Shown piece after piece: positions 1 through 64,000 of a stretch of 64,000 nt of DNA; within the stretch, counting starts at the first letter, position 1, and each line of letters begins with the position of its first letter. Made by a program: the position numbers and the translations under genes. A model generated the notes under the pieces. It was not told the DNA's origin. It did no database searches and saw only the letters and a list, made by a program, of their open reading frames with translations. The stretch is from a virus. The stretch lies in the IMG/VR virus record IMGVR_UViG_3300046170_000347, positions 1 through 64,000 of that record; one strand, given 5' to 3'.

Positions 1-342
1 GTCTTTAACTCGCTTTTCTCTCCTTGTTTTTCTTTTTTCTCTTTATCAAGCCTTCTACTTAGTCTGTCAGCTTGAGTTTGAGGATCTTTTAATCCTTCAA
101 TAGCAGCTAGAGTTCCTTGGTAGGGTAATACCATCAAACATGTTTTGAAGAGACGCTCTAGTTGAAACATAACCAGACTCTGTTCCATAATCTGTATAGT
201 CTACCATTGTTAAAGGAGTTTCTTTTTTTTCTTCTTTTTTTAGCAATTTCTTAACTAAATTAGGCGATAAGTTATCCTCTCTTTTGTGTGTAATGATATT
301 GGGTTTTTGCTTAAAAAACTTTTACTAAACAGGTGAACTCAT
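1..342 (-). pseudogene. Left-end fragment of small virion-cluster protein (copy of 61280-61930)
   Basis: This is the 5' half of the gene that is intact at 61280-61930; the rest runs off the left edge. The bases match the right-end copy closely, but several indels break the frame (for example near 30-60, 118-125 and 325-331). It begins with the same short Ser-Pro-Phe N-terminus. I read it as the redundant end of a circular or permuted genome with poor base accuracy, not as a true second gene. The function is unknown. Confidence 0.6.
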
Positions 343-343
343 A

Positions 344-553
344 TTATTTTCTTTTACAGCCAAAGTTCTTGGCATAGTTAGCCATCTTTACGACAGAAGA
401 ACTATACTTGTCTTTTGACTTCATTACAGCACTAGCAGCAGCACACGTTGATTTACCTGGCATATTTTTCTTTACCCAAGCAGTAAACTTACCTTTGTTT
501 TCCTCTTTTATTTCAGGAAAATCTTCTTTTTTTAAAAATGGTGATCCGTACAT
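344..553 (-). CDS. Small basic virion-cluster protein, 69 aa (left copy)
   Basis: The protein is identical to the one at 61932-62141. It is Lys-rich (pI clearly basic), starts with Met-Tyr-Gly-Ser-Pro-Phe and has a Cys-Ala-Ala-Ala-Ser-Ala segment near residue 37 and a C-terminal Asn-Phe-Gly-Cys-Lys. It sits 1 bp from its neighbours in a tightly packed minus-strand operon of small proteins. No enzymatic motif is visible. A DNA-associated or minor virion role is possible but unproven. Confidence 0.7.
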   Translation of the reverse strand: MYGSPFLKKEDFPEIKEENKGKFTAWVKKNMPGKSTCAAASAVMKSKDKYSSSVVKMANYAKNFGCKRK

Positions 554-555
554 AA

Positions 556-769
556 TTACATTTTTTTAGCAACCTCCTAATAGGCATTCCTTTTATAGTA
601 ATGTTTTAGCTTTTAAAACTTGCATACCAGTAATTCCAGAACTAGAACCTACACCGTGAGGTCTTCCAGTTTGATCTAATGGTCCGTCCCATATTGTGTT
701 TTCACCTACAACTCCGTGAACGTTTTTTGACGCCATTGTTGCGTTGTAATTGTCATCTGTTTTATGCAT
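556..769 (-). pseudogene. Frameshifted left copy of 70-aa hypothetical (62144-62356)
   Basis: The sequence matches the intact gene at 62144-62356 apart from small indels (near 573-578, 592-594 and 600-602) that disrupt the frame. The intact version is a 70-aa Gly-rich hypothetical. The damage looks like read error at the contig end. Confidence 0.6.
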
Positions 770-772
770 AAC

Positions 773-1373
773 TTATTTTTTATTTTTATATTTACACGCT
801 CTTTTCGCAAGCGCACTACCCATTGAATTTTGTCTATCAAATAAAGAACCAAAAGTTCCGCCTATAGCTCCTTGGACTTGTAGTCCAAAAGGGTTGATAA
901 GACTAGAAGTAGGTTCAGGCATGCTATTAATAGTGTCATCTACTTGAGATTCATTTAGATCTATCATACCTCTTCTTCTTCTTCTTTCTGAATCACTACC
1001 TGCTTTTCCTAATTCTTCTCCTTCACCTAATACATACCTACGTTGCGTGCCATAATTTTCACTAGTCCTTCCACTTGTTTTATCGTAAAGAAGATTACCA
1101 TCGCCTTCGTAATTTTCAAATCCTTTAGCAGCAATGTCACCATATTTAGAAAAACCTAAAGATTGAATATTAGAAGCATTTAAATCTCCAGCTTGAGCCG
1201 CGGCTTTCATAGCGGCTTGTTTTGCCCCAAGCGCCCGCAAGCCTTTTGAAAAATTACCCCGAACGCAAACCATCTAAAGCACTAGTGTTAATATCGCCTC
1301 CTAAGTTTCCTCCAAAACTCCCTATGTTTAAACTCCCTAAAGGCATTATCATTTTTAAAGGACTATTGCTCAT
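773..1373 (-). pseudogene. Left copy of 199-aa hypothetical, frameshifted near its N-terminus
   Basis: Residues 34-199 of the right-end gene (62360-62959) are open here as one frame. A net one-base insertion near 1255-1262 breaks the first ~33 residues. Upstream of that point the two copies start to differ by real substitutions, marking the approach to the strain breakpoint. The protein has an Arg-run (SERRRRRG) and a Met-Asn-Ser-Pro-Leu-type N-terminus. Its function is unknown. Confidence 0.6.
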
Positions 1374-1816
1374 CTTTCTTTATCTTTATTTACGTTATAT
1401 ATAGCTTTAGTTAATACTTTGTCAGTATAAGTGTTACCAGCTATTAATTTATTTCTTCTTTTACTTACAGGTAAATCATCTTCACCAGTCATTATTCTAT
1501 ATATTCTACTTATTAACTGTTTGCATTTAAATGAAACTTGATATATGTTAAACATCTGAGTAGATCTGTTTCTTTTTCTCCAGACGACTATCCAGTCTTC
1601 TTTTAATAATCTGTTCCATCTTCTATTGTCCCAGCTATATGAATAACTACCTGCTTTAAAATCTTTTTTACTAAAAAAACCTATACAGTGTAAATAAATT
1701 AATAACTCTAAATCTGCATCATTTAAATCATTATTTTTACAAGCCCATTTACGTATTATTCTGTAATGTTTCATTAAGCCTAAGTCCTTAATGTCACTTG
1801 CGTTTAATGATCTCAT
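1370..1816 (-). CDS. Winged-helix-like small protein, 148 aa (variant of 62956-63396)
   Basis: Homologue, not copy, of the 146-aa protein at 62956-63396; roughly 70% of residues agree. It has an N-terminal helix pair with the segment HYRIIRKWAC, a stretch DLNDADLELLIYLH typical of the first helices of MarR-type winged helices, then a Trp-rich core (SWDNRRWNRLLKE) and a basic beta-hairpin-like region (VVWRKRNRSTQ). A DNA-binding late regulator is a reasonable guess from layout only. It overlaps the start of the preceding 199-aa gene by 4 bp and GroES by 4 bp, so the genes are translationally coupled. Confidence 0.7.
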   Translation of the reverse strand: MRSLNASDIKDLGLMKHYRIIRKWACKNNDLNDADLELLIYLHCIGFFSKKDFKAGSYSYSWDNRRWNRLLKEDWIVVWRKRNRSTQMFNIYQVSFKCKQLISRIYRIMTGEDDLPVSKRRNKLIAGNTYTDKVLTKAIYNVNKDKER

Positions 1817-2073
1817 AACACAACTACTACATCTTGAGCTTTTATGACGTGATAAGTTTCTTTTTCTATTTCTATTTTATGACCAGCATGTCTGTCAAAA
1901 AATATTTTATCTTGTTGTTTTATACCAACTATATCATTACCAACTGAAACTATAGTGGCTTCAACGTATCTGATATCTTCTCTTTGGTTTTCTGCAAGAA
2001 GTAAACCACCTTTTGTCTTAGTAGTACCTTCTTTTGTTTTTTGTATAATTAAGTTTCTACCTATTGCCTTCAT
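1813..2073 (-). CDS. groES: Phage GroES-like co-chaperonin (variant 1)
   Basis: Co-chaperonin that would cap a GroEL ring. At 86 aa it is slightly shorter than the ~95-aa bacterial GroES. It has the conserved start (AIGRNLII), the mobile-loop region (KTKEGTTKTKGGLLLAEN), the DRHAGHKIEIEKETYHV strand corresponding to the GroES KYGGTEV/K..GEEYLI region, and a hydrophobic valine-rich end. Its ATG lies inside the end of the GroEL gene (17-bp overlap, DEGNR-stop), as in a coupled operon. The second, diverged version is at 63393-63656. Located in the virion module, it probably helps fold capsid or tail protein. Confidence 0.85.
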   Translation of the reverse strand: MKAIGRNLIIQKTKEGTTKTKGGLLLAENQREDIRYVEATIVSVGNDIVGIKQQDKIFFDRHAGHKIEIEKETYHVIKAQDVVVVL

Positions 2074-3609
2074 CGATTCTTAAATTATTGATTACACAAT
2101 CGGTTGACAATATTGTAGTAGCTACTGAAGCTGCGTTTTGAAGAGCACTTTTTGTAACAAGCAAAGGATCTATAATACCTGATTTTATCATATTTACCAT
2201 TTTTCCTGTAACCACATTTAGACCTCTTCCTTTTATGTTTGGCAAATCAAACTCTACAATACCTGCATTTTCTAATATAGTGTTAAATGGTGCTCTAATT
2301 GCTTCTAGCAGCACTTGCTCACCTATAGATTTAGATTTAATATGTTGCGCGGCATTTAATAAAGCAATTCCACCTCCTGATACTATACCTTCTTTAACAG
2401 CAGCTTTCGTAGCGCAGATAGCGTCTTCCACTCTATCTGTTTTTTCTTTTAATTCAATATCAGAGTTAGCACCTACTTTTACAATAGCTATTCTAGCTGA
2501 AAGTATTGCTAATCTTTTTTCTAATCTTATAACTTCGTGAGAAGCTAAATCTTTTGATAACTTTTCTTTTATATCTTCTATTATATCATTTATAGTATCA
2601 GAAGTTTCTTTTACTTGAATAATAGTATCTGTATGTGATGTTACACTTTTTAAACAAGAACCTAAATGCTCTACTTGAATCAAATCCATATCATCACCCA
2701 AGTCTTCATTTATAATAGTAGCACCGGTTAACAAAGATAGATCATCTAACATTTGTTTTTTACTAATACCGTAAGTTGGCGCGTTAATAACATTTACCTT
2801 AATGTTACCTTTGTTTTTGTTCATAGCTAAAGCAGATAAAACACCTTGTTCTAAATCGCCTATAATAAGCAAAGGTTTGTTGTTTTTTATTACATACTCT
2901 AGCACTGATTGTATTTGCCTAATTGTATCAATTGGTGATTCAACCAGTAACACTAGCGGATTGTCTAGTTCAGCTGTTTTAGATTGTTTGTTTGTTATGA
3001 AATGAGAATTAGTTATTCCTTTATCGTATTGAACACCATCAACTACTTCAAAATTAGTTTCTCCTGATCAGATGCTTCCATCATAACTACACCTGTTTAT
3101 CTACTGCTCTAAAAGCATCTGCAATAATTTTACCAAGTTCTGGATCATTGTTTGTAGATATTGTAGCAATTTGATCTATCATATCTACCTTTACGTCTAC
3201 TATAGATTCTAAATAATTCAACTACTTTTTGTACGCTGTAGTTAATACCTTCTTTTAACTTCTCTTGAGTTTGTTTTGTTAATACTTTATAAGCTTCTTT
3301 AATATAGCAGTGAGCTAATACTGTTGCTGTAGTTGTACCATCACCTGCTTCTCTAACTGTTTTCTTGCTGCTTCTTTTAATAAGTGTAGCACCCATGTTT
3401 TCAACAGGATCTAGTAAGTATAATTGAATCAGCTACTGTTACACCATCTTTTGTTATAATAGGTTTACCTGTACTATCTTCTAGCATTACACATTTGCCG
3501 CTAGCTCCTAGTGTGGAGCTAACAGCTTCGTTAGTTTTTCAATTCCTTTAAATACATTATCTCTGGCTTCAATACCAAAGTTAAGGTTTTTGACTATTGC
3601 GTCTGACAT
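2057..3609 (-). pseudogene. groEL: Phage GroEL chaperonin, several frameshifts in N-terminal third
   Basis: 60-kDa chaperonin homologue, ATP-driven folding ring. The C-terminal 298 residues are open (2057-2953) and carry the apical and equatorial segments, including SGGGIALLNAA and SALQNAASVATTIL near the end. The N-terminal part is readable in pieces. It begins MSDAIVKNLNFG at 3609, carries TLGASGKCVMLED, then the ATP-site motif REAGDGTTTATVLA (about 3300-3360). Indels occur near 3527, 3418, 3385 and 3200, and around 3065-3105. Both insertions and deletions occur, so read error is the simplest cause. It lacks an obvious Gly-Gly-Met tail. A second copy enters at 63637. Confidence 0.8.
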
Positions 3610-3642
3610 ATTTGCATTAGATTAAATTTAAGTGTATTGGTT

Positions 3643-3928
3643 TTATTCAAAGGTTTTAACTACCTTAGGTCCTTTCAAGTGATCTAGCTTTTTAGCGTAG
3701 TGTTCTACTGAGCTATCAATTGCTTGTTCTGCACCCTTCTATAGTTTCACGTCTTGTAACGTCGGCCCACTCATCTTCTAGAGTATGGTGTTCGGTTTGA
3801 TAAAAGCCATTTGGTAGTTGTACTATACGCCAGTTTTTCTTTTCGGCTACATGCTCCCATAATTTTCTGGTTTCATCGGATACTTGTGGTTGACTAGACC
3901 ACGAATTAGTCTGGTAATAAATTGTCAT
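3643..3928 (-). pseudogene. Conserved phage protein of ~94 aa, one-base frameshift
   Basis: The frame opens at 3928 (MTIYYQTNSWSSQPQ) and stops early at 3716 after RRETIEGC. Removing one G in the GGG near 3736 restores a tail ending GPKVVKTFE. The full protein resembles a small conserved family I recall from marine cyanophage genomes (YYQT...QPQVS, QLPNGFYQTE), whose function I do not know. It lies between GroEL and the fibre gene, all minus strand. Confidence 0.6.
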
Positions 3929-4015
3929 TGGTTTTGGTTTTAATTGTTATTATTGGTTTGCACTTCACCCGTGCCGGGTATATTTTATATACTCACTTGG
4001 TTTTAGTGATTTTTA

Positions 4016-5841
4016 CTAAGGCGTATACACAATGTGTACAACTCCGTCTGTATGATATAAACCATAAAGAGGAACACCTGCTGCTTTAGCTGCAGCTTCA
4101 TCTACGTAATTTCTATATTTTCCAACCCCTGGTAATATTACATTGCCTTCGTTAGAGCCTCCTGTTTTGTTTGTTATAACTAAAGCGTTTCTTCTGCCTG
4201 AATTACCACCTAGCGTAGAAGATCCCACTATAAAAGAGCAGCTTAAAGAGGCAAGACTATAATCAAAGTTTTGATCGTTATTTCTTCCAACTAATACGTA
4301 AGAACCACCATTTGTGTCAATAGTGTCTAAACCTCTACCTATTTGTATTTCATAGTCATCATCTACATTGTTTTGTGTCCCTATGGCTATAGCGTTTCTA
4401 ACACGCGTAGAGGAAGATCCAACAATATTGTTTTGGCCTATACCAAAAGATGTTCCTGCATTCACATCGCTGTAAACTAAGTTACCTGATCCAAAAGCCC
4501 CGCCTATAAGTCCGGTTACTGTGTTCCCTCTACCAAATATAAACGAGTCTTTATTACTAGTTGATCCTGATAGTATACCTATGTTGTTATTTTCTCCAGC
4601 TACAAAATTATTATTAGTGCTTATGGAATTACCATTACCTATCTGGTTATTCTGGCCAGCGGCTATAGTTGAATTACTTCCGTTTACAATTTCATTACGA
4701 GCACCAGATATAAAAGAATTTGATATGCCTCTAGCGTCATTATCATCACCACCTATTATAGATCTACTTATATTTCCTTGAGCAGCATTACCTCTACCTG
4801 TAATAAAGCTAGAATCTATGGTGGCAGTTATCCCAACAGGTACTCCTATATTTTGACCAGCAATTAAGCTATTTTTTAATAGTTCCAGTACTTGGCAAAG
4901 TGTTTGAAACTCCAACTACTAATGATCCAGTATTATTTGTACCGTTTATGGTATTTGTTTGACCAACAACCATCATTTTATCACCTATCAATGTATTGTT
5001 GAAACCTACAATAGCTAGATTTGATGAGTTTGCGTCACCTATAGTGTTGCTTTTTCCTACAACAAACGCAGATCCATCATATGCGGCGTCATAAGTATTT
5101 AACGGATTTGCAGAAGGATCTTCATAAGCAAAAATTTCTAACCAAGGAGTAATCCTTGTTGTGAAGTGAGTTGTATTAGGGTATATTTCTAAGCCTTCGT
5201 TTAAACCTGTAAAGCTTGTAGAAGCGCCTAATTCTATAGTTGCATTAGTTTGGCTTATTCTTTGTAAAAAGCTTTTACCTGCTATAGCTGTAGTATTTAC
5301 TGGTGTATATATTTCACTAGCAGTTTTAAATACAGTTACACTATCAGGCGTACCGGTTCCAGTTACAGTTCCGCCCCCGTCACTAATCCATTTTGTTTGT
5401 CCGTTGTCTGAACTTAATACTTGACCTGTCGAGCCAGCGTCACCGTTCTTGTCTAGTAAGGCGTCTGTCTGCAAGGTGCTAATACTAGCATAAGAAGATA
5501 CGTTTAAAGTAAACGTGTTAATCGCGCCATTGTTTATAATAACCTGGTTTGCAGAGCCAGGAGTAAATTTAACTATGGAATTAAATGTAAATGCATTAAC
5601 TCCGTCATAAGTAAGTAATGAATCACCGATAGTAGTGGATCCGGTAAAAATAGGTACTGTATTTAGCGTGCCAGATCCTGTAATACCGCTTGTTGATGAT
5701 ACAACATACGATGCTAAATTGTCTATTGTTAGGCTTTTTGTCCGATTTTTATTAGGAGCTAGTTGCTCTGAATCGGTTATAACTAAAAAGTCTCCACCCT
5801 GCTGGTGATGTTTTTTCTGGGTAACTATATATTATAGCCAT
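4016..5841 (-). pseudogene. Tail fibre / adhesin-like protein, ~607 aa, two frameshifts
   Basis: One gene is split into three open segments (5841 to about 5795, then to 4869, then to 4016). Dropping one base near 5797-5801 and one near 4869-4890 gives a continuous 608-codon frame. The N-terminus MAIIYSYPEKTSP parallels the start of the upstream 182-aa protein (MAIINSYPTITP), suggesting a shared attachment domain. From about residue 200 on it is built of repeated G-x-x-N-x-[IV] turns (GQNNIVG, GRGNTVTG, GENNNIG), typical of left-handed beta-roll or YadA-head-like trimeric adhesins. It ends with a small domain (PLYGLYHTDGVVHIVY). Likely the host-recognition fibre. Confidence 0.7.
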
Positions 5842-5842
5842 A

Positions 5843-6391
5843 TTAAGATAATATTTTGTATGTTATATATAAATCACATCCTCCATTAGCTGTACCACTG
5901 TTGGTTGGATCTGCATCGTCAGATGTTCCAAACTTTAAACTTGCATTTGTTCTCATACTTCCACTAGATATAGGCACTGCGTCAACACCCACTACCGGTG
6001 ATCCCCCTATTTGATTCATTATAGTTGTTGGGATTACAGCTTCATGTATTGAAGTTGAATTTCCTGGATCCCAGGATATTACCCCTGTACCTGTAAAAGT
6101 ATAATTTTGCCCTATAACTGTACCATTTGGTTGTATAGCAACAGAAATCATTTGTATTACTTTTCCGCTAGACGGTAAGGTAACTAAAGTTACGTTAGAT
6201 GTTCCAAGAGTTTGAATTTGAGCATCTGTTATAGATATTTTAGTTGTAACTATTTCTGGAGTGCTAGCTATAGCGTTTATACTGCCGATGCTTGCTGTTT
6301 TAGTTGGATTACCTTCTACCGACGTGTCTGATATAAGTACTAAATCACTTGACTTTGGCGTTATTGTGGGATAAGAATTAATTATTGCCAT
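5843..6391 (-). CDS. Virion-associated protein with shared MAIIxSYP N-terminus, 182 aa
   Basis: Complete ORF ending 1 bp before the fibre gene start. Residues 1-40 (MAIINSYPTITPKSSDLVLI...) form a motif shared with the next protein and seen in other marine phage tail proteins as I recall them. The rest is Ser/Thr/Gly-rich beta sequence without enzymatic motifs. Probably a fibre base, trimerisation or adapter protein. The start is fixed by the common N-terminus. Confidence 0.7.
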   Translation of the reverse strand: MAIINSYPTITPKSSDLVLISDTSVEGNPTKTASIGSINAIASTPEIVTTKISITDAQIQTLGTSNVTLVTLPSSGKVIQMISVAIQPNGTVIGQNYTFTGTGVISWDPGNSTSIHEAVIPTTIMNQIGGSPVVGVDAVPISSGSMRTNASLKFGTSDDADPTNSGTANGGCDLYITYKILS

Positions 6392-6397
6392 GTTTTT

Positions 6398-6648
6398 CTA
6401 AGTTTTTTCTAATCTGTTTGTCTCTGGGTTGTATTCATGAGTATGCACGCTTTCATCAGCTCTGTCAAATGCACGTTCTTCAGCTGCTCATGCTGTTTCT
6501 TTTATGGAATTTATCGCTAAGTGTACCGTCTAGGTTTAAAAATCCGTTTTTCTTCATCATTTTTAAAGCAAATGCGCGATCACCACCGAGTTGTTCTATT
6601 AATCTAGGGATAAGCTCCCCGGGGTCCTGTGAATCTAGTAGTTTCCAT
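6398..6648 (-). pseudogene. Small conserved phage protein (~82 aa) with two frameshifts
   Basis: No intact ORF is listed by length, but reading the minus strand gives LLDSQDPGELIPRLIEQLGG, then KMMKKNGFLNLDGTLSDK, then RNSM. A one-base shift near 6487-6491 leads to EERAFDRADESVHTHEYNP and ends at a TAG at 6398. Another one-base shift is needed just after ATG 6648. Segments of the type RNSMTAEERA...YNPxTN recur in small marine phage proteins. It is the first gene of the leftward late transcript. Confidence 0.55.
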
Positions 6649-6848
6649 ATTACTATATACTTACATATAAAGGCGAAAACTTACAAAGTGTGACAATAGG
6701 GTACTACTTATATACCTTAGAAGGCTAATGTCACTGTATAAAACTAGGGGCCATAGCAAATAGAGAGTATTGGTGTTGAATTTTACTATTTTTTTTTTAG
6801 TTTTTTTGTAAAATCGTTTAATTTAACCCAGCCCTACGTCCATATCCC

Positions 6849-6891
6849 TGATCATATCATATCATTTTAACATTTAATCTGATCATATCAT
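6849..6891. repeat. Two direct repeats TGATCATATCAT, 31 bp apart
   Basis: TGATCATATCAT occurs at 6849-6860 and 6880-6891. The start-to-start distance of 31 bp is about three helical turns, so both would face the same side of the DNA. Each contains the palindrome TGATCA. Candidate operator or replication-protein site in the divergent region. Confidence 0.6.
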
Positions 6892-6938
6892 AATCATATT
6901 TAGGCGTTTCATTATAACTAACAAATTCATTTTAGTAA

Positions 6939-6978
6939 TTACAAACAAAATACTTTATTAATTGGATAATAATATAAA
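6939..6978 (+). promoter_or_regulatory. Promoter-like repeat, copy 1
   Basis: TTACAAAC followed exactly 25 nt later (start to start) by GGATAAT, then an A/T-rich stretch and an ATG at 6986. Seven copies share this exact spacing, all rightward, most just before small ORFs. Confidence 0.7.
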
Positions 6979-6985
6979 CAAAACT

Positions 6986-7153
6986 ATGCTACTTATAAAT
7001 AAATTTCAAATAAAATTAACTTACAACTTATTAACAAATAATTATATTTCATTAACATTTATAAATAACAAACTTATAATTTTAAATAACAATTCAAATA
7101 TTGATATTCCAAAATTACTTACAAAAAATAATATTACTTACAAAATAATATAA
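6986..7153 (+). CDS. Asn/Ile-rich small early protein, 55 aa
   Basis: Starts MLLINKFQIKL after repeat copy 1; an upstream in-frame start inside the repeat is less likely. Extremely AT-rich codon use (Asn, Ile, Lys, Leu dominate). No motif or recognised family. First gene of the early cluster. Confidence 0.5.
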   Translation: MLLINKFQIKLTYNLLTNNYISLTFINNKLIILNNNSNIDIPKLLTKNNITYKII

Positions 7154-7156
7154 TAA

Positions 7157-7196
7157 TTACAAACAAAATTAATTCTTAATTGGATAATATAATAAA
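7157..7196 (+). promoter_or_regulatory. Promoter-like repeat, copy 2
   Basis: TTACAAAC at 7157 and GGATAAT at 7182, the same 25-nt offset. It precedes the 75-aa gene at 7229. Confidence 0.7.
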
Positions 7197-7228
7197 CTAA
7201 TAAATACTAATATAAATACATAATAACT

Positions 7229-7456
7229 ATGCAAACTTTAAATTCAAAAAGATTTGTTGTCAGAAAATCACTTATTGGCACAAATACAATTATCAATGTC
7301 ACTTTCAAAAATGGCAAAACTTACAAATATTCACATGATAAAGTATTCAATATCATGAAAAGTAAACTAGAAACTATGCCTTGTTTTCTAAAATACAAGT
7401 CATACACTTCAAGTACTTCAGTACCTGTAGTTCTAAGAGATAAAGAGGTAGTATAA
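7229..7456 (+). CDS. Small early protein, 75 aa
   Basis: MQTLNSKRFVVRKSLIG... A predicted beta-rich N-terminal half (TIINVTFKNGKTYKYSHDKV) looks like a small KTSC-type fold (short proteins with a strand-turn-strand and a Gly-Lys-x-Tyr turn), which is only a suggestion. It is followed by an A/T-rich leader and further small genes. Confidence 0.6.
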   Translation: MQTLNSKRFVVRKSLIGTNTIINVTFKNGKTYKYSHDKVFNIMKSKLETMPCFLKYKSYTSSTSVPVVLRDKEVV

Positions 7457-7550
7457 TACTACTTCTTTATTACTCACAGTTAAACTTGGAGTAGTACCTT
7501 TACTATAAATTAAACTAATAAATAATAATACACCTATAAATAATACTTAT

Positions 7551-7652
7551 ATGAGAAAATTCATTCACACTATAATCTTGAAAATCAGTAGCTTTAAACT
7601 CTCTGACTACATAGAAGTTGGCAGTGCACCTGATGAAACAACTTGGAGATAA
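7551..7652 (+). CDS. Tiny early ORF, 33 aa
   Basis: MRKFIHTIILKISSFKL... ends TTWR. Preceded by an A/T-rich leader with TAATAATA like its neighbours. Too short for family recognition. It fits the tight packing of the region but could be chance. Confidence 0.4.
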   Translation: MRKFIHTIILKISSFKLSDYIEVGSAPDETTWR

Positions 7653-7657
7653 CAACT

Positions 7658-7697
7658 TCACAAACAAAATACAATATCCTTTGGATAATATAATAAA
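7658..7697 (+). promoter_or_regulatory. Promoter-like repeat, copy 3
   Basis: TCACAAAC at 7658 with GGATAAT at 7683, same 25-nt spacing. It leads to the ATG at 7723. Confidence 0.7.
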
Positions 7698-7722
7698 TAC
7701 TAATTAATAAAATAATAATACT

Positions 7723-7842
7723 ATGTCTAACAAATCTTACACCTTACTAAAAATATCTCTCAGAATATTCAAAAAACATTATCTTGAACTCACTGATGAG
7801 CAAAAGTCTGAAGTGTTAGATATATACTATGACTTTTATTAA
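7723..7842 (+). CDS. Tiny early protein, 39 aa
   Basis: MSNKSYTLLKISLRIF..., mixed helix with an acidic C-terminal half (DEQKSEVLDIYYDFY). Starts 26 nt after repeat copy 3. No recognised family. Confidence 0.5.
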   Translation: MSNKSYTLLKISLRIFKKHYLELTDEQKSEVLDIYYDFY

Positions 7843-7849
7843 AACAACT

Positions 7850-7974
7850 GGAGTGAATGGCTTGGTAGTAAATCTAGAAGTGCTTAATACAGATGAAAGA
7901 CTCTGTGGGTATTTACCAAAATACTAGGTAAATCTTGCTAGTGTATAAGGGAGGTTCAATTCCTCTACACTCCA
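7850..7974 (+). ncRNA. tRNA-like structured RNA A (125 nt)
   Basis: The ends look like a tRNA. GGAGTG (7850-7855) pairs with CACTCC (7968-7973), and just inside is a T-arm, GGAGG-TTCAATT-CCTCT, with a one-base discriminator A. The middle is about 50 nt longer than a normal tRNA. It contains ACAGA/TCTGT around a loop with TGAAAG (anticodon GAA possible) and an ATTTACC/GGTAAAT hairpin. It is too short for a tmRNA. It could be a tRNA with an insertion or a tRNA mimic. Confidence 0.45.
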
Positions 7975-7978
7975 CTAA

Positions 7979-8018
7979 TTACAAATAAAATAAAATATCC
8001 TTTGGATAATAATATAAA
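7979..8018 (+). promoter_or_regulatory. Promoter-like repeat, copy 4
   Basis: TTACAAAT at 7979 and GGATAAT at 8004 (25-nt offset). It begins directly after tRNA-like RNA A and precedes the ATG at 8026. Confidence 0.7.
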
Positions 8019-8025
8019 ATAAACT

Positions 8026-8175
8026 ATGCAAAATACTATTACAATACAAATAGATGAAGACAATGATATCTTTGAGCTCACTGTTGACAATAAAACTTAT
8101 GACTTATATAATGTCTATGACTCAAAATATGGTGACTTCTTTGATGAACTAAATATACTAATTGATACACTATAA
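8026..8175 (+). CDS. Small acidic early protein, 49 aa
   Basis: MQNTITIQIDEDNDIFEL..., strongly acidic with a strand-rich start and a C-terminal helix (FFDELNILIDTL). Small acidic phage proteins can act as DNA mimics or inhibitors, but nothing specific is visible here. Directly behind repeat copy 4. Confidence 0.55.
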   Translation: MQNTITIQIDEDNDIFELTVDNKTYDLYNVYDSKYGDFFDELNILIDTL

Positions 8176-8179
8176 TACT

Positions 8180-8434
8180 ATGCAACACAGAAATGTACCT
8201 TACAAATATGAAAAGTGGACATCTTTTGATGGCACAGAGTGTTCTGCATTTACATGCAAATACTTCAACTTTCACCCTTATCACATTATGTCTTTCTCTA
8301 CAGAACTAGAACAAGATATGATCGCTCAAATCGATGAGTACATAGATAACAGAGAAGTTTACAAAATCAAGAAAGATCTGTCTACTCAAGCAGCAGCAGA
8401 CTTCTACAAAATATTAAACTATAAAGGTGATTAA
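8180..8434 (+). CDS. Small early protein, 84 aa
   Basis: MQHRNVPYKYEKWTSFDG..., start chosen at the ATG 4 nt after the previous stop. Two Cys (residues ~22 and 27), an aromatic and His-rich middle and a helical C-terminus (AQIDEYIDNREVYKIKKDL). No family recognised. Confidence 0.6.
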   Translation: MQHRNVPYKYEKWTSFDGTECSAFTCKYFNFHPYHIMSFSTELEQDMIAQIDEYIDNREVYKIKKDLSTQAAADFYKILNYKGD

Positions 8435-8436
8435 CT

Positions 8437-8577
8437 ATGCAATTTATACAAATAACTAATGGTAAAGAGATAGACATGACTTCTCTTATAATAAAACAAA
8501 TACAAGGTGAGATCACTAGAGATGAAGTCTTACAGGTAATTAATGATAATATAGTAAAAAATTCAGATGAGATATAA
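8437..8577 (+). CDS. Tiny early protein, 46 aa
   Basis: MQFIQITNGKEIDMTSLI..., starts 2 nt after the previous stop and overlaps the next ATG by 11 nt. Mixed charge, ends KNSDEI. Unknown. Confidence 0.5.
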   Translation: MQFIQITNGKEIDMTSLIIKQIQGEITRDEVLQVINDNIVKNSDEI

Positions 8578-8713
8578 TATAATATATTGGTGTAATGGCA
8601 CCTATGAACCAGAAATAATAGATCAAGCATTAACTAAAAGCTCAGCTCTTTACCTTGTACAAGAGTACAGAATTGCTTTTAAATCAACTAACATAAGCTA
8701 TCAAAGAATATGA
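8567..8713 (+). CDS. Tiny early protein, 48 aa
   Basis: MRYNIYWCNGTYEPE..., overlapping both neighbours (ATGA-type junction with the next gene at 8710). The overlaps support translational coupling. Unknown function. Confidence 0.5.
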   Translation: MRYNIIYWCNGTYEPEIIDQALTKSSALYLVQEYRIAFKSTNISYQRI

Positions 8714-8844
8714 AAACACTTAAATTAACAGAAAATGATTGCATTTTTGTGCACTATGTACTAAGAATGTATGCTACAACTACAGAAGGATTAGATCAAG
8801 AAGACAAAGAAGAAATATATGAAGTCGCAGCTAAATTCAAATAA
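8710..8844 (+). CDS. Tiny early protein, 44 aa
   Basis: MKTLKLTENDCIFVHYVLRM..., acidic helix toward the C-terminus. It overlaps the preceding stop (ATATGA) and the next start at 8819. Unknown. Confidence 0.5.
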   Translation: MKTLKLTENDCIFVHYVLRMYATTTEGLDQEDKEEIYEVAAKFK

Positions 8845-8959
8845 AAGAAGACATAAGCACACTAAGCTACTACAAGTACAGATCAGAATGATTGAAGACG
8901 AGTGGTATGATCGCTTAAATAAAAGTATTTACAAACAAAATACAAACACTATTGGATAA
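8819..8959 (+). CDS. Tiny basic early protein, 46 aa, ending in repeat copy 5
   Basis: MKSQLNSNKRRHKHTKLL... has a basic N-terminus and an acidic/aromatic middle (RMIEDEWYDRL). Its last codons are the promoter-like repeat itself: ...YKQNTNTIG and then the TAA of GGATAA. The same YKQN..G ending occurs at two other genes, so the repeat doubles as coding end. Confidence 0.5.
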   Translation: MKSQLNSNKRRHKHTKLLQVQIRMIEDEWYDRLNKSIYKQNTNTIG

Positions 8960-8968
8960 TATAATAAA
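8929..8968 (+). promoter_or_regulatory. Promoter-like repeat, copy 5
   Basis: TTACAAAC at 8929, GGATAAT at 8954 (25-nt offset), embedded in the end of the preceding gene. The next ATG is at 8976. Confidence 0.7.
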
Positions 8969-8975
8969 CAAAACT

Positions 8976-9167
8976 ATGCAACAAATAAAATTCTTACCCA
9001 ACAACCATATTCGCCTCGGCAATAAAACTTACAAAGGTTACCATGTCGGCGAGCTACCACCTAAATTTGCTTTTATCTACAATGAAGATCAAGACAAAGA
9101 CGGTGTAAGCGAATGGTTTAACTACAAAGGTTTAACTTACATTGAAAAAGTTGACTTACCATGGTAG
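8976..9167 (+). CDS. Small early protein, 63 aa
   Basis: MQQIKFLPNNHIRLGNKTY... It has two short similar turns (GNKTYKGYHVGE and WFNYKGLTYIEK) suggesting a small beta sheet. The ATG behind repeat copy 5 is preferred over an in-frame start within the repeat. Base composition is less AT-rich from here on. Confidence 0.6.
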   Translation: MQQIKFLPNNHIRLGNKTYKGYHVGELPPKFAFIYNEDQDKDGVSEWFNYKGLTYIEKVDLPW

Positions 9168-9412
9168 TAACTAACATGAGACAACTGCTAATCTATGCAG
9201 AGCAGCAAAAGAAACTACGTGCAAGCGAGCATAGGCGTAAGCACGCACATGACGGCAAGTGTAGTGGACTTAGCGATGCTGAGTACAATCGAGTTAAGCA
9301 TCCTCAGAAGTCTACCTTTACGAAGGCTAGAAAGTTCACTCACAACCGTATGTGGCGAGATCACACAAAGAAATTTACAGTAGAACAACTAAAACAAATA
9401 AAAACCCTATGA
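9161..9412 (+). CDS. Small basic early protein, 83 aa
   Basis: Very basic and His-rich (HRRKHAHDGKCSGL). The single CxxH-like feature is not enough to call zinc binding. The start overlaps the previous stop by 7 nt and the end overlaps the next gene by 4 nt (ATGA), indicating one transcript. Could bind nucleic acid; unproven. Confidence 0.6.
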   Translation: MVVTNMRQLLIYAEQQKKLRASEHRRKHAHDGKCSGLSDAEYNRVKHPQKSTFTKARKFTHNRMWRDHTKKFTVEQLKQIKTL

Positions 9413-9852
9413 CAAATTGGCAAAAAGAGCAGTTTATGCTCGAAGAACAGTTCGTAAAGCGTATGCTTATCGACTACAATATCAGAGAAGTAACAACACA
9501 GCGGCAGGCTAAAAACAGTACTCGCGAGTTTGAGTTTCCTGTGCCTGCATATACTAAACAAAGACTTAAGTGGCATGCTAAACGAAGTAATATAAAAGAT
9601 CTACCAAGATTACGCATTGCTTGTTTCAAATCAGGCTATGTACGTAAGCAAAACGGTGCAGACAGAGCTTATCAACTAAATCCTACATACAATCAAGAAC
9701 AAAGATATGTGTGGATGCGACAAGGTGAGTTCACTGAAAGCTCAGGGTTATATACATCAAAGTTTACTACTAAAGCTCGTGCGCTTATAACATCACCTCT
9801 TGTACGACTAAACTTTATGTTAAACTATTACCTTAAAAACTACGCAAAATGA
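9409..9852 (+). CDS. Hypothetical basic protein, 147 aa
   Basis: Start MTNWQKEQFMLEEQF at 9409 (ATGA overlap with the preceding stop). Rich in Arg, Gln and Tyr. An N-terminal helix is followed by a basic core (RQAKNSTREFEFP, KWHAKRSNIKD) and a C-terminal hydrophobic helix. The sequence ALITSPLVRLNFMLNYYL may pack internally and is not a clear transmembrane segment. No family recognised. Confidence 0.65.
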   Translation: MTNWQKEQFMLEEQFVKRMLIDYNIREVTTQRQAKNSTREFEFPVPAYTKQRLKWHAKRSNIKDLPRLRIACFKSGYVRKQNGADRAYQLNPTYNQEQRYVWMRQGEFTESSGLYTSKFTTKARALITSPLVRLNFMLNYYLKNYAK

Positions 9853-10040
9853 AAGAATATATAGATAACGAACTAAAAAAACTAGATCGAGCAATTGTAG
9901 CTACGCCTACAGAAGAGTATCTTGATGACTTTGCTAAATGTAATCAAGGAAGTAATGACTTTTTACTAATGCAAATGGCTAAGAACTATGGCTATCAACT
10001 AGCTTTACTTAACATTAAAAACAAATTAAATGGTAACTGA
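9849..10040 (+). CDS. Small early protein, 63 aa
   Basis: MKEYIDNELKKLDRAIVA..., all-helical and amphipathic. It overlaps the previous gene by 4 nt and the next by 11 nt. Unknown. Confidence 0.6.
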   Translation: MKEYIDNELKKLDRAIVATPTEEYLDDFAKCNQGSNDFLLMQMAKNYGYQLALLNIKNKLNGN

Positions 10041-10239
10041 AAAAGCTACATACTATGTAGAAACATGGATAAATGGTAATAAAAACCACGTAATAAAAAC
10101 ACTTGCTTACTTGCTTACTAGTGATTCAATAGCAAATAGAATAGATTATACTAATATATTATCAAAGTTTATTGCTTATGATAGTGACTTAGCTCTAACA
10201 GTGATTGATAGAGTTTTAAATAAAATATATGGAAAATGA
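10030..10239 (+). CDS. Small early protein, 69 aa
   Basis: MVTEKATYYVETWINGNK... helical, with a hydrophobic middle (VIKTLAYLLTSDS) but no clear membrane span. Overlapping starts and stops on both sides. Unknown. Confidence 0.55.
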   Translation: MVTEKATYYVETWINGNKNHVIKTLAYLLTSDSIANRIDYTNILSKFIAYDSDLALTVIDRVLNKIYGK

Positions 10240-10430
10240 GTAAAATGAAAGAAATAGATTCGATAGCACAAGGTGTAGCGGATCACTGCTGGGAAATACT
10301 ATATGACAGTGTTGCTTGGCAAATAGCAGACGAACCTGTAAACGGTGATGATTACAATGATCTTCACGCTGATGTAATGGATCGAGCAATCGAATACCTT
10401 TACAAACAAAATACAATCGCTAATGGATAA
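10236..10430 (+). CDS. Small acidic early protein, 64 aa, ending in repeat copy 6
   Basis: MSKMKEIDSIAQGVADHCW... acidic helical protein. Its last residues YKQNTIANG and stop are encoded by promoter-like repeat copy 6, as at 8819 and 11756. Unknown. Confidence 0.6.
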   Translation: MSKMKEIDSIAQGVADHCWEILYDSVAWQIADEPVNGDDYNDLHADVMDRAIEYLYKQNTIANG

Positions 10431-10439
10431 TATAATAAA
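10400..10439 (+). promoter_or_regulatory. Promoter-like repeat, copy 6
   Basis: TTACAAAC at 10400 and GGATAAT at 10425 (25-nt offset). The next ATG is at 10448. It could drive the zinc-ribbon gene and the RNA block that follows. Confidence 0.7.
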
Positions 10440-10447
10440 ATAAAAAT

Positions 10448-10636
10448 ATGTATTGTAAATGTGGACAAACAGTGCATCCGGTGCGCTTAGAATTAGGATA
10501 TAAAACATGCGTTTCATGTAGTACAACTCAAACGTACTCTTATGTACCTATCATAGAGCATAAAACAGGTAATACAATACAAATCGTCAGCCAAGAAGTA
10601 AGCGCATCAGTGCACAGAGCTTGGCGGCGTAAATGA
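10448..10636 (+). CDS. Zinc-ribbon-like small protein, 62 aa
   Basis: The N-terminus has four Cys in a CxC...CxxC arrangement: MYCKCGQTVHPVRLELG then TCVSCS, consistent with a small zinc ribbon. The C-terminal half (YSYVPIIEHKTGNTIQIV) is well ordered, followed by a basic tail. I recall near-identical short proteins in flavobacterial phages but no proven role. A transcription or translation modulator is possible. Confidence 0.7.
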   Translation: MYCKCGQTVHPVRLELGYKTCVSCSTTQTYSYVPIIEHKTGNTIQIVSQEVSASVHRAWRRK

Positions 10637-10639
10637 TGG

Positions 10640-10749
10640 AAGCACCGTAATGGTCCATCAAATAGCTAGACGAGTAGCTTAATTAGGTTAAGACAGTATC
10701 TCAGATTTATCTGTTTAAGTATCTTAACACATAAGTGAATAGCTAGCGG
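10640..10749 (+). other. RNA-gene-like stretch with degenerate tRNA-like arms
   Basis: No ORF. It contains a D-arm-like segment (GTAGCTTAATTAGGTTAAGAC) at about 10673-10693 and an imperfect stem ACAGTAT/ATCTGT around a loop with CTCAGAT. TAGCTAG-type sequences recur at its two ends (10662 and 10739). It may be a degenerate or divergent tRNA, but I cannot close an acceptor stem. Confidence 0.3.
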
Positions 10750-10844
10750 GAACTAGGTCAGGTAAGACGCGCACCGGTCAAAAGACAGTGGTGCACCGCG
10801 CTTAGGCTACCGACGGGTATGAGGTTCGAATCCTCACTAGTTAC
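10750..10844 (+). ncRNA. tRNA-like structured RNA B (~95 nt)
   Basis: Six of seven acceptor pairs form (GAACTAG with CTAGTTA), followed by a perfect T-arm TGAGG-TTCGAAT-CCTCA at 10820-10836. A D-loop-like GGTAAGACGC precedes a GCACC/GGTGC stem whose loop carries GTCAAAAGAC (anticodon CAA, Leu, is possible). It is longer than a class I tRNA and has an extra GC-rich hairpin, much more GC-rich than the surroundings. No encoded CCA. Confidence 0.45.
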
Positions 10845-10996
10845 AAATCGTACAGTATCACGGATTGCAGAGTAATTAACTGCATGCACGGTGGAAGTCC
10901 GACTGCGGATGTGATGAGTAATAATGCAAGTGTATGAGGTTCTTAGCCCTCCACTAAAAATACTCAAAGAGAATTTGCATAGATAACTGTACTTTT
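10845..10996 (+). other. Non-coding GC-richer stretch between tRNA-like RNAs
   Basis: No supported ORF. A weak T-arm-like GAGG-TTCTTAGC-CCTC at about 10938-10953 ends in CCACTA, as the neighbouring RNAs do, and GGTGGAAGTCCGACTG lies upstream. I cannot build a full tRNA from it. It may be another diverged RNA of the same array. Confidence 0.25.
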
Positions 10997-11099
10997 TGGG
11001 CGTGAAATGGTTAGACTATTGGAAGTTAGCGCGTAAATCTGCAAGACAGTAGCCCACTAACTCATATATAGTAACGCAGGTTCGACTCCTGCCACGTCC
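10997..11099 (+). ncRNA. tRNA-like structured RNA C (103 nt)
   Basis: Acceptor GGGCGTG pairs over all seven positions with CACGTCC (one G-U), with discriminator A and a perfect T-arm GCAGG-TTCGACT-CCTGC. The centre is expanded. AGTTAG/CTAACT encloses about 25 nt including CTGCAAG, which would give anticodon GCA (Cys); TTCGACT is also usual in tRNA-Cys. The length exceeds a standard tRNA by nearly 30 nt, so an insertion or an unusual anticodon arm must be assumed. Confidence 0.5.
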
Positions 11100-11105
11100 A
11101 CTAAT

Positions 11106-11189
11106 AGAGAGATGGCAGATATGCAGTTCATGGCTTGTCCAACACAAACCCTAACGGGAAATCGAAGTGCTTCGTGGACACATCTCTCT
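11106..11189 (+). ncRNA. Structured RNA D closed by a perfect 9-bp stem (84 nt)
   Basis: AGAGAGATG (11106-11114) pairs perfectly with CATCTCTCT (11181-11189). Inside are TGTCC/GGACA, CCC-TAAC-GGG and CGAAG-TG-CTTCG. The start resembles tRNA-Ser-like 5' ends (GAGAGATGGCAGA), but no T-loop TTCRA is present. I tried hammerhead and twister cores and found no match. Could be a novel small RNA or a degenerate tRNA. Confidence 0.45.
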
Positions 11190-11202
11190 TATAATATTAC
11201 AT

Positions 11203-11275
11203 CGCGCTGTAGAGCAGTGGCCAGCTCGCAAGGCTCATAACCTTGAGGTCGTCGGTTCGAATCCGGCCAGCGCAA
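11203..11275 (+). tRNA. Initiator-type tRNA-Met (CAT)
   Basis: The cloverleaf is regular: acceptor CGCGCTG/CAGCGCA with a C1-A72 mismatch, D-arm GAGC/GCTC, anticodon arm CAAGG-CTCATAA-CCTTG, T-arm GTCGG-TTCGAAT-CCGGC, discriminator A. The C1:A72 mismatch and the A11:T24 pair are hallmarks of bacterial initiator tRNA. It has two rather than three G-C pairs next to the anticodon loop, a departure from the usual initiator. No CCA encoded (CTA follows). Confidence 0.85.
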
Positions 11276-11296
11276 CTAATTTTAAAACAAGAATAA

Positions 11297-11494
11297 ATGC
11301 CAAATATGAGTTATTGTCGGTTTGAAAACACCGTCACAGACATGAGAGATTGCATAAATGCGATCGAAGATCGAGAAACAGATGAGCTTAGCAACTATGA
11401 AGTTAATGCTCTTTCAAATTTTTTAGATCTTGCGAGAGAAATTACTAACCTCGAATATGAAATCGAAGAAATACTAGGTGAATATGACAGCTAA
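11297..11494 (+). CDS. Conserved small phage protein, 65 aa
   Basis: MPNMSYCRFENTVTDMRDC..., acidic and helical. I recall very similar short proteins (SYCRFENT) across many phages and some bacteria, without a known function. The next start lies inside its 3' end, so the genes are coupled. Confidence 0.75.
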   Translation: MPNMSYCRFENTVTDMRDCINAIEDRETDELSNYEVNALSNFLDLAREITNLEYEIEEILGEYDS

Positions 11495-11756
11495 AGTTAG
11501 ACAAATGAAGAGTGTTAGATCAGGTAATCCTGCAGCTAATCAATTTATTATATACACTGACGAAGGTAATTACTTTCAAAGCTATGACAGCGTTATTGCT
11601 TTTAGAGGTGAGGACAATAAAATTACACTAGACGAGTACTATTGGGATTACTCTCGTACTACAAGTAAATACCGCAACCAGTTTTTAGGTGAAAGTATTG
11701 TAGATACAAGAGCTAAGATAGAATCAGGTGAGTATAAGCTAGCAGATCTTAATTAA
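11484..11756 (+). CDS. Conserved small phage protein, 90 aa
   Basis: Start MTAKVRQMKSVRSG at 11484 is preferred to an upstream GTG. Contains NQFIIYTDEGNYFQSYDS and the C-terminal SKYRNQFLGES, segments I recall as conserved in unrelated phages. Beta-rich N-half, function unknown. It pairs with the previous gene in a fixed order. Confidence 0.75.
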   Translation: MTAKVRQMKSVRSGNPAANQFIIYTDEGNYFQSYDSVIAFRGEDNKITLDEYYWDYSRTTSKYRNQFLGESIVDTRAKIESGEYKLADLN

Positions 11757-11953
11757 TGAAAGATTTTGTTAAATTTACTGTCGTATGGATCAGTCAAAAC
11801 CTTGCAATACCTTTCTGGGTTGTAGGTCATATACACTTATCTATACATACCTTTCATGATCTTTATGAAGGGTTAGCTAGCTTATGTCTACATTTAATTG
11901 TAGGTGTAGGCTTCTATATAGATTACAAACAAAATAAAAACACTAATGGATAA
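11756..11953 (+). CDS. Small membrane protein, 65 aa
   Basis: Two hydrophobic stretches: residues ~8-27 (VVWISQNLAIPFWVVGHI) and ~40-55 (LASLCLHLIVGVGFYI). Ends YKQNKNTNG inside repeat copy 7. The start overlaps the previous stop (TAATG). An inner-membrane early protein, perhaps exclusion-type; unproven. Confidence 0.65.
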   Translation: MKDFVKFTVVWISQNLAIPFWVVGHIHLSIHTFHDLYEGLASLCLHLIVGVGFYIDYKQNKNTNG

Positions 11954-11960
11954 TAATAAT
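11923..11960 (+). promoter_or_regulatory. Promoter-like repeat, copy 7
   Basis: TTACAAAC at 11923 and GGATAAT at 11948 (25-nt offset), overlapping the end of the previous ORF. Last clear copy, upstream of the gene at 11961. Confidence 0.7.
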
Positions 11961-12191
11961 ATGAAAAATACAAAACGATTAAACTTATGGAAACGGCTAA
12001 AGCCCGAGTACAAGAAAAACATAAAAGAAGCAAACCACAAGTATTCTTGGAAAATGGACAGTATTAAAAAAGAGCTTAAAAACGAATACTGGTTTACAGA
12101 AGTAAAATACGGTATTGCTTTTGATGTAATGACACCTAACAAGCTAACGTTTCTTGGCGATGCTTTTAATTCTAGTTATGCAGATGAATAA
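11961..12191 (+). CDS. Small basic protein, 76 aa
   Basis: MKNTKRLNLWKRLKPEYKKN..., a basic amphipathic N-terminus then an ordered, mixed region. An in-frame ATG at 11946 lies inside the repeat; the ATG at 11961 is preferred. Overlaps the next start by 8 nt. Unknown. Confidence 0.6.
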   Translation: MKNTKRLNLWKRLKPEYKKNIKEANHKYSWKMDSIKKELKNEYWFTEVKYGIAFDVMTPNKLTFLGDAFNSSYADE

Positions 12192-12393
12192 AGATATAAA
12201 AGAACGAGCTAGACATAAAGCTTTTGCTAAAATTAGCTTTATAGAACTAGAAAACAGAACATACAGACGAGACATTAAAGCAGGTGGTGATGGTAGATTA
12301 TCAATTGATCTACTAAAAACCTGTTTAAGATCTAATGAAAGAGAATTACTAACATGGCAATACATTGCTAAACTAATAGAAATAGATGAGTAA
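12184..12393 (+). CDS. Small helical protein, 69 aa
   Basis: MNKDIKERARHKAFAKIS..., helix-rich with an internal GGDGRLS turn. Overlaps both neighbours. Unknown. Confidence 0.6.
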   Translation: MNKDIKERARHKAFAKISFIELENRTYRRDIKAGGDGRLSIDLLKTCLRSNERELLTWQYIAKLIEIDE

Positions 12394-12832
12394 AACACTA
12401 ACAGACGAACTAATAATAAAAGAGCTAACAAAACAAGGTTGGCTAGATATAAACGAAGTTGATCAAGAAGATCAAAAAAAACTAGTACTTGATCATTACG
12501 AAGTAGAACTTACAGACAGGTTTGATAACAACTGTGGCTTCTATATATACGGCGAAACAACTAGAGATGGTTACGAAGTATATGTTGCGGCCGACAGCGT
12601 GAGAAATGTATGTATATCAGAAGATTTATACTACTATGACAGTGATCTTCATGATGCCTTAATTGATGCAATAAAAGATGAGCTTTCACCTATTTACTTA
12701 GATGATGAAGATGCTGACTTTGTTGAATACGCTATTGAACAACTATACGAGCTTACGTATGACGAAAAATACGCAGAAGCTGAATCAGAGCTTGAAGATC
12801 AAGGATATAAATGGCCAGATGAAGAAGAATAA
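12386..12832 (+). CDS. Acidic hypothetical protein, 148 aa
   Basis: Strongly acidic throughout (runs such as DVNEVDQEDQ-type segments and LDDEDADFVEYAI), ends WPDEEE. Predicted alpha/beta with no catalytic motif. DNA-mimic style acidity is noted but not evidence of function. Overlaps its neighbours by 8 and 14 nt. Confidence 0.65.
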   Translation: MSKTLTDELIIKELTKQGWLDINEVDQEDQKKLVLDHYEVELTDRFDNNCGFYIYGETTRDGYEVYVAADSVRNVCISEDLYYYDSDLHDALIDAIKDELSPIYLDDEDADFVEYAIEQLYELTYDEKYAEAESELEDQGYKWPDEEE

Positions 12833-12908
12833 TCTAACTAAAGCACTTATAATTACGTATTCTTTACTGGCAATACTAGGTATTATTTGCTTAAATAAAC
12901 TATTATGA
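12819..12908 (+). CDS. Single-pass membrane peptide, 29 aa
   Basis: MKKNNLTKALIITYSLLAIL... forms one transmembrane helix of about 18 residues behind a basic start, ending NKLL. It overlaps the end of the acidic gene and the start of the next one, which supports real translation despite its size. Confidence 0.5.
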   Translation: MKKNNLTKALIITYSLLAILGIICLNKLL

Positions 12909-13135
12909 CAGAAGAAGAAATGGAAAACATAGCAAACCTAGTGGTACAAAAGCTAGTTAAGCTACAACAAGACGGTGAAATATACCTAGGCTTAGCACAA
13001 GAAGAGGTATTGCTTGCAGAAATAGCAAGACTTACTACCCTATTGTCTATGTATGAAGAGCGTGAACAGTATGAAGCTGCCGCTATTATACACAATAAAA
13101 TTAAAAACTTAGAATCTAAACTTAATAACATATGA
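12905..13135 (+). CDS. Helical hypothetical protein, 76 aa
   Basis: MTEEEMENIANLVVQKLVKL..., two long amphipathic helices, the second with YEEREQYEAAAIIHNKIKNLE, which resembles UvrB/UvrC-motif-like alpha hairpins. A protein-protein contact domain is plausible. Overlaps the ligase start by 4 nt. Confidence 0.6.
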   Translation: MTEEEMENIANLVVQKLVKLQQDGEIYLGLAQEEVLLAEIARLTTLLSMYEEREQYEAAAIIHNKIKNLESKLNNI

Positions 13136-13959
13136 TAAAACCAATGCTTGCACACAAAGTCGGTAAAAAAGAAGTCGACTGGTCTGCAAAGAATTTTATA
13201 CAACCAAAGCTTGATGGCGTACGTTGTGTATTTACTAAGGTTGGTGCGTATTCTCGTACTGGCAAAGAATTTAAAAACGTAGCTCATCTTGAAGAAGATC
13301 TTAAAGACTTTTTCTGGAATAACCCTAATGCTATACTTGACGGCGAGCTGTATAATCACGATCTAAAGCATGATTTTGAAAAGATCATATCTTTGGTCAG
13401 AAAACAAAAACCAACTGAAGACGACAGGTCTGAGGCTGCTAATCTTGTACAATATCACGTGTATGATACTATATGGCAAGATGTAACATATGAAGACAGA
13501 TACAATTGGTTAAGAACTAACTTACCTATTGCAAAAACTATGACATTAATCGCTAATACTACAGTTGATTGTATGGCTGAAGCTAAAACAATGCACAGTC
13601 TACATCTAGCTCAAGGCTACGAAGGCTCTATGCTACGTACTAATGGCTTGTATGAGCGCAAACGATCTTACAACTTACAAAAGTTTAAAGACTTCCACGA
13701 TACGGAAGCAACTATTACAGGATATGAAGAAGGTAAAGGTAAGCGACAAGGCACGCTTGGCAAGTTTCTGATGACAGATGACGAAGGTATACAGTTCGGT
13801 TGTCCACCGGGCAAAGGCTATACTTACAAGGATCTGGCAAACATGCTACTTAACATTCATGACTACATTGGTCAGCGTGCTACCTTTACTTATTTTCAAC
13901 GAACACAAGCAGGTTCTTACAGACACCCGCTATTTAAAACACTTAGAAACTATGAGTAA
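13132..13959 (+). CDS. ATP-dependent DNA ligase
   Basis: Seals nicks during replication or recombination. The adenylation site is K26 in PKLDGVR (motif I, KxDG). Further motifs are DGEL near residue 70 (motif III-like), EGSML near 165 (motif IV) and LQKFKDF near 185 (motif V). A C-terminal OB-like region with GYEEGKGKRQGTLGKFL follows. At 275 aa it is smaller than T7 ligase (359 aa) and has no extra N-terminal domain. It starts 4 nt inside the preceding gene and overlaps the next ATG (TATGAGTAA). Confidence 0.9.
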   Translation: MIKPMLAHKVGKKEVDWSAKNFIQPKLDGVRCVFTKVGAYSRTGKEFKNVAHLEEDLKDFFWNNPNAILDGELYNHDLKHDFEKIISLVRKQKPTEDDRSEAANLVQYHVYDTIWQDVTYEDRYNWLRTNLPIAKTMTLIANTTVDCMAEAKTMHSLHLAQGYEGSMLRTNGLYERKRSYNLQKFKDFHDTEATITGYEEGKGKRQGTLGKFLMTDDEGIQFGCPPGKGYTYKDLANMLLNIHDYIGQRATFTYFQRTQAGSYRHPLFKTLRNYE

Positions 13960-14176
13960 ATGGCCAAACAGAGACAAGCATATATGGGAAGGCTGGACGG
14001 TAGGTGACTTTATTGATGACGTTGAAGTTATGTTTAACGTACGCGATAAGTATTACCGAAACGCTGGTTTTAATAATAAAGAAGAACTAAAAGACTGGGT
14101 TAAAGATCATCAACCTTATTACAAAAAGCATATACCAGAAGTTTATAGATATTTTTTATACAAAACAACATTATGA
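13952..14176 (+). CDS. Small hypothetical protein, 74 aa
   Basis: MSKWPNRDKHIWEGWTVGDF..., overlapping the ligase stop. Trp/Tyr-rich, with an acidic helix and basic C-terminal half. WEGWTVGDFIDDV is a compact motif I recall from other phage small proteins. Function unknown. Confidence 0.65.
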   Translation: MSKWPNRDKHIWEGWTVGDFIDDVEVMFNVRDKYYRNAGFNNKEELKDWVKDHQPYYKKHIPEVYRYFLYKTTL

Positions 14177-14259
14177 GCAAATTAATATGGAAATTATATC
14201 ATCAGAATATGATAAGCGAAGAAGTAGTAGGAATTTTATTAGACAAACTATATGAGTAG
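14173..14259 (+). CDS. Tiny ORF, 28 aa
   Basis: MSKLIWKLYHQNMISEE..., bounded by ATGA-type overlaps on both sides, which is the main support. Unknown. Confidence 0.4.
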   Translation: MSKLIWKLYHQNMISEEVVGILLDKLYE

Positions 14260-14377
14260 ACTAAAGACGTATAAGCATCTAATTCAAACAGATGCATTCG
14301 GAATAAGAACCAAAATTAAGAATTTTGTTAAACCAAGGGTGACAAAAGCCCGTAAAGATACTAAAGTAAGAGGCTAA
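14252..14377 (+). CDS. Tiny basic ORF, 41 aa
   Basis: MSRLKTYKHLIQTDAFG... then a strongly basic tail (KPRVTKARKDTKVRG). Its stop overlaps the next ATG (TAATG). Possibly nucleic-acid binding; unknown. Confidence 0.45.
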   Translation: MSRLKTYKHLIQTDAFGIRTKIKNFVKPRVTKARKDTKVRG

Positions 14378-15006
14378 TGTCACATGAAAGAAATATAAAA
14401 TGGCTAAACGATAGGCGCATTATCTACAGGAGAGATCCGTGGAGTGATGTGCCTACCGTTGAAACGCCTTATTATAAGTTCTATGAAAAAGGCACGCATC
14501 AATGTTATCACTTGTTTAATAGCACGGCTAAAATAACTACATACAGATCATTGAAGTGGCATTTTTATGTTTTGTATTTTCTTAATCAAGACATGCATAA
14601 AGATGAAAACGCTTTGCCGTTTTTTATGTTATTCAAGTTTATAGCTAACAAAGATAATGGTTTTGTAACATTTTTTATAAGTGATAAAAAACTAGAAGAA
14701 ATAATCAGAGATGTTTTAACTAACGGTGGGGAACCACCTGTAAACAAAAAACGTAAGATTATATTTAAACCTTGGACGCCACTAACACCTGAAGATAAAA
14801 TGCGTATTGTCGGCGAGCTTATAGGTAGATCAAGACGTATTGATGAAGAAGCCATTTATCAATGCATGTTAGATCTAAACGAGTATGGCAAAAAAATTAC
14901 CGTAGGACGCGTAGCAGGCTTGCTTAACTGTTCAACGAGAACTATACATAGAAATATGTGTAAAGAGTTAAACAAAGAAAAACAATACTTAAACAATCAA
15001 TTATGA
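14377..15006 (+). CDS. Helix-turn-helix regulator-like protein, 209 aa
   Basis: The C-terminus (about 165-200) reads EYGKKITVGRVAGLLNCS then TRTIHRNM, a clear helix-turn-helix arrangement. The middle is helical with a basic KKRKIIFKPW linker. It sits directly before the sigma-factor gene with a 4-nt overlap, so a partner in transcription switching is a sensible inference. No catalytic residues seen. Confidence 0.7.
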   Translation: MSHERNIKWLNDRRIIYRRDPWSDVPTVETPYYKFYEKGTHQCYHLFNSTAKITTYRSLKWHFYVLYFLNQDMHKDENALPFFMLFKFIANKDNGFVTFFISDKKLEEIIRDVLTNGGEPPVNKKRKIIFKPWTPLTPEDKMRIVGELIGRSRRIDEEAIYQCMLDLNEYGKKITVGRVAGLLNCSTRTIHRNMCKELNKEKQYLNNQL

Positions 15007-15761
15007 AAAAGTATAATGTACAGAATTATATAAGATATAAAAACGATCTTAAAAAGTCTATGCCACCTGATAAGTTCTATGACTACTATACGCGTGATGA
15101 ACTAATAGTAAAGTTCTTACCGCTTGTAGAAAACTTAGCAAGAAAATTTTCAACAACACAACAAGCATCAGGCGTACTTAGCATTAATGATCTTATACAG
15201 ATAGGATCTGAAGGACTAATTAAAGCCGTAGATAAACTTGACTGGGCAGAAAGACTAGCTGAAACAGAAGACATAGAAAAAACATTAAAGTCGTTCTTTG
15301 CAAAACGAATAAAAGGAATCATTAGACGCCGCATAGACATGGCTAGGGGCGGCATACGTATACCAGAGCATAAGCTAAATGAAATACGTAAAAACCCTAA
15401 AGACAAAAAAATGGTTGAGCTATTTTTTAATAGTATGTTTTTAAGCATAGATGCGCAACCGACTAACAACGACGAAGAAAACATGATCTATCAAATAGCA
15501 GATAAATCAGAGCCGTATAACATACAGATACTTAATATTTATTTAAAAGGTTTAATGCAAAAACACCTTAACAAAAACGAATACGAAGTGCTAAGATTGA
15601 GCTACGGTCTTGACTGTGACAAACACTCTGCAAACGAAATAGCAGACAAAATTAAGATCAAAGGACCAAGCGCTTATGTGCGTGTTTCAGAGCTTAAAAA
15701 ACAAGCCGTAGAAAAACTAATTGACAGTGTTGATCACTCGCAAGTGCTTGACTTTCTGTAA
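15003..15761 (+). CDS. Sigma-70-family RNA polymerase sigma factor
   Basis: Would redirect host RNA polymerase. Region 2-like sequence runs from about residue 30 (FLPLVENLARKFS) through DLIQIGSEGLIKAVDKLDW (region 2.2) to FFAKRIKGIIRRRIDMARGG (2.3-2.4 equivalent). IRIPEHKLNEIRK is region 3-like, and residues ~185-245 (LNKNEYEVLRLSYGL, SANEIADKI, YVRVSELKK) are the region 4 helix-turn-helix. About 252 aa, compact like phage or alternative sigmas. Candidate reader of either the seven early repeats or late promoters. Confidence 0.85.
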   Translation: MKKYNVQNYIRYKNDLKKSMPPDKFYDYYTRDELIVKFLPLVENLARKFSTTQQASGVLSINDLIQIGSEGLIKAVDKLDWAERLAETEDIEKTLKSFFAKRIKGIIRRRIDMARGGIRIPEHKLNEIRKNPKDKKMVELFFNSMFLSIDAQPTNNDEENMIYQIADKSEPYNIQILNIYLKGLMQKHLNKNEYEVLRLSYGLDCDKHSANEIADKIKIKGPSAYVRVSELKKQAVEKLIDSVDHSQVLDFL

Positions 15762-15762
15762 G

Positions 15763-15824
15763 TTACAAATGTAAAACATCAAATCAATGTGTAATTATAT
15801 TAATAACTAAAACCAATAAACCAT
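15763..15824 (+). promoter_or_regulatory. Degenerate promoter-like repeat ahead of the recombination genes
   Basis: TTACAAAT at 15763 is followed at offset 26 by GTGTAAT and TATATTAATAA, close to the seven-copy repeat but one base off in spacing. It occupies the only clear intergenic gap before the ERF gene, so it may start a new transcript. Confidence 0.4.
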
Positions 15825-16361
15825 ATGACCATAAATGAAAAACTGGCAACGATCCAGACAAAGTTTAAATCTAAAAAATCTAGATTTAACTCGTTCGGCA
15901 AATATTACTTCAGATCAGCCGAAGACATTCTCGAAGCAACAAAACCCTTTCTATTAGAGTTAGGAGTATCAGTAACGATTAATGAAGAACTAATCGATAA
16001 CCACGTTATGCCTATAATTCAAACAACTGCGACTGTATCTGATGGCGAAAATGCTATACACGCTACAGCTTTAGTTGGTGTAGACATTAATCAAAAAGGT
16101 ATGCAAACACCTCAGCAATTTGGCAGCGCATCGAGCTATGGCAAGAAGTACGCGTTAGGCAATTTATTTCTAATTGACGACACGCAAGACAGCGATGCCA
16201 CTAACAATCACGGCAAAGCTAAACAACCTACCTTAACATCTAAAAAAGATCCGGCTTATAACAAAGCTGTTGAATATGTAACTGCAGGTGGTAAGATAGA
16301 AGCTATCAAACAGAAATATAAACTAAGTGCTGAAATTGAAGGAGCACTACAAACCTTGTAA
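15825..16361 (+). CDS. ERF-family single-strand annealing protein
   Basis: Recombinase that anneals complementary single strands. The N-terminal domain carries the family features: EKLATIQTKFKSKKSRFN, FGKYYFRSAEDILEATKP, then the glycine/serine element QFGSASSYGKKYALGNLF followed by LIDDTQDSD. Length 178 aa is typical of short ERF proteins; a small helical C-terminal tail follows. It pairs with the adjoining nuclease like Red or RecET systems. Confidence 0.85.
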   Translation: MTINEKLATIQTKFKSKKSRFNSFGKYYFRSAEDILEATKPFLLELGVSVTINEELIDNHVMPIIQTTATVSDGENAIHATALVGVDINQKGMQTPQQFGSASSYGKKYALGNLFLIDDTQDSDATNNHGKAKQPTLTSKKDPAYNKAVEYVTAGGKIEAIKQKYKLSAEIEGALQTL

Positions 16362-17093
16362 ATGGATAAAAAACAGGTTATAGAAAAGCTGCGTGATGAT
16401 CAGAGCTACTACGGCGACTTTGGTAAAAAGTACCTTAGTAATTCTGACATCGGCACGCTGCTTACAAACCCTTTAGCGTTAGGTCAACCATCAAAGCCAT
16501 CACCGGCTTTCTTAGTTGGCGGGTATTTTCATACGGCTATACTTGAACCAGATAAGATTAAAAACTTTAAGGTTATTGAAGCTAGTACTAGAAATACAAA
16601 AGCGTATAAAGAGATATCTGACGGTGAACTATGTTTATTGCAAAGCGAAGTCGACAAGATCGAACTAATGACCGATAAGGTATTAGCTAACAATGTGTGT
16701 AAAGATCTTATTCGCGGCAACAACATAGAATATGAACAACCAGGTATAACAGAGCTAGAAGGTCTTATGTGGAAAGGTAAGGCAGATATTGTAAACCACG
16801 ACGAAAAGCTGATCATTGATTTGAAGACGACGGCTGATCTTAACAAGTTTAGATGGTCTGCAAACAAATACAACTACGACAGTCAAGCTTACATTTACAG
16901 TAATCTATTTGGCTATGAATTTATATTTATAGTAATAGACAAAACAACGCATCAAATAGGTATATTTGACTGCTCACCACAGTTCTATGAACGTGGTAAA
17001 GACAAGGTTGAAAGAGCGGCTGAACAATACAAGCTGTTCTATCAATCAGAGGATTTTGATCCTCAACAATTTTTTATAAACCAAACACTATAA
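16362..17093 (+). CDS. PD-(D/E)XK exonuclease (RecE/RecB-like)
   Basis: Likely 5'-3' exonuclease partner of the ERF protein. The catalytic core is GKADIV (D near residue 141) and LIIDLKTTADL (D..K near 152-154), with a downstream QAYIYSNLFGYEF helix, as in the YqaJ/DUF3799-like exonucleases. It starts immediately after the ERF stop codon. 243 aa is normal for the family. Confidence 0.85.
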   Translation: MDKKQVIEKLRDDQSYYGDFGKKYLSNSDIGTLLTNPLALGQPSKPSPAFLVGGYFHTAILEPDKIKNFKVIEASTRNTKAYKEISDGELCLLQSEVDKIELMTDKVLANNVCKDLIRGNNIEYEQPGITELEGLMWKGKADIVNHDEKLIIDLKTTADLNKFRWSANKYNYDSQAYIYSNLFGYEFIFIVIDKTTHQIGIFDCSPQFYERGKDKVERAAEQYKLFYQSEDFDPQQFFINQTL

Positions 17094-17096
17094 CAA

Positions 17097-17276
17097 ATGG
17101 CAAGAACCAGAAAAAACCAAACTAAAGTATGCAGCGTAACAGGATTAGAAACTAGCATAAACAATTTCTATGCTAATCAAACTCATGTTAAAGCTGTAGA
17201 TAATCTGCGCCGTAATAGCAATGCTACTAAAGAGCAGATGCAACGCATGTTTAATCAATTAAATCAATACGTATAA
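17097..17276 (+). CDS. Small basic protein, 59 aa
   Basis: MARTRKNQTKVCSVTGLET..., basic with a short helical C-terminus. Fits exactly between the nuclease and the SSB-like gene with an ATAATG overlap. Unknown; association with replication is by context only. Confidence 0.55.
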   Translation: MARTRKNQTKVCSVTGLETSINNFYANQTHVKAVDNLRRNSNATKEQMQRMFNQLNQYV

Positions 17277-17578
17277 TGGCAAGTATAATAGCAACTAGTA
17301 TTGACCTTAATAAAATACCAAAAGATAAAATTATCGATGGTAAAAAAGGTAAATACTTACCGATTACTATTACATTGAACGATGAACTAGATCAATTTGG
17401 CAATAGCGGGCCTGTTGTAGTACAGCAGACCAAAGAGGAGCGCGAAGCTAAAGTTGCTAAAGTTTATTTAGGCAATGTTAAAGTAGTATGGACAAACGGT
17501 GATAATGTAGCCGTGACACCAAAAGACAATGTACAACCAGCTGCACCAGCTAAGGCTGAAGTAGATTTACCATTTTAA
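17276..17578 (+). CDS. Single-stranded-DNA-binding-like protein, 100 aa
   Basis: A beta-rich N-terminal domain (ITITLNDELDQFGNSGPVVV) is followed by a Pro/Ala-rich linker (QPAAPAKAE) and an acidic-hydrophobic tip VDLPF. The tip matches the DDIPF-type tail that bacterial SSB proteins use to recruit partners. Length is short for SSB but common in phages. Gene order (annealase, nuclease, this, primase-helicase) supports the call. Confidence 0.7.
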   Translation: MASIIATSIDLNKIPKDKIIDGKKGKYLPITITLNDELDQFGNSGPVVVQQTKEEREAKVAKVYLGNVKVVWTNGDNVAVTPKDNVQPAAPAKAEVDLPF

Positions 17579-17587
17579 TTAAATTAA

Positions 17588-19295
17588 ATGCAGACAACAG
17601 AGATCAATGGATTTGTGATTGATGAGTTCAATCAACATGGCCTTGAAGAAGGTAAGAAACAAGGTGTATGCCCGAAGTCTACCGTATGCAGGCAACCTAA
17701 AAATCATAAGAAGAAATGTGCTTCGTATGATTGGGAACGAGGTCTCGGTACTTGTCATAATTGTAACGAATCATTTCAACTACACACGTATAAACGTAAA
17801 GGCGAAACTGTAAAGGTTTATGAAAAACCTAAGTATGCAGGCATTGCGCCAAAGACTAAAGTAGTTGAGTGGTTTAAATCAAGAGGTATATCTCAGAAAA
17901 CCCTTACCGATTTAAAAGTCGGTGAGGGATCTGAATATATGCCGCAAACCGGTAAAACCGAGAACGCAATAAAGTTCAATTATTTTATAGGCGGTGAGTT
18001 AATAAACATTAAGTACCGCGATGGAAGAAAGAACTTTAAATTATTTAAAGGAGCTGAAAAAGTATTTTACAATATTGATAGCATTGTAGGTTATGACTCT
18101 TGTGTCATAGTTGAAGGCGAAATGGACGTGCTTGCATTACATGAAGCCGGAGTTACAAATGCTATATCTGTGCCAAACGGCGCTACGTTAAATACTAATA
18201 ATCTAGATTATCTTGACAACTGTATTGATTACTTTGAAGATAAAGAAAAGATTATACTAGCTGTAGATTCAGACGAAGCAGGTCAAGCATTACAAACAGA
18301 GCTTATACGTAGATTAGGATCTGAAGGTATGCTATTTAGCTACGTTTGATGATTGTAAAGATGCTAACGAATACCTACAGAAATATGGAAAACAAAAATT
18401 GGCAGAGCGTATTAAAGGCTCAAAACCAGTACCGCTCGAAAATGTCACGACATTTAGGGACATTGAAGATGAGGTCACGGACTTTGTTCGTAACGGGTTT
18501 AAACCTGGATATCAAGTTGGCTTGCAAAATTTTGATGATATCTTTTCGACTTATACTGGTCAGTTTATTACTGTTACTGGTATTCCGTCTAGCGGGAAGT
18601 CAGATTTTGTCGACCAAATGGTTGTTGGCTATAACAAAAACTATGGCTGGAAAACGGCGTTTGCTAGTCCTGAAAATATGCCGACTTACCTTCACGCACA
18701 CAAGCTAATGCGTAAGATATGGCAAGGTATGCCTACGTCTGCAGATATACACGGTGAAAAGTGGAATCAAGTAGCAGATCATTGTAATACAAACTTCTTT
18801 CATATCGACATGGAACGATATACATTAGAGTCTGTATTGCGTAAAGGCGCTGAGCTAGTTAAACGTAAAGGTATTAAATGTTTAGTTATTGATCCATTTA
18901 ATAAAGTACGTGACGTTGATTGTAAAACAGAAGACGTTAACAGGTACACAATGGAGTACTTAACTAAAATTGAAATGTTTGCTAAAAAGTTTGACGTTTT
19001 AGTTTTTGTTGTAGCGCATCCAACTAAAATGTATAAAGACAAAGATGGTAAAATTGAAGAACCTAACATGTATAATATCAAAGGCGGTGGTGAATGGTAT
19101 GACGCTAGTTATCATGGCTTATTGGTGCATAGGGATTATGAAGAAAAAACAGTCAAAGCTAAGGTGCTTAAGGTAAAGTTTCAAAACCTCGGTGAAAACG
19201 GAGCTGAAGCACATTTTAAGTGGGAACCTAAGTCTGGCTGCTTTATACCACATGAGCAAATAAATATTAATGATGATCCAATGCCGTGGGAATAA
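17588..19295 (+). pseudogene. T7 gp4-like primase-helicase, one frameshift
   Basis: Bifunctional replication protein. The N-terminal zinc site is CPKSTVC...KKCASYDW...CHNC (residues ~20-60). The TOPRIM domain has VIVEGEMDVLALHEAG and ILAVDSDEAGQAL. The DnaB/RecA helicase domain has Walker A TGIPSSGKSDF, then KCLVIDPFNKV (Walker B) and a VFVVAHPTKM sensor. The frame breaks near 18328; removing one base reads into CYLATFDDCKDANEYL and gives a 569-codon gene, the size of T7 gp4. If the break is real, the two halves would be separate primase and helicase. Confidence 0.85.
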
Positions 19296-20163
19296 ATGGC
19301 ATGGGGTAAAAAGATAAACATGGGTACATATAATCCAACATCAGTTGAGACTAAAGCTTACGCTTGGTGTATAAATAACAAAATATACATTGCACCAAAA
19401 GCTATCAGCGAGACACGTTGGTCTGTTGTTATAACAAACAACGGTGTAACACACGAAGATCCTAATCATTACATTAAAGGTTTAATATGGGAGAAGATTT
19501 ATGAATATTATAAATACTATTATGAAAAACACATTTCACAACGCAGATCAGCTTATGAAGCTTTGCTTGATGAGGTTATTATAAACGGTATAGAATTTGA
19601 TGGTACGCAGGCTATATTTAACTGCGGCTTTTATATGATAGACCCACAAGATAACCATATTAAAAACGTAGAACGTAACTGGAGCTTAGAGTATGCTGAA
19701 GCTGAATGGCAGTGGTATTTGTCTGGTGATCCTAGCATTGACAAGCTTGGTGAGTTGTATGGTAAGATACCACCAATATGGGAACGTATGGCCGACAGTG
19801 ATCGTAAAGTTAATAGCAACTACGGTTATCAATGGAAACGTAAAGCTCAAATAGACTACGTCTGTGCAAAGCTTAAATCAAATCCTAATACGCGTCATGC
19901 AGCAATTAGTATATATGATGGCAAAGGAATATGATAAATACAAGAAAGACACGCCTTGTACTTATGCAGTTCAGTTTACGATCATAGGCAAACAATTATG
20001 TATGTCTGTCTATATGCGTTCTAATGACATCTGGTATGGTTTCTGTAATGATCAGTATCAATTCTCATCATTGCAAAAAATGATTGCTTACAGACTGAAT
20101 TTAGAAATTGGTTGGTATTACCATCACGCGCACAACATGCATTTATATAACGATAAATTATAA
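19296..20163 (+). pseudogene. Thymidylate synthase / dCMP hydroxymethylase homologue, one frameshift
   Basis: Pyrimidine C5 transferase family. The first part has NYGYQWKRKAQIDYV and NPNTRHAAISIYD. The frame stops at 19934; removing one G near 19924 joins it to TPCTYAVQF (catalytic Cys), MSVYMRSNDIWYGF and YYHHAHNMHLYN, giving 288 aa. At the position of the dUMP-binding Asn of thymidylate synthase (FNIxxY), this protein has Asp (CNDQYQF), as in T4 dCMP hydroxymethylase, so dCMP may be the substrate. Alignment by eye only. Adjacent to MazG-like and ribonucleotide reductase genes. Confidence 0.75.
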
Positions 20164-20166
20164 CTT

Positions 20167-20958
20167 ATGTATTATTTGTACCACATACCTGGTAAAAAGA
20201 TCGGCGTTACACGTGATCTTAATAACAGGGTTACCCTTGTGCAAGGTTACAAGGAGAATGAGTATGAAGTTCTTGAACAGTCAGACGATATAGATTATAT
20301 ATCAGACCGTGAAATAGAACTTCAAAAGTCTTACGGCTATAAGGTCGATAGAAAACTATATAAACACTTATTTAAAAATATGAAGATAAACGCAACAGAG
20401 CAAACCTCAACGTTTCCTGTACCCGTCAATAAATTAAAAGGACGATTAGAGGACAGCATAGGTCTTACTTGGCAAACAGATCACGGCCAGTTTGAAATTA
20501 ACAAACGAACGATCTCATGGATAATGGCTAATGTAAAAGAGTCAATGTATAATCACAACAGGTGTTATGTATACAATAAAGCTTTTCATGAAGCATTTTT
20601 AGATACAAAGCATACGCCAAAGCCTAAGTATAATACTAGCGTAGATAAAATACCAAACCGTTTCGAGCTTATACGTATGTGGGCCAAAGACAGAGGTATT
20701 TATGATCAAGGTAATTCACATACTCAGTATGTTAAATTACAAGAAGAAGCTGGTGAGCTAGCTGCAGCATTGCTTAACAAGGATAAACCTGAAATACAAG
20801 ACGCTATTGGCGATATGATTGTCGTACTTACAAACTTAGCAGAGCTTGAAGGTTTTGTAGTTGAAGATTGTATCGACGCAGCTTATACTGAAATAGCTAA
20901 TCGAACAGGCGTAATGCATAACGGAACATTTGTTAAAACTGGTACATATGAAAATTAG
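20167..20958 (+). CDS. GIY-YIG-like N-domain fused to MazG-type NTP pyrophosphohydrolase
   Basis: Residues 1-65 (MYYLYHIPGKKIGVTRDLNNRV... REIELQKSYG) match the GIY-YIG nuclease layout: a YLY strand, KIGVTRDL.NR, and a Glu-bearing helix. Residues ~170-250 form a MazG domain with KLQEEAGELAAAL (EExxE metal site) and DAIGDMIVVLTNLAE (ExxD-like second pair). The middle is unassigned. The C-terminal domain would hydrolyse dNTPs or a modified nucleotide pool. Its stop overlaps the next MazG-like gene by 11 nt. Confidence 0.75.
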   Translation: MYYLYHIPGKKIGVTRDLNNRVTLVQGYKENEYEVLEQSDDIDYISDREIELQKSYGYKVDRKLYKHLFKNMKINATEQTSTFPVPVNKLKGRLEDSIGLTWQTDHGQFEINKRTISWIMANVKESMYNHNRCYVYNKAFHEAFLDTKHTPKPKYNTSVDKIPNRFELIRMWAKDRGIYDQGNSHTQYVKLQEEAGELAAALLNKDKPEIQDAIGDMIVVLTNLAELEGFVVEDCIDAAYTEIANRTGVMHNGTFVKTGTYEN

Positions 20959-21220
20959 AACCAAAGACGCAATAGTACAGTCTGTGCTTAAAAAAATGGA
21001 CGAACGAAGTTTAATCGGCCAGAAAAAGTACGGAGCTACAATGATGCAAGAGATCGAAGGTCAGGAGAAAGATCTTAATCGTTTCTTAATTGATGTACAA
21101 GAGGAACTAATGGACGCATTGCTTTACATTGAAGCTGCTAAACGATGTTTGACTGATGAGATCGAAGAGGCTATGATAAAACGTTTTGATATAGAAGTTC
21201 ATGATGAAACGACCTTATAA
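20948..21220 (+). CDS. MazG-like all-alpha NTP pyrophosphohydrolase family protein, 90 aa
   Basis: Start MKIRTKDAIVQSVLKKMD at 20948. The signature is GQKKYGATM, then DLNRFLIDVQEELMDALLYIEAA, an EExxD arrangement found in short phage all-alpha NTPases. It lies right behind the MazG fusion, giving two nucleotide-cleaning enzymes in a row. Confidence 0.7.
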   Translation: MKIRTKDAIVQSVLKKMDERSLIGQKKYGATMMQEIEGQEKDLNRFLIDVQEELMDALLYIEAAKRCLTDEIEEAMIKRFDIEVHDETTL

Positions 21221-21659
21221 ACGTAGACGTAAACGCGGACCAGTACAGTCAAAGAAAGTATCGTACGACGGTATTAACTTTGCTTCTGGTCTTGAGCGTT
21301 ATATGTATATGGCATTAAAAAATGCAAAGATCAAGTCTAAGTACGAAGGTGAAACCTTTGTGTTATTAGCTGGCTTTCATTTTGATAATGAAGTATACGA
21401 AAGATGTGCTAACGGCAAAGGTGATTACAAAAACAGAGGCTGCAAACGTATACTACCTATTAAATACACACCTGATTTTATTGGTGATGACTTTATAATT
21501 GAAACAAAAGGTAGAGCTAATGAATCATTTCCAATGCGTTGGAAGTTATTCAAAAGACTAGTTATGACGCAGTTTCCTAATGTAACACTGTATAAACCAC
21601 AAAATCAAAAAGAATGCGACGAGACAGTAAAGCTAATTCTTTCGAGGCGAAGAGGATAG
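21204..21659 (+). CDS. DUF1064-like endonuclease, 151 aa
   Basis: A basic N-terminus (KRPYKRRRKRGP) leads into SYDGINFASGLERYMYMAL, with E as first metal ligand, then KYTPDFIGDDFIIETKGR (PD..ExK), the PD-(D/E)XK core. RWKLFKRL then follows. This is the arrangement of DUF1064 and phage T7-endonuclease-I-like resolvases. The inserted Cys pair (YERCANGKGDYKNRGCKR) is a possible metal clip. ATG at 21201 or 21204 both fit. Confidence 0.75.
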   Translation: MKRPYKRRRKRGPVQSKKVSYDGINFASGLERYMYMALKNAKIKSKYEGETFVLLAGFHFDNEVYERCANGKGDYKNRGCKRILPIKYTPDFIGDDFIIETKGRANESFPMRWKLFKRLVMTQFPNVTLYKPQNQKECDETVKLILSRRRG

Positions 21660-21784
21660 CAAGACAAAAGTATGCTGAGCGTCAAATAGATAAATGGTGG
21701 CGATGGAGCTGGGAAGCGCGAGGCAAAATAAAATATAAAGAACTAATAGAAATACAAAACAAATATGGCATCAAAGCAGAATAA
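21614..21784 (+). CDS. Small basic protein, 56 aa
   Basis: MRRDSKANSFEAKRIARQKY..., Trp/Arg-rich (WWRWSWEARGK), a likely single long helix. Starts inside the nuclease gene and overlaps the next ORF by 20 nt. Unknown. Confidence 0.5.
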   Translation: MRRDSKANSFEAKRIARQKYAERQIDKWWRWSWEARGKIKYKELIEIQNKYGIKAE

Positions 21785-21914
21785 AGGCTGGAGTTTATCA
21801 GTCGGTACATATCCAGGCGTATTGTTTGGAATAAGATCATACGATGAAGATAATCAGGTAACGCATGTAGCTTACCTACCTTTTATAGACATAGCATTAG
21901 AAATATATAAGTAA
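21765..21914 (+). CDS. Small conserved phage protein, 49 aa
   Basis: MASKQNKGWSLSVGTYPGV... beta-rich; the SVGTYPGVLFGIRSY segment resembles short proteins I recall near phage ribonucleotide reductase genes. Its TAATG stop overlaps the nrdB start. Confidence 0.55.
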   Translation: MASKQNKGWSLSVGTYPGVLFGIRSYDEDNQVTHVAYLPFIDIALEIYK

Positions 21915-22882
21915 TGGGGTTATTTAAAGAACGTATAGCTTATAAACCTTTTGAGTACCCAGAGTATTACACAGAAGGTTGGTTAAAACAAGCTCAAGCA
22001 TTTTGGTTGCATACTGAAATACCAATGAGCGGTGATGTTAAAGATTGGAACGAAAAATTAAATGACAAAGAAAAGAACTTGGTCGGAAACATATTACTCG
22101 GTTTCGCCCAGACAGAATGTGCAGTCTCGGACTATTGGACGCAGAAAGTTGTCGGATGGTTTCCGAAGCACGAGATACAGCAAATGGCTATGATGTTTGG
22201 TTCGCAAGAAACAATACACGCAGTAGCTTATAGCTATTTAAACGAAACATTAGGACTAGAAGATTATGAAGCATTTTTACATGAGCCGGCAACGGCTGAA
22301 AGGTTTGACAACTTGGTTGCGTACGACGGATCCAATGCTGTGGGTATTGGCAAGTCTCTTGCTGTGTTTAGTGCTTTTGCGGAAGGCGTTAGCCTCTATT
22401 CTGCTTTTGCTGTACTTTATTCTTTTCAGTTAAGAAATTTACTGAAAGGTATTGGTCAGCAAATGAAGTGGTCAGTAAGAGATGAAAGCCTGCACAGTAA
22501 AATGGGTTGCAAGCTTTTCCGCGATATGTGTAGCGAAAACAATCAATTATTGAATTTATGTCAAGAAGATATAGTAAAAGCTGCAGAAACCATGGTAGAC
22601 CTAGAAACTAAGTATATTAACAAAATGTTTGAGATGGGTGATATCGAAGGTATATCAGCTAATGATCTTACGCATTTTATAAAAAAGAGAGCAAATGAAA
22701 AACTTGTGGAGCTTGGCTACAAAGACTTTGCAGAACATTTCACGTATGACAAAGCGGCAGCAGCTAATCTTGATTGGTTCTATCATCTTACCGGCGGGGT
22801 CACTCATACTGATTTTTTCGCTATACGGCCGACAGACTATAGCAAGGCTAATGAAGGAGAGGACTTTGAAGACATTTGGTAA
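21914..22882 (+). CDS. nrdB: Class I ribonucleotide reductase, beta subunit
   Basis: Radical-generating subunit that makes dNDPs with NrdA. Metal ligands are visible as TEC (first Glu), QETIHAVAY (Glu-x-x-His plus the radical Tyr four residues after His), FAEGVSLYSAF (Glu) and RDESLHSKMG (Glu-x-x-His). The C-terminal tail EDFEDIW is the peptide that docks in NrdA. At 322 aa it is within the family range. The first ligand appears to be Glu rather than E. coli Asp. Confidence 0.92.
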   Translation: MGLFKERIAYKPFEYPEYYTEGWLKQAQAFWLHTEIPMSGDVKDWNEKLNDKEKNLVGNILLGFAQTECAVSDYWTQKVVGWFPKHEIQQMAMMFGSQETIHAVAYSYLNETLGLEDYEAFLHEPATAERFDNLVAYDGSNAVGIGKSLAVFSAFAEGVSLYSAFAVLYSFQLRNLLKGIGQQMKWSVRDESLHSKMGCKLFRDMCSENNQLLNLCQEDIVKAAETMVDLETKYINKMFEMGDIEGISANDLTHFIKKRANEKLVELGYKDFAEHFTYDKAAAANLDWFYHLTGGVTHTDFFAIRPTDYSKANEGEDFEDIW

Positions 22883-22943
22883 TGGCTTTGACGTTATACT
22901 TACACGTAAAGAAATAGAAAAAGACTTATATGAAGGGAAGTAA
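22851..22943 (+). CDS. Possible tiny ORF overlapping nrdB end, 30 aa
   Basis: MKERTLKTFGNGFDVILTRK... fills the 47-nt gap after nrdB and overlaps both neighbours. Only the overlap pattern supports it. It may be chance. Confidence 0.25.
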   Translation: MKERTLKTFGNGFDVILTRKEIEKDLYEGK

Positions 22944-23163
22944 ACAAAGCAGAACAGATCTGCTAGAAAAAAAAGTACAAGCAACGATTAACATAATTAA
23001 GCAATTATTAGATGAAAATGCTTATTTAAAAGATTTATCTGTTGGTACACTAGAAACAATAAAGCTCATGCCTGGTTACGACAAAGCTATTGAAGAACTT
23101 AAAACTAAATTAAAAGATGGACAGGAAAAGAAGGTGGAAGTACCGGCTGCTAAAGACGCTTAG
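22930..23163 (+). CDS. Coiled-coil small protein, 77 aa
   Basis: MKGSKQSRTDLLEKKVQATI..., one long amphipathic helix followed by GTLETIKLMPGYDKAIEEL and a Lys/Ala-rich tail. I recall the LETIKLMPGYD motif in other phages next to nucleotide genes. Possibly a regulatory partner of ribonucleotide reductase; inference from place only. Confidence 0.65.
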   Translation: MKGSKQSRTDLLEKKVQATINIIKQLLDENAYLKDLSVGTLETIKLMPGYDKAIEELKTKLKDGQEKKVEVPAAKDA

Positions 23164-23386
23164 ATATACTAACAAGCTTACGTCATATCAAAAAGTAGCA
23201 TCACGTATAGGTTATATGGGTGCTGGCTTTGTTATAGCTGGGCAATGGACTATTGAACCTATATTTTTTATTATAGGTTTTATATGCGTGATAGTACAAA
23301 CGTCATCACGTAAACAATGGAACTTAGTTGCTTTAAACGTTAACGGTTTAATAGCGTGGATCATACACTTAATAAACGGAATATAA
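23117..23386 (+). CDS. Small membrane protein, 89 aa
   Basis: A basic N-terminus (MDRKRRWKYRLLKTLRY) precedes two or three hydrophobic helices (VIAGQWTIEPIFFIIGFICVI and LNVNGLIAWIIHLI). Overlaps the preceding gene by 47 nt. Its stop is immediately followed by the nrdA ATG. Unknown role. Confidence 0.6.
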   Translation: MDRKRRWKYRLLKTLRYTNKLTSYQKVASRIGYMGAGFVIAGQWTIEPIFFIIGFICVIVQTSSRKQWNLVALNVNGLIAWIIHLINGI

Positions 23387-25110
23387 ATGTGGAACAATGA
23401 ATGGAAAAAAGGAGAAGATTACCCTAAGTGGGGTGATACAGACGTATACAAGAAAACTATATCAGGCGGTTACTTACTTGAAGATGAAACGCCTCGTGAT
23501 GCGTACATGCGAGTTGCTAAAACAGGTTGCGCGTAGACTTTACAAACCTGAGATGGCCGGAGCGTTCTTTGATTATATTTGGAATGGTTGGTTGTGTCTG
23601 GCTAGTCCTGTGTTATCAAATACAGGGACTGATCGCGGTTTACCTATATCTTGCTTTGGCATTGATGTTGCAGACTCGATACAGGACATAGGGCATAAAA
23701 ATTTAGAGATGATGCTACTCGCTAAGCACGGCGGTGGAGTTGGCATTGGTATTAATATGATTAGACCCGCCGGCGCTAAAATTACAGGCAATGGAACAAG
23801 TGATGGCGTTGTGCCGTTTTGTAAAATATACGATTCAACAATACTTGCCACTAATCAAGGATCTGTCCGACGAGGAGCTGCATCAGTTAATATCAACATT
23901 GATCACCCCGATTTCGATGAGTGGCTCGAAATACGTGAACCCAAAGGAGACGTCAATCGTCAATCGCTTAACCTGCATCAGTGCGCTGTTGTCGGTGATA
24001 AGTTTATGCGACGAATTGAGCAAGGAGATAGAGAAGCTAGAAAACGTTGGGGTAAATTACTTCAAAAGCGAAAAGCTACTGGAGAACCTTATATCTTATT
24101 TAAGGGAAATACAAATAAGAATAACCCCAGATCATATAAAGACAACGGACTGAAAGTCCATATGACTAACATATGCTCTGAAATTACATTACATACAGAT
24201 GAGAACCACAGCTTTGTTTGTTGTTTGTCATCATTAAATTTAGCTAAATATGAAGAGTGGAAAGGTACAAACCTTATTTATGATGCGATATGGTTCTTGG
24301 ATGGAGTCATGGAAGAGTTTATCCAAAGAGCTAAAGGCTTACGAGGTTTCGAGAACGCGGTTAGATCGGCTACAAAAGGCAGAGCCTTGGGGTTGGGAGT
24401 ACTTGGTTGGCACACGTACTTGCAAGAAAAAAGTATACCGTTCGAGGGCTTACTTGCGCAGTTTGAAACTAGGAAGATTTTTAGTCAGATTAAAATTGAA
24501 TCTGAAAGAGCTAGTATGGCACTTGCAGAAACTTATGGCGAACCTTTGTGGTGTGCTGGAACTGGTATGCGCAATACTCATCTACGTGCTATTGCACCTA
24601 CTGTTAGCAACAGCAAACTTAGTGGCAATGTGTCGCCAGGCATTGAGCCGTGGGCTGCAAATGTTTTTACCGAGCAAAGCGCGAAAGGCACGTTCATAAG
24701 AAAAAATCCTACATTATTAAAACTATTACGAAAACTTAAAATAAATACAAATGAAACTTGGAGCAAGATTATGGCAGATGGTGGTAGTATTCAAGGTTTA
24801 TCTGAGCTTGACGGGGTTGTGGTTGGATCTCATGACGTACCGGCTAAAGACGTTTTTAAAACGTTTAAAGAGATAAATCAATTAGAACTAGTAAATCAAG
24901 CCTGGTATACGACAGCAGTATATAGATCAGTCTGTTAGTTTAAACCTAGCATTTCCTAGTATAGCTACGCCAAAGTGGATTAATCAGGTGCATATGTCAG
25001 CATGGAAGAAAGGTATTAAAACCTTGTACTATACTAGAACTGAATCAGTACTACGCGGTGATATAGCACAACAAGCTATGAGTGAAGATTGTATTGCCTG
25101 TGACGGATAA
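23387..25110 (+). pseudogene. nrdA: Class I ribonucleotide reductase, alpha subunit, two frameshifts
   Basis: Catalytic subunit. The true start is ATG 23387 (MWNNEWKKGEDYPKW), out of frame with the long central ORF. One extra base near 23532 separates ...DAYMRVAKT from ARRLYKPEMAGAFF. A second near 24903 separates NQA from RQQYIDQSVSLNLAFPS. With both removed the frame is 574 codons. Visible are the active-site region VLSNTGTDRGLPISCFG, the NICSEITL / CCLSSLNL pair and the C-terminal redox Cys pair (CIAC). The N-terminal ATP cone is absent, as in small phage enzymes. Confidence 0.88.
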
Positions 25111-25117
25111 AAACAAT

Positions 25118-25145
25118 GAAGGGGACCTCGTTTGAGATCCCCTTC
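25118..25145. terminator. Bidirectional hairpin terminator between convergent modules
   Basis: GAAGGGGA and TCCCCTTC flank an inner CTC/GAG with a GTTT loop, forming a 28-nt hairpin with strong G-C pairing in an AT-rich genome. It lies 8 nt after nrdA and 46 nt from the leftward module's last gene, so it can stop both transcripts. Poly-T is weak on the + side. Confidence 0.8.
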
Positions 25146-25191
25146 GGTTACAGGAACTTTTGGGTATGGTACGCCCAGTTATATTTGTTCC

Positions 25192-25458
25192 TTATAATTT
25201 ATCTGATTTATCTTCTTCATTTTTATTCAATCTTTCTACATAAAAACCTTTATCGTCTTTTCTAATAGAACTATAATCTTGAACTGAAAGCTGTGGATAA
25301 TCTTTAGGTTTACCACCCAACTGTTTAAACTTAGATTCAAAATCATCTTCACTAGGTAAATCACCTACTTTATAATCTCCTTCAAATCTTATTCTTTTAG
25401 GATGCCCTTTAAGTAAAGGACTTTTTGCCATAAATGGACTTGCAAATCTACTACTCAT
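25192..25458 (-). CDS. Small virion-cluster protein with SPFxxKSP N-terminus, 88 aa
   Basis: MSSRFASPFMAKSPLLKGH... The first 14 residues match the short N-terminal motif found in other small late proteins of this genome (25609, 61280, 344 and 26 kb genes). The rest is charged and soluble. Last gene of the leftward transcript. Function unknown. Confidence 0.65.
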   Translation of the reverse strand: MSSRFASPFMAKSPLLKGHPKRIRFEGDYKVGDLPSEDDFESKFKQLGGKPKDYPQLSVQDYSSIRKDDKGFYVERLNKNEEDKSDKL

Positions 25459-25463
25459 AATAT

Positions 25464-25604
25464 TTATTTTTTACAAGTGCACTGCGCTATTGGGCACTCT
25501 TCAACATTAACAATTAACTTTGAAACTAAACAGTTCCATTTACACATTAATTTTTTCCACCATAACTGTAGGGCTAAGCCCCATTTTACTAATAATTTTC
25601 CCAT
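25464..25604 (-). CDS. Small Cys/Trp-rich protein, 46 aa
   Basis: MGKLLVKWGLALQLWWKKLM... Five Cys (four in ECPIAQCTCKK and KWNCLV regions) and clustered Trp. The N-terminal hydrophobic helix could be membrane-facing. The ATG at 25604 is preferred to an upstream in-frame start that would overlap the neighbour. Unknown, perhaps lysis-linked by position. Confidence 0.5.
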   Translation of the reverse strand: MGKLLVKWGLALQLWWKKLMCKWNCLVSKLIVNVEECPIAQCTCKK

Positions 25605-25608
25605 TGTT

Positions 25609-25884
25609 TTATATTTTTTTATAAGTTTTAGGTTGGTTAGGAATAGTTTGTAATACTCCATCTTCTGCCTCTACGAATACTTTGTATTCATTACTAAAAA
25701 ATTTACCATCAATTCCCCCAAAGTTGTCATAAGCTTGTTTTTTTAATTTTTTTCTATCTTCTTCGCTAACTTTATTTGCATTTTTAGTATATTCTTTTTG
25801 AGTTAGTTCTACAGCGTCTATTACTTTTTTTGGGTCTATAGGACTTTTCATCATAAAAGGTCCTGAGAATTTTGATATCTCCAT
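25609..25884 (-). CDS. Small virion-cluster protein with GPFMMKSPI N-terminus, 91 aa
   Basis: Start MEISKFSGPFMMKSPIDPKK at 25884, chosen because the motif then sits at the N-terminus as in sister proteins. Lys-rich helical body (RKKLKKQAYDNFGG) and a small C-terminal domain. No known family. Confidence 0.65.
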   Translation of the reverse strand: MEISKFSGPFMMKSPIDPKKVIDAVELTQKEYTKNANKVSEEDRKKLKKQAYDNFGGIDGKFFSNEYKVFVEAEDGVLQTIPNQPKTYKKI

Positions 25885-25885
25885 T

Positions 25886-26164
25886 TTATTTTTCTTTATG
25901 TTTGTTACAAAAGTTTCTAGCAGCTTCTTTACTTCCAAATCCCCATTTCTTTAATGCCATTTTTAATTTAGTTGGTTCACCTTTAGCATCTTTTAAAGCG
26001 CCAGCCATGCCGCCAAACCTGCAAGCAAACGAAACTCTACGTTTACCTGTACCAGACGTTTGTCTATCACCTAGTGTTTTACCAGTTTCAGACTTGTGCT
26101 TTGATCGCATTTTTCTATTCTGCTTTTCATAAGCAGCTTCTTTTATTTTAAGTGGTGAGTTCAT
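25886..26164 (-). CDS. DUF6321-like small basic phage protein, 92 aa
   Basis: MNSPLKIKEAAYEKQNRKMR..., then KRRVSFACRFGGMAGAL and LKKWGFGSKEAARNFCNKH, the two conserved blocks I associate with DUF6321 in cyanophages and other marine phages. Very basic, so DNA contact is plausible. Starts 1 nt before the endolysin stop. Confidence 0.7.
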   Translation of the reverse strand: MNSPLKIKEAAYEKQNRKMRSKHKSETGKTLGDRQTSGTGKRRVSFACRFGGMAGALKDAKGEPTKLKMALKKWGFGSKEAARNFCNKHKEK

Positions 26165-26520
26165 ATTAATATGTCCAAATTACGTTTTGTGATTTATTTT
26201 TATCTACGTCTACATGTATAAACGTGCTAGCAACTCCCTATACGATTAAATCCAACTTCTAATAAAGCTGTAAGCATTTCAAATCTATCTTTAGATCTTA
26301 TGCATGCTACATCAATTGCTAGTCCTTTTAGATGAGATGATGAAGATACACCACCTACTTTTTCATTATGACTCTTTGTTCTAAAGCCACTAGTTACTAC
26401 AATAGGTTTACCATATATTTCTCTAGCTTTATCTATCATTACAAGAAGATCTTGATCCATTTGTTTACCACTACCTAATTCATCAGGCGAATCAAACTCG
26501 TCATAGCTAAAGTATTTCAC
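26165..26520 (-). pseudogene. M15-family peptidase endolysin, one frameshift
   Basis: Peptidoglycan-cleaving D-Ala-D-Ala-type peptidase. Zinc motif SHLKGLAIDV (H and D ligands) follows TSGFRTKSHNEKVGG, as in Peptidase_M15_3. The frame stops after FNRIGSC at 26227; dropping one G in the GGG near 26235 reads on to STFIHVDVD, which supplies the last His ligand, and ends at 26165 (118 codons). The neighbouring small membrane protein fits a lysis cassette. Confidence 0.8.
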
Positions 26521-26679
26521 TTTTTGTTTTCTTTTTTAATGTTAACCCATTTTGATATAGTATATCCAATAGTTATTAGCAACAACAAAACTTTCAAACC
26601 ATCTTCTATTTGTGTAAAGGTAGGTAACACCTAGCGCACCCGCGTTCATAGCGTATAGCTTCATATCTGATAAAGTCAT
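26517..26679 (-). pseudogene. Small membrane protein, holin-like, one frameshift
   Basis: MTLSDMKLYAMNAGAL, then after removal of one base near 26625, FTQIEDGLKVLLLLITIGYTISKWV and a Lys-rich tail: two hydrophobic segments with a basic C-terminus in about 53 residues. I recall similar proteins (TQIE..LK..LLL) annotated near phage lysozymes. Lies directly upstream of the endolysin in the transcript. Confidence 0.6.
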
Positions 26680-26680
26680 T

Positions 26681-27205
26681 TTATTCTCCACATTTTTTAG
26701 ATGGATCACCAACTTGTCTCCAGTCTTGTTCTAGCCAAGTTTTTAAACTTCCACCACTACTAGTTCCACTAACGTTACTCTTGCTAGATCTTTTATACTT
26801 ACCTTTAGCAGCAGCCGCTTTTTTAGCGTTAATAACTTTTTGTCTTTCTTCTTGGCTCATGCTAGCTATCTTAGCTTTAGGCAAACACACTTTAGTGGTG
26901 CCACCTCCTTTAGTTTTTTTAGTAGCAGGAGAACCTTTTTTCATTTCTTCTATGTGTCCTTCTACTATTTTAGCTTGACCTAAGTGCATTTTAGAAGCTT
27001 TTCGTAACTGACCAGCTACGTCTTTTAATGTTTCTTTTTTAGCCAAAGGAGTTGATCTAAGTTTTTCAGCTTGAGATATACTAGATTTATTGCTTGCGCC
27101 TCTACCCGATATAGCTGCTGTTCTATTTCTCATTTTATTCCACGGCTTTGAGTGCATTATAGTTGCAGCACAATGCTGGAAAGGAGTTCCTTGTTCGTAT
27201 GCCAT
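26681..27205 (-). CDS. Basic virion-cluster protein with DUF5872-like C-terminus, 174 aa
   Basis: N-terminus MAYEQGTPFQHCAATIMHSK. Long Lys/Ala-rich central part (AKIVEGHIEEMKKGSPATKK; INAKKAAAAKGKYKRS). The C-terminus SLKTWLEQDWRQVGDPSKKCGE resembles the W..W(V/R)D..P...CG block of DUF5872-type proteins found in phages and giant viruses. Probably DNA-associated in the particle; inferred. Confidence 0.6.
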   Translation of the reverse strand: MAYEQGTPFQHCAATIMHSKPWNKMRNRTAAISGRGASNKSSISQAEKLRSTPLAKKETLKDVAGQLRKASKMHLGQAKIVEGHIEEMKKGSPATKKTKGGGTTKVCLPKAKIASMSQEERQKVINAKKAAAAKGKYKRSSKSNVSGTSSGGSLKTWLEQDWRQVGDPSKKCGE

Positions 27206-27447
27206 TATTTCTTATCTAATTTACGCATAGCTTTATTTCTAGCACACTTCATTTTTTTAGCGTAGCTAGGATTTTTCTTGCGGTTAAACACTATTTGCTG
27301 GTTTAAACTACCAACAATTTTTTTCTTATTACCTTTGCGGCTTTTAATCATCCAATCAGCTAAAGCTTCACAACTAAGATCTCTAAATTTACCTTTAGCA
27401 TCTGGTGCATCAGAGTCTTTCCACTCAGGTCTTTTTTCTTTTGCCAT
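27205..27447 (-). CDS. Small basic protein, 80 aa
   Basis: MAKEKRPEWKDSDAPDAKGK..., with FRDLSCEALADWMIKSRKG and a Lys-rich C-terminus containing MKCARNKAMRKL. Shares single base junctions with its neighbours. Belongs to a run of tiny basic Cys-containing proteins; likely minor virion or DNA-binding component, unproven. Confidence 0.6.
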   Translation of the reverse strand: MAKEKRPEWKDSDAPDAKGKFRDLSCEALADWMIKSRKGNKKKIVGSLNQQIVFNRKKNPSYAKKMKCARNKAMRKLDKK

Positions 27448-27604
27448 TACAGTCTTGCATATTTATAAACCAGTTAGCTAATTGTTTGTCACGGCCAGTA
27501 GCTTCTTTTCTAGCTTTTAATTTTTTAACTTTAGCACACGTTACATCGCCTCCATATAGTTTATTTATACGAGCTTTTAAAACACCACGATATGCTTTAG
27601 CCAT
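27425..27604 (-). CDS. Small basic protein, 59 aa
   Basis: MAKAYRGVLKARINKLYGGD..., then VTCAKVKKLKARKEATGRDK and NWFINMQDCNG. Ends 22 nt inside the next gene. Similar in style (basic, two Cys) to the proteins on both sides, suggesting a set of related packing proteins. Function unknown. Confidence 0.6.
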   Translation of the reverse strand: MAKAYRGVLKARINKLYGGDVTCAKVKKLKARKEATGRDKQLANWFINMQDCNGKRKKT

Positions 27605-27973
27605 TTAACATTTTCCTTTTTTCTGTTGCTTTGAAGCCCAGATGTTAGCGTATGCGCTAGGATATACCTTAAATTTCTTTTTTGCCGCTGCTTTGCAAGA
27701 AGCAGATAGCTTTTTAAATATAGGACCTTCACCACCTTCAGCACTTTGTACTCGATTAGATCCAAAAGTTCTTCTAAGAACTTGGCCTAATTTAGTTCCT
27801 TCTGTTTGTCTAGCTGCTTTATTATGTTTTCCTGTTTCATTTATTTTAATATCTGCAACTTGCCCAGCTGTTTTAGCATATTTATCTAGCTTTCTTTGAC
27901 TTCTTGTTTCAAAATATTGTTCTTTTGTTTTATTTAGTTTTTTTTCTTTTCTTTCAAGCTTACCTTTTCCCAT
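27605..27973 (-). CDS. Basic protein, 122 aa
   Basis: Coiled-coil start (MGKGKLERKEKKLNKTKEQY), then KHNKAARQTEGTKLGQVLRRTFG and a C-terminal SCKAAAKKKFKVYPSAYANIW. The last block (YPSAYANIWASKQQKKGKC) is a motif I recall in many marine phage proteins (V.PSAYAN..AS). Immediately downstream of the giant 3064-aa gene. Confidence 0.65.
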   Translation of the reverse strand: MGKGKLERKEKKLNKTKEQYFETRSQRKLDKYAKTAGQVADIKINETGKHNKAARQTEGTKLGQVLRRTFGSNRVQSAEGGEGPIFKKLSASCKAAAKKKFKVYPSAYANIWASKQQKKGKC

Positions 27974-27975
27974 AA

Positions 27976-30900
27976 TTAATTATTCATTAGTTCTAAAATT
28001 TTTTCAACTCTATTTTTTTCATATCTAAGATCTCTTATTTCTTTTTTAGTAAGTCCAAACTTAGTTAACGTTTTTACTTGATCTGGTTTGTTTTCTGCCT
28101 TAATAGAATCAAACTGTCTTCTTAGTTTTTGTTCAGCGGTCTCTGTTGCGGCTTTAGGTTTAAGTGGAGGTTTAGGTTGAGGTGTAGGTTTTGTTTCAGT
28201 TGTGGGTTTTGTTTTTGTTTCCTCAGACTCTTCTGTTGGGCGCATTGGTATCCCGCTTTGTAGTTCAATTATTTTTTTAACTCTAGCATCTTCTTTACCT
28301 AACGCTTTAATTTGTTTCTTAGTAAGACCTAAATCTAAAAGCATATCTATTTGCTCTTGAGTTTTAGTATCTTTCTTCATTGTATCAAATTTCTTTTGCT
28401 CTATCTCTGCGGGCGTTGGATCTGCTACAGCATCCCAACCTCCATAATAAGGAAGACCAATATCATATGTTCCATAACCTGCTGCTAAAGATATTTTTTG
28501 CCACTCAGCTGTTTGCTCGCTTAGTATACCTCTTATGTTATTAGTTTTCTTAACAACACGATCTAAAGGTATATTAGTAAAAGCTGTAAATATCTGAGCA
28601 CCTGCTAAGTAAGCTGGGTTGTCTAGGCTAAAACCTTTTTCTTTCATTTCCTTAGCGTTCCAGCTAAAACTTTTTAAACCACCTACAATTTTTCTATACT
28701 TAGAACTAATAGCCGGTGAAAAGCTTAGCGCTTCAATTGCGGCTTTTTCATACTCAGGTCTTTTCTTACCAGACTCTTCAATTATTTTTAGTACTGTATT
28801 TTTAGCAGCAACCATAGCGTTACCTGCAATACCTAAACCTTTTAACTGAGAGTCAATCATGCCGTTAGCAACTCTAGTTATTTTCTTTTCGTTTCTAGCT
28901 TTTATCTTAGGATCTTTTTCGTCTTCATCGCTGCCAAAACCAATAGCAAATAAGGCTTGCTGTAGTGAATTAAATATTAAATTTTGTATAGCACCATAAT
29001 AAGCTATTTTAGATACATTTGTTTTCCAATCACCTCTGCCGTTTATAAGATCTTGAGCGGCTCTTTTTTGTATTCTAACATACTGCATCGGCGTGTTAGC
29101 CCAGTTAAGTATAACACGACCAGCACCAGACGCTTGCTGCATACTAATCTTAGAAGCGTCACTAGACTGTTGGCTTTCTTCTGCAACATCTTTAAAGTCT
29201 GCAAAAGCTTGTTGTTCAGCAAGTTCTGTGCTCATGCCTTCTTTGACATACTTTTTAATTCTGTTTCTATAAAAAGTAGAACCACCAGAAGCTATGGCAA
29301 AACTATCCGCGTATCTAGTAAGAACAAAACCTTTACTAAGTAAATAAGATATAGCTGCGTTTACTTTATTCTTAGAATCTTTTACAGCATCTGCTATTTC
29401 AGATTCACTTACATTTATTTTAAGTCCATTACGACGTTGCACTAAGTAATCAGAATTCATTAGTTTCATAAAGTCTCCCCAAAACTGTTTCTGATTTGCA
29501 AACGCTTTGCCTGCGGCTATAGGATTATTATCACCCCAATTTAAAAAGTTTACAGCAGATATAGTTTGAAGCAGTGCAGATCTAGTATTTAAAAACATTA
29601 CAGCACCAACAGAGTTGTTAGTCCAGTCTAATACCTTATTGGTTATTTCACTACCACCAATTGGTCTGTTACTGCCAGACTTCATTCTGCGAAGAGTATC
29701 TTCTAAAGCTTTACGCCAGCGAGTACCATATGCAGCCTCCATTTTATTTAAGTTTTCAGGTGAAAATATAATATCTACATTTTCTCTAAAAGTCTTTTGA
29801 TATTCTGCTCTGTTTACCTTGTTTATACCACCTATAATATCTGTAGTTAAATTACCAGCTAGCCAGTCTTTACCAGGCTCTGGATACATTTTACCTTTTT
29901 GACTTACTATAAGTTGATCGGCAAACGTTTGAAGCTCAGCGCTATCAGTAACAAACTTATTTAATTTCGCTGCGTCTGCTTTTGATAGACCAGGTATTGA
30001 CATACCTTGTTTGGTCCACATATAAGTTCTAAGAGCATGCTGATATGTAAACTTACCTACACCAGTTTCTTTTTTAAGTGTAGTGGGTATAGTCTTATAC
30101 ATAGACTTTAGCGCCATGAAATCATTGGCAGCAGATATCTTAGCTTGTATAGCTGAGTCTTCTGCTCTATTGTAAGGATCAATAAGATTGTTTTTAAGGA
30201 ATTCAAAATGCGCCTCACCTTGCTTGCCTTTTCCTATCATTTTATACAATAAACCCTTAAAGTCTTCAGCTGATGAGGCCATTGTAAGCCAATCAAACCT
30301 ACCTTTGTTTTGACCTAATGTTTTAGCTTTAGCAGCAGAGAAAGTTTTATAAGCTTCAATACCACTACTAGCTTCTATCATTTCGTTAGTTATAGTATTA
30401 AAAGTTTTAGCATTACTAAATTTAGCTTGTTGCACCTTGCCTTTAACATCAGCTTGATCTAATATTTCTTTGACAGCTTCTACATTTTTAAGCGCATCAT
30501 CAGCAAAATAAAAATCATTATAACCTTCAGATACTTTATCCATGATCCAGCGGCCTTTGGCACTAGCCTTGCCATCTGCTAAGCCAGTTATATTTTTTAA
30601 AGGTATATCAATACCTAGAGCTTTCATAAACTCTTTTATAGGCCCAGCAGCATCCTGAGGTCTAGCTGTTAATATAAATAAATCTTCTGTGCCTCTTTTT
30701 TCTGCTATTCTTTTCATCACATCAAACAAAGGTCCTTTTTTTCCATCAACTACTTTGCTAAAATCACTAAAATCAAACTTAGCACCTTCTTGTTCTAGCT
30801 GAGCTGATTTTTCTGCAAATTCTGCGGCATCTATTTTAAAAGTTTTGCCACTTGGAAAATCTTTTAAAACTCTTGCTTGCTGCTCTTCGTTTAAATTTTC

Positions 30901-33900
30901 AAAGTTTTGTTTAGAACTAGGCTTGTTTTCAAATTCTTTTTTAAATATTCTTCTAGCGGCAATATCAAGCATTTCTATATCAATTGGTCGACCTGGCACT
31001 TCAACTAAAATTTTACTTTTCGTAATAGCCGCGGTGTAATCAAAATCAAATACTCTAATTTTCCTTTCTTTCTTAGGCACAGGCTTACCGTTCTCAATAT
31101 TTAAAGATCTTGATAATTCTAACGCTGCATCAGCTCCTCTTAAATTCTCAACAACAGCTTCATTTGTAGCAGCTTTATCAAATCTAAAAGAACTAGAAGC
31201 TAGGTCATTCATTTTTTCTGCACTCTTAGCTTTTGGATCTACAACTCTTTGTAGCTCTTGATAGTCTTTTTTAGCTCTTTCTCTTGTTATTTCTCCTGTT
31301 AAAACTTTTGTTATTAATTCATTAACAACTTTAGAGTTTTCTAATATCTCAAAAGGTGTTGTTACTTTTTTAGATTTACCTACAAAAAACTCACCGATGG
31401 ATTTTTGTGTTTCAGTAAACGCATAAGCAAAAGGATCAATAGTATTTTCAATAGTATACCTAATAAGAGACGCTGTGCCTTGTGGTAAAAAATCTAACTT
31501 ACCTTCTCTTACGGCTTTAAGAACTTTATCATAGTATTCAGGAGGTAAATTTTTATCAAGAAAAACAGATAAAGCTTTATCGTCGTTATATCTTAAAGCT
31601 CCTTGACCATATATAGCTTTTATATCTTTAAACTCTTCTTTGACAGTTCCTCTTTTGGCTGCTTCTAAAAGCATTAATCCTATTTTATTAACAGGAGCCA
31701 TATGCTCTTCTTTTACTTTAACAGAAACTGCCTTGCCAGTTAAAGGATTTATAGGATAAAAAACAAGTGCTGCTCCAAATCTATTTAAATGACCTTGACC
31801 TTTTGCGCTGTCTCTTAAAAACTGTTCAAATATTCTATACTTGCCTTTACCTTCTTTTGTTTTTAGAAACTCTTGTACTTTTAAATAAAAATTTTCTATT
31901 TCATCTAATCTAAACTTATTGTTTCTAAGAATACTACCATCTCTTAAACCTTTATTGACTTTACCAGCTAAAAACATTTCAGTGGCGGCATATGTAAATC
32001 TAGTTGCTTTATTATCTCTATTGCTTTTTCCAAACAAGCTTTCAAAATTTGGAATATCTCTAAAAGTTAAATCTCTTCCACCTGTCATGCTTTGCTCTAC
32101 ATATCTTTTACCTTCAGGGTAGAATTCAAAAAATGATTTAAAATCTTTTACAGCCGCTTTGTACTCAGGAGATTTTGTATCTATAATAGTATAACCTTTT
32201 AATGCACCTGTTTTTTTAGACTTTTCAAAAATTTTATCTCTAACAAAAGATGGTTGAGTATATTTTAACTCTTCGCGCTCTTTACCTGTTGTAATCTTAG
32301 GCACTTTTTTATCTTCACTAAACTTAGCGCCTAGTTTTGCTCTTTGACCTGCATCACCTTTTAAGTATTCTAAAGCATTGTTTTTAAAATAAGAGGCTAA
32401 TACTACTTTTAGTGGTTGAGATCTTCTATATAAAGGCACTGGCCTACCGTTTTCAAGTGGATTAAACTCTATAGACTTACCGTCATAACCTTCTACTGTT
32501 ATATTTTTACCTGAAATTATATCTCTAAGTGTTTTTAAAGATCCAGGTTTTAAATCGCCTTTGTCATTTAATAAAGCTTTACCTACTTTTGTTTGCTTAA
32601 ATCCAGGTGTATTAATTCTAGAGTGTATAGCTTGTAGATTGTCTAATATAAATTGCTTAGCTCTAGTCGCTGCAGCTTTTTCACCAGCAGGAAAATTCCT
32701 ATTAGGTATCATTAAAGCTTTTATACCAGCCTCAGACTCAATACCGAGCATCTTAGCATAAAACTCTGCTAATGATCTAGGTGTTTTTAAGTCTTTATAT
32801 TTATTAATATCTACATCTTTAAAGCTGTCTAGTACTTGAGTTTTTAAAGCCTCTTGTATTGCTTGCTCAGGTGTCTGGCCTTCTTTTACTTCAATGCCTA
32901 GGTTTTCTACAAACTCAGGTTTCATTTTAACTTCAGAGGGCAATCGCTTAGTTGCAGTTACTTTTTCTTCTTCTTTAATTGTTTCCTCAACAGCGACATC
33001 TTTTAGACCAACTAAATCATCTACAGAAGTATCAAACTCTTTACCTAAATTTCTATCAGCTATTTCTATATATCTTTTAAATCCAGTTTTAGTAGAAAAA
33101 CTATTATTTAAAAACAAAGATAATTCTTTTACTTTTTCACCCTTTTCAACTTTAGCAGCATAGTCATTAATAACGTCTAGCATACCTCTTTTGCCTGTCA
33201 TTATTTCGTCGACAAGTAATTCCTCATCATATCGTGGTCGGTTTTTAAATCTTCTTGCCAAAGATGTAGCTGTAGGTCTTAACAATTCTAGTATTTCAAA
33301 ACTTGCGTCTTTACCTTTTTCAGCAAATAATCTATTAACGGTGTTTGAATCTTTTTTAGCTAAACTAAACCTTCCTGATGGAGTAGCTAATTCTAAGTTT
33401 TCTGCAGTTGTTTCAACTTCAACTTTTTTAGGTGTTTCTTTTATTTCAACCCTGCCAAGATCTTGGGCTTTGAGCATTTCAAAAATACCTTTACCTGTTT
33501 CAGGATTTACTTCTATATTGGGTAAGAAGCTTTTAAACGCAGGTACTAAACCAGCTAAGCCTTCACCGAAACTTCTGCTAAATTCTATTTCACCTCTTTT
33601 AATAAGCTCAGCTAGTACAGTTATGTTTTCTTCGTACCATTTTTCTTTAGATTGACCTACGTCATATCTAGAGGCTAACTCTTCGTCTAATACTTGTTTT
33701 TGTCTTGGTGTAAGTTTACCTAATACTCCATCGATCATTTCTATACCTTCAGGTGTTACATTGCCTTCAGCGTCTTTAAAAGAATCTTTTAATATTGAGT
33801 GAGGTATTTCATGAGTAACTGGTGTAAAGTTTCTTTGTTGTAAAGCAAACTCCCTATTAATAACTTTATTACCGTCTTTATCTGTAAAAGCTATTTTACC

Positions 33901-36900
33901 TTTGACATCTTCTTTTTTAAATCCAGACTCATCATAGCGTTTTTGAAACTCTTCTGGTGTTCTAGCTTCAACTACTTTACCTTCAGAAGGATCTGCTTGC
34001 TTCACATCTTTCTCATAAGCCGTAATAGCAGCACCTTGTATTTCTGACTGTATGTTATTATACAGTTCACCGCCTTTTATATACTTACTTAGCTCTTGCT
34101 CGGCGCTTTTTATAGCTTCTTTGTTTTCAAGAAGTTCAGATTCTGATAAATTAGTTTTATCTAAATTTTTTAATCTATAAATTCTTTCGTTAAGCTCTTG
34201 TTTTTTTAATAAAAACTCTCTAGCGTTTTGTCTAGCAGTTGTTCCTTTTGGTGATACAAACTCTACAGGATTCAAGGGTTGTAGACCATACGGTGTTAAC
34301 ATAAAAGACTTACCATTTAGTTGAGCTTCTATTAAAGATTCGTTTAATATTAAATTTTGTAAATAAGAATCATTGACAGAATTTTTTTGTATACCTAATC
34401 TTTTATAAAGCATGCCCACGCCATCTAGCCCATAGTAAGACAATACTTCTCCATCTCTATCGTTTAGTTTTTCTCCGTTTTTTATTTTTTGAGATACTAA
34501 ATAAAACTCAGATTCTCTTGGAGCATTGCCTGCATTTTTCTCTGCTTGAATTAGTTCATAAGCAGCATTGACAGCTATTTGAGTATCAACTACTCTGTAA
34601 TCTTCTTTTAACCTTTTAAATTCAGCGTCAGCCTCTTGTTTAGTTATCTTACCTTCTCTTTTTCTTTTTAGTAGATCGTTTACTTTATTTTCAAAAGCGT
34701 CATTAAGTTCTGCCTGCGCATTTTCTTGATCAACTTCAAATCCTTCTTTTTCTAATAATCCACCTTCTTTTACTTTCACGCCTAATCTTTGAGCAGATTC
34801 TTTAGCTTCTAAATCTAATCTACCGCTAGTTTTAGCATTTATAACATCGCTTTTAAATTCTTTGCCAATGCTGCGCATGTTAGGAACAGACTTAGTTAAA
34901 GTCCCAGCTATAATCATTTTTATAGTTTCTACAGCTTGAGTATGCAATGAAACAGTTAAATTACCTTGCTCGTCAAATAAACCTCCGGCAGCTACAGCGC
35001 TTCCAAACTGATATGTTGTTGCACCACCAAATGCACTACCAACAGATCTTGAAACTCTTCTATAAGTGTTAGGAGCGTATTTTGTTAAAGCATTTACAAC
35101 TGGAGAGAAGATTCTACCTATTTTAGATTTACCTAAAAATTTAACAAAAGGATCATACATAGCATGACCTACGGCTAATGAAGATCCAAAACCTGCTGAA
35201 CTAGGTAAAGATTCTAAGTCAAAATCTCCTGTTCTATATTGGCCAACTATGCTACCACCAGTAAAAGTTACGGCTTGACCAAGAACTGAGTTTACTGTTT
35301 TAAAAGCAGGTAGCGCGTATGGTATTTTTGAAAATCTTTTACTTTGAGTAGCTAGTTTATTTGCCCATTTTTGTGTTTTACCTACAATATTACCACTACC
35401 TCTAGTGAATAAATATACATCACCCATCCAAGCTAATAGATCTGGTGCAGTAGCACCAATTTCTTGACCTGTGTTTTCTGGTGATATAAAACCACCTCCC
35501 GGTATTTGTATAGCTAAAGAGTTATCTAGAGCTTCTTTGCTTGGAGTAAAACCATTAGTTTGCATCCAATTTAAATAATTATCTTTAACTTGTCTATCTG
35601 TAGGAGCCGCGTCACCGCCTAATAAATTAACCGTAGCAGCGTAAAATTCATCAGTAAAACCTCCTTGTTCTGTTGTTAAAGGATCTCTATCTAGCTGAAA
35701 AGCTCTGTTTACTATTTTATAATTTTCTACAGCGTCATTAAAAGCTTTTATAAGAGGATGACCATCTTCGTCGTTTATAGCTCTAACGTCTAATTTTTCT
35801 AAATAACCAGGTAGTCTACCATTTAAAGCTATTTCCTCTACTAAGCTAGATATATCTTTAGTCCATTCAAATCCTTTTTGACCTTTATAACCTCCATTTT
35901 TACTAAAAAAACTAGGATCATTTGCGGCGCCACTGTTTGCTTTATCCCAGTTATATATTTCTTGAGCTAATCCAACAATTTTAAAATAATCATTATTTAG
36001 TTTTTGCTTTAAAACATCTTTTTCTGTTGTATCCGCTAATTTTTTAGCTTTTTGAAAAAGTTCTATTTCAGATTCTTGTACTTTATCGAGGTCTATGTTT
36101 TTTATCTCATCTCCAAAAAATAATCTTTCGCCATAATTTTCTTTAGAAGCCTCTTTGTCTTGCTCTTCCGGGCTTAATTCTAAAAACTTTAATTCATTTT
36201 TAGTAAGAAACTGCTTGCCATCTTTTAAAACATCGTCAATACTTACGTCATTAAATTGTAAATTAGCTTGAGATCCTAAGTAATCAGTTCTATAATTTTG
36301 CACACTAGGAATACTTATAGCCTTAGATCTATCGTTTCTTTCTTTTTCAGCTTCTCTAGTACTTTTAATTGTAGGAAAATAACTACTTCCTACAGAGTTA
36401 CCGTATTCATCTAAAGACGCTTGTATAGCAAGTTCATTGTTTGTTTCCCATACTTGATTGCCTAGTTGATTGTTTAATTCTACAGGATCATATTTTTGAA
36501 TTAAAACCTCATCTAAAACAGTAGTAGTTCCTTCCATTGGCATAGAACTATAATTTATTATCTCAGCGTTAGGATTTGATTTAACATAATCAGCAACCGT
36601 TGAAACGTTTTCAAAGCCAGGTTGATTACTGTCAATCATTTGTTGAATTTGATTAAAAGTAAATTCTTTTGAAGATCCTTCTTTAAACCTTGTTCCTTTT
36701 GGAGGTTGAATTAAAACTCTAGTATCATATTTAATTTCTCCACTTTTTATTGCTTTAATGCCTTCTTCCTGCGATTGTTTTTTAGATTCAAAATCTTTTT
36801 TAAGTTTATTGTATTCTGCCTTTTTATTTTCGTAATCTTCTAAAGATAAACCGCCTCTAAACAAGTCATCAGATATGTTTCTACCTATGTCATCTAAGCT

Positions 36901-37170
36901 TTGGTTATAAGGATTTGTAAATGGCAATACTGATCCGCCAATTCCAAATTCGCCAATCCCGCTTAAAGCTGCTTGCACGTTTGGTGTTGCCGTTGCTACA
37001 GTCGTGCTCTCCTCTGTAACAACAGGCGGCTTTCCCTCTTCTACTACTTCAACAGTTTCAGACTTGGGCGCGTGTGTTTGTTTCCACTCATTAGCTCTTG
37101 CTATTTTCTCATCGCGAGTTAAACTTTGTGGAAGTTCAGCTATGTATTCTTCTAATGTAATATGACTCAT
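27976..37170 (-). CDS. Giant polyvalent internal virion protein, 3064 aa
   Basis: Probably packaged in the head and ejected with the DNA. Near residue 1118 a zincin motif (VTHEIPHSIL, HExxH) is seen. Near 2040-2225 is a HAD-type phosphatase domain (RVFDFDYTAAIT, FILTARP, FYFADDALKN). Elsewhere are long Lys/Glu helices and, at ~2450-2850, a conserved helical region with NTRSALLQTISAVNFLNW. The C-terminus carries two LGLTKKQIKAL / FGLTKKEIRDL repeats. This fits the large polyvalent protein class described in phages. No RNA polymerase motif was found. The frame is fully open for 9.2 kb, despite indels elsewhere. Confidence 0.75.
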   Translation of the reverse strand: MSHITLEEYIAELPQSLTRDEKIARANEWKQTHAPKSETVEVVEEGKPPVVTEESTTVATATPNVQAALSGIGEFGIGGSVLPFTNPYNQSLDDIGRNISDDLFRGGLSLEDYENKKAEYNKLKKDFESKKQSQEEGIKAIKSGEIKYDTRVLIQPPKGTRFKEGSSKEFTFNQIQQMIDSNQPGFENVSTVADYVKSNPNAEIINYSSMPMEGTTTVLDEVLIQKYDPVELNNQLGNQVWETNNELAIQASLDEYGNSVGSSYFPTIKSTREAEKERNDRSKAISIPSVQNYRTDYLGSQANLQFNDVSIDDVLKDGKQFLTKNELKFLELSPEEQDKEASKENYGERLFFGDEIKNIDLDKVQESEIELFQKAKKLADTTEKDVLKQKLNNDYFKIVGLAQEIYNWDKANSGAANDPSFFSKNGGYKGQKGFEWTKDISSLVEEIALNGRLPGYLEKLDVRAINDEDGHPLIKAFNDAVENYKIVNRAFQLDRDPLTTEQGGFTDEFYAATVNLLGGDAAPTDRQVKDNYLNWMQTNGFTPSKEALDNSLAIQIPGGGFISPENTGQEIGATAPDLLAWMGDVYLFTRGSGNIVGKTQKWANKLATQSKRFSKIPYALPAFKTVNSVLGQAVTFTGGSIVGQYRTGDFDLESLPSSAGFGSSLAVGHAMYDPFVKFLGKSKIGRIFSPVVNALTKYAPNTYRRVSRSVGSAFGGATTYQFGSAVAAGGLFDEQGNLTVSLHTQAVETIKMIIAGTLTKSVPNMRSIGKEFKSDVINAKTSGRLDLEAKESAQRLGVKVKEGGLLEKEGFEVDQENAQAELNDAFENKVNDLLKRKREGKITKQEADAEFKRLKEDYRVVDTQIAVNAAYELIQAEKNAGNAPRESEFYLVSQKIKNGEKLNDRDGEVLSYYGLDGVGMLYKRLGIQKNSVNDSYLQNLILNESLIEAQLNGKSFMLTPYGLQPLNPVEFVSPKGTTARQNAREFLLKKQELNERIYRLKNLDKTNLSESELLENKEAIKSAEQELSKYIKGGELYNNIQSEIQGAAITAYEKDVKQADPSEGKVVEARTPEEFQKRYDESGFKKEDVKGKIAFTDKDGNKVINREFALQQRNFTPVTHEIPHSILKDSFKDAEGNVTPEGIEMIDGVLGKLTPRQKQVLDEELASRYDVGQSKEKWYEENITVLAELIKRGEIEFSRSFGEGLAGLVPAFKSFLPNIEVNPETGKGIFEMLKAQDLGRVEIKETPKKVEVETTAENLELATPSGRFSLAKKDSNTVNRLFAEKGKDASFEILELLRPTATSLARRFKNRPRYDEELLVDEIMTGKRGMLDVINDYAAKVEKGEKVKELSLFLNNSFSTKTGFKRYIEIADRNLGKEFDTSVDDLVGLKDVAVEETIKEEEKVTATKRLPSEVKMKPEFVENLGIEVKEGQTPEQAIQEALKTQVLDSFKDVDINKYKDLKTPRSLAEFYAKMLGIESEAGIKALMIPNRNFPAGEKAAATRAKQFILDNLQAIHSRINTPGFKQTKVGKALLNDKGDLKPGSLKTLRDIISGKNITVEGYDGKSIEFNPLENGRPVPLYRRSQPLKVVLASYFKNNALEYLKGDAGQRAKLGAKFSEDKKVPKITTGKEREELKYTQPSFVRDKIFEKSKKTGALKGYTIIDTKSPEYKAAVKDFKSFFEFYPEGKRYVEQSMTGGRDLTFRDIPNFESLFGKSNRDNKATRFTYAATEMFLAGKVNKGLRDGSILRNNKFRLDEIENFYLKVQEFLKTKEGKGKYRIFEQFLRDSAKGQGHLNRFGAALVFYPINPLTGKAVSVKVKEEHMAPVNKIGLMLLEAAKRGTVKEEFKDIKAIYGQGALRYNDDKALSVFLDKNLPPEYYDKVLKAVREGKLDFLPQGTASLIRYTIENTIDPFAYAFTETQKSIGEFFVGKSKKVTTPFEILENSKVVNELITKVLTGEITRERAKKDYQELQRVVDPKAKSAEKMNDLASSSFRFDKAATNEAVVENLRGADAALELSRSLNIENGKPVPKKERKIRVFDFDYTAAITKSKILVEVPGRPIDIEMLDIAARRIFKKEFENKPSSKQNFENLNEEQQARVLKDFPSGKTFKIDAAEFAEKSAQLEQEGAKFDFSDFSKVVDGKKGPLFDVMKRIAEKRGTEDLFILTARPQDAAGPIKEFMKALGIDIPLKNITGLADGKASAKGRWIMDKVSEGYNDFYFADDALKNVEAVKEILDQADVKGKVQQAKFSNAKTFNTITNEMIEASSGIEAYKTFSAAKAKTLGQNKGRFDWLTMASSAEDFKGLLYKMIGKGKQGEAHFEFLKNNLIDPYNRAEDSAIQAKISAANDFMALKSMYKTIPTTLKKETGVGKFTYQHALRTYMWTKQGMSIPGLSKADAAKLNKFVTDSAELQTFADQLIVSQKGKMYPEPGKDWLAGNLTTDIIGGINKVNRAEYQKTFRENVDIIFSPENLNKMEAAYGTRWRKALEDTLRRMKSGSNRPIGGSEITNKVLDWTNNSVGAVMFLNTRSALLQTISAVNFLNWGDNNPIAAGKAFANQKQFWGDFMKLMNSDYLVQRRNGLKINVSESEIADAVKDSKNKVNAAISYLLSKGFVLTRYADSFAIASGGSTFYRNRIKKYVKEGMSTELAEQQAFADFKDVAEESQQSSDASKISMQQASGAGRVILNWANTPMQYVRIQKRAAQDLINGRGDWKTNVSKIAYYGAIQNLIFNSLQQALFAIGFGSDEDEKDPKIKARNEKKITRVANGMIDSQLKGLGIAGNAMVAAKNTVLKIIEESGKKRPEYEKAAIEALSFSPAISSKYRKIVGGLKSFSWNAKEMKEKGFSLDNPAYLAGAQIFTAFTNIPLDRVVKKTNNIRGILSEQTAEWQKISLAAGYGTYDIGLPYYGGWDAVADPTPAEIEQKKFDTMKKDTKTQEQIDMLLDLGLTKKQIKALGKEDARVKKIIELQSGIPMRPTEESEETKTKPTTETKPTPQPKPPLKPKAATETAEQKLRRQFDSIKAENKPDQVKTLTKFGLTKKEIRDLRYEKNRVEKILELMNN

Positions 37171-37181
37171 TTAATTAAATT

Positions 37182-38279
37182 TTATAAGTTATTATCAGCA
37201 ATAAACTTTTGGGCTTGAGCTTTTTTAGCTTCTGCTAAATCAAATACAGCAGCGTCTTCTTTTACTGTAGGAAATTTGTTTGTAATAAACTGCTTTATGT
37301 AGTTGTTCATAAAATATTCTTTATATTTACTTTCAAATAATATTTTATTGTCTTGCGATAGTGGCAAGTCTTTTTCATAACTCCAAGCTTTAGATCCAGC
37401 ATTAGCATTTTGAACCATTTGATCATCTTCCTCTACACTAGTACCTTGAGCTATATAAACGTTCCAAGCAGCTACAGCCTCTTGCTCTTGGGATAGTAAG
37501 CCTGATACTTCTGCGTTTATAAAAGGATCAGCTTTTTTTCTTATTTTGTCTAGATCAAATTTTAAAATATTCCTACCTTTACCACCACCTATATCTATTA
37601 TTTCATAATCAAACGTACCGTCTTGGTTTTTTAAAATAAACTCATCTTGTATCATGGCCATAGGTGATAAGTTACCATCTTTTAATATATCTTTAGCTGC
37701 AAACAAACCTACCTTAGTAAGCAAAGCTAGCATGCCTTTGTTGATATCTGGTGTAGAAGCTATAAAAGCGCTACCAGCTTGCAGTATAGCACTTAAAGCC
37801 GTGTTGTTAACTACAAAAGGTTTTTCCAGCATTGGTCCTTCAAAAACAATAGTTTGACTACCGTCTACATTCAAGTAAAGATTTAAGTTGTAACCATCTG
37901 TTTTAGAGAATCCAGGCTTAGCAGTGATAATAGAATTTGCTACTATGTATTGGTAATTATTGTTAACGTCGTAGTTAGGAGTTTCTGTTACAGAAAGCTC
38001 ACCAATCAAGTCTTCTATAAAAGTTATTGAAGTAGTAGGTGCATCATCTAACTGTTTTAACATTTTCTTTTCAGCAACACAGCCAGGCTCAGAACACTTG
38101 TTATTTTGTATAGCTATTTTTAAGTCAGCATATATTTTAACGGTATCTTGATAAGCATTATCTAATATTTTAAAATCATAGTTAGAGGCTACACCTATAA
38201 ATCTTTTGTCGTAGGCTATAGCGTTACTTTCATTAAACTGCTTTATAGCAAGATTATTTAATATGTTTTTATCTTCCAT
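37182..38279 (-). CDS. Internal virion protein candidate, 365 aa
   Basis: MEDKNILNNLAIKQFNESNA... soluble, helical, with CSEPGCVAEKKML near residue 65 and a Gln/Asp-rich C-terminus. It lies between the T7 gp14-like protein and the giant protein, the position of T7-type internal core proteins. No family recognised by sequence. Confidence 0.55.
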   Translation of the reverse strand: MEDKNILNNLAIKQFNESNAIAYDKRFIGVASNYDFKILDNAYQDTVKIYADLKIAIQNNKCSEPGCVAEKKMLKQLDDAPTTSITFIEDLIGELSVTETPNYDVNNNYQYIVANSIITAKPGFSKTDGYNLNLYLNVDGSQTIVFEGPMLEKPFVVNNTALSAILQAGSAFIASTPDINKGMLALLTKVGLFAAKDILKDGNLSPMAMIQDEFILKNQDGTFDYEIIDIGGGKGRNILKFDLDKIRKKADPFINAEVSGLLSQEQEAVAAWNVYIAQGTSVEEDDQMVQNANAGSKAWSYEKDLPLSQDNKILFESKYKEYFMNNYIKQFITNKFPTVKEDAAVFDLAEAKKAQAQKFIADNNL

Positions 38280-38287
38280 AATTATCC

Positions 38288-38956
38288 TTATTTACCAAAA
38301 AGCCCCCCTGCTATTTGTCCTATACTACCTATAGCACCTGTTATAGCAGCTGTTGAATCAGCAGCAGCCATACCGGCAGCGGCTCTAGCAGCTTGCATCT
38401 CAGAGTATGTTCTATCTATTTGCCCTTGCTCTCTACCTTCTCTTACACCAAACATAAATTGAGCACCAGAAACATCTGCTTGTTGCAGTCTTTGCTGTTC
38501 TGACATTAACCTCATTTGCTGTTGATTTTCACCCTCTGCTCTCATTTTTTCATTTTGAACTTCTTGTTGTTCTATAGAAGCAGCTACGCTTTGTTTGCTT
38601 TTTAGCGCTGCATTAGCTAAGGCAGTAGCGCCTCCTGCTGAAGCACCAGTAGATCTTATTGTATCTAATGTGTTTGCTAAAGAAACATCAGCCTCTTCTA
38701 TTTGCATTTCAGCAGCTTTAGTCGCTACGCTTAGTTGACTAAAAGGATTTGTTATCATAGAAGATAGATCCGCCACTGCTGCGTAAGGATCTATTATATC
38801 TTGTCTGTTAGCTTCTAAAGAGTTTAATTTTTTTTGTAATTTTTTAGCTCTAGCCGCAGCCGCTCTTTGAGCTGCTTTTGCTGCGCTTGAACCAAAAATA
38901 CCCCCTATAATACTTGAAGCACCTCCTATAACTGCTGCTGCTACTGGTAAAGGCAT
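38288..38956 (-). CDS. Internal virion protein, T7 gp14-like, 222 aa
   Basis: Starts with a Gly/Ala/Ser-rich amphipathic segment (PVAAAVIGGASSIIGGIFG) and ends with another (AAITGAIGSIGQIAGGLFGK). Between them is an Ala/Gln coiled coil (QQQMRLMSEQQRLQQADV). This layout is typical of the small ejectosome protein that enters the outer membrane. The neighbours fit. Confidence 0.7.
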   Translation of the reverse strand: MPLPVAAAVIGGASSIIGGIFGSSAAKAAQRAAAARAKKLQKKLNSLEANRQDIIDPYAAVADLSSMITNPFSQLSVATKAAEMQIEEADVSLANTLDTIRSTGASAGGATALANAALKSKQSVAASIEQQEVQNEKMRAEGENQQQMRLMSEQQRLQQADVSGAQFMFGVREGREQGQIDRTYSEMQAARAAAGMAAADSTAAITGAIGSIGQIAGGLFGK

Positions 38957-38974
38957 AATTTTATTTTTTTATTA

Positions 38975-40672
38975 TTAATATCCATTGTTCATAGTGTATT
39001 CTGTTCCTACTTGAAACAATTGTTTTTCACCTCCAAGATCTGTAGAAGAATCAGTTGACATAGTTACTACTGCGTAAAATCCTTTTACACCTGTCATTTC
39101 ACGTCCAAAGTGAACTTCATATTCAGCAGGAGAGCTATTGTTTATGAGATTTGCATAATATTTATTTTCTTTACGATAAAATCCAGCTCTAAAGATATTA
39201 CCAACTAAAGTGTTAGGATACGTTTGTCCACTAGAGTCGTAAGCACCTTCTTCATAGCTATAAACTTTGTTTGTATTATCTCTAGAAGAAGAATAATCAA
39301 AACCATTATTAAGTGTATTTCTGCCAGTCGGGTCTGAAACAAAAGAGTCTACAAGCCAACCATTAAATCCTTCGTATTCTATAGTTTTAAACGTTTTACT
39401 TAAATCAGGATTATCATTAAAAACAAAAGTAACTGAAGAAGGATAATTAGTACCGTAAAAATTATTTCTTAAATTAGATATAAACTGTAAAGAAACATTG
39501 TCTTGCAAGGTGTTTGGTTTTGAAAGTATTAATTCTACATAAGTAGGTTGATTATTTATAGATAAAACTACAGTACCAGGCGCTATATTAAGACCTTTAA
39601 CTAGATTACCTAGAGTAATATTACCAACAACATTGTCTACTCTTATTTGAACAGAATTAGAAACAGCGCCTTGCAGTGTTGCTTGAGAGTCTCTGTTTTC
39701 CTGGTTATGATGAAGCCACAAACTACCATTGTTAGTTGTATACATTTGGTTTCTTATACTAACTATTTGACTTGGATTATAATCAAAAAAGCTTGTCCAA
39801 CCGTTTATTCTTTCGTCAAAAGCAAGAGTGTTATATTGAGCTTGTTCATTTGTAGATGTTAAAGTAATATTTCTTTTTGTGTTTATAATATATTGACTCG
39901 TATATATATCCCATCCACCTAAAATAACACCGGGTTTAGAAGCAACTTTTATTCTATTTATTTCATCTCTAAAATAATCCTTCATACCAATAGATGATAT
40001 TTCATCAATGCCGCTTCTTGAAAGTCTAAGTATAGCGTTTTTATTTGCGTCTGCAAAATATTTATTGTAACCATAAATAGCAAAACTTTCTGGATTAGTT
40101 CCAATCCCATATTCACCTAGGTAAGGCTGAATAGCACCTATAACTAAATTAGAAGACGTAACCGTACCACCCCCTTCTGCTGAATATATAGCGTCTTTAT
40201 CTATTAAAGCTCTACTTACTTTTAACTCTTGAAATATATTTAAATTAGTATCTTCAGCATAAAGCTTTTGTATTGATCCATTTGCAGGATCTAAACTTTT
40301 AGTTATATCTTCACCAACACTAAATACATTTGTATTATTTATACCAGTTCTTGAGTTAAATATACCAGAATATATTAAAGTGTTTATTCTTTTAGACTGG
40401 TTTGGATCATCTTCTACTAAATAAGCTTTAGCGCCATAGTCTGTTGAGGTATTGTTGTAGCCGCCTCTAATTCTAGCTTCTTCTATGCACCAATTACCAT
40501 CAGAAGCATTGTTTGCTTGTTGAGGAGAAGTTCTAGGATAACCACCTATAGCACTAGGTATGCCAAAAGAACCATTCCACATAGGTGTGTCTGGATCAGC
40601 AGAACTACTATCAGAGTTTGTCTTTTTAAGAATAAAAGTATTAAAATATTTCACTTCTATTATCGCCGCCAT
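38975..40672 (-). CDS. Tail protein, 565 aa
   Basis: MAAIIEVKYFNTFILKK... is Asn/Ser/Tyr/Thr-rich beta protein typical of tail hub or fibre-like proteins. The MAAIIEVKYFN(T/S)F start recurs in marine phage tail proteins as I recall. The C-terminus (ENKYYANLINNSS..., GVKGFYAVVTM) is a compact beta domain. No enzymatic motif. Located between the 1700-aa tail protein and internal proteins. Confidence 0.6.
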   Translation of the reverse strand: MAAIIEVKYFNTFILKKTNSDSSSADPDTPMWNGSFGIPSAIGGYPRTSPQQANNASDGNWCIEEARIRGGYNNTSTDYGAKAYLVEDDPNQSKRINTLIYSGIFNSRTGINNTNVFSVGEDITKSLDPANGSIQKLYAEDTNLNIFQELKVSRALIDKDAIYSAEGGGTVTSSNLVIGAIQPYLGEYGIGTNPESFAIYGYNKYFADANKNAILRLSRSGIDEISSIGMKDYFRDEINRIKVASKPGVILGGWDIYTSQYIINTKRNITLTSTNEQAQYNTLAFDERINGWTSFFDYNPSQIVSIRNQMYTTNNGSLWLHHNQENRDSQATLQGAVSNSVQIRVDNVVGNITLGNLVKGLNIAPGTVVLSINNQPTYVELILSKPNTLQDNVSLQFISNLRNNFYGTNYPSSVTFVFNDNPDLSKTFKTIEYEGFNGWLVDSFVSDPTGRNTLNNGFDYSSSRDNTNKVYSYEEGAYDSSGQTYPNTLVGNIFRAGFYRKENKYYANLINNSSPAEYEVHFGREMTGVKGFYAVVTMSTDSSTDLGGEKQLFQVGTEYTMNNGY

Positions 40673-40701
40673 AGTTTATTATTACTTGTTTTTTTTATAA
40701 T

Positions 40702-43700
40702 TTAAGGACAATTAAGGGTGTCTGGATCACAACCAAAGTCTAGACCATTGCAAATAGCCCCACCGTTTATGCTAGAGTTAAATGAAGCTGGAGCACCTAT
40801 GCTGCAGTTAAGAAAATCGCCGCTACCATAAACTACTGGACAAACAGATAATATTCCTTCTTCAGCAACAGCAAGATACGAGCTAAAACCAGGAGTTCCA
40901 GGTCCTCCAGGTACGTCTACATTTTCATAATCTAAAAGTATTAAAGGCGTACAATAACAGGGTACTGTACTTGTTCCTGCGATATTCTGGTTTGTTGTGC
41001 AAAAATCTAAACTGTTACTAAATGTCCAATCACTTGGATTTGCTGGCGTAGTTGTTCCAGGTACCAAAAACGGAAAAGTAAAACTAGCAAAAGTATTAGG
41101 TCTCATTACAAAATCACACGCAGCATTGTGAGAGTTTAAAGTTGAAACTTTCCACTGACCACAAGCAAAAACAACATCTGTAACACCAGTTAAATCTATA
41201 TTATCTACTGTTGTAATTGCTGCTTTATTTCCGTATGGTTCTGGACCTGTAACTATTACGCCATTACTATTATATGTAGGCTCTGGAATATCAGTGTACG
41301 TAACATTTGAAACCTGACCTAACAAGTTGCCATTAGATTTGTCATATATTCTTGAGTTTGGCGTTAGAAAAACATAATTTGGATCTCCTATATTACCATA
41401 CTGTGTATTTATTGTAAAATTACCAGCACCTCCGTTAGAATCACCTTCAGCTATACCTGAGTTTATTGGAGTTGGAGGAACGAAAATTGATCCGTCAGGC
41501 AAGGTATCAGTGTTAGTTCCAAAAGGATTAATATATACAATGTCTTTTACGCTAAAATCTTTAACTCCAAAAACAGTATCTACAGTTGCTTCAGAATCTT
41601 TTGCAAAATTAGGATCGGAATAAGCAGGTATACCTTTGGGGGTTCTCATTCTTGCTACCCAAGCTTTGTCTACATAAGCAGTATTAGCTTTTATTATTAC
41701 TTTACACGTGGGCGCGGTATAAGACGCGTCACTACCATTTGCGTCTTTTAGTCTTAATTTTAAAATAGTTACTCCATAATGGTGCGGATCTGTTTTAACT
41801 ATTCTTAAAGAACTAACGCCGCTATTAAATGTGTCATTATCTAAGTTTACATTTTCTTGATCTAAAGCATAACGGTCTACTTGGAGGATTTCTTCAATAT
41901 AATTTTCTCCAAAGGTATTATAAAGATAAGAACCATTAGCTATAGTTCCAGATGGATCTTCTTCAGGACCTGGGTATTGAGAATATAATTCCCAAACTAA
42001 CCCTTCACTAGATCTATGCGTTTGGTTTGTAGAACTACCATCGTCATAAAATCTAGAGCCGTTTTCAGATTCAAAATTAGCTACAGCTACAGAATCTAAT
42101 TGCTCTATGGTTACTAACGCTGGATTAGCTGTACCATCCGGTAAAAGTTCAAATGCACCTTCTGGAGAACATATGCTTCTTAAAACACCGCTTTCTCTAG
42201 ACCCTAATATTACTGGAAGTTGATTTTCTAACACTACTGTTTCTTCAAAAATAGATATAGCGTCTGGTTCAACACCTGTAGAATCTATAACTGTGCATTT
42301 AAAAGTAAAGAAAAAAGTTCTATCGCCTGGATCTGCATTGTAAACAAACATAGAGGCTGTCTTTATATTAAATGATCCCGTAGCTGCACTTGATATCTCT
42401 AAGTCAAAATCCGAAGATCTATCAATGCCATTTAAATCTATGCATGATTCAATTTGCAAGGTAAAATCTGTACCGGCATTTAAAAGGTTTGCACCAAAAA
42501 CATTTCCTACAAAAAACGGTGATGAATTAATAAAATCACCTATAGTTATACCTTCATTAAAGTTGTTAAAATCAAAGCCGTTTAAGCCCGCAGCCCCATT
42601 ACTGTCATAAAGCACAGCGTCATTTAAGTCTGATATTAAACCACTTGAAGATGTTTCCCAAAATATATCTAACAAACTTTCAACAGGTTCTGTTTCGTAA
42701 ACAGCTAAATGCTGAAGCCCGGGCGTTTCTGGCTGAAAGAAACTAAGTAAAGCACCATCAGGTATAAATGTAACAGGGGTAGTACCACCACCACCAGATC
42801 CAACATCTACACTTACAGAAATAACCTGTACAGGTGAGCTTAAGCCTGTAACTGTTGTACCGTCTGGTAAATTTCCACCTCTTACTATCATGTCAACGGC
42901 TATAGATCCTTGTATAGTATTTTGTTGAAGCGTAATTTGATTATTAAGAGCAGCTGGTGGAGTATTGTCAGAATCAACAAAAGCTGTTGCGGTTTCAAAA
43001 CCTGTATCAGCTGTAATACCTATTTGTTTTTGCGTAGTAATTCTAGCTATTAATGGGTTTGAATTAAAGTTATAAAATTGTGGAAAATAATCTGGGCGCG
43101 TAGCTGTTAAAGGTGAAAAATCAAAAAGCTCATCTATTGTAGATATAACACTTACTGTGTCTGATTTTATATTTGGGTAATACTGCTCGTTGTTTTCAAC
43201 GCCCGTGCTAAAATCTAAGTTTTGAACTCTACCAAAAAGCTGTACTGAACTTCTAAATTGTTTTTGCTGAGGCCCTACTTCACTTAAATCTCTAGGTATT
43301 TTATTAATATTGTCATTTATAAGTACAGTATGAGATGTTTTACCTATTTCTTTTGTTACGTCTTTAGGATAAGCAGCCATTATACCCGGTAAGTAAACAT
43401 TGTAATATTCTTGCTCTGTTTGTTTTACTACAATTTTCCAAGAATACCAACCTAGTGGATTATAATCAGCGCTAGTTGAATCTCCGTTATACAAACCAGG
43501 CCAGCCAGTTCTAGTGTTTTTATTTTTTGGGCCTATAGTATTATTGAAAGATATTTTTAAAGAGTCTCCTGGCCATGTAGAATTAGTTATTTCGCCAAAT
43601 GAATTATAAGGAGAAAATATAGTAGAACCAACAAACTCTGTTTGATTAACAGTAACAGAACTTAAACTACTAGAAAGTAAGGTACTAGACTGTCTTCCGT

Positions 43701-45804
43701 ATCTGTCAGATAAAACAAATCCTACTTGGTAGTTTCTATTTTGTTTTACAGAGTGGTTTGGATATTCTATTAGACTAGTAGATTTTTGCACATCACTACC
43801 AGGTGTCACTATAACTATGTCTGAAGCGCTGATAGTAATATTATTGGTCAGCGTTATTACACCAGTAGTTGAATCAAAAGAAACTATTAAAGTGCCTTCT
43901 GGAATAGTAGCGCCAATAGCTGTTGTAGTCAAAATGCAACCTATTACATCACCAGAAGTCCATACATCACCTTTAGTTCCAGTTACCGTAATAGTGTTAG
44001 TATTAGTCGCGCCTACAGAAACAGTTGCACTTCCTTCTAAAGTGTTAAAATCAGCTTTAGGACTAGTATTAACATTGTAGTCTAAACTAGCTGGAGGCGT
44101 ATGCTTGTTTTGAAAATTACCATAAACTATTCTATTGCTAATAACTTCTTGAGCTAAAGCTCTAACTGGCGTTTTATCGTAAACTCTAGTTAGTTGATCT
44201 TCAGGTAAAACCTTAGTAGGCTTTCTTGACTGATATTCATATATATAAAAATCCGGATCACCAATTGTTATTGTAGAATCGTCTGGAAGAGTTCCTGTTA
44301 TAGCGTCGCTTAAAACTAAAATTCCACCTAGATTCGGATTAGTAGTACTTATTGGTGTAAAGCTTTCAACTGTTACGTTAAATTGTATTACACCTCCTGT
44401 AACTATTGCACCAACCTGTATTCCACCTTGAATATTGTCTATGTTAAAAGTAGTTCCTCCTGTTGTAGATCCATTTATTTGAGCAATTGCAGAAGAGTTA
44501 GTTATAGTATCTATTGATATTTCTTCTATTACTTTAACAGCTGTTTGATTCGACTCTTTATATAAAACATCTATAGAGTTTACATTTAGTTTTTCAGCTA
44601 AATTATAATTTTTAAAAGGTAAAGGAATATAAAGAAATATATTGTTTACTTTATTTTCCATAAACTCTACAACCGTACTAGTGTATGCTTGTTTTTGATC
44701 GTCATTAACAACTGTTTGTCCCGTAGGCGTTACTTGTTTAAAATAACCATCTTGCTTAGGTATAAAAGTAGGTTGTGTAAAAGGTGCAAAAATAGAATTT
44801 TCATTATCACCAAATGTAAACCTATAACTAAATCTAATAAATTTATTTTCTAAGTAATTAGGATCGCCGTTGTAAGAAGCATCGTAATAAGGATTAGGTT
44901 CAAATATTAATTCTTTATCTATAGCAGAAGGAGATGTTGAGCCTGGACCTTCAATTGTAATGTTTTGATCTAATTGAATTTTAATAGGACTCACTGTTTC
45001 ATCTATAGCAGTAACTTTAGTTCCTGTGGGTACTGTTGAAGACCCGGTTCCTTTTACAACTGAATCTATATATATTTTACCTACAGTATCAACAATTTCT
45101 ATGTCGGTTCCAGCTGTATAAGTTGTAGCACTAGTAGTGTTTACTTGTGTGGTACCTCCGTTGGGATAAAATTTACTAACAACATCTAACATAGTTGTTT
45201 CGTAATTCAACGCCGCACCTGTACTGGCTAGTTGACTTTCTCTAAAAAGTTGAATACACTTATATGGATTGTAAGTTGCTACAGATATTTGATCTTCATT
45301 GTTATAATAACTGCTGTCTTCTGTGGCAAGATTTATATTTAGTTTTCTAGGTTGATTTCTATTGTCAGTCCAAAATAATATATCTTCTAACACGTTAATC
45401 GCATAGATAAAATTGGTTTTTGAAAAATTTAAAAAACCACCTTGAACTAGCATAGTTGCTACGCTTGTTACTGTATTATACGAGTATATAAAGTTATTAG
45501 AGTCTTTGTTATAAGTAAAATTGCTAGGAGAAGGATCTGTATAGTCTGTTAAGAATAAATAAATATTATTATTAATGTCATCTGCAAAAGCACCTATGCA
45601 AGTTAAGTCACTAATACCTGTTAAAACTTTAAAATCAGCGGCCAACGAATTACCTAAAACATTTTCTAAAGAACCTACGCCGTCTCCTTCTGATCTGCTT
45701 ATTTGAACGTTTCTAGCATCTCGATATTCTCCACTAGGAATTATTCTTGCGTCTATGTCTTTGTTCATTTTAGAACGCAAAAAAGTATTTTTAGCTTTAG
45801 CCAT
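40702..45804 (-). CDS. Large tail tube/stopper-like protein, 1700 aa
   Basis: N-terminus: FLRSKMNKDIDARIIPSGEY, then RDARNVQISRSEGDGVGSLE, the hallmark of T7 gp12/crAss-like tail tubular proteins in Bacteroidetes and marine podoviruses. Repeated beta domains with ...GTTVTGLSSPVQV and VGAIVTGG-type strands follow. The C-terminus is Cys-rich (CNGLDFGCDPDTLNC), possibly disulphide or metal bound in the extracellular part. Much longer than T7 gp12 (794 aa), so receptor-binding modules are probably fused on. Confidence 0.7.
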   Translation of the reverse strand: MAKAKNTFLRSKMNKDIDARIIPSGEYRDARNVQISRSEGDGVGSLENVLGNSLAADFKVLTGISDLTCIGAFADDINNNIYLFLTDYTDPSPSNFTYNKDSNNFIYSYNTVTSVATMLVQGGFLNFSKTNFIYAINVLEDILFWTDNRNQPRKLNINLATEDSSYYNNEDQISVATYNPYKCIQLFRESQLASTGAALNYETTMLDVVSKFYPNGGTTQVNTTSATTYTAGTDIEIVDTVGKIYIDSVVKGTGSSTVPTGTKVTAIDETVSPIKIQLDQNITIEGPGSTSPSAIDKELIFEPNPYYDASYNGDPNYLENKFIRFSYRFTFGDNENSIFAPFTQPTFIPKQDGYFKQVTPTGQTVVNDDQKQAYTSTVVEFMENKVNNIFLYIPLPFKNYNLAEKLNVNSIDVLYKESNQTAVKVIEEISIDTITNSSAIAQINGSTTGGTTFNIDNIQGGIQVGAIVTGGVIQFNVTVESFTPISTTNPNLGGILVLSDAITGTLPDDSTITIGDPDFYIYEYQSRKPTKVLPEDQLTRVYDKTPVRALAQEVISNRIVYGNFQNKHTPPASLDYNVNTSPKADFNTLEGSATVSVGATNTNTITVTGTKGDVWTSGDVIGCILTTTAIGATIPEGTLIVSFDSTTGVITLTNNITISASDIVIVTPGSDVQKSTSLIEYPNHSVKQNRNYQVGFVLSDRYGRQSSTLLSSSLSSVTVNQTEFVGSTIFSPYNSFGEITNSTWPGDSLKISFNNTIGPKNKNTRTGWPGLYNGDSTSADYNPLGWYSWKIVVKQTEQEYYNVYLPGIMAAYPKDVTKEIGKTSHTVLINDNINKIPRDLSEVGPQQKQFRSSVQLFGRVQNLDFSTGVENNEQYYPNIKSDTVSVISTIDELFDFSPLTATRPDYFPQFYNFNSNPLIARITTQKQIGITADTGFETATAFVDSDNTPPAALNNQITLQQNTIQGSIAVDMIVRGGNLPDGTTVTGLSSPVQVISVSVDVGSGGGGTTPVTFIPDGALLSFFQPETPGLQHLAVYETEPVESLLDIFWETSSSGLISDLNDAVLYDSNGAAGLNGFDFNNFNEGITIGDFINSSPFFVGNVFGANLLNAGTDFTLQIESCIDLNGIDRSSDFDLEISSAATGSFNIKTASMFVYNADPGDRTFFFTFKCTVIDSTGVEPDAISIFEETVVLENQLPVILGSRESGVLRSICSPEGAFELLPDGTANPALVTIEQLDSVAVANFESENGSRFYDDGSSTNQTHRSSEGLVWELYSQYPGPEEDPSGTIANGSYLYNTFGENYIEEILQVDRYALDQENVNLDNDTFNSGVSSLRIVKTDPHHYGVTILKLRLKDANGSDASYTAPTCKVIIKANTAYVDKAWVARMRTPKGIPAYSDPNFAKDSEATVDTVFGVKDFSVKDIVYINPFGTNTDTLPDGSIFVPPTPINSGIAEGDSNGGAGNFTINTQYGNIGDPNYVFLTPNSRIYDKSNGNLLGQVSNVTYTDIPEPTYNSNGVIVTGPEPYGNKAAITTVDNIDLTGVTDVVFACGQWKVSTLNSHNAACDFVMRPNTFASFTFPFLVPGTTTPANPSDWTFSNSLDFCTTNQNIAGTSTVPCYCTPLILLDYENVDVPGGPGTPGFSSYLAVAEEGILSVCPVVYGSGDFLNCSIGAPASFNSSINGGAICNGLDFGCDPDTLNCP

Positions 45805-45810
45805 TAAATT

Positions 45811-47022
45811 TTAGTGTTTTATCCATTTAGATTTACCTCTCATAACCTGTACTATTTCATCAAGTTTAATGTTAGATAATCTTATTTTAGCATTTCTTAA
45901 TTTAGCTGATCTATCTCTTTTTAATCTTTGAACTATAAACTCTTGTTGACCAGATCTTGTAGATACAATATTGTATAGTATAGAAGCATATAAAGCATCT
46001 TCTGCTAGCTTAGGTATTTTGCTATCTTTATCATGTGCTAAGCCATCAGATATATATTCTAATACAATTAACTTATTTACTAGATTACTTGAAAAAGCTA
46101 TTTTGCCTTCTCTGTAATTCATATTAAACCAACCATTTCTTTGCGCGTACTGTGGGTCTATACCATATTGCTGGCCGTAAAAAAAACTATTATCAAAACC
46201 ATAGTAATTAGCCCAGTAAGCGTAATCATCTAAGTTGTTAAAAAATGTTTGATTTAAAAAAGTGTCATTTGCTTTTTTCCATCTTTCCTCTGTTATTGAA
46301 GTGCCTTCTATATTTGAACCGAAATTGTCTTGCACTGGCTTACCTGAGGCATCTTGCACTAGGTTTTCGTAAGGACTTGTTGTTAAGTTGTTTGCTGGAT
46401 ATATAGGTATTTTAACACCTAATTCATCTATATAACAAACGCTTACATAGTTTACATAGTCTTGAGGAAGAGCTAAACTTAAGTTAGCTGGTATTGTAAG
46501 TTCTTGAGAATGTATACTTTTAAGAGTATCATAACTAAATTCTTGCAAAGATCTTTTAGCAAAAAATAAAACATCAGACTTAGACGCAGTTTGTAAAATT
46601 TTACCGTCACCAACATAACCAACCATAAAGTTGTCTATAGCATCATTTAATGTTACATATTCATATCCGCCGTAATTTTCTTCAACAGTATTTCCAAAAG
46701 CATTTTGACCTCCATAGTTACCACCATCTAGCGTTTTTAATTGAACAACAACATAGGTGTTATTGACTAGCCCTGCTATTGTAATACCATTACTACTTAC
46801 GGTATATGTTGTAGTGTATTCCGTAAAAGTACCAGGTAATCCGCTAGTACTAGTATATAACTTAAAATTGTTTAAAGCGTAATTAGTTATTGTAGGATCA
46901 AAAGATCCAAAAACTAAATTAGTGTCAAATGTGGTTGTAAATGTTTCAGAAGCCGAGCCATCAGATATAAAAACCTGTGCGCCTTGGTAGTATTGTTGAT
47001 TTGTTTCTGTTACTAAACTCAT
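45811..47022 (-). CDS. Neck/tail adaptor-like protein, 403 aa
   Basis: Residues 1-110 are a beta domain (TYTVSSNGITIAGL) like the N-terminal attachment domain of T7-type fibres. The rest is helical with Tyr/Trp-rich FYGQQYGIDPQYAQRNGWF and a conserved-looking C-terminus (RSAKLRNAKIRLSNIKL). Position between the connector-like 332-aa protein and the tail tube supports a head-tail joining role. Confidence 0.6.
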   Translation of the reverse strand: MSLVTETNQQYYQGAQVFISDGSASETFTTTFDTNLVFGSFDPTITNYALNNFKLYTSTSGLPGTFTEYTTTYTVSSNGITIAGLVNNTYVVVQLKTLDGGNYGGQNAFGNTVEENYGGYEYVTLNDAIDNFMVGYVGDGKILQTASKSDVLFFAKRSLQEFSYDTLKSIHSQELTIPANLSLALPQDYVNYVSVCYIDELGVKIPIYPANNLTTSPYENLVQDASGKPVQDNFGSNIEGTSITEERWKKANDTFLNQTFFNNLDDYAYWANYYGFDNSFFYGQQYGIDPQYAQRNGWFNMNYREGKIAFSSNLVNKLIVLEYISDGLAHDKDSKIPKLAEDALYASILYNIVSTRSGQQEFIVQRLKRDRSAKLRNAKIRLSNIKLDEIVQVMRGKSKWIKH

Positions 47023-47026
47023 TTAT

Positions 47027-48025
47027 TTAAGATTTTTCGTTAACTTCTGTTGCTTGAGCTTCTTGAGCGGCAGCTTGTATTATTAATGGATCGTTAATAA
47101 TTATACCACAATATTTTAAAATATTTACAATTATATTTGTTTGTTCAGATATATCTAATTCAAAATCTACAGAAGTAGAACCTGTAACACCAACTGGTTG
47201 AAAAATGTATTGATTTAAGCTTCCGCTTGTAAAACCCCAATTTGGAGTACCAGGGTTAGTTAGACAATCGACAAAAACTGTATCTCCACTAGTGCTTGGC
47301 AAAGGAGATATTTTTAAAACTAATTGAGTAATTGGTGTAATAGTGATACTCGCGCTTGTAGTTCCCCCTGCTATGGTTAGTACATCTCCAGCAGAATAAC
47401 CAGAACCGTAATCAGTAACTAAAACAGATGAAACAATGCCACCCGTACCAGTTGTTACTGTAACTGTAAAACCACTACCTGTACCACCGGTAGTACCATG
47501 ACTAGATCCGTTAACATAACCCAAACCAGGAGTATTTATGTTAACAGAGGCGTTAAATATATTATTGTTTTCAGTGTAAAATAAAGGATAAGACTTTGTA
47601 GGTGCAGTTAATTTAGATCTAGTTATTTTATTAAAATCTTTTTTACTAACTAGTTGAGTTATAGAAGAATAACTAGGTTGTCCGCCGTAGTTAGTTATAA
47701 CTTGACCTATTTTATATATTGTAGGATTAGTAGATGCGCTGTAATTGCAAGAACCAGATGAGCTATAAGTAAACTCAAGTGTTTTTTCAAAGGGATATAA
47801 TTTATAATTTATATCTTTGAACATGTTAAAGAACTCAGTATCGTTTTGAGTATTGTTTTGATTAAACCTATTTACCTGATTACCATCTGGAAAGTATGAT
47901 TCAAAAATTTCTTGCTGAACTTGAGCAGCTAAACTATTAAACTCAGCAGGTGTTATATAACCTCTTTGTTCTTTGTTTAATATATACAAGACTGTTTGAT
48001 ATACTGTGTTTACGCTTACTGCCAT
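47027..48025 (-). CDS. Head-tail connector-like protein, 332 aa
   Basis: N-terminal helices VYQTVLYILNKEQRGYITPA and EFNSLAAQVQQEIFESYF match a structural family common in Bacteroidetes and crAss-like phages as I recall it. Residues ~185-245 hold a Gly-rich beta module (GLGYVNGS...GSGYSAGDVLTI) like that in the 58-kb protein. Ends with helix ILKYCGIIINDPLII. Confidence 0.65.
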   Translation of the reverse strand: MAVSVNTVYQTVLYILNKEQRGYITPAEFNSLAAQVQQEIFESYFPDGNQVNRFNQNNTQNDTEFFNMFKDINYKLYPFEKTLEFTYSSSGSCNYSASTNPTIYKIGQVITNYGGQPSYSSITQLVSKKDFNKITRSKLTAPTKSYPLFYTENNNIFNASVNINTPGLGYVNGSSHGTTGGTGSGFTVTVTTGTGGIVSSVLVTDYGSGYSAGDVLTIAGGTTSASITITPITQLVLKISPLPSTSGDTVFVDCLTNPGTPNWGFTSGSLNQYIFQPVGVTGSTSVDFELDISEQTNIIVNILKYCGIIINDPLIIQAAAQEAQATEVNEKS

Positions 48026-48048
48026 AAGTTTTTTTTATAGTGATAATA

Positions 48049-48068
48049 AAGGCGGCCTAAACCGCCTT
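48049..48068 (-). terminator. Hairpin between capsid-adjacent gene and connector gene
   Basis: AAGGCGG and CCGCCTT flank a 6-nt loop, a strong stem by local standards, in the 62-bp gap between 48088 and 48025. On the minus strand it is followed by an A/T-rich run with T-rich TTTATTAT. A partial terminator or RNA-processing stem that tunes expression after the capsid genes. Confidence 0.6.
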
Positions 48069-48087
48069 ATATTAATATCACTTGTTT

Positions 48088-48907
48088 TTATAGTTTTTTA
48101 TCTATAGATTTGTATATTTCAACTCCTTCATCTGTCTTTAAAAAAGCAGCAAATGCTGAATAAGGATTTTCATCAAAAGGTACATTCATTAGTTTTCTAT
48201 CGTTAGATCCCCATGTAAAGGTTCTTTGATCTCCTGATAGTCTAATTATACCAGCTTCAGCAGCTCTAATAGCAAAGTTTCTTAACTGTACATTATCATC
48301 GTTAGCAAGGCTTATAAAAGTTCTAGGATTGTTTCTAGCAAACAAAAGTAAATCTCTTTTAAGTTCTTTTGAACTCATTTTACTAACTTTAGAACCTAAC
48401 TCAACTCTCATTATAGCTTCTGCAAAATCTATATCCATGTTTCTAGCTGCATTGAGCGCGTCTATTTGAAGATCTAAAATATCTAATTCATCTTCTGCTT
48501 TAGCAACAGCACTAAACTCTTGATAAATTCTACCTTTTAAAGGGGTGATACAATGAAAGAAGTTTTTGTAAGTTTTGTTTTTCTTTAGAAACATTTAGTG
48601 TTCCATCAAAAAACCTTATATGACCTAATGTTACTTCTCCTTTTTGTTCATCTACTAGAGGTGAATCTTGATTAGTAGCATACCTTATTTCTCTTTGCTT
48701 TCCAGCTTCTTTGTCAAAGTACAAAAGAGCATGCTTTTTAGTATGTCTACCTGGTATTGTTAAAGTCAAAGGACTTCTGTTTCCAGTTAAGTAATATACT
48801 CTATCTTTTATTTCCCACGCGTCTTTTGCGGGTTTAGGTGGTGTTTTTGTAACCACGGGCTGAGGTGCAACCTCAACAGTTGTTTCTGCTGTAGCTTTTT
48901 TAGCCAT
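48088..48907 (-). pseudogene. Capsid-adjacent structural protein, ~272 aa, one frameshift
   Basis: First part MAKKATAETTVEVAPQPVV... to ...LLSLYHPF, second part from GRIYQEFSAVAKAEDELDI to the end at 48088. One base too many lies in the CCCCTTTAAAAGG stretch at 48533-48545. Removing it gives 273 codons. The second half is helical with ELKRDLLLFARNNP and a GSNDRKLMNVPFDENPY segment conserved in style with Bacteroidetes phage head proteins. Directly after the capsid gene and its terminator. Confidence 0.65.
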
Positions 48908-48940
48908 AATATAATAAAATTAAATAGTTAATAAAAAATC

Positions 48941-48969
48941 CTAGGGCCACTCTCACGTTGTGACCCTAA
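48941..48969 (-). terminator. Rho-independent terminator after the major capsid gene
   Basis: On the minus strand, TAGGGTCAC pairs with GTGGCCCTA (one G-U) around a short loop, followed by GATTTTTTATT. It lies 20 bp past the capsid stop codon. It is likely leaky, giving high capsid and lower downstream expression. Confidence 0.8.
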
Positions 48970-48988
48970 GATTTAATTTAAGAAGTAA

Positions 48989-50461
48989 TTATACTCCTTG
49001 GAATAATACAAAGTTGTTAGCAGCTTGTACAACTAAACATCTTTCAGATAGGAAGTTTACCTCCATAGCATCAAGAGTAGATGTAAATGCACCACCAGCA
49101 GAACCAGTTAACCAAGACTTCATACGACGATCATCAGCTTGTGAAGCTCTGTATCGCACGTGTAAGAAAGGTCTACGTATATTAGTCCCTAGTACTTGAT
49201 CGTAAACAGTTGAAGTTCCAGCTGGAATTAAAACACCCTCTACAGAGCTAATTCCATCAAAACCACCACGCGTAGAAGCGTCGTTCAAATATTTCCAATC
49301 AGTTTTATAGAAATCATAAGATCCTCTTCGGAAACCACTAAATCCAAGATTTAATGCCATTTCCTCAGAATTTTCAAATAAACCAAATGCAGTACCACCG
49401 GCAGTTCCACCAGAGATTGCAGCTAGCATATCATCAAAATCAAGAGCTGTTTGTCTTTGTAAGAAAAGCATGTTTTCTTCAATAGCTCCTTGAGTATCTA
49501 AGTTTTTCAAAATTGCATCAAATTCATCTAAGCCGTTAGCAGCAGTAAATCCTACTTCTACATTACCTCTAGATTTCATTGCAGCAAACAAACCTTCAGT
49601 TCCAGGTAGCTTAGCTTTTGTAGCAGCTACTTGGTTGTACTCACCTTCTACCAATGCCATTTCTAAGTAATCTTCAAAACGTAAACGAGTTTCAGATTCA
49701 GCTTTTAAATACCATAAGTATCCAGATGTTCCGTCTTCAGTTGCAACTTCAACCCAACCAATTTGAGCCATATCAGATCCAGAAATTGAATACTGGCTTC
49801 TAATGATAATAGGTGAGTTAGAATATTGAGTAAACTGAGGCGTTACAGACACATAACCATTAGCGTTAGCTCCATTAGCTGCTGTGTTAGCGTTTAATGA
49901 TTGACCTTTTTCGTAAGCAGAACCATATACAAAAACTTTAAAGTTTCCGTCAGATCCAGCTCCTGATGTCATACCAATAGCAGCGTTATCAAGTGCAACA
50001 CCTTGGAAAGGTTGTACTGTAATTTCACCACCACCTGCAGCGGTGCTACCTAATTTACTTACTGTTACGATACACTTTGCTTCTATACCCGTGTTTTTTT
50101 CCATAATAACAATAGTGTCATTTACAGAAACTACGTTTTCTAGCTCAGCGTTTGCATCTATAGTAATAACATTTGTTGTACCTACTGCAGCTGCTAAATC
50201 GCAATTGTCATAAGATACATGTAGTCTATTTTGCTCAGACCAAATTACTTGATCAGATGTTAAAGGCATTTCTGCCCCGACCATACGCAAGAAGCCAGAT
50301 AACGTTCTGTTTCCATAACGCTCTACTTCTTGTTCGTAGATCTCAGGAAGATACTGTTGAGCGAAGTCATTAGTACCGTCGTTGAATTGTAGGTAGTTTG
50401 AATCTAGCAATTGTTGTTTTTGCGATGGAATCAAAGTACCAAATTGAGGAGTTAAACTCAT
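48989..50461 (-). CDS. Major capsid protein
   Basis: 490-aa protein, N-terminus MSLTPQFGTLIPSQKQQLLD, then RYGNRTLSGFLRMVGAEMPL and QVIWSEQNRLHV. It has the mixed helix/beta content and length of a HK97-fold capsid in large-headed podoviruses, and lies between scaffold-like and connector genes, followed by a terminator. It carries no protease. Assigned by context and general look rather than a specific motif. Confidence 0.8.
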   Translation of the reverse strand: MSLTPQFGTLIPSQKQQLLDSNYLQFNDGTNDFAQQYLPEIYEQEVERYGNRTLSGFLRMVGAEMPLTSDQVIWSEQNRLHVSYDNCDLAAAVGTTNVITIDANAELENVVSVNDTIVIMEKNTGIEAKCIVTVSKLGSTAAGGGEITVQPFQGVALDNAAIGMTSGAGSDGNFKVFVYGSAYEKGQSLNANTAANGANANGYVSVTPQFTQYSNSPIIIRSQYSISGSDMAQIGWVEVATEDGTSGYLWYLKAESETRLRFEDYLEMALVEGEYNQVAATKAKLPGTEGLFAAMKSRGNVEVGFTAANGLDEFDAILKNLDTQGAIEENMLFLQRQTALDFDDMLAAISGGTAGGTAFGLFENSEEMALNLGFSGFRRGSYDFYKTDWKYLNDASTRGGFDGISSVEGVLIPAGTSTVYDQVLGTNIRRPFLHVRYRASQADDRRMKSWLTGSAGGAFTSTLDAMEVNFLSERCLVVQAANNFVLFQGV

Positions 50462-50477
50462 AATTAATAGTTTTTAA

Positions 50478-51680
50478 TTAGTTAAATTTTTTAGTTTTTA
50501 TTTTAAGTCTTGTAGAATCAGCGCCTGAAATTGCTTTAACTTTAATGCCGTTTAAAAATACTTCACCTTGAGTAGTCCTAGCTTTAGTGTCACTAAGGTT
50601 TTTTGATTTATTTACAACGTCTTTTACAGCGTCTGCTTTTCCTTGCTCATAAAAATGAGCGGCAATTTTATCTACATTTTCAGCAGCATACATGGCCTTG
50701 TGATAACCATTAACGTCTTTAACATTACCAGATTCATCTAGGAACTTCCCAACGAGGTTTGTTATATTAGACTGGTTTTCTGCAACTTTATCTTTGTTTT
50801 GAATATTATACTTGTACTTCTTTTCACCAACGTTGATATCAAAACCTTTGAAATCATTGCTAAAAAGCTTTCTTGTATTGTCTTTAAACAAATCATGTTG
50901 TTGCTTAGCTTGTTCTTGCTCCTTGTTATATCTATTGAAAAAGTCCATAGCTTTTTGTTGTTCCTGAGTAACGCCCGGTCTCAACTTGATCTCGTCGTAA
51001 TATTTACTCTTAGTTTCCTCTAAAAAGTTTTTGGCTTTTGCAACTTCTTCTTTAAACGCAAGCTTCTTTTTGCGTATATCTCTTTCCTCATCTACATCTT
51101 CATCATATACAAAATCTTCTAACAGAAGATCTAAATCTGAATTATCTAAATAAGGTTTATTTTTTTTATAATACTCTTTTATTAAAGTGACATCGTCTAC
51201 AGTAGAGTAGTCAGCGTTTAATCTAGTGTAGTCTTCTATTGTTCCACCTGTTTCTTCCATAAAAGAAACTAGCTTTTCAATATTTTCAGGTAATGGTTTA
51301 CCTAATATTTTTTCATCTCTTATAGCTTCTTTAACTTCGGCTTCTACTTGTTTAACTTCAGCTTCAGTTACTTCTTGGATCGGAGAAAACCCTTCAGTAG
51401 TCTCGTTGGACTCTGGTAAAGATTCTTCCACCTTGTCGCTATTTCCGGATGATGTATCTCCAGGTACTTTTTCTGTTTCTCCGATTTGAATGGCATCTTC
51501 CTCTTGTTTTGGTATTTCAACTTTTACTACATCTGGTTGTATTTCACCTGTAGCTTCTGGTTTTGTTAAATCTACTTTAACAGGTTCGTTTTTATTGTTA
51601 CCTAGATTTTTAGGTTTAGTTTTTTTAATTTTAAATTCACCTTCTTGTTTAACAGGTGCATCTGTTTTTATTTCTGACAT
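50478..51680 (-). CDS. Scaffolding protein candidate, 400 aa
   Basis: Highly charged. It has a Pro/Glu/Lys N-terminal half (DVVKVEIPKQEEDAIQIG), acidic stretch DLLLEDFVYDEDVDEE, then coiled coil (NRYNKEQEQAKQQHDLFKDN) and a basic C-terminus (RLKIKTKKFN) able to dock capsid. Position between portal and capsid is that of scaffolds. Confidence 0.75.
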   Translation of the reverse strand: MSEIKTDAPVKQEGEFKIKKTKPKNLGNNKNEPVKVDLTKPEATGEIQPDVVKVEIPKQEEDAIQIGETEKVPGDTSSGNSDKVEESLPESNETTEGFSPIQEVTEAEVKQVEAEVKEAIRDEKILGKPLPENIEKLVSFMEETGGTIEDYTRLNADYSTVDDVTLIKEYYKKNKPYLDNSDLDLLLEDFVYDEDVDEERDIRKKKLAFKEEVAKAKNFLEETKSKYYDEIKLRPGVTQEQQKAMDFFNRYNKEQEQAKQQHDLFKDNTRKLFSNDFKGFDINVGEKKYKYNIQNKDKVAENQSNITNLVGKFLDESGNVKDVNGYHKAMYAAENVDKIAAHFYEQGKADAVKDVVNKSKNLSDTKARTTQGEVFLNGIKVKAISGADSTRLKIKTKKFN

Positions 51681-51711
51681 AATATAATATAATTAAATAA
51701 TTAAATAACGT

Positions 51712-54093
51712 TTACATAAAAGCGTTAACGTCTTCTTGTTGTTCAAAGTTTATTGGTAAGCCATCATTTTTACGCTGACTTATCATTTCACTTTGCTGCG
51801 TACCTTCCATCTTTATACGCTGATCTTTTCTATTTTCTTTTTCTTGATTACTTTGATTGTTAGATTGACCCTGCATTTGAGCTAATCTTAAATCAAATTG
51901 ATGCTGTATTTGCATTTTTTGTTGATCAAGCTTAGCCTGAACTTCCATTTTTTGTATTTCCATTTGTGTTCTAGCCTGTTCATACTGAACCTTAGAGCCA
52001 CTAATAGCCTCTTGTTTTTGTACTTCGGCCATTGCTGTTTTCTCAGCAGTAGAAGCTTGCGCATCTGCTTGAGCTTGTATGTTAGACTGTTGAACTTGAA
52101 TATCTCTAGCTTCTTTTATCTTACGCTTAACTTTAAGCATTTGATTAGCTAGTTTAATATTTTTTATTTGTCTAACGTCTATAGCATCATCTAGTTGTAT
52201 ACCGCCATTTTGTAAGGCAACTTGTATATTTTGCTCTAGCTTAGCCTCTTCTTCTTCGTCTGGTTCTAGTTCTAAGAATATGCCAAAATCGTGAAGATTT
52301 AAATTTACTATTTCTTGAAGCGTTTTAACATTAAAGTTGGATATAGAATTTTTTAAAGATTCAGCTGTCAAAGGAAACGCTAAAGCATCTGCTACTTTTA
52401 AAGATATATTTTCAGCCATTCTAAGAGTTAAATATAAACTAGCTTGATTTATATGTTTTGTAGCGGTGTTAGAAGCGTTAGCGGCTAGTTTCTGTAAACC
52501 TACTAATGTGTTTCTGTCTGGCAAACTACCATCTCTTGCTTCGTTTAGCCCTGTTACATCTCGTATCATTTGTAAATAGTATTGATACGTTGTAATTAAG
52601 CTTTGAATTTTTGCGCCACCATTACTACTCTGCAACTCTTGAATTGGTACTTTACCTCTATTGATTTCACCATCTTGAGTAAGTGATCTACCTACAATAG
52701 AACCTGTTTGAAAATACATGTTTAAAGCTTCTGCTGGATTGTAGTTAGTTCCATTACCAAGATCAACTTCAGCTAGTCCGTCCATGTCTAAGTAAACACC
52801 ATCTGGCACCATGCGAGATAATACTTGTTGCAATTTTAAATGCGTGAGTTGTATCATGTCTGCAAAACCTACACATTTACTAACTAAAGATTCTATTCTA
52901 CCTTTGTATATTCTGGGTGCACAAATAGAATAATTCATTTCAACTTTTGTAGTGTCAGACATAGGTCTTGACATATTCTTTGCTAATTCCCACTTTAGCA
53001 TTGTGTCTGTTCCTAAAACTTTAGCTCCGCTATACAAGACCTCTATAGATCTTGAAACTCTTTCAAACATATCATTTTCAGGCGGATTAAAAGTATCAGG
53101 CTTTTCAATAGCTTTCATTAATCCTTGATCTGTTTGTTTTATTTTAAAAACTTGATCATTATATGTTTTGTAATCAAAGTACAAAACCTGTACAGTGTTT
53201 TCATCATATCCACCCCAACCAGTTATATACTGTCTATTGCCTGGCATTTTCTGTATACGCTCTAATTCTTTTTCAGATATATTTGGAAATTCTTTTTTAA
53301 GCTCTGGTATAGTTATAGATTTTATTTCACCAACATAATATATGTCTTCAAAGTTTGGATCTTCTGTGTAAGAATAAACTAAATAAGCTGGATCTACGTA
53401 GTCCACTTTAATACCATTAGACGTATTAAAGTTGGTTTTACACGCGGCAATACCTATAGTAACTAGATCCATATTTAATCTACGTCTAGTAAGATTGTAC
53501 TTATTTTGAGCCATTACCGTAGATATAGCTTCTTCTTCAGCTATTTCAATAGCTTGCTTATACTTTAACTGCATGTGAAGTTGAAGCTCTTCTTCTGATT
53601 CCGGTATTAAAGAAGGATCTGCTGTTTGATATAAATCAATGCCTAGAGTATTTTTAATATTTTCTATATACTCTTTAGATATCATGTCTTCATATATCTT
53701 AGAAGCATATTCAGTTCTTTTTTTAACAGACTCAGGATCTTGAGCGTAAGCCTTTACTTCGTATGCTTTTTGTGATATACCGTTAACTACTATATCAACA
53801 AACTTAGACAAAATAGGTACTGGTTTCCAGTCTAAGTTAAGATAAGACAAATCACCGTTTATAGACAATTCATCTTTATATTTTTGTATAGGTTGCTCGC
53901 CCCTAGCATATAATCTCAAAGAGTGGTAATTATTCCAGTTTGTTAAATACCTATTACCATTAGTTCTACCAGATTTAAACCACTCGTATTCAATAGCCAT
54001 TGCAACCTGACTACCATATTCTATGGTACTTTTTTCAGCATTGCTAACGACTTGACTAGGAAACGCGCTATTTGAATTAGTATATATATTCAT
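51712..54093 (-). CDS. Portal protein
   Basis: 793 aa. N-terminal region with WNNYHSLRLYARGEQPIQKYK and DLSYLNLDWKPVPILSKFVDIVVNG, a large alpha/beta core, and a Gln/Ala/Lys-rich C-terminal coiled coil (QASTAEKTAMAEVQKQEAI). This is the form found in Bacteroidetes and crAss-like podoviruses. The start overlaps the terminase stop by 1 nt. Forms the dodecameric DNA gateway. Confidence 0.8.
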   Translation of the reverse strand: MNIYTNSNSAFPSQVVSNAEKSTIEYGSQVAMAIEYEWFKSGRTNGNRYLTNWNNYHSLRLYARGEQPIQKYKDELSINGDLSYLNLDWKPVPILSKFVDIVVNGISQKAYEVKAYAQDPESVKKRTEYASKIYEDMISKEYIENIKNTLGIDLYQTADPSLIPESEEELQLHMQLKYKQAIEIAEEEAISTVMAQNKYNLTRRRLNMDLVTIGIAACKTNFNTSNGIKVDYVDPAYLVYSYTEDPNFEDIYYVGEIKSITIPELKKEFPNISEKELERIQKMPGNRQYITGWGGYDENTVQVLYFDYKTYNDQVFKIKQTDQGLMKAIEKPDTFNPPENDMFERVSRSIEVLYSGAKVLGTDTMLKWELAKNMSRPMSDTTKVEMNYSICAPRIYKGRIESLVSKCVGFADMIQLTHLKLQQVLSRMVPDGVYLDMDGLAEVDLGNGTNYNPAEALNMYFQTGSIVGRSLTQDGEINRGKVPIQELQSSNGGAKIQSLITTYQYYLQMIRDVTGLNEARDGSLPDRNTLVGLQKLAANASNTATKHINQASLYLTLRMAENISLKVADALAFPLTAESLKNSISNFNVKTLQEIVNLNLHDFGIFLELEPDEEEEAKLEQNIQVALQNGGIQLDDAIDVRQIKNIKLANQMLKVKRKIKEARDIQVQQSNIQAQADAQASTAEKTAMAEVQKQEAISGSKVQYEQARTQMEIQKMEVQAKLDQQKMQIQHQFDLRLAQMQGQSNNQSNQEKENRKDQRIKMEGTQQSEMISQRKNDGLPINFEQQEDVNAFM

Positions 54094-56303
54094 TAATTTA
54101 TTATTTTTGATATAGTACCTTTATTGTCGTATCTTTTTATTCCAAGATCAACTGGTTCTAACTTAATTTTATTAACTGGAGAATACCTATGCTTGTTACA
54201 AGCCATTAGAGCTAGACCAGAACTTATAGAAGCATCATGTTTTGTTCTATTATTTATGTTAAATTTAGCCCAATCTTCTAGCGTTTGTTGAAAATACATA
54301 TTACCATACCCAGACTCTTTTAAGCCTACAAATGTTTCTATGTAAGTTTCAATAGCAGAAGCGTGAGCTTGCTTTATATCTTCACTTGAATTTGGTATAC
54401 CGCCTAACTCTCTTTCTGTTATAGATAATTTACTGTATTTTTTATCAGGTCTATTCATGCAGAAACCTCTATAACCTCTTTTTTTAAAATAATAAAGTAT
54501 TCTAGGTTTATTGTTTTCTATTAAAATAGGCATACCGTAAAAAGCACAAGCCATAAGTACATCTTCAAAAAATATTTCAGCTGTTTGAGGTCTAGCTATA
54601 TACTCTAAAAAAAATTGATTTAAAGGCGCGTCTTCCATAGAAAACTTAGTAAGGCCATGCAAAGAACCTTTTGAACCTCTTTTATCTACCGTGCCTGAGA
54701 TATCATATGGGTCACAACCAAAAGCGCCTATATGTTCATTGCCTGGAAAATAAGAATTATTTTTTCTATATTTTTTATTTTGCAAATGTGCTGGTGGAAC
54801 CCAACTAATTTTAAATCTTCCGCTGTTGTTGGGAACAAAAATAACATTAGTATCTTTCTCAGAGTTCTGCCATTGAAAACTTCCCTGCGTTATGTTGAGC
54901 GAGTTTTTTAAATCTTCATTGAAATCTATTTGTTCGTAGATTTTAGTTAAATTAAAAAGAGACTCTTTAGATTCATCTCTAAAAGCATGCTTGGTTGTTC
55001 TTGGAAATTGCCTGTAAAATTCATTTAAAGCGTCTTGATCTTGCTTTAATCCAGCCACTTCGTTGTCCCAATACTCTATAACACCTTGCTCAATTGTCTC
55101 GCCTTGCGGTCCGCTAATTTTTCTGCCTGGGGTGTCGAATACAGGTAGGCCATAAGAATCGATGTATCCTTCGTAATTCCATTCCATAGGTATGAACAAG
55201 CTATATAGTCCAGAGCGAGTTTGTCCATTTGCATTTCTTTGAGTAACGTCTGAGTCATTATATAATTTTTTAAAATTATCACCGCCTTTGTCTAATGAGT
55301 TGCTAGTTGAACCCATCATACATTTACCTATAATTCTACTACCTAATCGTAAACAGGTTTTCGTGACACGCCAGTTGTTGAGGATGTTCGTCGGGCGCTC
55401 CCATTTACCGCTTTCATCGTGGACGAGTAGTTTGAGTTTCTCACCGTCGTACGAGTTGTCACCGGTATTCTTCCAGTCGATCGTGGTGTCGAGGCCGTCG
55501 AGCTCACGTAACGTCTCGTTGGTCTCGAGTTTCTTACGGGTGAATTTACTGGCTGGTACGCGATAGGCAAGCTCTGTCTTTGGTCTGTCCATACCGTCCT
55601 GTATTGGTTTGAAAAAGAAGGGGTAATTAACCGATATCGGTACCACCTTGTCTGTAAACATCTTCTTCGCATCAGGTCCAGACTTTGATAGTATTCCAAA
55701 CCTAGAGTCGCTTGATATGGTTGCCATATTAACGCACTCCCCGGACGCCATAAATGAGAATCCAGATCGTCTATTTTTAAGATAGCACATTCCGTAAGAC
55801 CTGTGATCGGCCTTACAAGCTTCCCAGAATATGTAGAATAATCTGTTTGACTCGCGGAAGTCAGGTTGACCGACATCAATTTTACTCCACTGCAAGTACA
55901 TATAGTGAGTACCAGTAATGTAAGTAGCCAGACCCTTATTATAGAACCAAAAGCCTTGTTCTCTTTTATTAAATTCACTATCGATGTAATCATACCATTT
56001 TTCTTTAAAGTCCAATGGGTATTCCTCCCAATCAAATACAGACTTTATTTTTTTCAATACTTTAGGATACTCAGAATATTCCCATGTGTTTGAATCAAAT
56101 TTTTCTACGTTAAACTTTTCAGGTAAAGCTATTTTTAAGTTCTGTATTTCATATACTTCACCTATTTTACCTGTCTTAGATATAACAACTATGTCGTGTT
56201 CTTTGTTATATCCATACTCCCATTTTTTATACCTATTAGTTCTTTTTAAAACTTTAGGCTTTATGTGGTCTTTTAAAACTTTATATAAACTTTGCTCGTA
56301 CAT
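54093..56303 (-). CDS. terL: Terminase large subunit
   Basis: Packaging ATPase and nuclease, 736 aa. The ATPase site is atypical: KNRRSGFSFMASGE replaces the usual Walker A, and Walker B is KLLVHDESGKW. The nuclease domain begins with IGAFGCDPYD (first Asp) and has ...DVLMACAFYG and a distal DASISSGLALMA. It is longer than lambda-type TerL, as in related marine phages. Followed by the portal with a 1-nt overlap. Confidence 0.85.
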   Translation of the reverse strand: MYEQSLYKVLKDHIKPKVLKRTNRYKKWEYGYNKEHDIVVISKTGKIGEVYEIQNLKIALPEKFNVEKFDSNTWEYSEYPKVLKKIKSVFDWEEYPLDFKEKWYDYIDSEFNKREQGFWFYNKGLATYITGTHYMYLQWSKIDVGQPDFRESNRLFYIFWEACKADHRSYGMCYLKNRRSGFSFMASGECVNMATISSDSRFGILSKSGPDAKKMFTDKVVPISVNYPFFFKPIQDGMDRPKTELAYRVPASKFTRKKLETNETLRELDGLDTTIDWKNTGDNSYDGEKLKLLVHDESGKWERPTNILNNWRVTKTCLRLGSRIIGKCMMGSTSNSLDKGGDNFKKLYNDSDVTQRNANGQTRSGLYSLFIPMEWNYEGYIDSYGLPVFDTPGRKISGPQGETIEQGVIEYWDNEVAGLKQDQDALNEFYRQFPRTTKHAFRDESKESLFNLTKIYEQIDFNEDLKNSLNITQGSFQWQNSEKDTNVIFVPNNSGRFKISWVPPAHLQNKKYRKNNSYFPGNEHIGAFGCDPYDISGTVDKRGSKGSLHGLTKFSMEDAPLNQFFLEYIARPQTAEIFFEDVLMACAFYGMPILIENNKPRILYYFKKRGYRGFCMNRPDKKYSKLSITERELGGIPNSSEDIKQAHASAIETYIETFVGLKESGYGNMYFQQTLEDWAKFNINNRTKHDASISSGLALMACNKHRYSPVNKIKLEPVDLGIKRYDNKGTISKIIN

Positions 56304-56575
56304 TATGTTGATCTGCCTTCTGCAAAACCTTTAAAAGTTCTTTCTTTAACTTCTTTAGGTTTTTCGTTTAATAAGTTTTCTTCTTCTTCAATGCGATTAA
56401 GTATTTCAAAGGCATCGAATATAGCTAGCTTTTTTGTAGCCGCTGCGTTCTTAAGTCTGTCAGCTGATATGTCATCGTCTGAATCAACAATAGCTTCTTT
56501 AGCTACCTTAATTAACTCCTCAACTGCTCTCTGCCCAGCTTGGATTATATTCTTCTTCGTTTCCTTGGTGTTCAT
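56303..56575 (-). CDS. Terminase small-subunit candidate, 90 aa
   Basis: All-helical acidic protein (QRAVEELIKVAKEAIVDSDD, then EENLLNEKPKEVKERTF), ending 1 nt from the TerL start. Size and place fit a small terminase, though no helix-turn-helix is evident. I recall similar short helical proteins before TerL in flavobacterial phages. Confidence 0.55.
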   Translation of the reverse strand: MNTKETKKNIIQAGQRAVEELIKVAKEAIVDSDDDISADRLKNAAATKKLAIFDAFEILNRIEEEENLLNEKPKEVKERTFKGFAEGRST

Positions 56576-57125
56576 ACTTAATTACAATATCATTAGATTT
56601 CATACAGTAAAGTCTTTTCCCTTCAACTAAAAACTCCCATTCACCGTTAGGCGTATAGCCGACTAGGTCTCCTGGGTTTATTTTTAGCGCTTCTAAGGAC
56701 TTATTACCATATTTTAATATACCAATAAGTTCACGCTCTTTATCAAGCGTTAGATAATCATTACTTTTTATAGGTGTTATAAAACATCTGTCACCAACAG
56801 TGTTCCAACCTTTTTTATTTCTATATAAATAAACCTGGTCAAGGTTACAGAAATACAAATCATTTTCAAAATAAGATCTGCTTTTCTTTTTTTTACCTTT
56901 CATATCGTAAAAGGTTCTAAACACGTTTTGGTGTATAACTACTTTATCACCTTTTTTTATACCAGATTTAAAAGCTAATGGTGTTTCAATAACTTCAGCT
57001 AATCGGTTTACAAATTTCCAGTTTTCAATTTTAGTATTGACAACTATATCTTTACCTGCTATCTCGACTGTGTTCTTGTATTTGTCACCGATAGGCTTTA
57101 CAATAAAATCGTACAAGCTCTTCAT
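56520..57125 (-). CDS. Hypothetical protein with duplicated GroES/OB-like segments, 201 aa
   Basis: MKSLYDFIVKPIGDKYKNTV..., beta-rich. It contains FKSGIKKGDKVVIHQNVFRTFYD and a second NPGDLVGYTPNGEWEFLVEGKRLY, followed by MKSNDIVIKYE. These G-D-x-V plus (L/Y)YCMKSNDI patterns are like GroES barrels (GDxVLF ... y.ivrexDI), repeated twice. A capsid-folding co-chaperonin mimic is worth testing. Overlaps the next gene by 56 nt. Confidence 0.6.
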   Translation of the reverse strand: MKSLYDFIVKPIGDKYKNTVEIAGKDIVVNTKIENWKFVNRLAEVIETPLAFKSGIKKGDKVVIHQNVFRTFYDMKGKKKKSRSYFENDLYFCNLDQVYLYRNKKGWNTVGDRCFITPIKSNDYLTLDKERELIGILKYGNKSLEALKINPGDLVGYTPNGEWEFLVEGKRLYCMKSNDIVIKYEHQGNEEEYNPSWAESS

Positions 57126-57352
57126 TAGTACTCTAAATCATACTCAACAGATACAGCCATGTTAGAATTAAATTTCTTCCACGGCAATACTTCATCGTTT
57201 TTCTTTATATGAATATTATAAGATCCATCAGCTTCACTAAATAAAATGTAAGCTATTTCGTGACCTCCGTAAACTTGCTGACCTACAGAGTAATGCATAG
57301 CGTCGTTTTTATAATCAGAACCTATACTGATTTTTCTTATAACAGAATCCAT
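57125..57352 (-). CDS. Small beta protein, 75 aa
   Basis: MDSVIRKISIGSDYKNDAMH... with YSVGQQVYGGHEIAYILF, a small sheet also recalled in other phages (I..GsDyk.am.Y.vGq..y). No catalytic residues. Single-base junctions with neighbours. Confidence 0.6.
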   Translation of the reverse strand: MDSVIRKISIGSDYKNDAMHYSVGQQVYGGHEIAYILFSEADGSYNIHIKKNDEVLPWKKFNSNMAVSVEYDLEY

Positions 57353-57585
57353 TATGCTTCTTCAGTTATTTCAGTATATTCACCAGTTTCAAGGTCAATA
57401 GATATTTTACCGTAAGCTTCTTCTAAAGTTTTCTTTTCTTTAGCTAAGCTTTCGTTTACTTCTGCAACTTTGTGCAATAAAGCGTGTTTCTGTGTTTCTA
57501 AAATACCTATTTCAGAAATCACTTTATCTAAGTCTTTTTTAATAGAAGTTACAGCTTCTAATTCTTCTTGTTTAATTTTTGCCAT
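57352..57585 (-). CDS. Coiled-coil small protein, 77 aa
   Basis: Heptad-rich helix over residues 5-60 (LEAVTSIKKDLDKVISEIGI, then LAKEKKTLEEAYGKI) and a short beta tail DLETGEYTEIT. Such short coiled coils precede terminase genes in many Bacteroidetes phages as I recall. Role unknown. Confidence 0.6.
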   Translation of the reverse strand: MAKIKQEELEAVTSIKKDLDKVISEIGILETQKHALLHKVAEVNESLAKEKKTLEEAYGKISIDLETGEYTEITEEA

Positions 57586-57636
57586 TTGATTTAATTTAAT
57601 TTAATTGTTATATTTATATAGTTACTTGTATATAAG

Positions 57637-58197
57637 TTATTTACCTGCAATTATGTCAGTAACGGTTGTTGAATCAGATAAAACATAATCTACAACCACC
57701 GGAAACCACTCTCCTTGTGGTGGATTTACAAAAATCTGAGCTTGAGCGATGCCAGGTAATCCAGGTGACGCTACAACTCTAAACACTGCGTTTTGAGCAG
57801 TAGGGCTTTGATTCACAGTTACTGTATCTCCATTTTTATATCCTGTTCCAGGATCATTTATTGTAATAGATGTTATAACTTGAGTAACCGTGTCAGCAAC
57901 TATGTCTACTTTCAAACCAGAAGAACCAGTGCTTCCACCTAAAGTAGGTACTGCTGTCGCTGTTGTGTATCCTGAACCCATAGATCCAGCAACACCTATT
58001 GACGATAATCCTGTTACAACACTTGGCCCTACTCTTCCAGCTGGAATTACCTGAATACTACTACCAGGCGGGGTTGATCCTATGTATAATACGGAACCAT
58101 TTAAAGAATCTGCCGCCGTTAAAGATGCTGCAGCCACAGGCGATACGGGCTGTATGTCATTTGTTATAAAATCAGGTTGATTTGCGTATTGTCCCAT
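57637..58197 (-). CDS. Virion surface-like protein, 186 aa
   Basis: Gly/Ser/Val-rich beta protein. GSGYTTATAVPTLGGSTG and ITSITINDPGTGYKNGDTVT form two strands-and-turns modules, the same GxGYxxGD module as in the 332-aa connector-like protein. C-terminal domain ends VVDYVLSDSTTVTDI. Possibly a head decoration or tail protein. Confidence 0.6.
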   Translation of the reverse strand: MGQYANQPDFITNDIQPVSPVAAASLTAADSLNGSVLYIGSTPPGSSIQVIPAGRVGPSVVTGLSSIGVAGSMGSGYTTATAVPTLGGSTGSSGLKVDIVADTVTQVITSITINDPGTGYKNGDTVTVNQSPTAQNAVFRVVASPGLPGIAQAQIFVNPPQGEWFPVVVDYVLSDSTTVTDIIAGK

Positions 58198-58199
58198 TT

Positions 58200-58598
58200 T
58201 TATTTATTTTTTATAATTTGTTTTGTTTTTTCCCAGCTACGACCTACAAAATATGCACCGTATACTGTTACTAATAATGTTTGAAATATTGGTATATATT
58301 CTTCAGCTATTTTAAACTGACCTATGTTGCCATCAAAAAAAGCACAAGCAGTGAATATAACTGTCAAGTATATAAGCACCATTGGTCTTATGTTTTTAGA
58401 TAGTTTACTATCTGATGTCATATCAGCAGCCCAACGAGCACTTACTTGTTCTTGTGCTTCAGTGTCGGCTTTTTGTAGTATTTCTGTTATTAATCTTTGT
58501 GCTTCTAGCTTTTCTTCTTTAGTAGTTGTTAAGTTGTCTAAAACTTCACCAACTTCTTTTATCACATTGCCAGTAAGCCATTGCCATAATTTTTTCAT
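58200..58598 (-). CDS. Three-helix GTA-type holin, 132 aa
   Basis: Helical N-terminus with TTTKEEKLEAQRLITEILQK, then RWAADMTSDSKLSKNIRPMV and two or three hydrophobic helices (LIYLTVIFTACAFFDG, FQTLLVTVYGAYFVG). This pattern (RW..DM.SDS.LSKN.RP) is that of the GTA holin 3TM family. It would release the endolysin. It lies far from the M15 endolysin, which is unusual for a lysis cassette. Confidence 0.75.
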   Translation of the reverse strand: MKKLWQWLTGNVIKEVGEVLDNLTTTKEEKLEAQRLITEILQKADTEAQEQVSARWAADMTSDSKLSKNIRPMVLIYLTVIFTACAFFDGNIGQFKIAEEYIPIFQTLLVTVYGAYFVGRSWEKTKQIIKNK

Positions 58599-58601
58599 AT
58601 T

Positions 58602-59624
58602 TTAATCGTCAAAATAACCAGTGTCAACGCTTGTGTTAGCAGAGGTAACAACCTTGCCGGTTCTGCCTCCTCCAGTTTTATCACCGTCTAGCATTCTACT
58701 GTATAAAGTATCGTAAGATTCGTTATACCTTTGCTCCATTTCTGGCGTTGCAAATTTTCCAGATTTAGCAACAGCTCTTTGCTTGTTAGCTAATGCTAGT
58801 GCAGCTAGTTTTTCTTGTTCTAATCTAGCAGGATCATTGTGAGTTGAAAAGTTTTCTCTAGCAGTCGCTATAGCGTCTTTATAGTTTTTGTTTATATAAC
58901 CCATTCCATAGTTTTGACCTAAATCAAAATCATTTTTATTTATTATACCAAGAACTTTACCTTGCTCTGCTTGCCTGTTTCTTGTATCAGTGTCTACAAG
59001 TCCCGCAGAACCACCTTGGTTATATTGCCCATCAATTTTTCTAACAGGCATAACACCAGCGGCTTCATTATCTCGCATTCTTTGTATAATGTTTTTTGAT
59101 TTACGTTGATTATCACTAAAATCATAGTTTTGACTATAACCTTTTGCGCTAAAATCGCTAGCAGTACCCATACCACTTACAATACCTTGATATTCTTTTT
59201 TAGGTGGTGGTGGAGTATCATCTGGTTTAAAACTAGTTTCAATTCTATCGCGCTCGTCGAAATCTCCAATAAACTGGTCTGCAAAATCCGGGTGAATAAT
59301 GTCAGCTTCGACTAAAACACTCCCTGGAACTCCTTTAAATCTCTTTTTTATACCTTCTAGGTATATATCGTCGGGTTCGGTAGTTGGTGTTGGATTTTCG
59401 ACAGTTGGAATATCTATATCAAAATCTGCTCTTTCTCTTATATTAGTATCAGTAAAAGTACCTGGTATATTGTTTTCTTTACCTCTTCTAGTTGTTACAT
59501 TTCTACTTATTTCTCTATAATCGGTATCTTTAAAACCAGTTCCTCCTTCGCTCTTAATGTGCTCTGTAGGATCACCGTGAAAAAGAAACGCAGAGTTTCC
59601 AGTGTGTTTTAATTTAAATGCCAT
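58602..59624 (-). CDS. Hypothetical virion-cluster protein, 340 aa
   Basis: MAFKLKHTGNSAFLFHGDPT... low-complexity, hydrophilic, Asp/Asn/Arg/Tyr-rich and likely disordered. Contains FDFS/QNYGMGYINKNYKD-type segments and no enzymatic motif. Its MAFKL start matches the neighbouring HExxH protein, hinting at a common N-terminal signal. Confidence 0.55.
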   Translation of the reverse strand: MAFKLKHTGNSAFLFHGDPTEHIKSEGGTGFKDTDYREISRNVTTRRGKENNIPGTFTDTNIRERADFDIDIPTVENPTPTTEPDDIYLEGIKKRFKGVPGSVLVEADIIHPDFADQFIGDFDERDRIETSFKPDDTPPPPKKEYQGIVSGMGTASDFSAKGYSQNYDFSDNQRKSKNIIQRMRDNEAAGVMPVRKIDGQYNQGGSAGLVDTDTRNRQAEQGKVLGIINKNDFDLGQNYGMGYINKNYKDAIATARENFSTHNDPARLEQEKLAALALANKQRAVAKSGKFATPEMEQRYNESYDTLYSRMLDGDKTGGGRTGKVVTSANTSVDTGYFDD

Positions 59625-59634
59625 AGTTTATTTT

Positions 59635-60003
59635 TTATTTTTTCATGTCATTGGCTCCTTCGCCGTCTACTGCAAACTCAGGTACCATTTTTCCGTCTGG
59701 TCCTTTTACCATAGGCATTTTCTTCTGCGCAGGTGAGTGACCCATCTTCATTGCTGATTTTTGAGCTGTTTCGTCAATAACATCGCCACCGTATTTTATA
59801 TCAGGATTACTACCTAATCTAGAGTGGTGAGCGTGTTTAGACATCCAAGATCCTTTCATTTGAGCTGGACTGTGATTCATTTTATTTGGGCTATAGTTCA
59901 TTTCTGCTGGGCTGTGACCCATCTCGGCAGGGCTATGCCCCATTTCAGGTCCTCCTTTTTTATTTTTTCCGGCGTCAGGGCCGTATCCAAATCCTTTAGG
60001 CAT
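59635..60003 (-). CDS. Repeat protein with MGHSPAEM units, 122 aa
   Basis: At residues ~20-50 the units MGHSPAEM, MGHSPAEM, MNYSPNKM and MNHSPAQM follow in tandem (7-residue period), and a further MGHSPAQ occurs near residue 87. His/Met/Ser/Pro content suggests metal binding or a structural spacer. Also has HAHHSRLG. The SP element echoes the SPF/SPL N-termini of sister proteins. Function unknown. Confidence 0.6.
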   Translation of the reverse strand: MPKGFGYGPDAGKNKKGGPEMGHSPAEMGHSPAEMNYSPNKMNHSPAQMKGSWMSKHAHHSRLGSNPDIKYGGDVIDETAQKSAMKMGHSPAQKKMPMVKGPDGKMVPEFAVDGEGANDMKK

Positions 60004-60014
60004 AATATTAGTTT

Positions 60015-60329
60015 TTATGAATTTTTATAAGCCTCATCTTCCCAAGGTAACTTAGCATTACCTTCGTCCATTTTAGCTCGTGAATATTTTTTACCTTTCC
60101 AGTACACGTAATCATCATCATAATCAAGATCACCATTTTTCATTTGATCTATGTGAACCATTTCGTGATCTATAACATCTTGTGTTCTAGAAGGGCAAAC
60201 ATCTTTGTTTATTATAATAGTTAAATTGTTATTAGCTTTACCCATAACATCGTCTTCCATGCTTACGTGGTAAACCGGAGTACTCATTACTTTTTTATCG
60301 TACGGAGAGTTTGTTAATTTAAAAGCCAT
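60015..60329 (-). CDS. HExxH small metalloprotease-like protein, 104 aa
   Basis: Core VIDHEMVHIDQMKNGD is a classic zincin helix (HExxH), followed by DYDDDYVYWKGKKYSRAKMD and ending LPWEDEAY. The family of ~100-aa minimal zincins is common in phages of marine bacteria; some may be inactive. N-terminus MAFKLTNSPYDKK shares the SPY/SPF element. Possible virion or host-wall protease. Confidence 0.7.
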   Translation of the reverse strand: MAFKLTNSPYDKKVMSTPVYHVSMEDDVMGKANNNLTIIINKDVCPSRTQDVIDHEMVHIDQMKNGDLDYDDDYVYWKGKKYSRAKMDEGNAKLPWEDEAYKNS

Positions 60330-60333
60330 ATGG

Positions 60334-60486
60334 TTATTTGTATGGAAACATTTTATTTAATGCTCCTTTTCTGGCTTCACAACCGCAAGGGATGTTTAAC
60401 CCCTTGCTAATTGTGTCTACCATTTTTTTGATACCAGTGGCTTTTGTAAACTTTTCTATGTCGTCTCCTAAACCTGTTGATCTCAT
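60334..60486 (-). CDS. Small conserved phage protein, 50 aa
   Basis: MRSTGLGDDIEKFTKATGIK, then NIPCGCEARKGALNKMFPYK. The GLGDxIxxxTKATGIKxxVD and C-G-C...LN..FPY blocks are a short family I recall as widespread in flavobacterial and other marine phages, of unknown function. Two Cys could bind metal. Confidence 0.75.
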   Translation of the reverse strand: MRSTGLGDDIEKFTKATGIKKMVDTISKGLNIPCGCEARKGALNKMFPYK

Positions 60487-60488
60487 AA

Positions 60489-60899
60489 TTACGCGCTGTA
60501 TGTACAGGTTTTAAACTGATTGTATATAGCTGGTTGTGTAACTAAAATACTACCTTTTTGACCTGATTGAGCAGCTGGTGCTTGCAATACAGTTACTGGT
60601 GGTACTAAAGTTGAAACAACTCCTCCTGGATTTGCTACTAAAGCAGCGTTTACAGCGTCAGCTAATTGCTTCTCTCTAGTTGCAGCTGTAAATCCTGTAG
60701 AACCATCTACTGGAGCATCAACAACAATTGCATATGTTCCTGGAGTTCCGCTGTTCATGGTTATGGTTGCAGTTGTTATAGCTGATGAAGTAGCGCCTGA
60801 TGATGCTACACCAACTCCTGCTATACCATCTATTGGTATTAATGTTTCAATGCCGTCACCTTCTACAGGTCCTGCTTTTACTTTTAAAAATTTTGCCAT
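60489..60899 (-). CDS. Ala/Val/Thr-rich structural protein, 136 aa
   Basis: MAKFLKVKAGPVEGDGIETL..., beta-rich with no charge clusters, one Cys near the end (YNQFKTCTYSA). Resembles small head-decoration or tail-tube proteins in composition. Ends 3 bp before the 50-aa gene. Confidence 0.55.
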   Translation of the reverse strand: MAKFLKVKAGPVEGDGIETLIPIDGIAGVGVASSGATSSAITTATITMNSGTPGTYAIVVDAPVDGSTGFTAATREKQLADAVNAALVANPGGVVSTLVPPVTVLQAPAAQSGQKGSILVTQPAIYNQFKTCTYSA

Positions 60900-60964
60900 T
60901 TTTGTTAGTGTTAATGTTAGTGTTAGTGTTATTTGTTTGACTGGGTTTTACAGATCCCTACTGT

Positions 60965-61276
60965 TTATTTCATACAATGACCTTCTAGCGGACTGTCTTC
61001 GTCTTTTTCTAATTTAGCTGGTGATCCATGATGTTTTTTATCATACTTCATATCACCCGCTAGTTTTGAAATGTGCTTTTCATCAGCAGTCATTTTTTTG
61101 TCACTGTGTCCGTGGTGATCATCATAAAGCACATCTCGCTTTAAATAATCAATATGCGCAGCGTCATCTCTTTCTGCGGCTTTATAGTTTTCACTCGTAA
61201 CACGAGTATGTGCATGATCCATGCAGCATCTTGCATTACCTGTGTATTTTCCGTAATGTCCTTTTGAGTATCCCAT
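60965..61276 (-). CDS. His/Asp/Lys-rich small protein, 103 aa
   Basis: MGYSKGHYGKYTGNARCCMD... with DHAHTRVTSENYKA, VLYDDHHGHSDKK and DSPLEGHCMK: three Cys and twelve or more His. Metal-binding is plausible. SPAKLEKDEDSPL again shows the SP motif. Unknown role in the late cluster. Confidence 0.6.
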   Translation of the reverse strand: MGYSKGHYGKYTGNARCCMDHAHTRVTSENYKAAERDDAAHIDYLKRDVLYDDHHGHSDKKMTADEKHISKLAGDMKYDKKHHGSPAKLEKDEDSPLEGHCMK

Positions 61277-61279
61277 TTT

Positions 61280-61930
61280 TTATGATAGATTTAAAGATTT
61301 AAATTTTAATTGTTTTTCTACATCAGTAGATTTTTTGCCCTCAGGAGTATTAAGCCAATCGTTATATTTTTTAACATCTTCAGGATTGTTTTGTCTTAAG
61401 CTTTGCATGGCCTGATATTGATCTAATTTTCTCTGCATATCTGCATCTGCTTTGTCTTGAAATCCTTTTTGTCTTCCTTTTATTTTTTCAGTTTCTAACT
61501 CAAACTTGCTTATTTTTTTTGGATTATCAACACTGATTTTTTTATTTGGATCGAAATTAGGATTATCAGCCATTGGTTCTGTTAACTTATTGTCTTTAAC
61601 TCGCTTTTCTCTCCTTGTTTTTCTTTTCGCTCTCTTATCAAGTCTTCTGCCTAGTCTGTCAGCTTGAGTTTGAGGATCTTTTAATCCTTCAATAGCAGCT
61701 AGAGTTCCTTTAGTAATACCATCAAACATGTTTTGAAGAGACGCTCTAGTTGAAACATAACCAGACTCTGTTCCGTAATCTGTATAGTCTACCATTGTTA
61801 AAGGAGTTTCTTTTTTTTCTTCTTTTTTAGCAATTTCTTTAACTAAATTAGGCGGCAAGTTATCCTCTTGCTTTTGTGTTAATGATATTGGGTTTTTGCT
61901 TAAAAAACTTTTACTAAAAGGTGAACTCAT
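61280..61930 (-). CDS. Virion-cluster protein, 216 aa, intact copy
   Basis: Start MSSPFSKSFLSKNPISLTQK at 61930. A longer in-frame start would overlap the previous gene. The body is Lys/Arg-rich and helical (RLDKRAKRKTRREKRVKD, EKIKGRQKGFQDKADADM), likely disordered or coiled-coil. The N-terminal SPF..KNP motif matches proteins at 25192, 25609 and 61932. DNA or scaffold interaction is plausible. Confidence 0.65.
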   Translation of the reverse strand: MSSPFSKSFLSKNPISLTQKQEDNLPPNLVKEIAKKEEKKETPLTMVDYTDYGTESGYVSTRASLQNMFDGITKGTLAAIEGLKDPQTQADRLGRRLDKRAKRKTRREKRVKDNKLTEPMADNPNFDPNKKISVDNPKKISKFELETEKIKGRQKGFQDKADADMQRKLDQYQAMQSLRQNNPEDVKKYNDWLNTPEGKKSTDVEKQLKFKSLNLS

Positions 61931-61931
61931 A

Positions 61932-62141
61932 TTATTTTCTTTTACAGCCAAAGTTCTTGGCATAGTTAGCCATCTTTACGACAGAAGAACTATACTTGTC
62001 TTTTGACTTCATTACAGCGCTAGCAGCAGCACACGTTGATTTACCTGGCATATTTTTCTTTACCCAAGCAGTAAACTTACCTTTGTTTTCCTCTTTTATT
62101 TCAGGAAAATCTTCTTTTTTTAAAAATGGTGATCCGTACAT
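61932..62141 (-). CDS. Small basic virion-cluster protein, 69 aa
   Basis: Intact right-end copy; protein identical to 344-553. MYGSPFLKKEDFPEIKEENK..., Lys-rich, CAAASAVMKSKDKYS in the middle. The two copies at the two ends tell us this is the redundant part of one genome. Function unknown. Confidence 0.7.
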   Translation of the reverse strand: MYGSPFLKKEDFPEIKEENKGKFTAWVKKNMPGKSTCAAASAVMKSKDKYSSSVVKMANYAKNFGCKRK

Positions 62142-62143
62142 AA

Positions 62144-62356
62144 TTACATTTTTTTAGCAACCTCTGTAATAGGCATTCCTTTATAGTATGTTTTAGCTTT
62201 TAAAACTTGCATACCAGTAATTCCAGAACTAGAACCTACACCGTGAGGTCTTCCAGTTTGATCTAATGGTCCGTCCCATATTGTGTTTTCACCTACAACT
62301 CCGTGAACGTTTTTTGACGCCATTGTTGCGTTGTAATTGTCATCTGTTTTATGCAT
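62144..62356 (-). CDS. Small hypothetical protein, 70 aa
   Basis: MHKTDDNYNATMASKNVHGV..., Gly-rich with GVGSSSGITGMQVLKAKTYY and a C-terminal amphipathic EVAKKM. Packed between neighbours with 2-3 bp gaps. Unknown; possibly a minor virion protein. Confidence 0.6.
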   Translation of the reverse strand: MHKTDDNYNATMASKNVHGVVGENTIWDGPLDQTGRPHGVGSSSGITGMQVLKAKTYYKGMPITEVAKKM

Positions 62357-62359
62357 AAC

Positions 62360-62959
62360 TTATTTTTTATTTTTATATTTACACGCTCTTTTCGCAAGCG
62401 CACTACCCATTGAATTTTGTCTATCAAATAAAGAACCAAAAGTTCCGCCTATAGCTCCTTGGGCTTGTAGTCCAAAAGGGTTGACAAGACTAGAAGTAGG
62501 TTCAGGCATGCTATTAATAGTGTCATCTACTTGAGATTCATTTAGATCTATCATGCCTCTTCTTCTTCTTCTTTCTGAATCACTACCTGCTTTTCCTAAT
62601 TCTTCTCCTTCACCTAATACATACCTACGTTGCGTGCCATAATTTTCACTAGTCCTTCCACTTGTTTTATCGTAAAGAAGATTACCATCGCCTTCGTAAT
62701 TTTCAAATCCTTTAGCAGCAATGTCACCATATTTAGAAAAACCTAAAGATTGAATATTAGAAGCATTTAAATCTCCAGCTTGAGCCGCGGCTTTCATAGC
62801 GGCTTGTTTTGCCCCAAGCGCCCGCATGCCTTTTGAAAAATCAGCTGAACGCAAACCGTCTAAGGCACTAGTATTAATATTGCCTCCTAAGTCTCCTCCA
62901 AAACTTCCTATGTTTAAACTCCCTAAGGGCATTATCATTTTTAAAGGACTATTGCTCAT
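62360..62959 (-). CDS. Hypothetical virion-cluster protein, 199 aa
   Basis: MSNSPLKMIMPLGSLNIGSF... Gly/Ser/Leu-rich N-terminus with the SPLK element, helical Ala-rich middle (LGAKQAAMKAAAQAGDLNAS), a five-Arg run with SERRRRRG, and a C-terminal Gly/Ser region. Composition suggests a minor capsid or internal protein. The 5' 33 codons are intact here, unlike the left copy. Confidence 0.6.
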   Translation of the reverse strand: MSNSPLKMIMPLGSLNIGSFGGDLGGNINTSALDGLRSADFSKGMRALGAKQAAMKAAAQAGDLNASNIQSLGFSKYGDIAAKGFENYEGDGNLLYDKTSGRTSENYGTQRRYVLGEGEELGKAGSDSERRRRRGMIDLNESQVDDTINSMPEPTSSLVNPFGLQAQGAIGGTFGSLFDRQNSMGSALAKRACKYKNKK

Positions 62960-63396
62960 CTGTTTTTATCTTTATTCACATTATAAATAGCTTTTGTCAT
63001 AACTTTATCAGTGTACGTGTCGCCATTAATTATTTTATTTCTTCTACCTGTGTTTATATCTTCTTCTCCAAGCATAACTTTATATATTCTAGTTATAAGC
63101 TGCTTACCTTTAAAAGATACTTTATATATATGGTACTTTTGAGTTGTTCTGTTTCTGTGTCTCCACACAACTATCCAACCTTCTTTTAATAGTCTATTCC
63201 ATCGGCGGTTGTCCCAGCTGTAAGAATAAACCCCCATCTCAAAATCTTTTTTAGTAAAAAAATCTATACAATCAAGATATATAAGAAGTTCTAGATCTGC
63301 ATCGTTTAAATCATTATTTCTACAAGCCCATTTTCTTATAATGCGGTAGTGTTTCAAGAGGTTTAGTTCTCTGATGTCACTAGCGTCTAATCTCAT
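62956..63396 (-). CDS. Winged-helix-like protein, 146 aa (variant 2)
   Basis: MRLDASDIRELNLLKHYRII..., counterpart of 1370-1816 with about 70% shared residues. Same winged-helix-like pattern (DADLELLIYLDC; SWDNRRWNRLLKEG; VVWRHRNRTTQ). Divergence is spread over the whole protein, so it reflects strain difference, not read error. Confidence 0.7.
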   Translation of the reverse strand: MRLDASDIRELNLLKHYRIIRKWACRNNDLNDADLELLIYLDCIDFFTKKDFEMGVYSYSWDNRRWNRLLKEGWIVVWRHRNRTTQKYHIYKVSFKGKQLITRIYKVMLGEEDINTGRRNKIINGDTYTDKVMTKAIYNVNKDKNR

Positions 63397-63653
63397 AATA
63401 CAACGACTATATCACCTGACTTTATAACGTGATAAGATTGTTTATCAACTTCTATTTTGTGACCAGCGTGTCGATCAAAATATATTACATCTCTTGGTTT
63501 AACACCTGCTACTTCACTTCCTGCAGAAACTACGGTAGCTTTAATGTAGCGTATGTCGTCTCTTTGGTTTTCAGCAAGAAGTAGACCACCTTCTGTTTTA
63601 GTAGTACCCTCTCTTGCTTTGTTTATTATTAAGTTTCTACCTATTGCTTTCAT
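63393..63653 (-). CDS. groES: Phage GroES-like co-chaperonin (variant 2)
   Basis: MKAIGRNLIINKAREGTTKT... with the same mobile loop, RHAGHKIEVDKQSYHV and valine-rich end as variant 1, roughly 78% shared residues. An alternative start one codon upstream (ATGATG) exists. Overlaps the GroEL end by 17 nt, as on the left. Co-chaperonin for a phage or host GroEL ring. Confidence 0.85.
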   Translation of the reverse strand: MKAIGRNLIINKAREGTTKTEGGLLLAENQRDDIRYIKATVVSAGSEVAGVKPRDVIYFDRHAGHKIEVDKQSYHVIKSGDIVVVL

Positions 63654-64000
63654 CAACTCTTAAATTATTAATTACACAATCAGTAGATAATATTGTTGTT
63701 GCTACAGAGGCTGCATTTTGAAGAGCGCTCTTGGTGACGAGTAGTGGATCTATTATACCCGACTCGATCATATTTACCATTTTTCCTGTAACCACATTGT
63801 AGCCTTGTCCTTTGATAGTTGGTGTTTTTAAGTTGTCAACACCAGCGTTTTCAAGTATAGTTTTAAAAGGTGCTTTAATAGCTTCTAATAAAACTGTTTC
63901 GCCTTTAGACTTAGCTGTTATATTTGTTGCAGCGTTTAATAGAGCAATACCACCACCAGGAACAATCCCTTCTTTAATAGCAGCTTTAGTAGCACAGATA
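63637..64000 (-). CDS. groEL: Phage GroEL chaperonin, 3' part (variant 2, truncated by window)
   Basis: About 120 C-terminal codons run off the right edge. Readable segments match left GroEL: NAASVATTILSTDCVINN, MVNMIESGIIDPLLVTKSAL, GGGIALLNAA. No frameshift in this part. It confirms that the left GroEL belongs to a normal gene and that the right end continues the same gene order. Confidence 0.8.
   Translation of the reverse strand, partial: ICATKAAIKEGIVPGGGIALLNAATNITAKSKGETVLLEAIKAPFKTILENAGVDNLKTPTIKGQGYNVVTGKMVNMIESGIIDPLLVTKSALQNAASVATTILSTDCVINNLRVDESNR

Follow-up and report, generated by a model that had tools for sequence, protein, structure and literature searches.

What does a phage thymidylate synthase homologue do when it carries an aspartate at the position where E. 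coli thymidylate synthase (ThyA) reads dUMP with an asparagine? The question is raised by a gene in a window of 64,000 nucleotides, made up of bases 1-64000 of a 69,399-base IMG/VR virus record. An earlier note on this DNA proposed that the enzyme may hydroxymethylate or methylate dCMP and that two MazG-like neighbours could clear dCTP.

Before the active site can be read, the gene itself has to be put together. Its place in the thymidylate synthase family, as first suspected, is borne out by PF00303 matches on both fragments of a gene that is split over two frames, 19296-19934 and the 3' part of 19864-20163 (32.1 and 46 bits for the window fragments; curated cut-off 24.3). The catalytic PC, RSND and HHAHNMHLY blocks are likewise all there. 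Together with the PF00303 matches, alignment to intact relatives places the dCMP 5-hydroxymethylase-like gene at 19522-20163 on the plus strand, beginning with ATG 19522. A repair of one extra base had been thought sufficient, but relative to six relatives (L003, L004, L006, L010, L013 and L027) there are actually two one-base indels, both on the plus strand. One is a deletion near 19549, in the region 19546-19552, with the frame change put at 19551 by tblastn. The other is an insertion at 19923-19927, where the window reads AAAGG and the relatives AAAG, and from which the premature TGA at 19932-19934 arises. Through the deletion, a separate plus-strand ORF that lies upstream (19296-19551 in the relative alignments, 84 codons in the nearest relatives, no family match) loses its stop and becomes fused to the enzyme frame. 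The previously given start at 19296 thus belongs to another gene, which runs to about 19548, and the end at 20163 stands.

Read as written, the window copy would give no active enzyme, owing to its frameshifts. A decaying pseudogene in a phage with plain cytosine would account for the two frameshifts, but this reading is highly improbable. The intact protein of the relative L003, encoded at 5602-6240 of that genome and 213 amino acids long with a full-length PF00303 match (3.4e-26, 92.4 bits), is 95-99% identical to the window protein, and residues in the window fragments remain fully conserved. In the first set of relatives, every locus of sufficient length shows the enzyme as a single open frame. 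The primase-helicase (17588-19295) and nrdA (23387-25107) genes of the record are also frame-shifted versus intact relatives (tblastn against relative G001), and the start of the contig is an imperfect copy of its end, as would fit a poor assembly. As neighbouring essential genes are broken too and the relatives' ORFs are intact, the breaks in the enzyme gene are probably sequencing or assembly errors, a far likelier origin on sequence grounds than a pseudogene. The shifts in the primase-helicase and nrdA also mean that ORF calls of this record need care.

The base-reading position falls at 20050-20052 on the plus strand, where GAT encodes aspartate. Three alignments agree on this placement, as the earlier note had it: phmmer aligns the residue with Asp179 of T4 gp42 and Asp186 of MilA, and two MAFFT alignments, which include ThyA, T4 gp42, dUMP hydroxymethylases and others, set it against ThyA Asn177. 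The placement is independent of gaps, since an RSNDxxxGFxND motif is common to the window enzyme and T4 gp42. The same alignments locate the catalytic cysteine (ThyA Cys146) and a following threonine (ThyA His147) at 19957-19962, and a further aspartate (T4 gp42 Asp145; ThyA Leu143), three residues N-terminal of the cysteine, at 19948-19950, both on the plus strand. Catalytic and signature residues are all invariant in 75 close relatives, including Asp143 (ThyA numbering) and both the Ser and the Tyr of a Ser-x-Tyr motif (75/75 each). Conservation of the Asp in this first set is partly built in, as the peptide pattern used to find the relatives contained Asp177. A second IMG/VR scan took an alignment of divergent members as query and returned at least 80 loci; its patterns held Ser-x-Tyr but not Asp143, Thr147 or Asp177, and among the matches listed these three residues occur in 80 of 80 distant loci. 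Positions 147 and 177 are those most associated with modified cytosine in the MetaGPA study (PMC8670742).

These residues bear directly on whether the enzyme is an ordinary dUMP thymidylate synthase or a dUMP hydroxymethylase, a reading that accords with PF00303 membership but is barely credible otherwise. Throughout the family, position 177 is Asp rather than Asn and position 147 is Thr rather than His or Asn, and the proteins stop no more than a few residues past the HLY block, without the C-terminal tail of ThyA. The window family therefore does not match the ThyA set of Leu143, His147, Asn177 and tail. The dUMP hydroxymethylases of SP82G and Vi01 have Asp143 as here, but Asn147 and Asn177; Thr147 is instead common to the window family, T4 gp42 and MilA. 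Asp177 was also seen in proteins of Roseobacter phage RDJL Phi 1 (L199, 417-1304) and Agathobaculum phage AB434P2 (L209, 354-1016), whose annotations as thymidylate synthase or dUMP hydroxymethylase may for that reason be wrong.

Asp177 by itself is, as a sequence feature, an indicator of cytosine only and not of which reaction takes place. The enzyme could be a dCMP 5-methylase that forms 5-methyl-dCMP, similar to the reported phage Xp12 enzyme or to a thymidylate synthase in which, according to work cited in PMC8670742, the single change of Asn to Asp at 177 is enough to create a dCMP methylase. The window family also retains ThyA Trp80, which would fit such an enzyme. Hydroxymethylation has two published markers (Park et al., PMC6400193), Ser-x-Tyr and an Asp or Glu three positions ahead of the catalytic Cys; both are invariant here (the acid as Asp), whereas ThyA has Leu143. 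Also absent is the tail, which in ThyA closes off the site of hydride transfer. Methylation is thus very unlikely, and hydroxymethylation of dCMP is favoured by these sequence signatures; the original alternative of hydroxymethylation or methylation is narrowed accordingly by Asp143, Ser-x-Tyr and the missing tail. As for the nucleotide, MilA, the Streptomyces CMP 5-hydroxymethylase (5jnh, 5b6d), shares the equivalents of Asp143, Thr147 and Asp177 but selects CMP through Lys133' and Ala176 (PMC5175136). The close relatives have Arg and Ser at these positions (75/75 each), as in deoxyribonucleotide enzymes, pointing to dCMP rather than CMP as the likely substrate.

Comparisons across the whole protein lead in the same direction. 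The best PDB matches by phmmer are MilA (2e-19) and T4 dCMP hydroxymethylase (5e-16), with ThyA-type synthases scoring lower (best 1.7e-13; E. coli ThyA about 1e-12). The L003 enzyme, modelled with AlphaFold2 (pLDDT 92), has MilA as its first structural match, so that MilA leads by both sequence and predicted fold, and T4 gp42 lies within the top ten, above most ThyA entries. Fold alone cannot separate the subfamilies, as ThyA entries follow closely. In a tree of 46 proteins, the short phage enzymes form a single starred branch (98/94) that adjoins T4 gp42 (89/85), and the window clade is separate from ThyA, the dUMP hydroxymethylases and the 5-hydroxy-dCMP synthases. The phylogeny thus joins the window clade to T4 gp42 with moderate support; the sisterhood is moderate evidence only, owing to several long branches.

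The tree is also of use in weighing a third cytosine reaction, that of the recently described flavin-dependent 5-hydroxy-dCMP synthases (RB69 ORF048c, PMC13390438; HY126 AfhB), by which the phage DNA would contain 5-hydroxycytosine. These enzymes have Asp177 and Thr147 in common with the window family, and 9iqc and 9iqu are among the structural neighbours. By sequence, however, 9iqc and 9iqu score only about 2e-8 (against 5e-16 for T4 dCMP hydroxymethylase), and the synthases occupy a starred tree branch of their own. RB69 ORF048c and AB-Navy71 have Glu143, Val80, Asn169, Val173 and Phe209, where the window family, like T4 gp42, has Asp143, Trp80, Asp169, Gly173 and Tyr209. Nor did Pfam scans of two intact relatives reveal a sugar-modification gene to go with a 5-hydroxycytosine route, and the latter is extremely unlikely. 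A missing catalytic Glu58 in RB69 was considered as a further difference and was dropped, as a second alignment places Glu there.

T4 gp42 is therefore the natural point of comparison for a dCMP hydroxymethylase. Both have the equivalents of Asp145, Cys148, Thr149, Asp179, Ser94-x-Tyr96, RSND and Glu60 (T4 numbering), both are without the ThyA-type C-terminal tail, and they are sister branches in the tree. In contrast to the 246 amino acids of T4 gp42, members of the window family have about 213, with about 36% identity to T4-type enzymes over the matched part. The ThyA Arg127 equivalent, the second phosphate-binding Arg of T4, is replaced by His or Gln in the close clade. The setting also differs from T4 in that the genome is of podovirus type, the enzyme has a fixed GIY-YIG/MazG neighbour, and the relatives scanned yielded no glucosyltransferase gene. 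The closest isolate enzyme is the "deoxycytidylate 5-hydroxymethyltransferase" of Bacteroides phage BF486P2 (WAX06796), which is 44% identical, carries the same signatures and belongs to the same clade; no isolate has a close copy. BF486P2 differs in its Bacteroides host, its other gene context and the presence of a second, divergent paralogue (WAX06791), and no match to the MazG neighbour was found in the stretch of it examined.

This neighbour, at 20167-20958 on the plus strand, encodes a MazG-domain nucleotide pyrophosphatase with a GIY-YIG-like N-terminal domain; in L003 its counterpart occupies 6249-7046. Its matches to PF03819 (3e-05) and PF01503 (6.5e-05) are both over the cut-off, the EExxE and DxxxD-type acids of the MazG domain are invariant or nearly so, and the top Foldseek match is the MazG structure 1vmg (E 5e-3). 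The MazG gene adjoins the enzyme in 84 of 85 close loci and, among the matches listed, in 77 of 80 distant ones. It lies upstream of the enzyme in some loci and downstream in others, and in distant loci the pairing is often kept where all other neighbours differ. A variable order combined with constant pairing is good evidence of shared function, and the protein is probably the dCTPase partner of the enzyme, with removal of dCTP as the obvious candidate for that function. Only one of the two MazG-like enzymes described earlier could be upheld. The second candidate, a small plus-strand ORF at 20948-21220, is conserved in 80 of 85 loci but finds no support as a MazG, having no Pfam match and an hhalign probability of 1% against the alignment of the MazG neighbour. 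It has an invariant RS..GqkKYG...EElMDA.LY pattern and matches no known family.

Members of the window clade share the fusion of GIY-YIG-like and MazG domains; more distant genomes often have a MazG domain by itself (about 100 amino acids) or one joined to a different N-terminal region. Within the N-terminal domain, Arg21 and Glu49 are invariant (71/71), and the predicted order of strands and helices fits the beta-beta-alpha-beta-alpha arrangement of GIY-YIG. Pfam matches of this domain are weak (best about 0.002, in 8 of 31 members) and are to PF13455 and PF10544, both of which we take to be GIY-YIG relatives. The analogy suggests a role parallel to that of T4 endonuclease II. In T4, this GIY-YIG enzyme breaks down the DNA of the host and leaves the modified phage DNA intact (PMC1564403). 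T4 keeps the two activities apart, with endonuclease II as the nuclease and gp56 as the dCTPase. It is conceivable, if on balance doubtful, that the window clade combines them in one protein, a GIY-YIG nuclease against unmodified host DNA joined to a MazG dCTPase, beside a dCMP hydroxymethylase, in a compact "disguise and destroy" cassette of two genes, which in Bacteroidota podophages would rely on the host polymerase. The fusion in any case offers a testable idea for the joint removal of host DNA and dCTP.

Further genes on the plus strand also concern nucleotides and DNA. As the earlier note stated, nrdA and nrdB are nearby: the ribonucleotide reductase small subunit gene nrdB lies at 21914-22882 (PF00268, 1.8e-57) and the large subunit gene nrdA at 23387-25107 (PF02867, 2.9e-74), the latter with two frame changes in its tblastn frames. 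An ATP-dependent DNA ligase (PF01068 and PF14743) is encoded at 13132-13959. Pfam scans of two intact relatives, mostly of proteins up to about 900-1000 amino acids, gave no glycosyltransferase, carbamoyltransferase, dNMP kinase or dCMP deaminase, and no DNA polymerase of families A or B was found in eight records. These absences are provisional, as records may be incomplete and the scans mostly omitted large proteins. With neither a dNMP kinase nor a family A or B polymerase, use of hm-dCTP would need host kinases and a host polymerase.

Taken as a whole, the best explanation is a dCMP 5-hydroxymethylase, removal of dCTP by MazG and hydroxymethylcytosine in the phage DNA, which we regard as very probable from sequence, the structural model and analogy with T4. 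A possible dCMP-modifying enzyme, as initially suggested, is favoured by sequence, structure prediction, phylogeny and gene neighbourhood. From the sequence features, predicted fold, phylogenetic position and conserved neighbour established here, we infer the reaction, the dCTP specificity of MazG and the presence of hydroxymethylcytosine in the virion. By analogy with T4 gp42, the catalytic Cys would attack C6 of dCMP while Asp177 would orient the cytosine and protonate its N3. A one-carbon unit would then pass to C5 from methylene-tetrahydrofolate, and an Asp-activated water, not hydride, would complete the reaction to give 5-hydroxymethyl-dCMP. The adjacent MazG pyrophosphatase probably converts dCTP to dCMP, which would both supply the substrate and deprive replication of plain dCTP. 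Kinases, probably those of the host, would convert hm-dCMP to hm-dCTP, and the host replicative polymerase would place it in phage DNA, which would in this form be protected from host nucleases. If the enzyme hydroxymethylates cytosine building blocks as in T4, as is probable, the phage DNA is probably chemically disguised. Counting against this explanation are the dependence on host enzymes, the frameshifted window copy, His or Gln in place of the second phosphate-binding Arg, and the moderate support and long branches around T4 gp42.

A link to experimentally modified cytosine is provided by MetaGPA (eLife 2021, PMC8670742), in which thymidylate synthase with Asp177, PRA-PH and a PF01068/PF14743 ligase were tied to contigs with such modification. 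All of these domains are found in the window phage, and one of the MetaGPA samples was coastal. Some of the MetaGPA contigs are further marked by a carbamoyltransferase and a deaminase, neither of which came up when two intact relatives were scanned with Pfam. Outside the T4 group, the near-invariant pair of enzyme and MazG may be an easy way to recognise cytosine-modified phages from their genomes.

One IMG/VR scan gave 510 confirmed relatives of the C-terminal half of the enzyme. The enzyme type is already known; what has been found is a large uncultured branch of it without earlier characterisation. If the proposed explanation is true, modified cytosine would be present in widespread uncultured marine podophages of about 60-70 kb (these 510 loci), with consequences for escape from restriction and CRISPR and a possible bias in the sequencing of such viromes. 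A Bacteroidota host is likely, judged from relatives of the portal protein and from MAG labels. The portal protein is closest to those of an uncultured podovirus and of Flavobacterium, Cellulophaga, Tenacibaculum and Maribacter phages. Close MAG-contig matches are labelled, for example, Flavobacteriaceae, Saprospiraceae and Sphingobacteriaceae, and also Aliivibrio, Halieaceae and Verrucomicrobiales, labels which can be binning errors. Elemovirus elemoE and MW202828, which have related portal proteins, lack a PF00303 gene, which means that the enzyme is no general trait of that lineage.

Elsewhere in the record, a minus-strand gene at 27976-37170 encodes a protein of 3064 residues without a Pfam or PHROGs match. 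The start of the record (window 1-7650) repeats its end (G000 61592-69399), with 87% identity over 1-4018 and 94% over 6272-7647, as might result from a circular overlap left untrimmed or from the joining of two strains. GroES and GroEL genes lie at G000 63393-65190, partly beyond the window, and are also present in Elemovirus elemoE and MW202828. The groEL gene is broken in the first copy of the repeat (2057-3609) and intact in the second (63637-65190).
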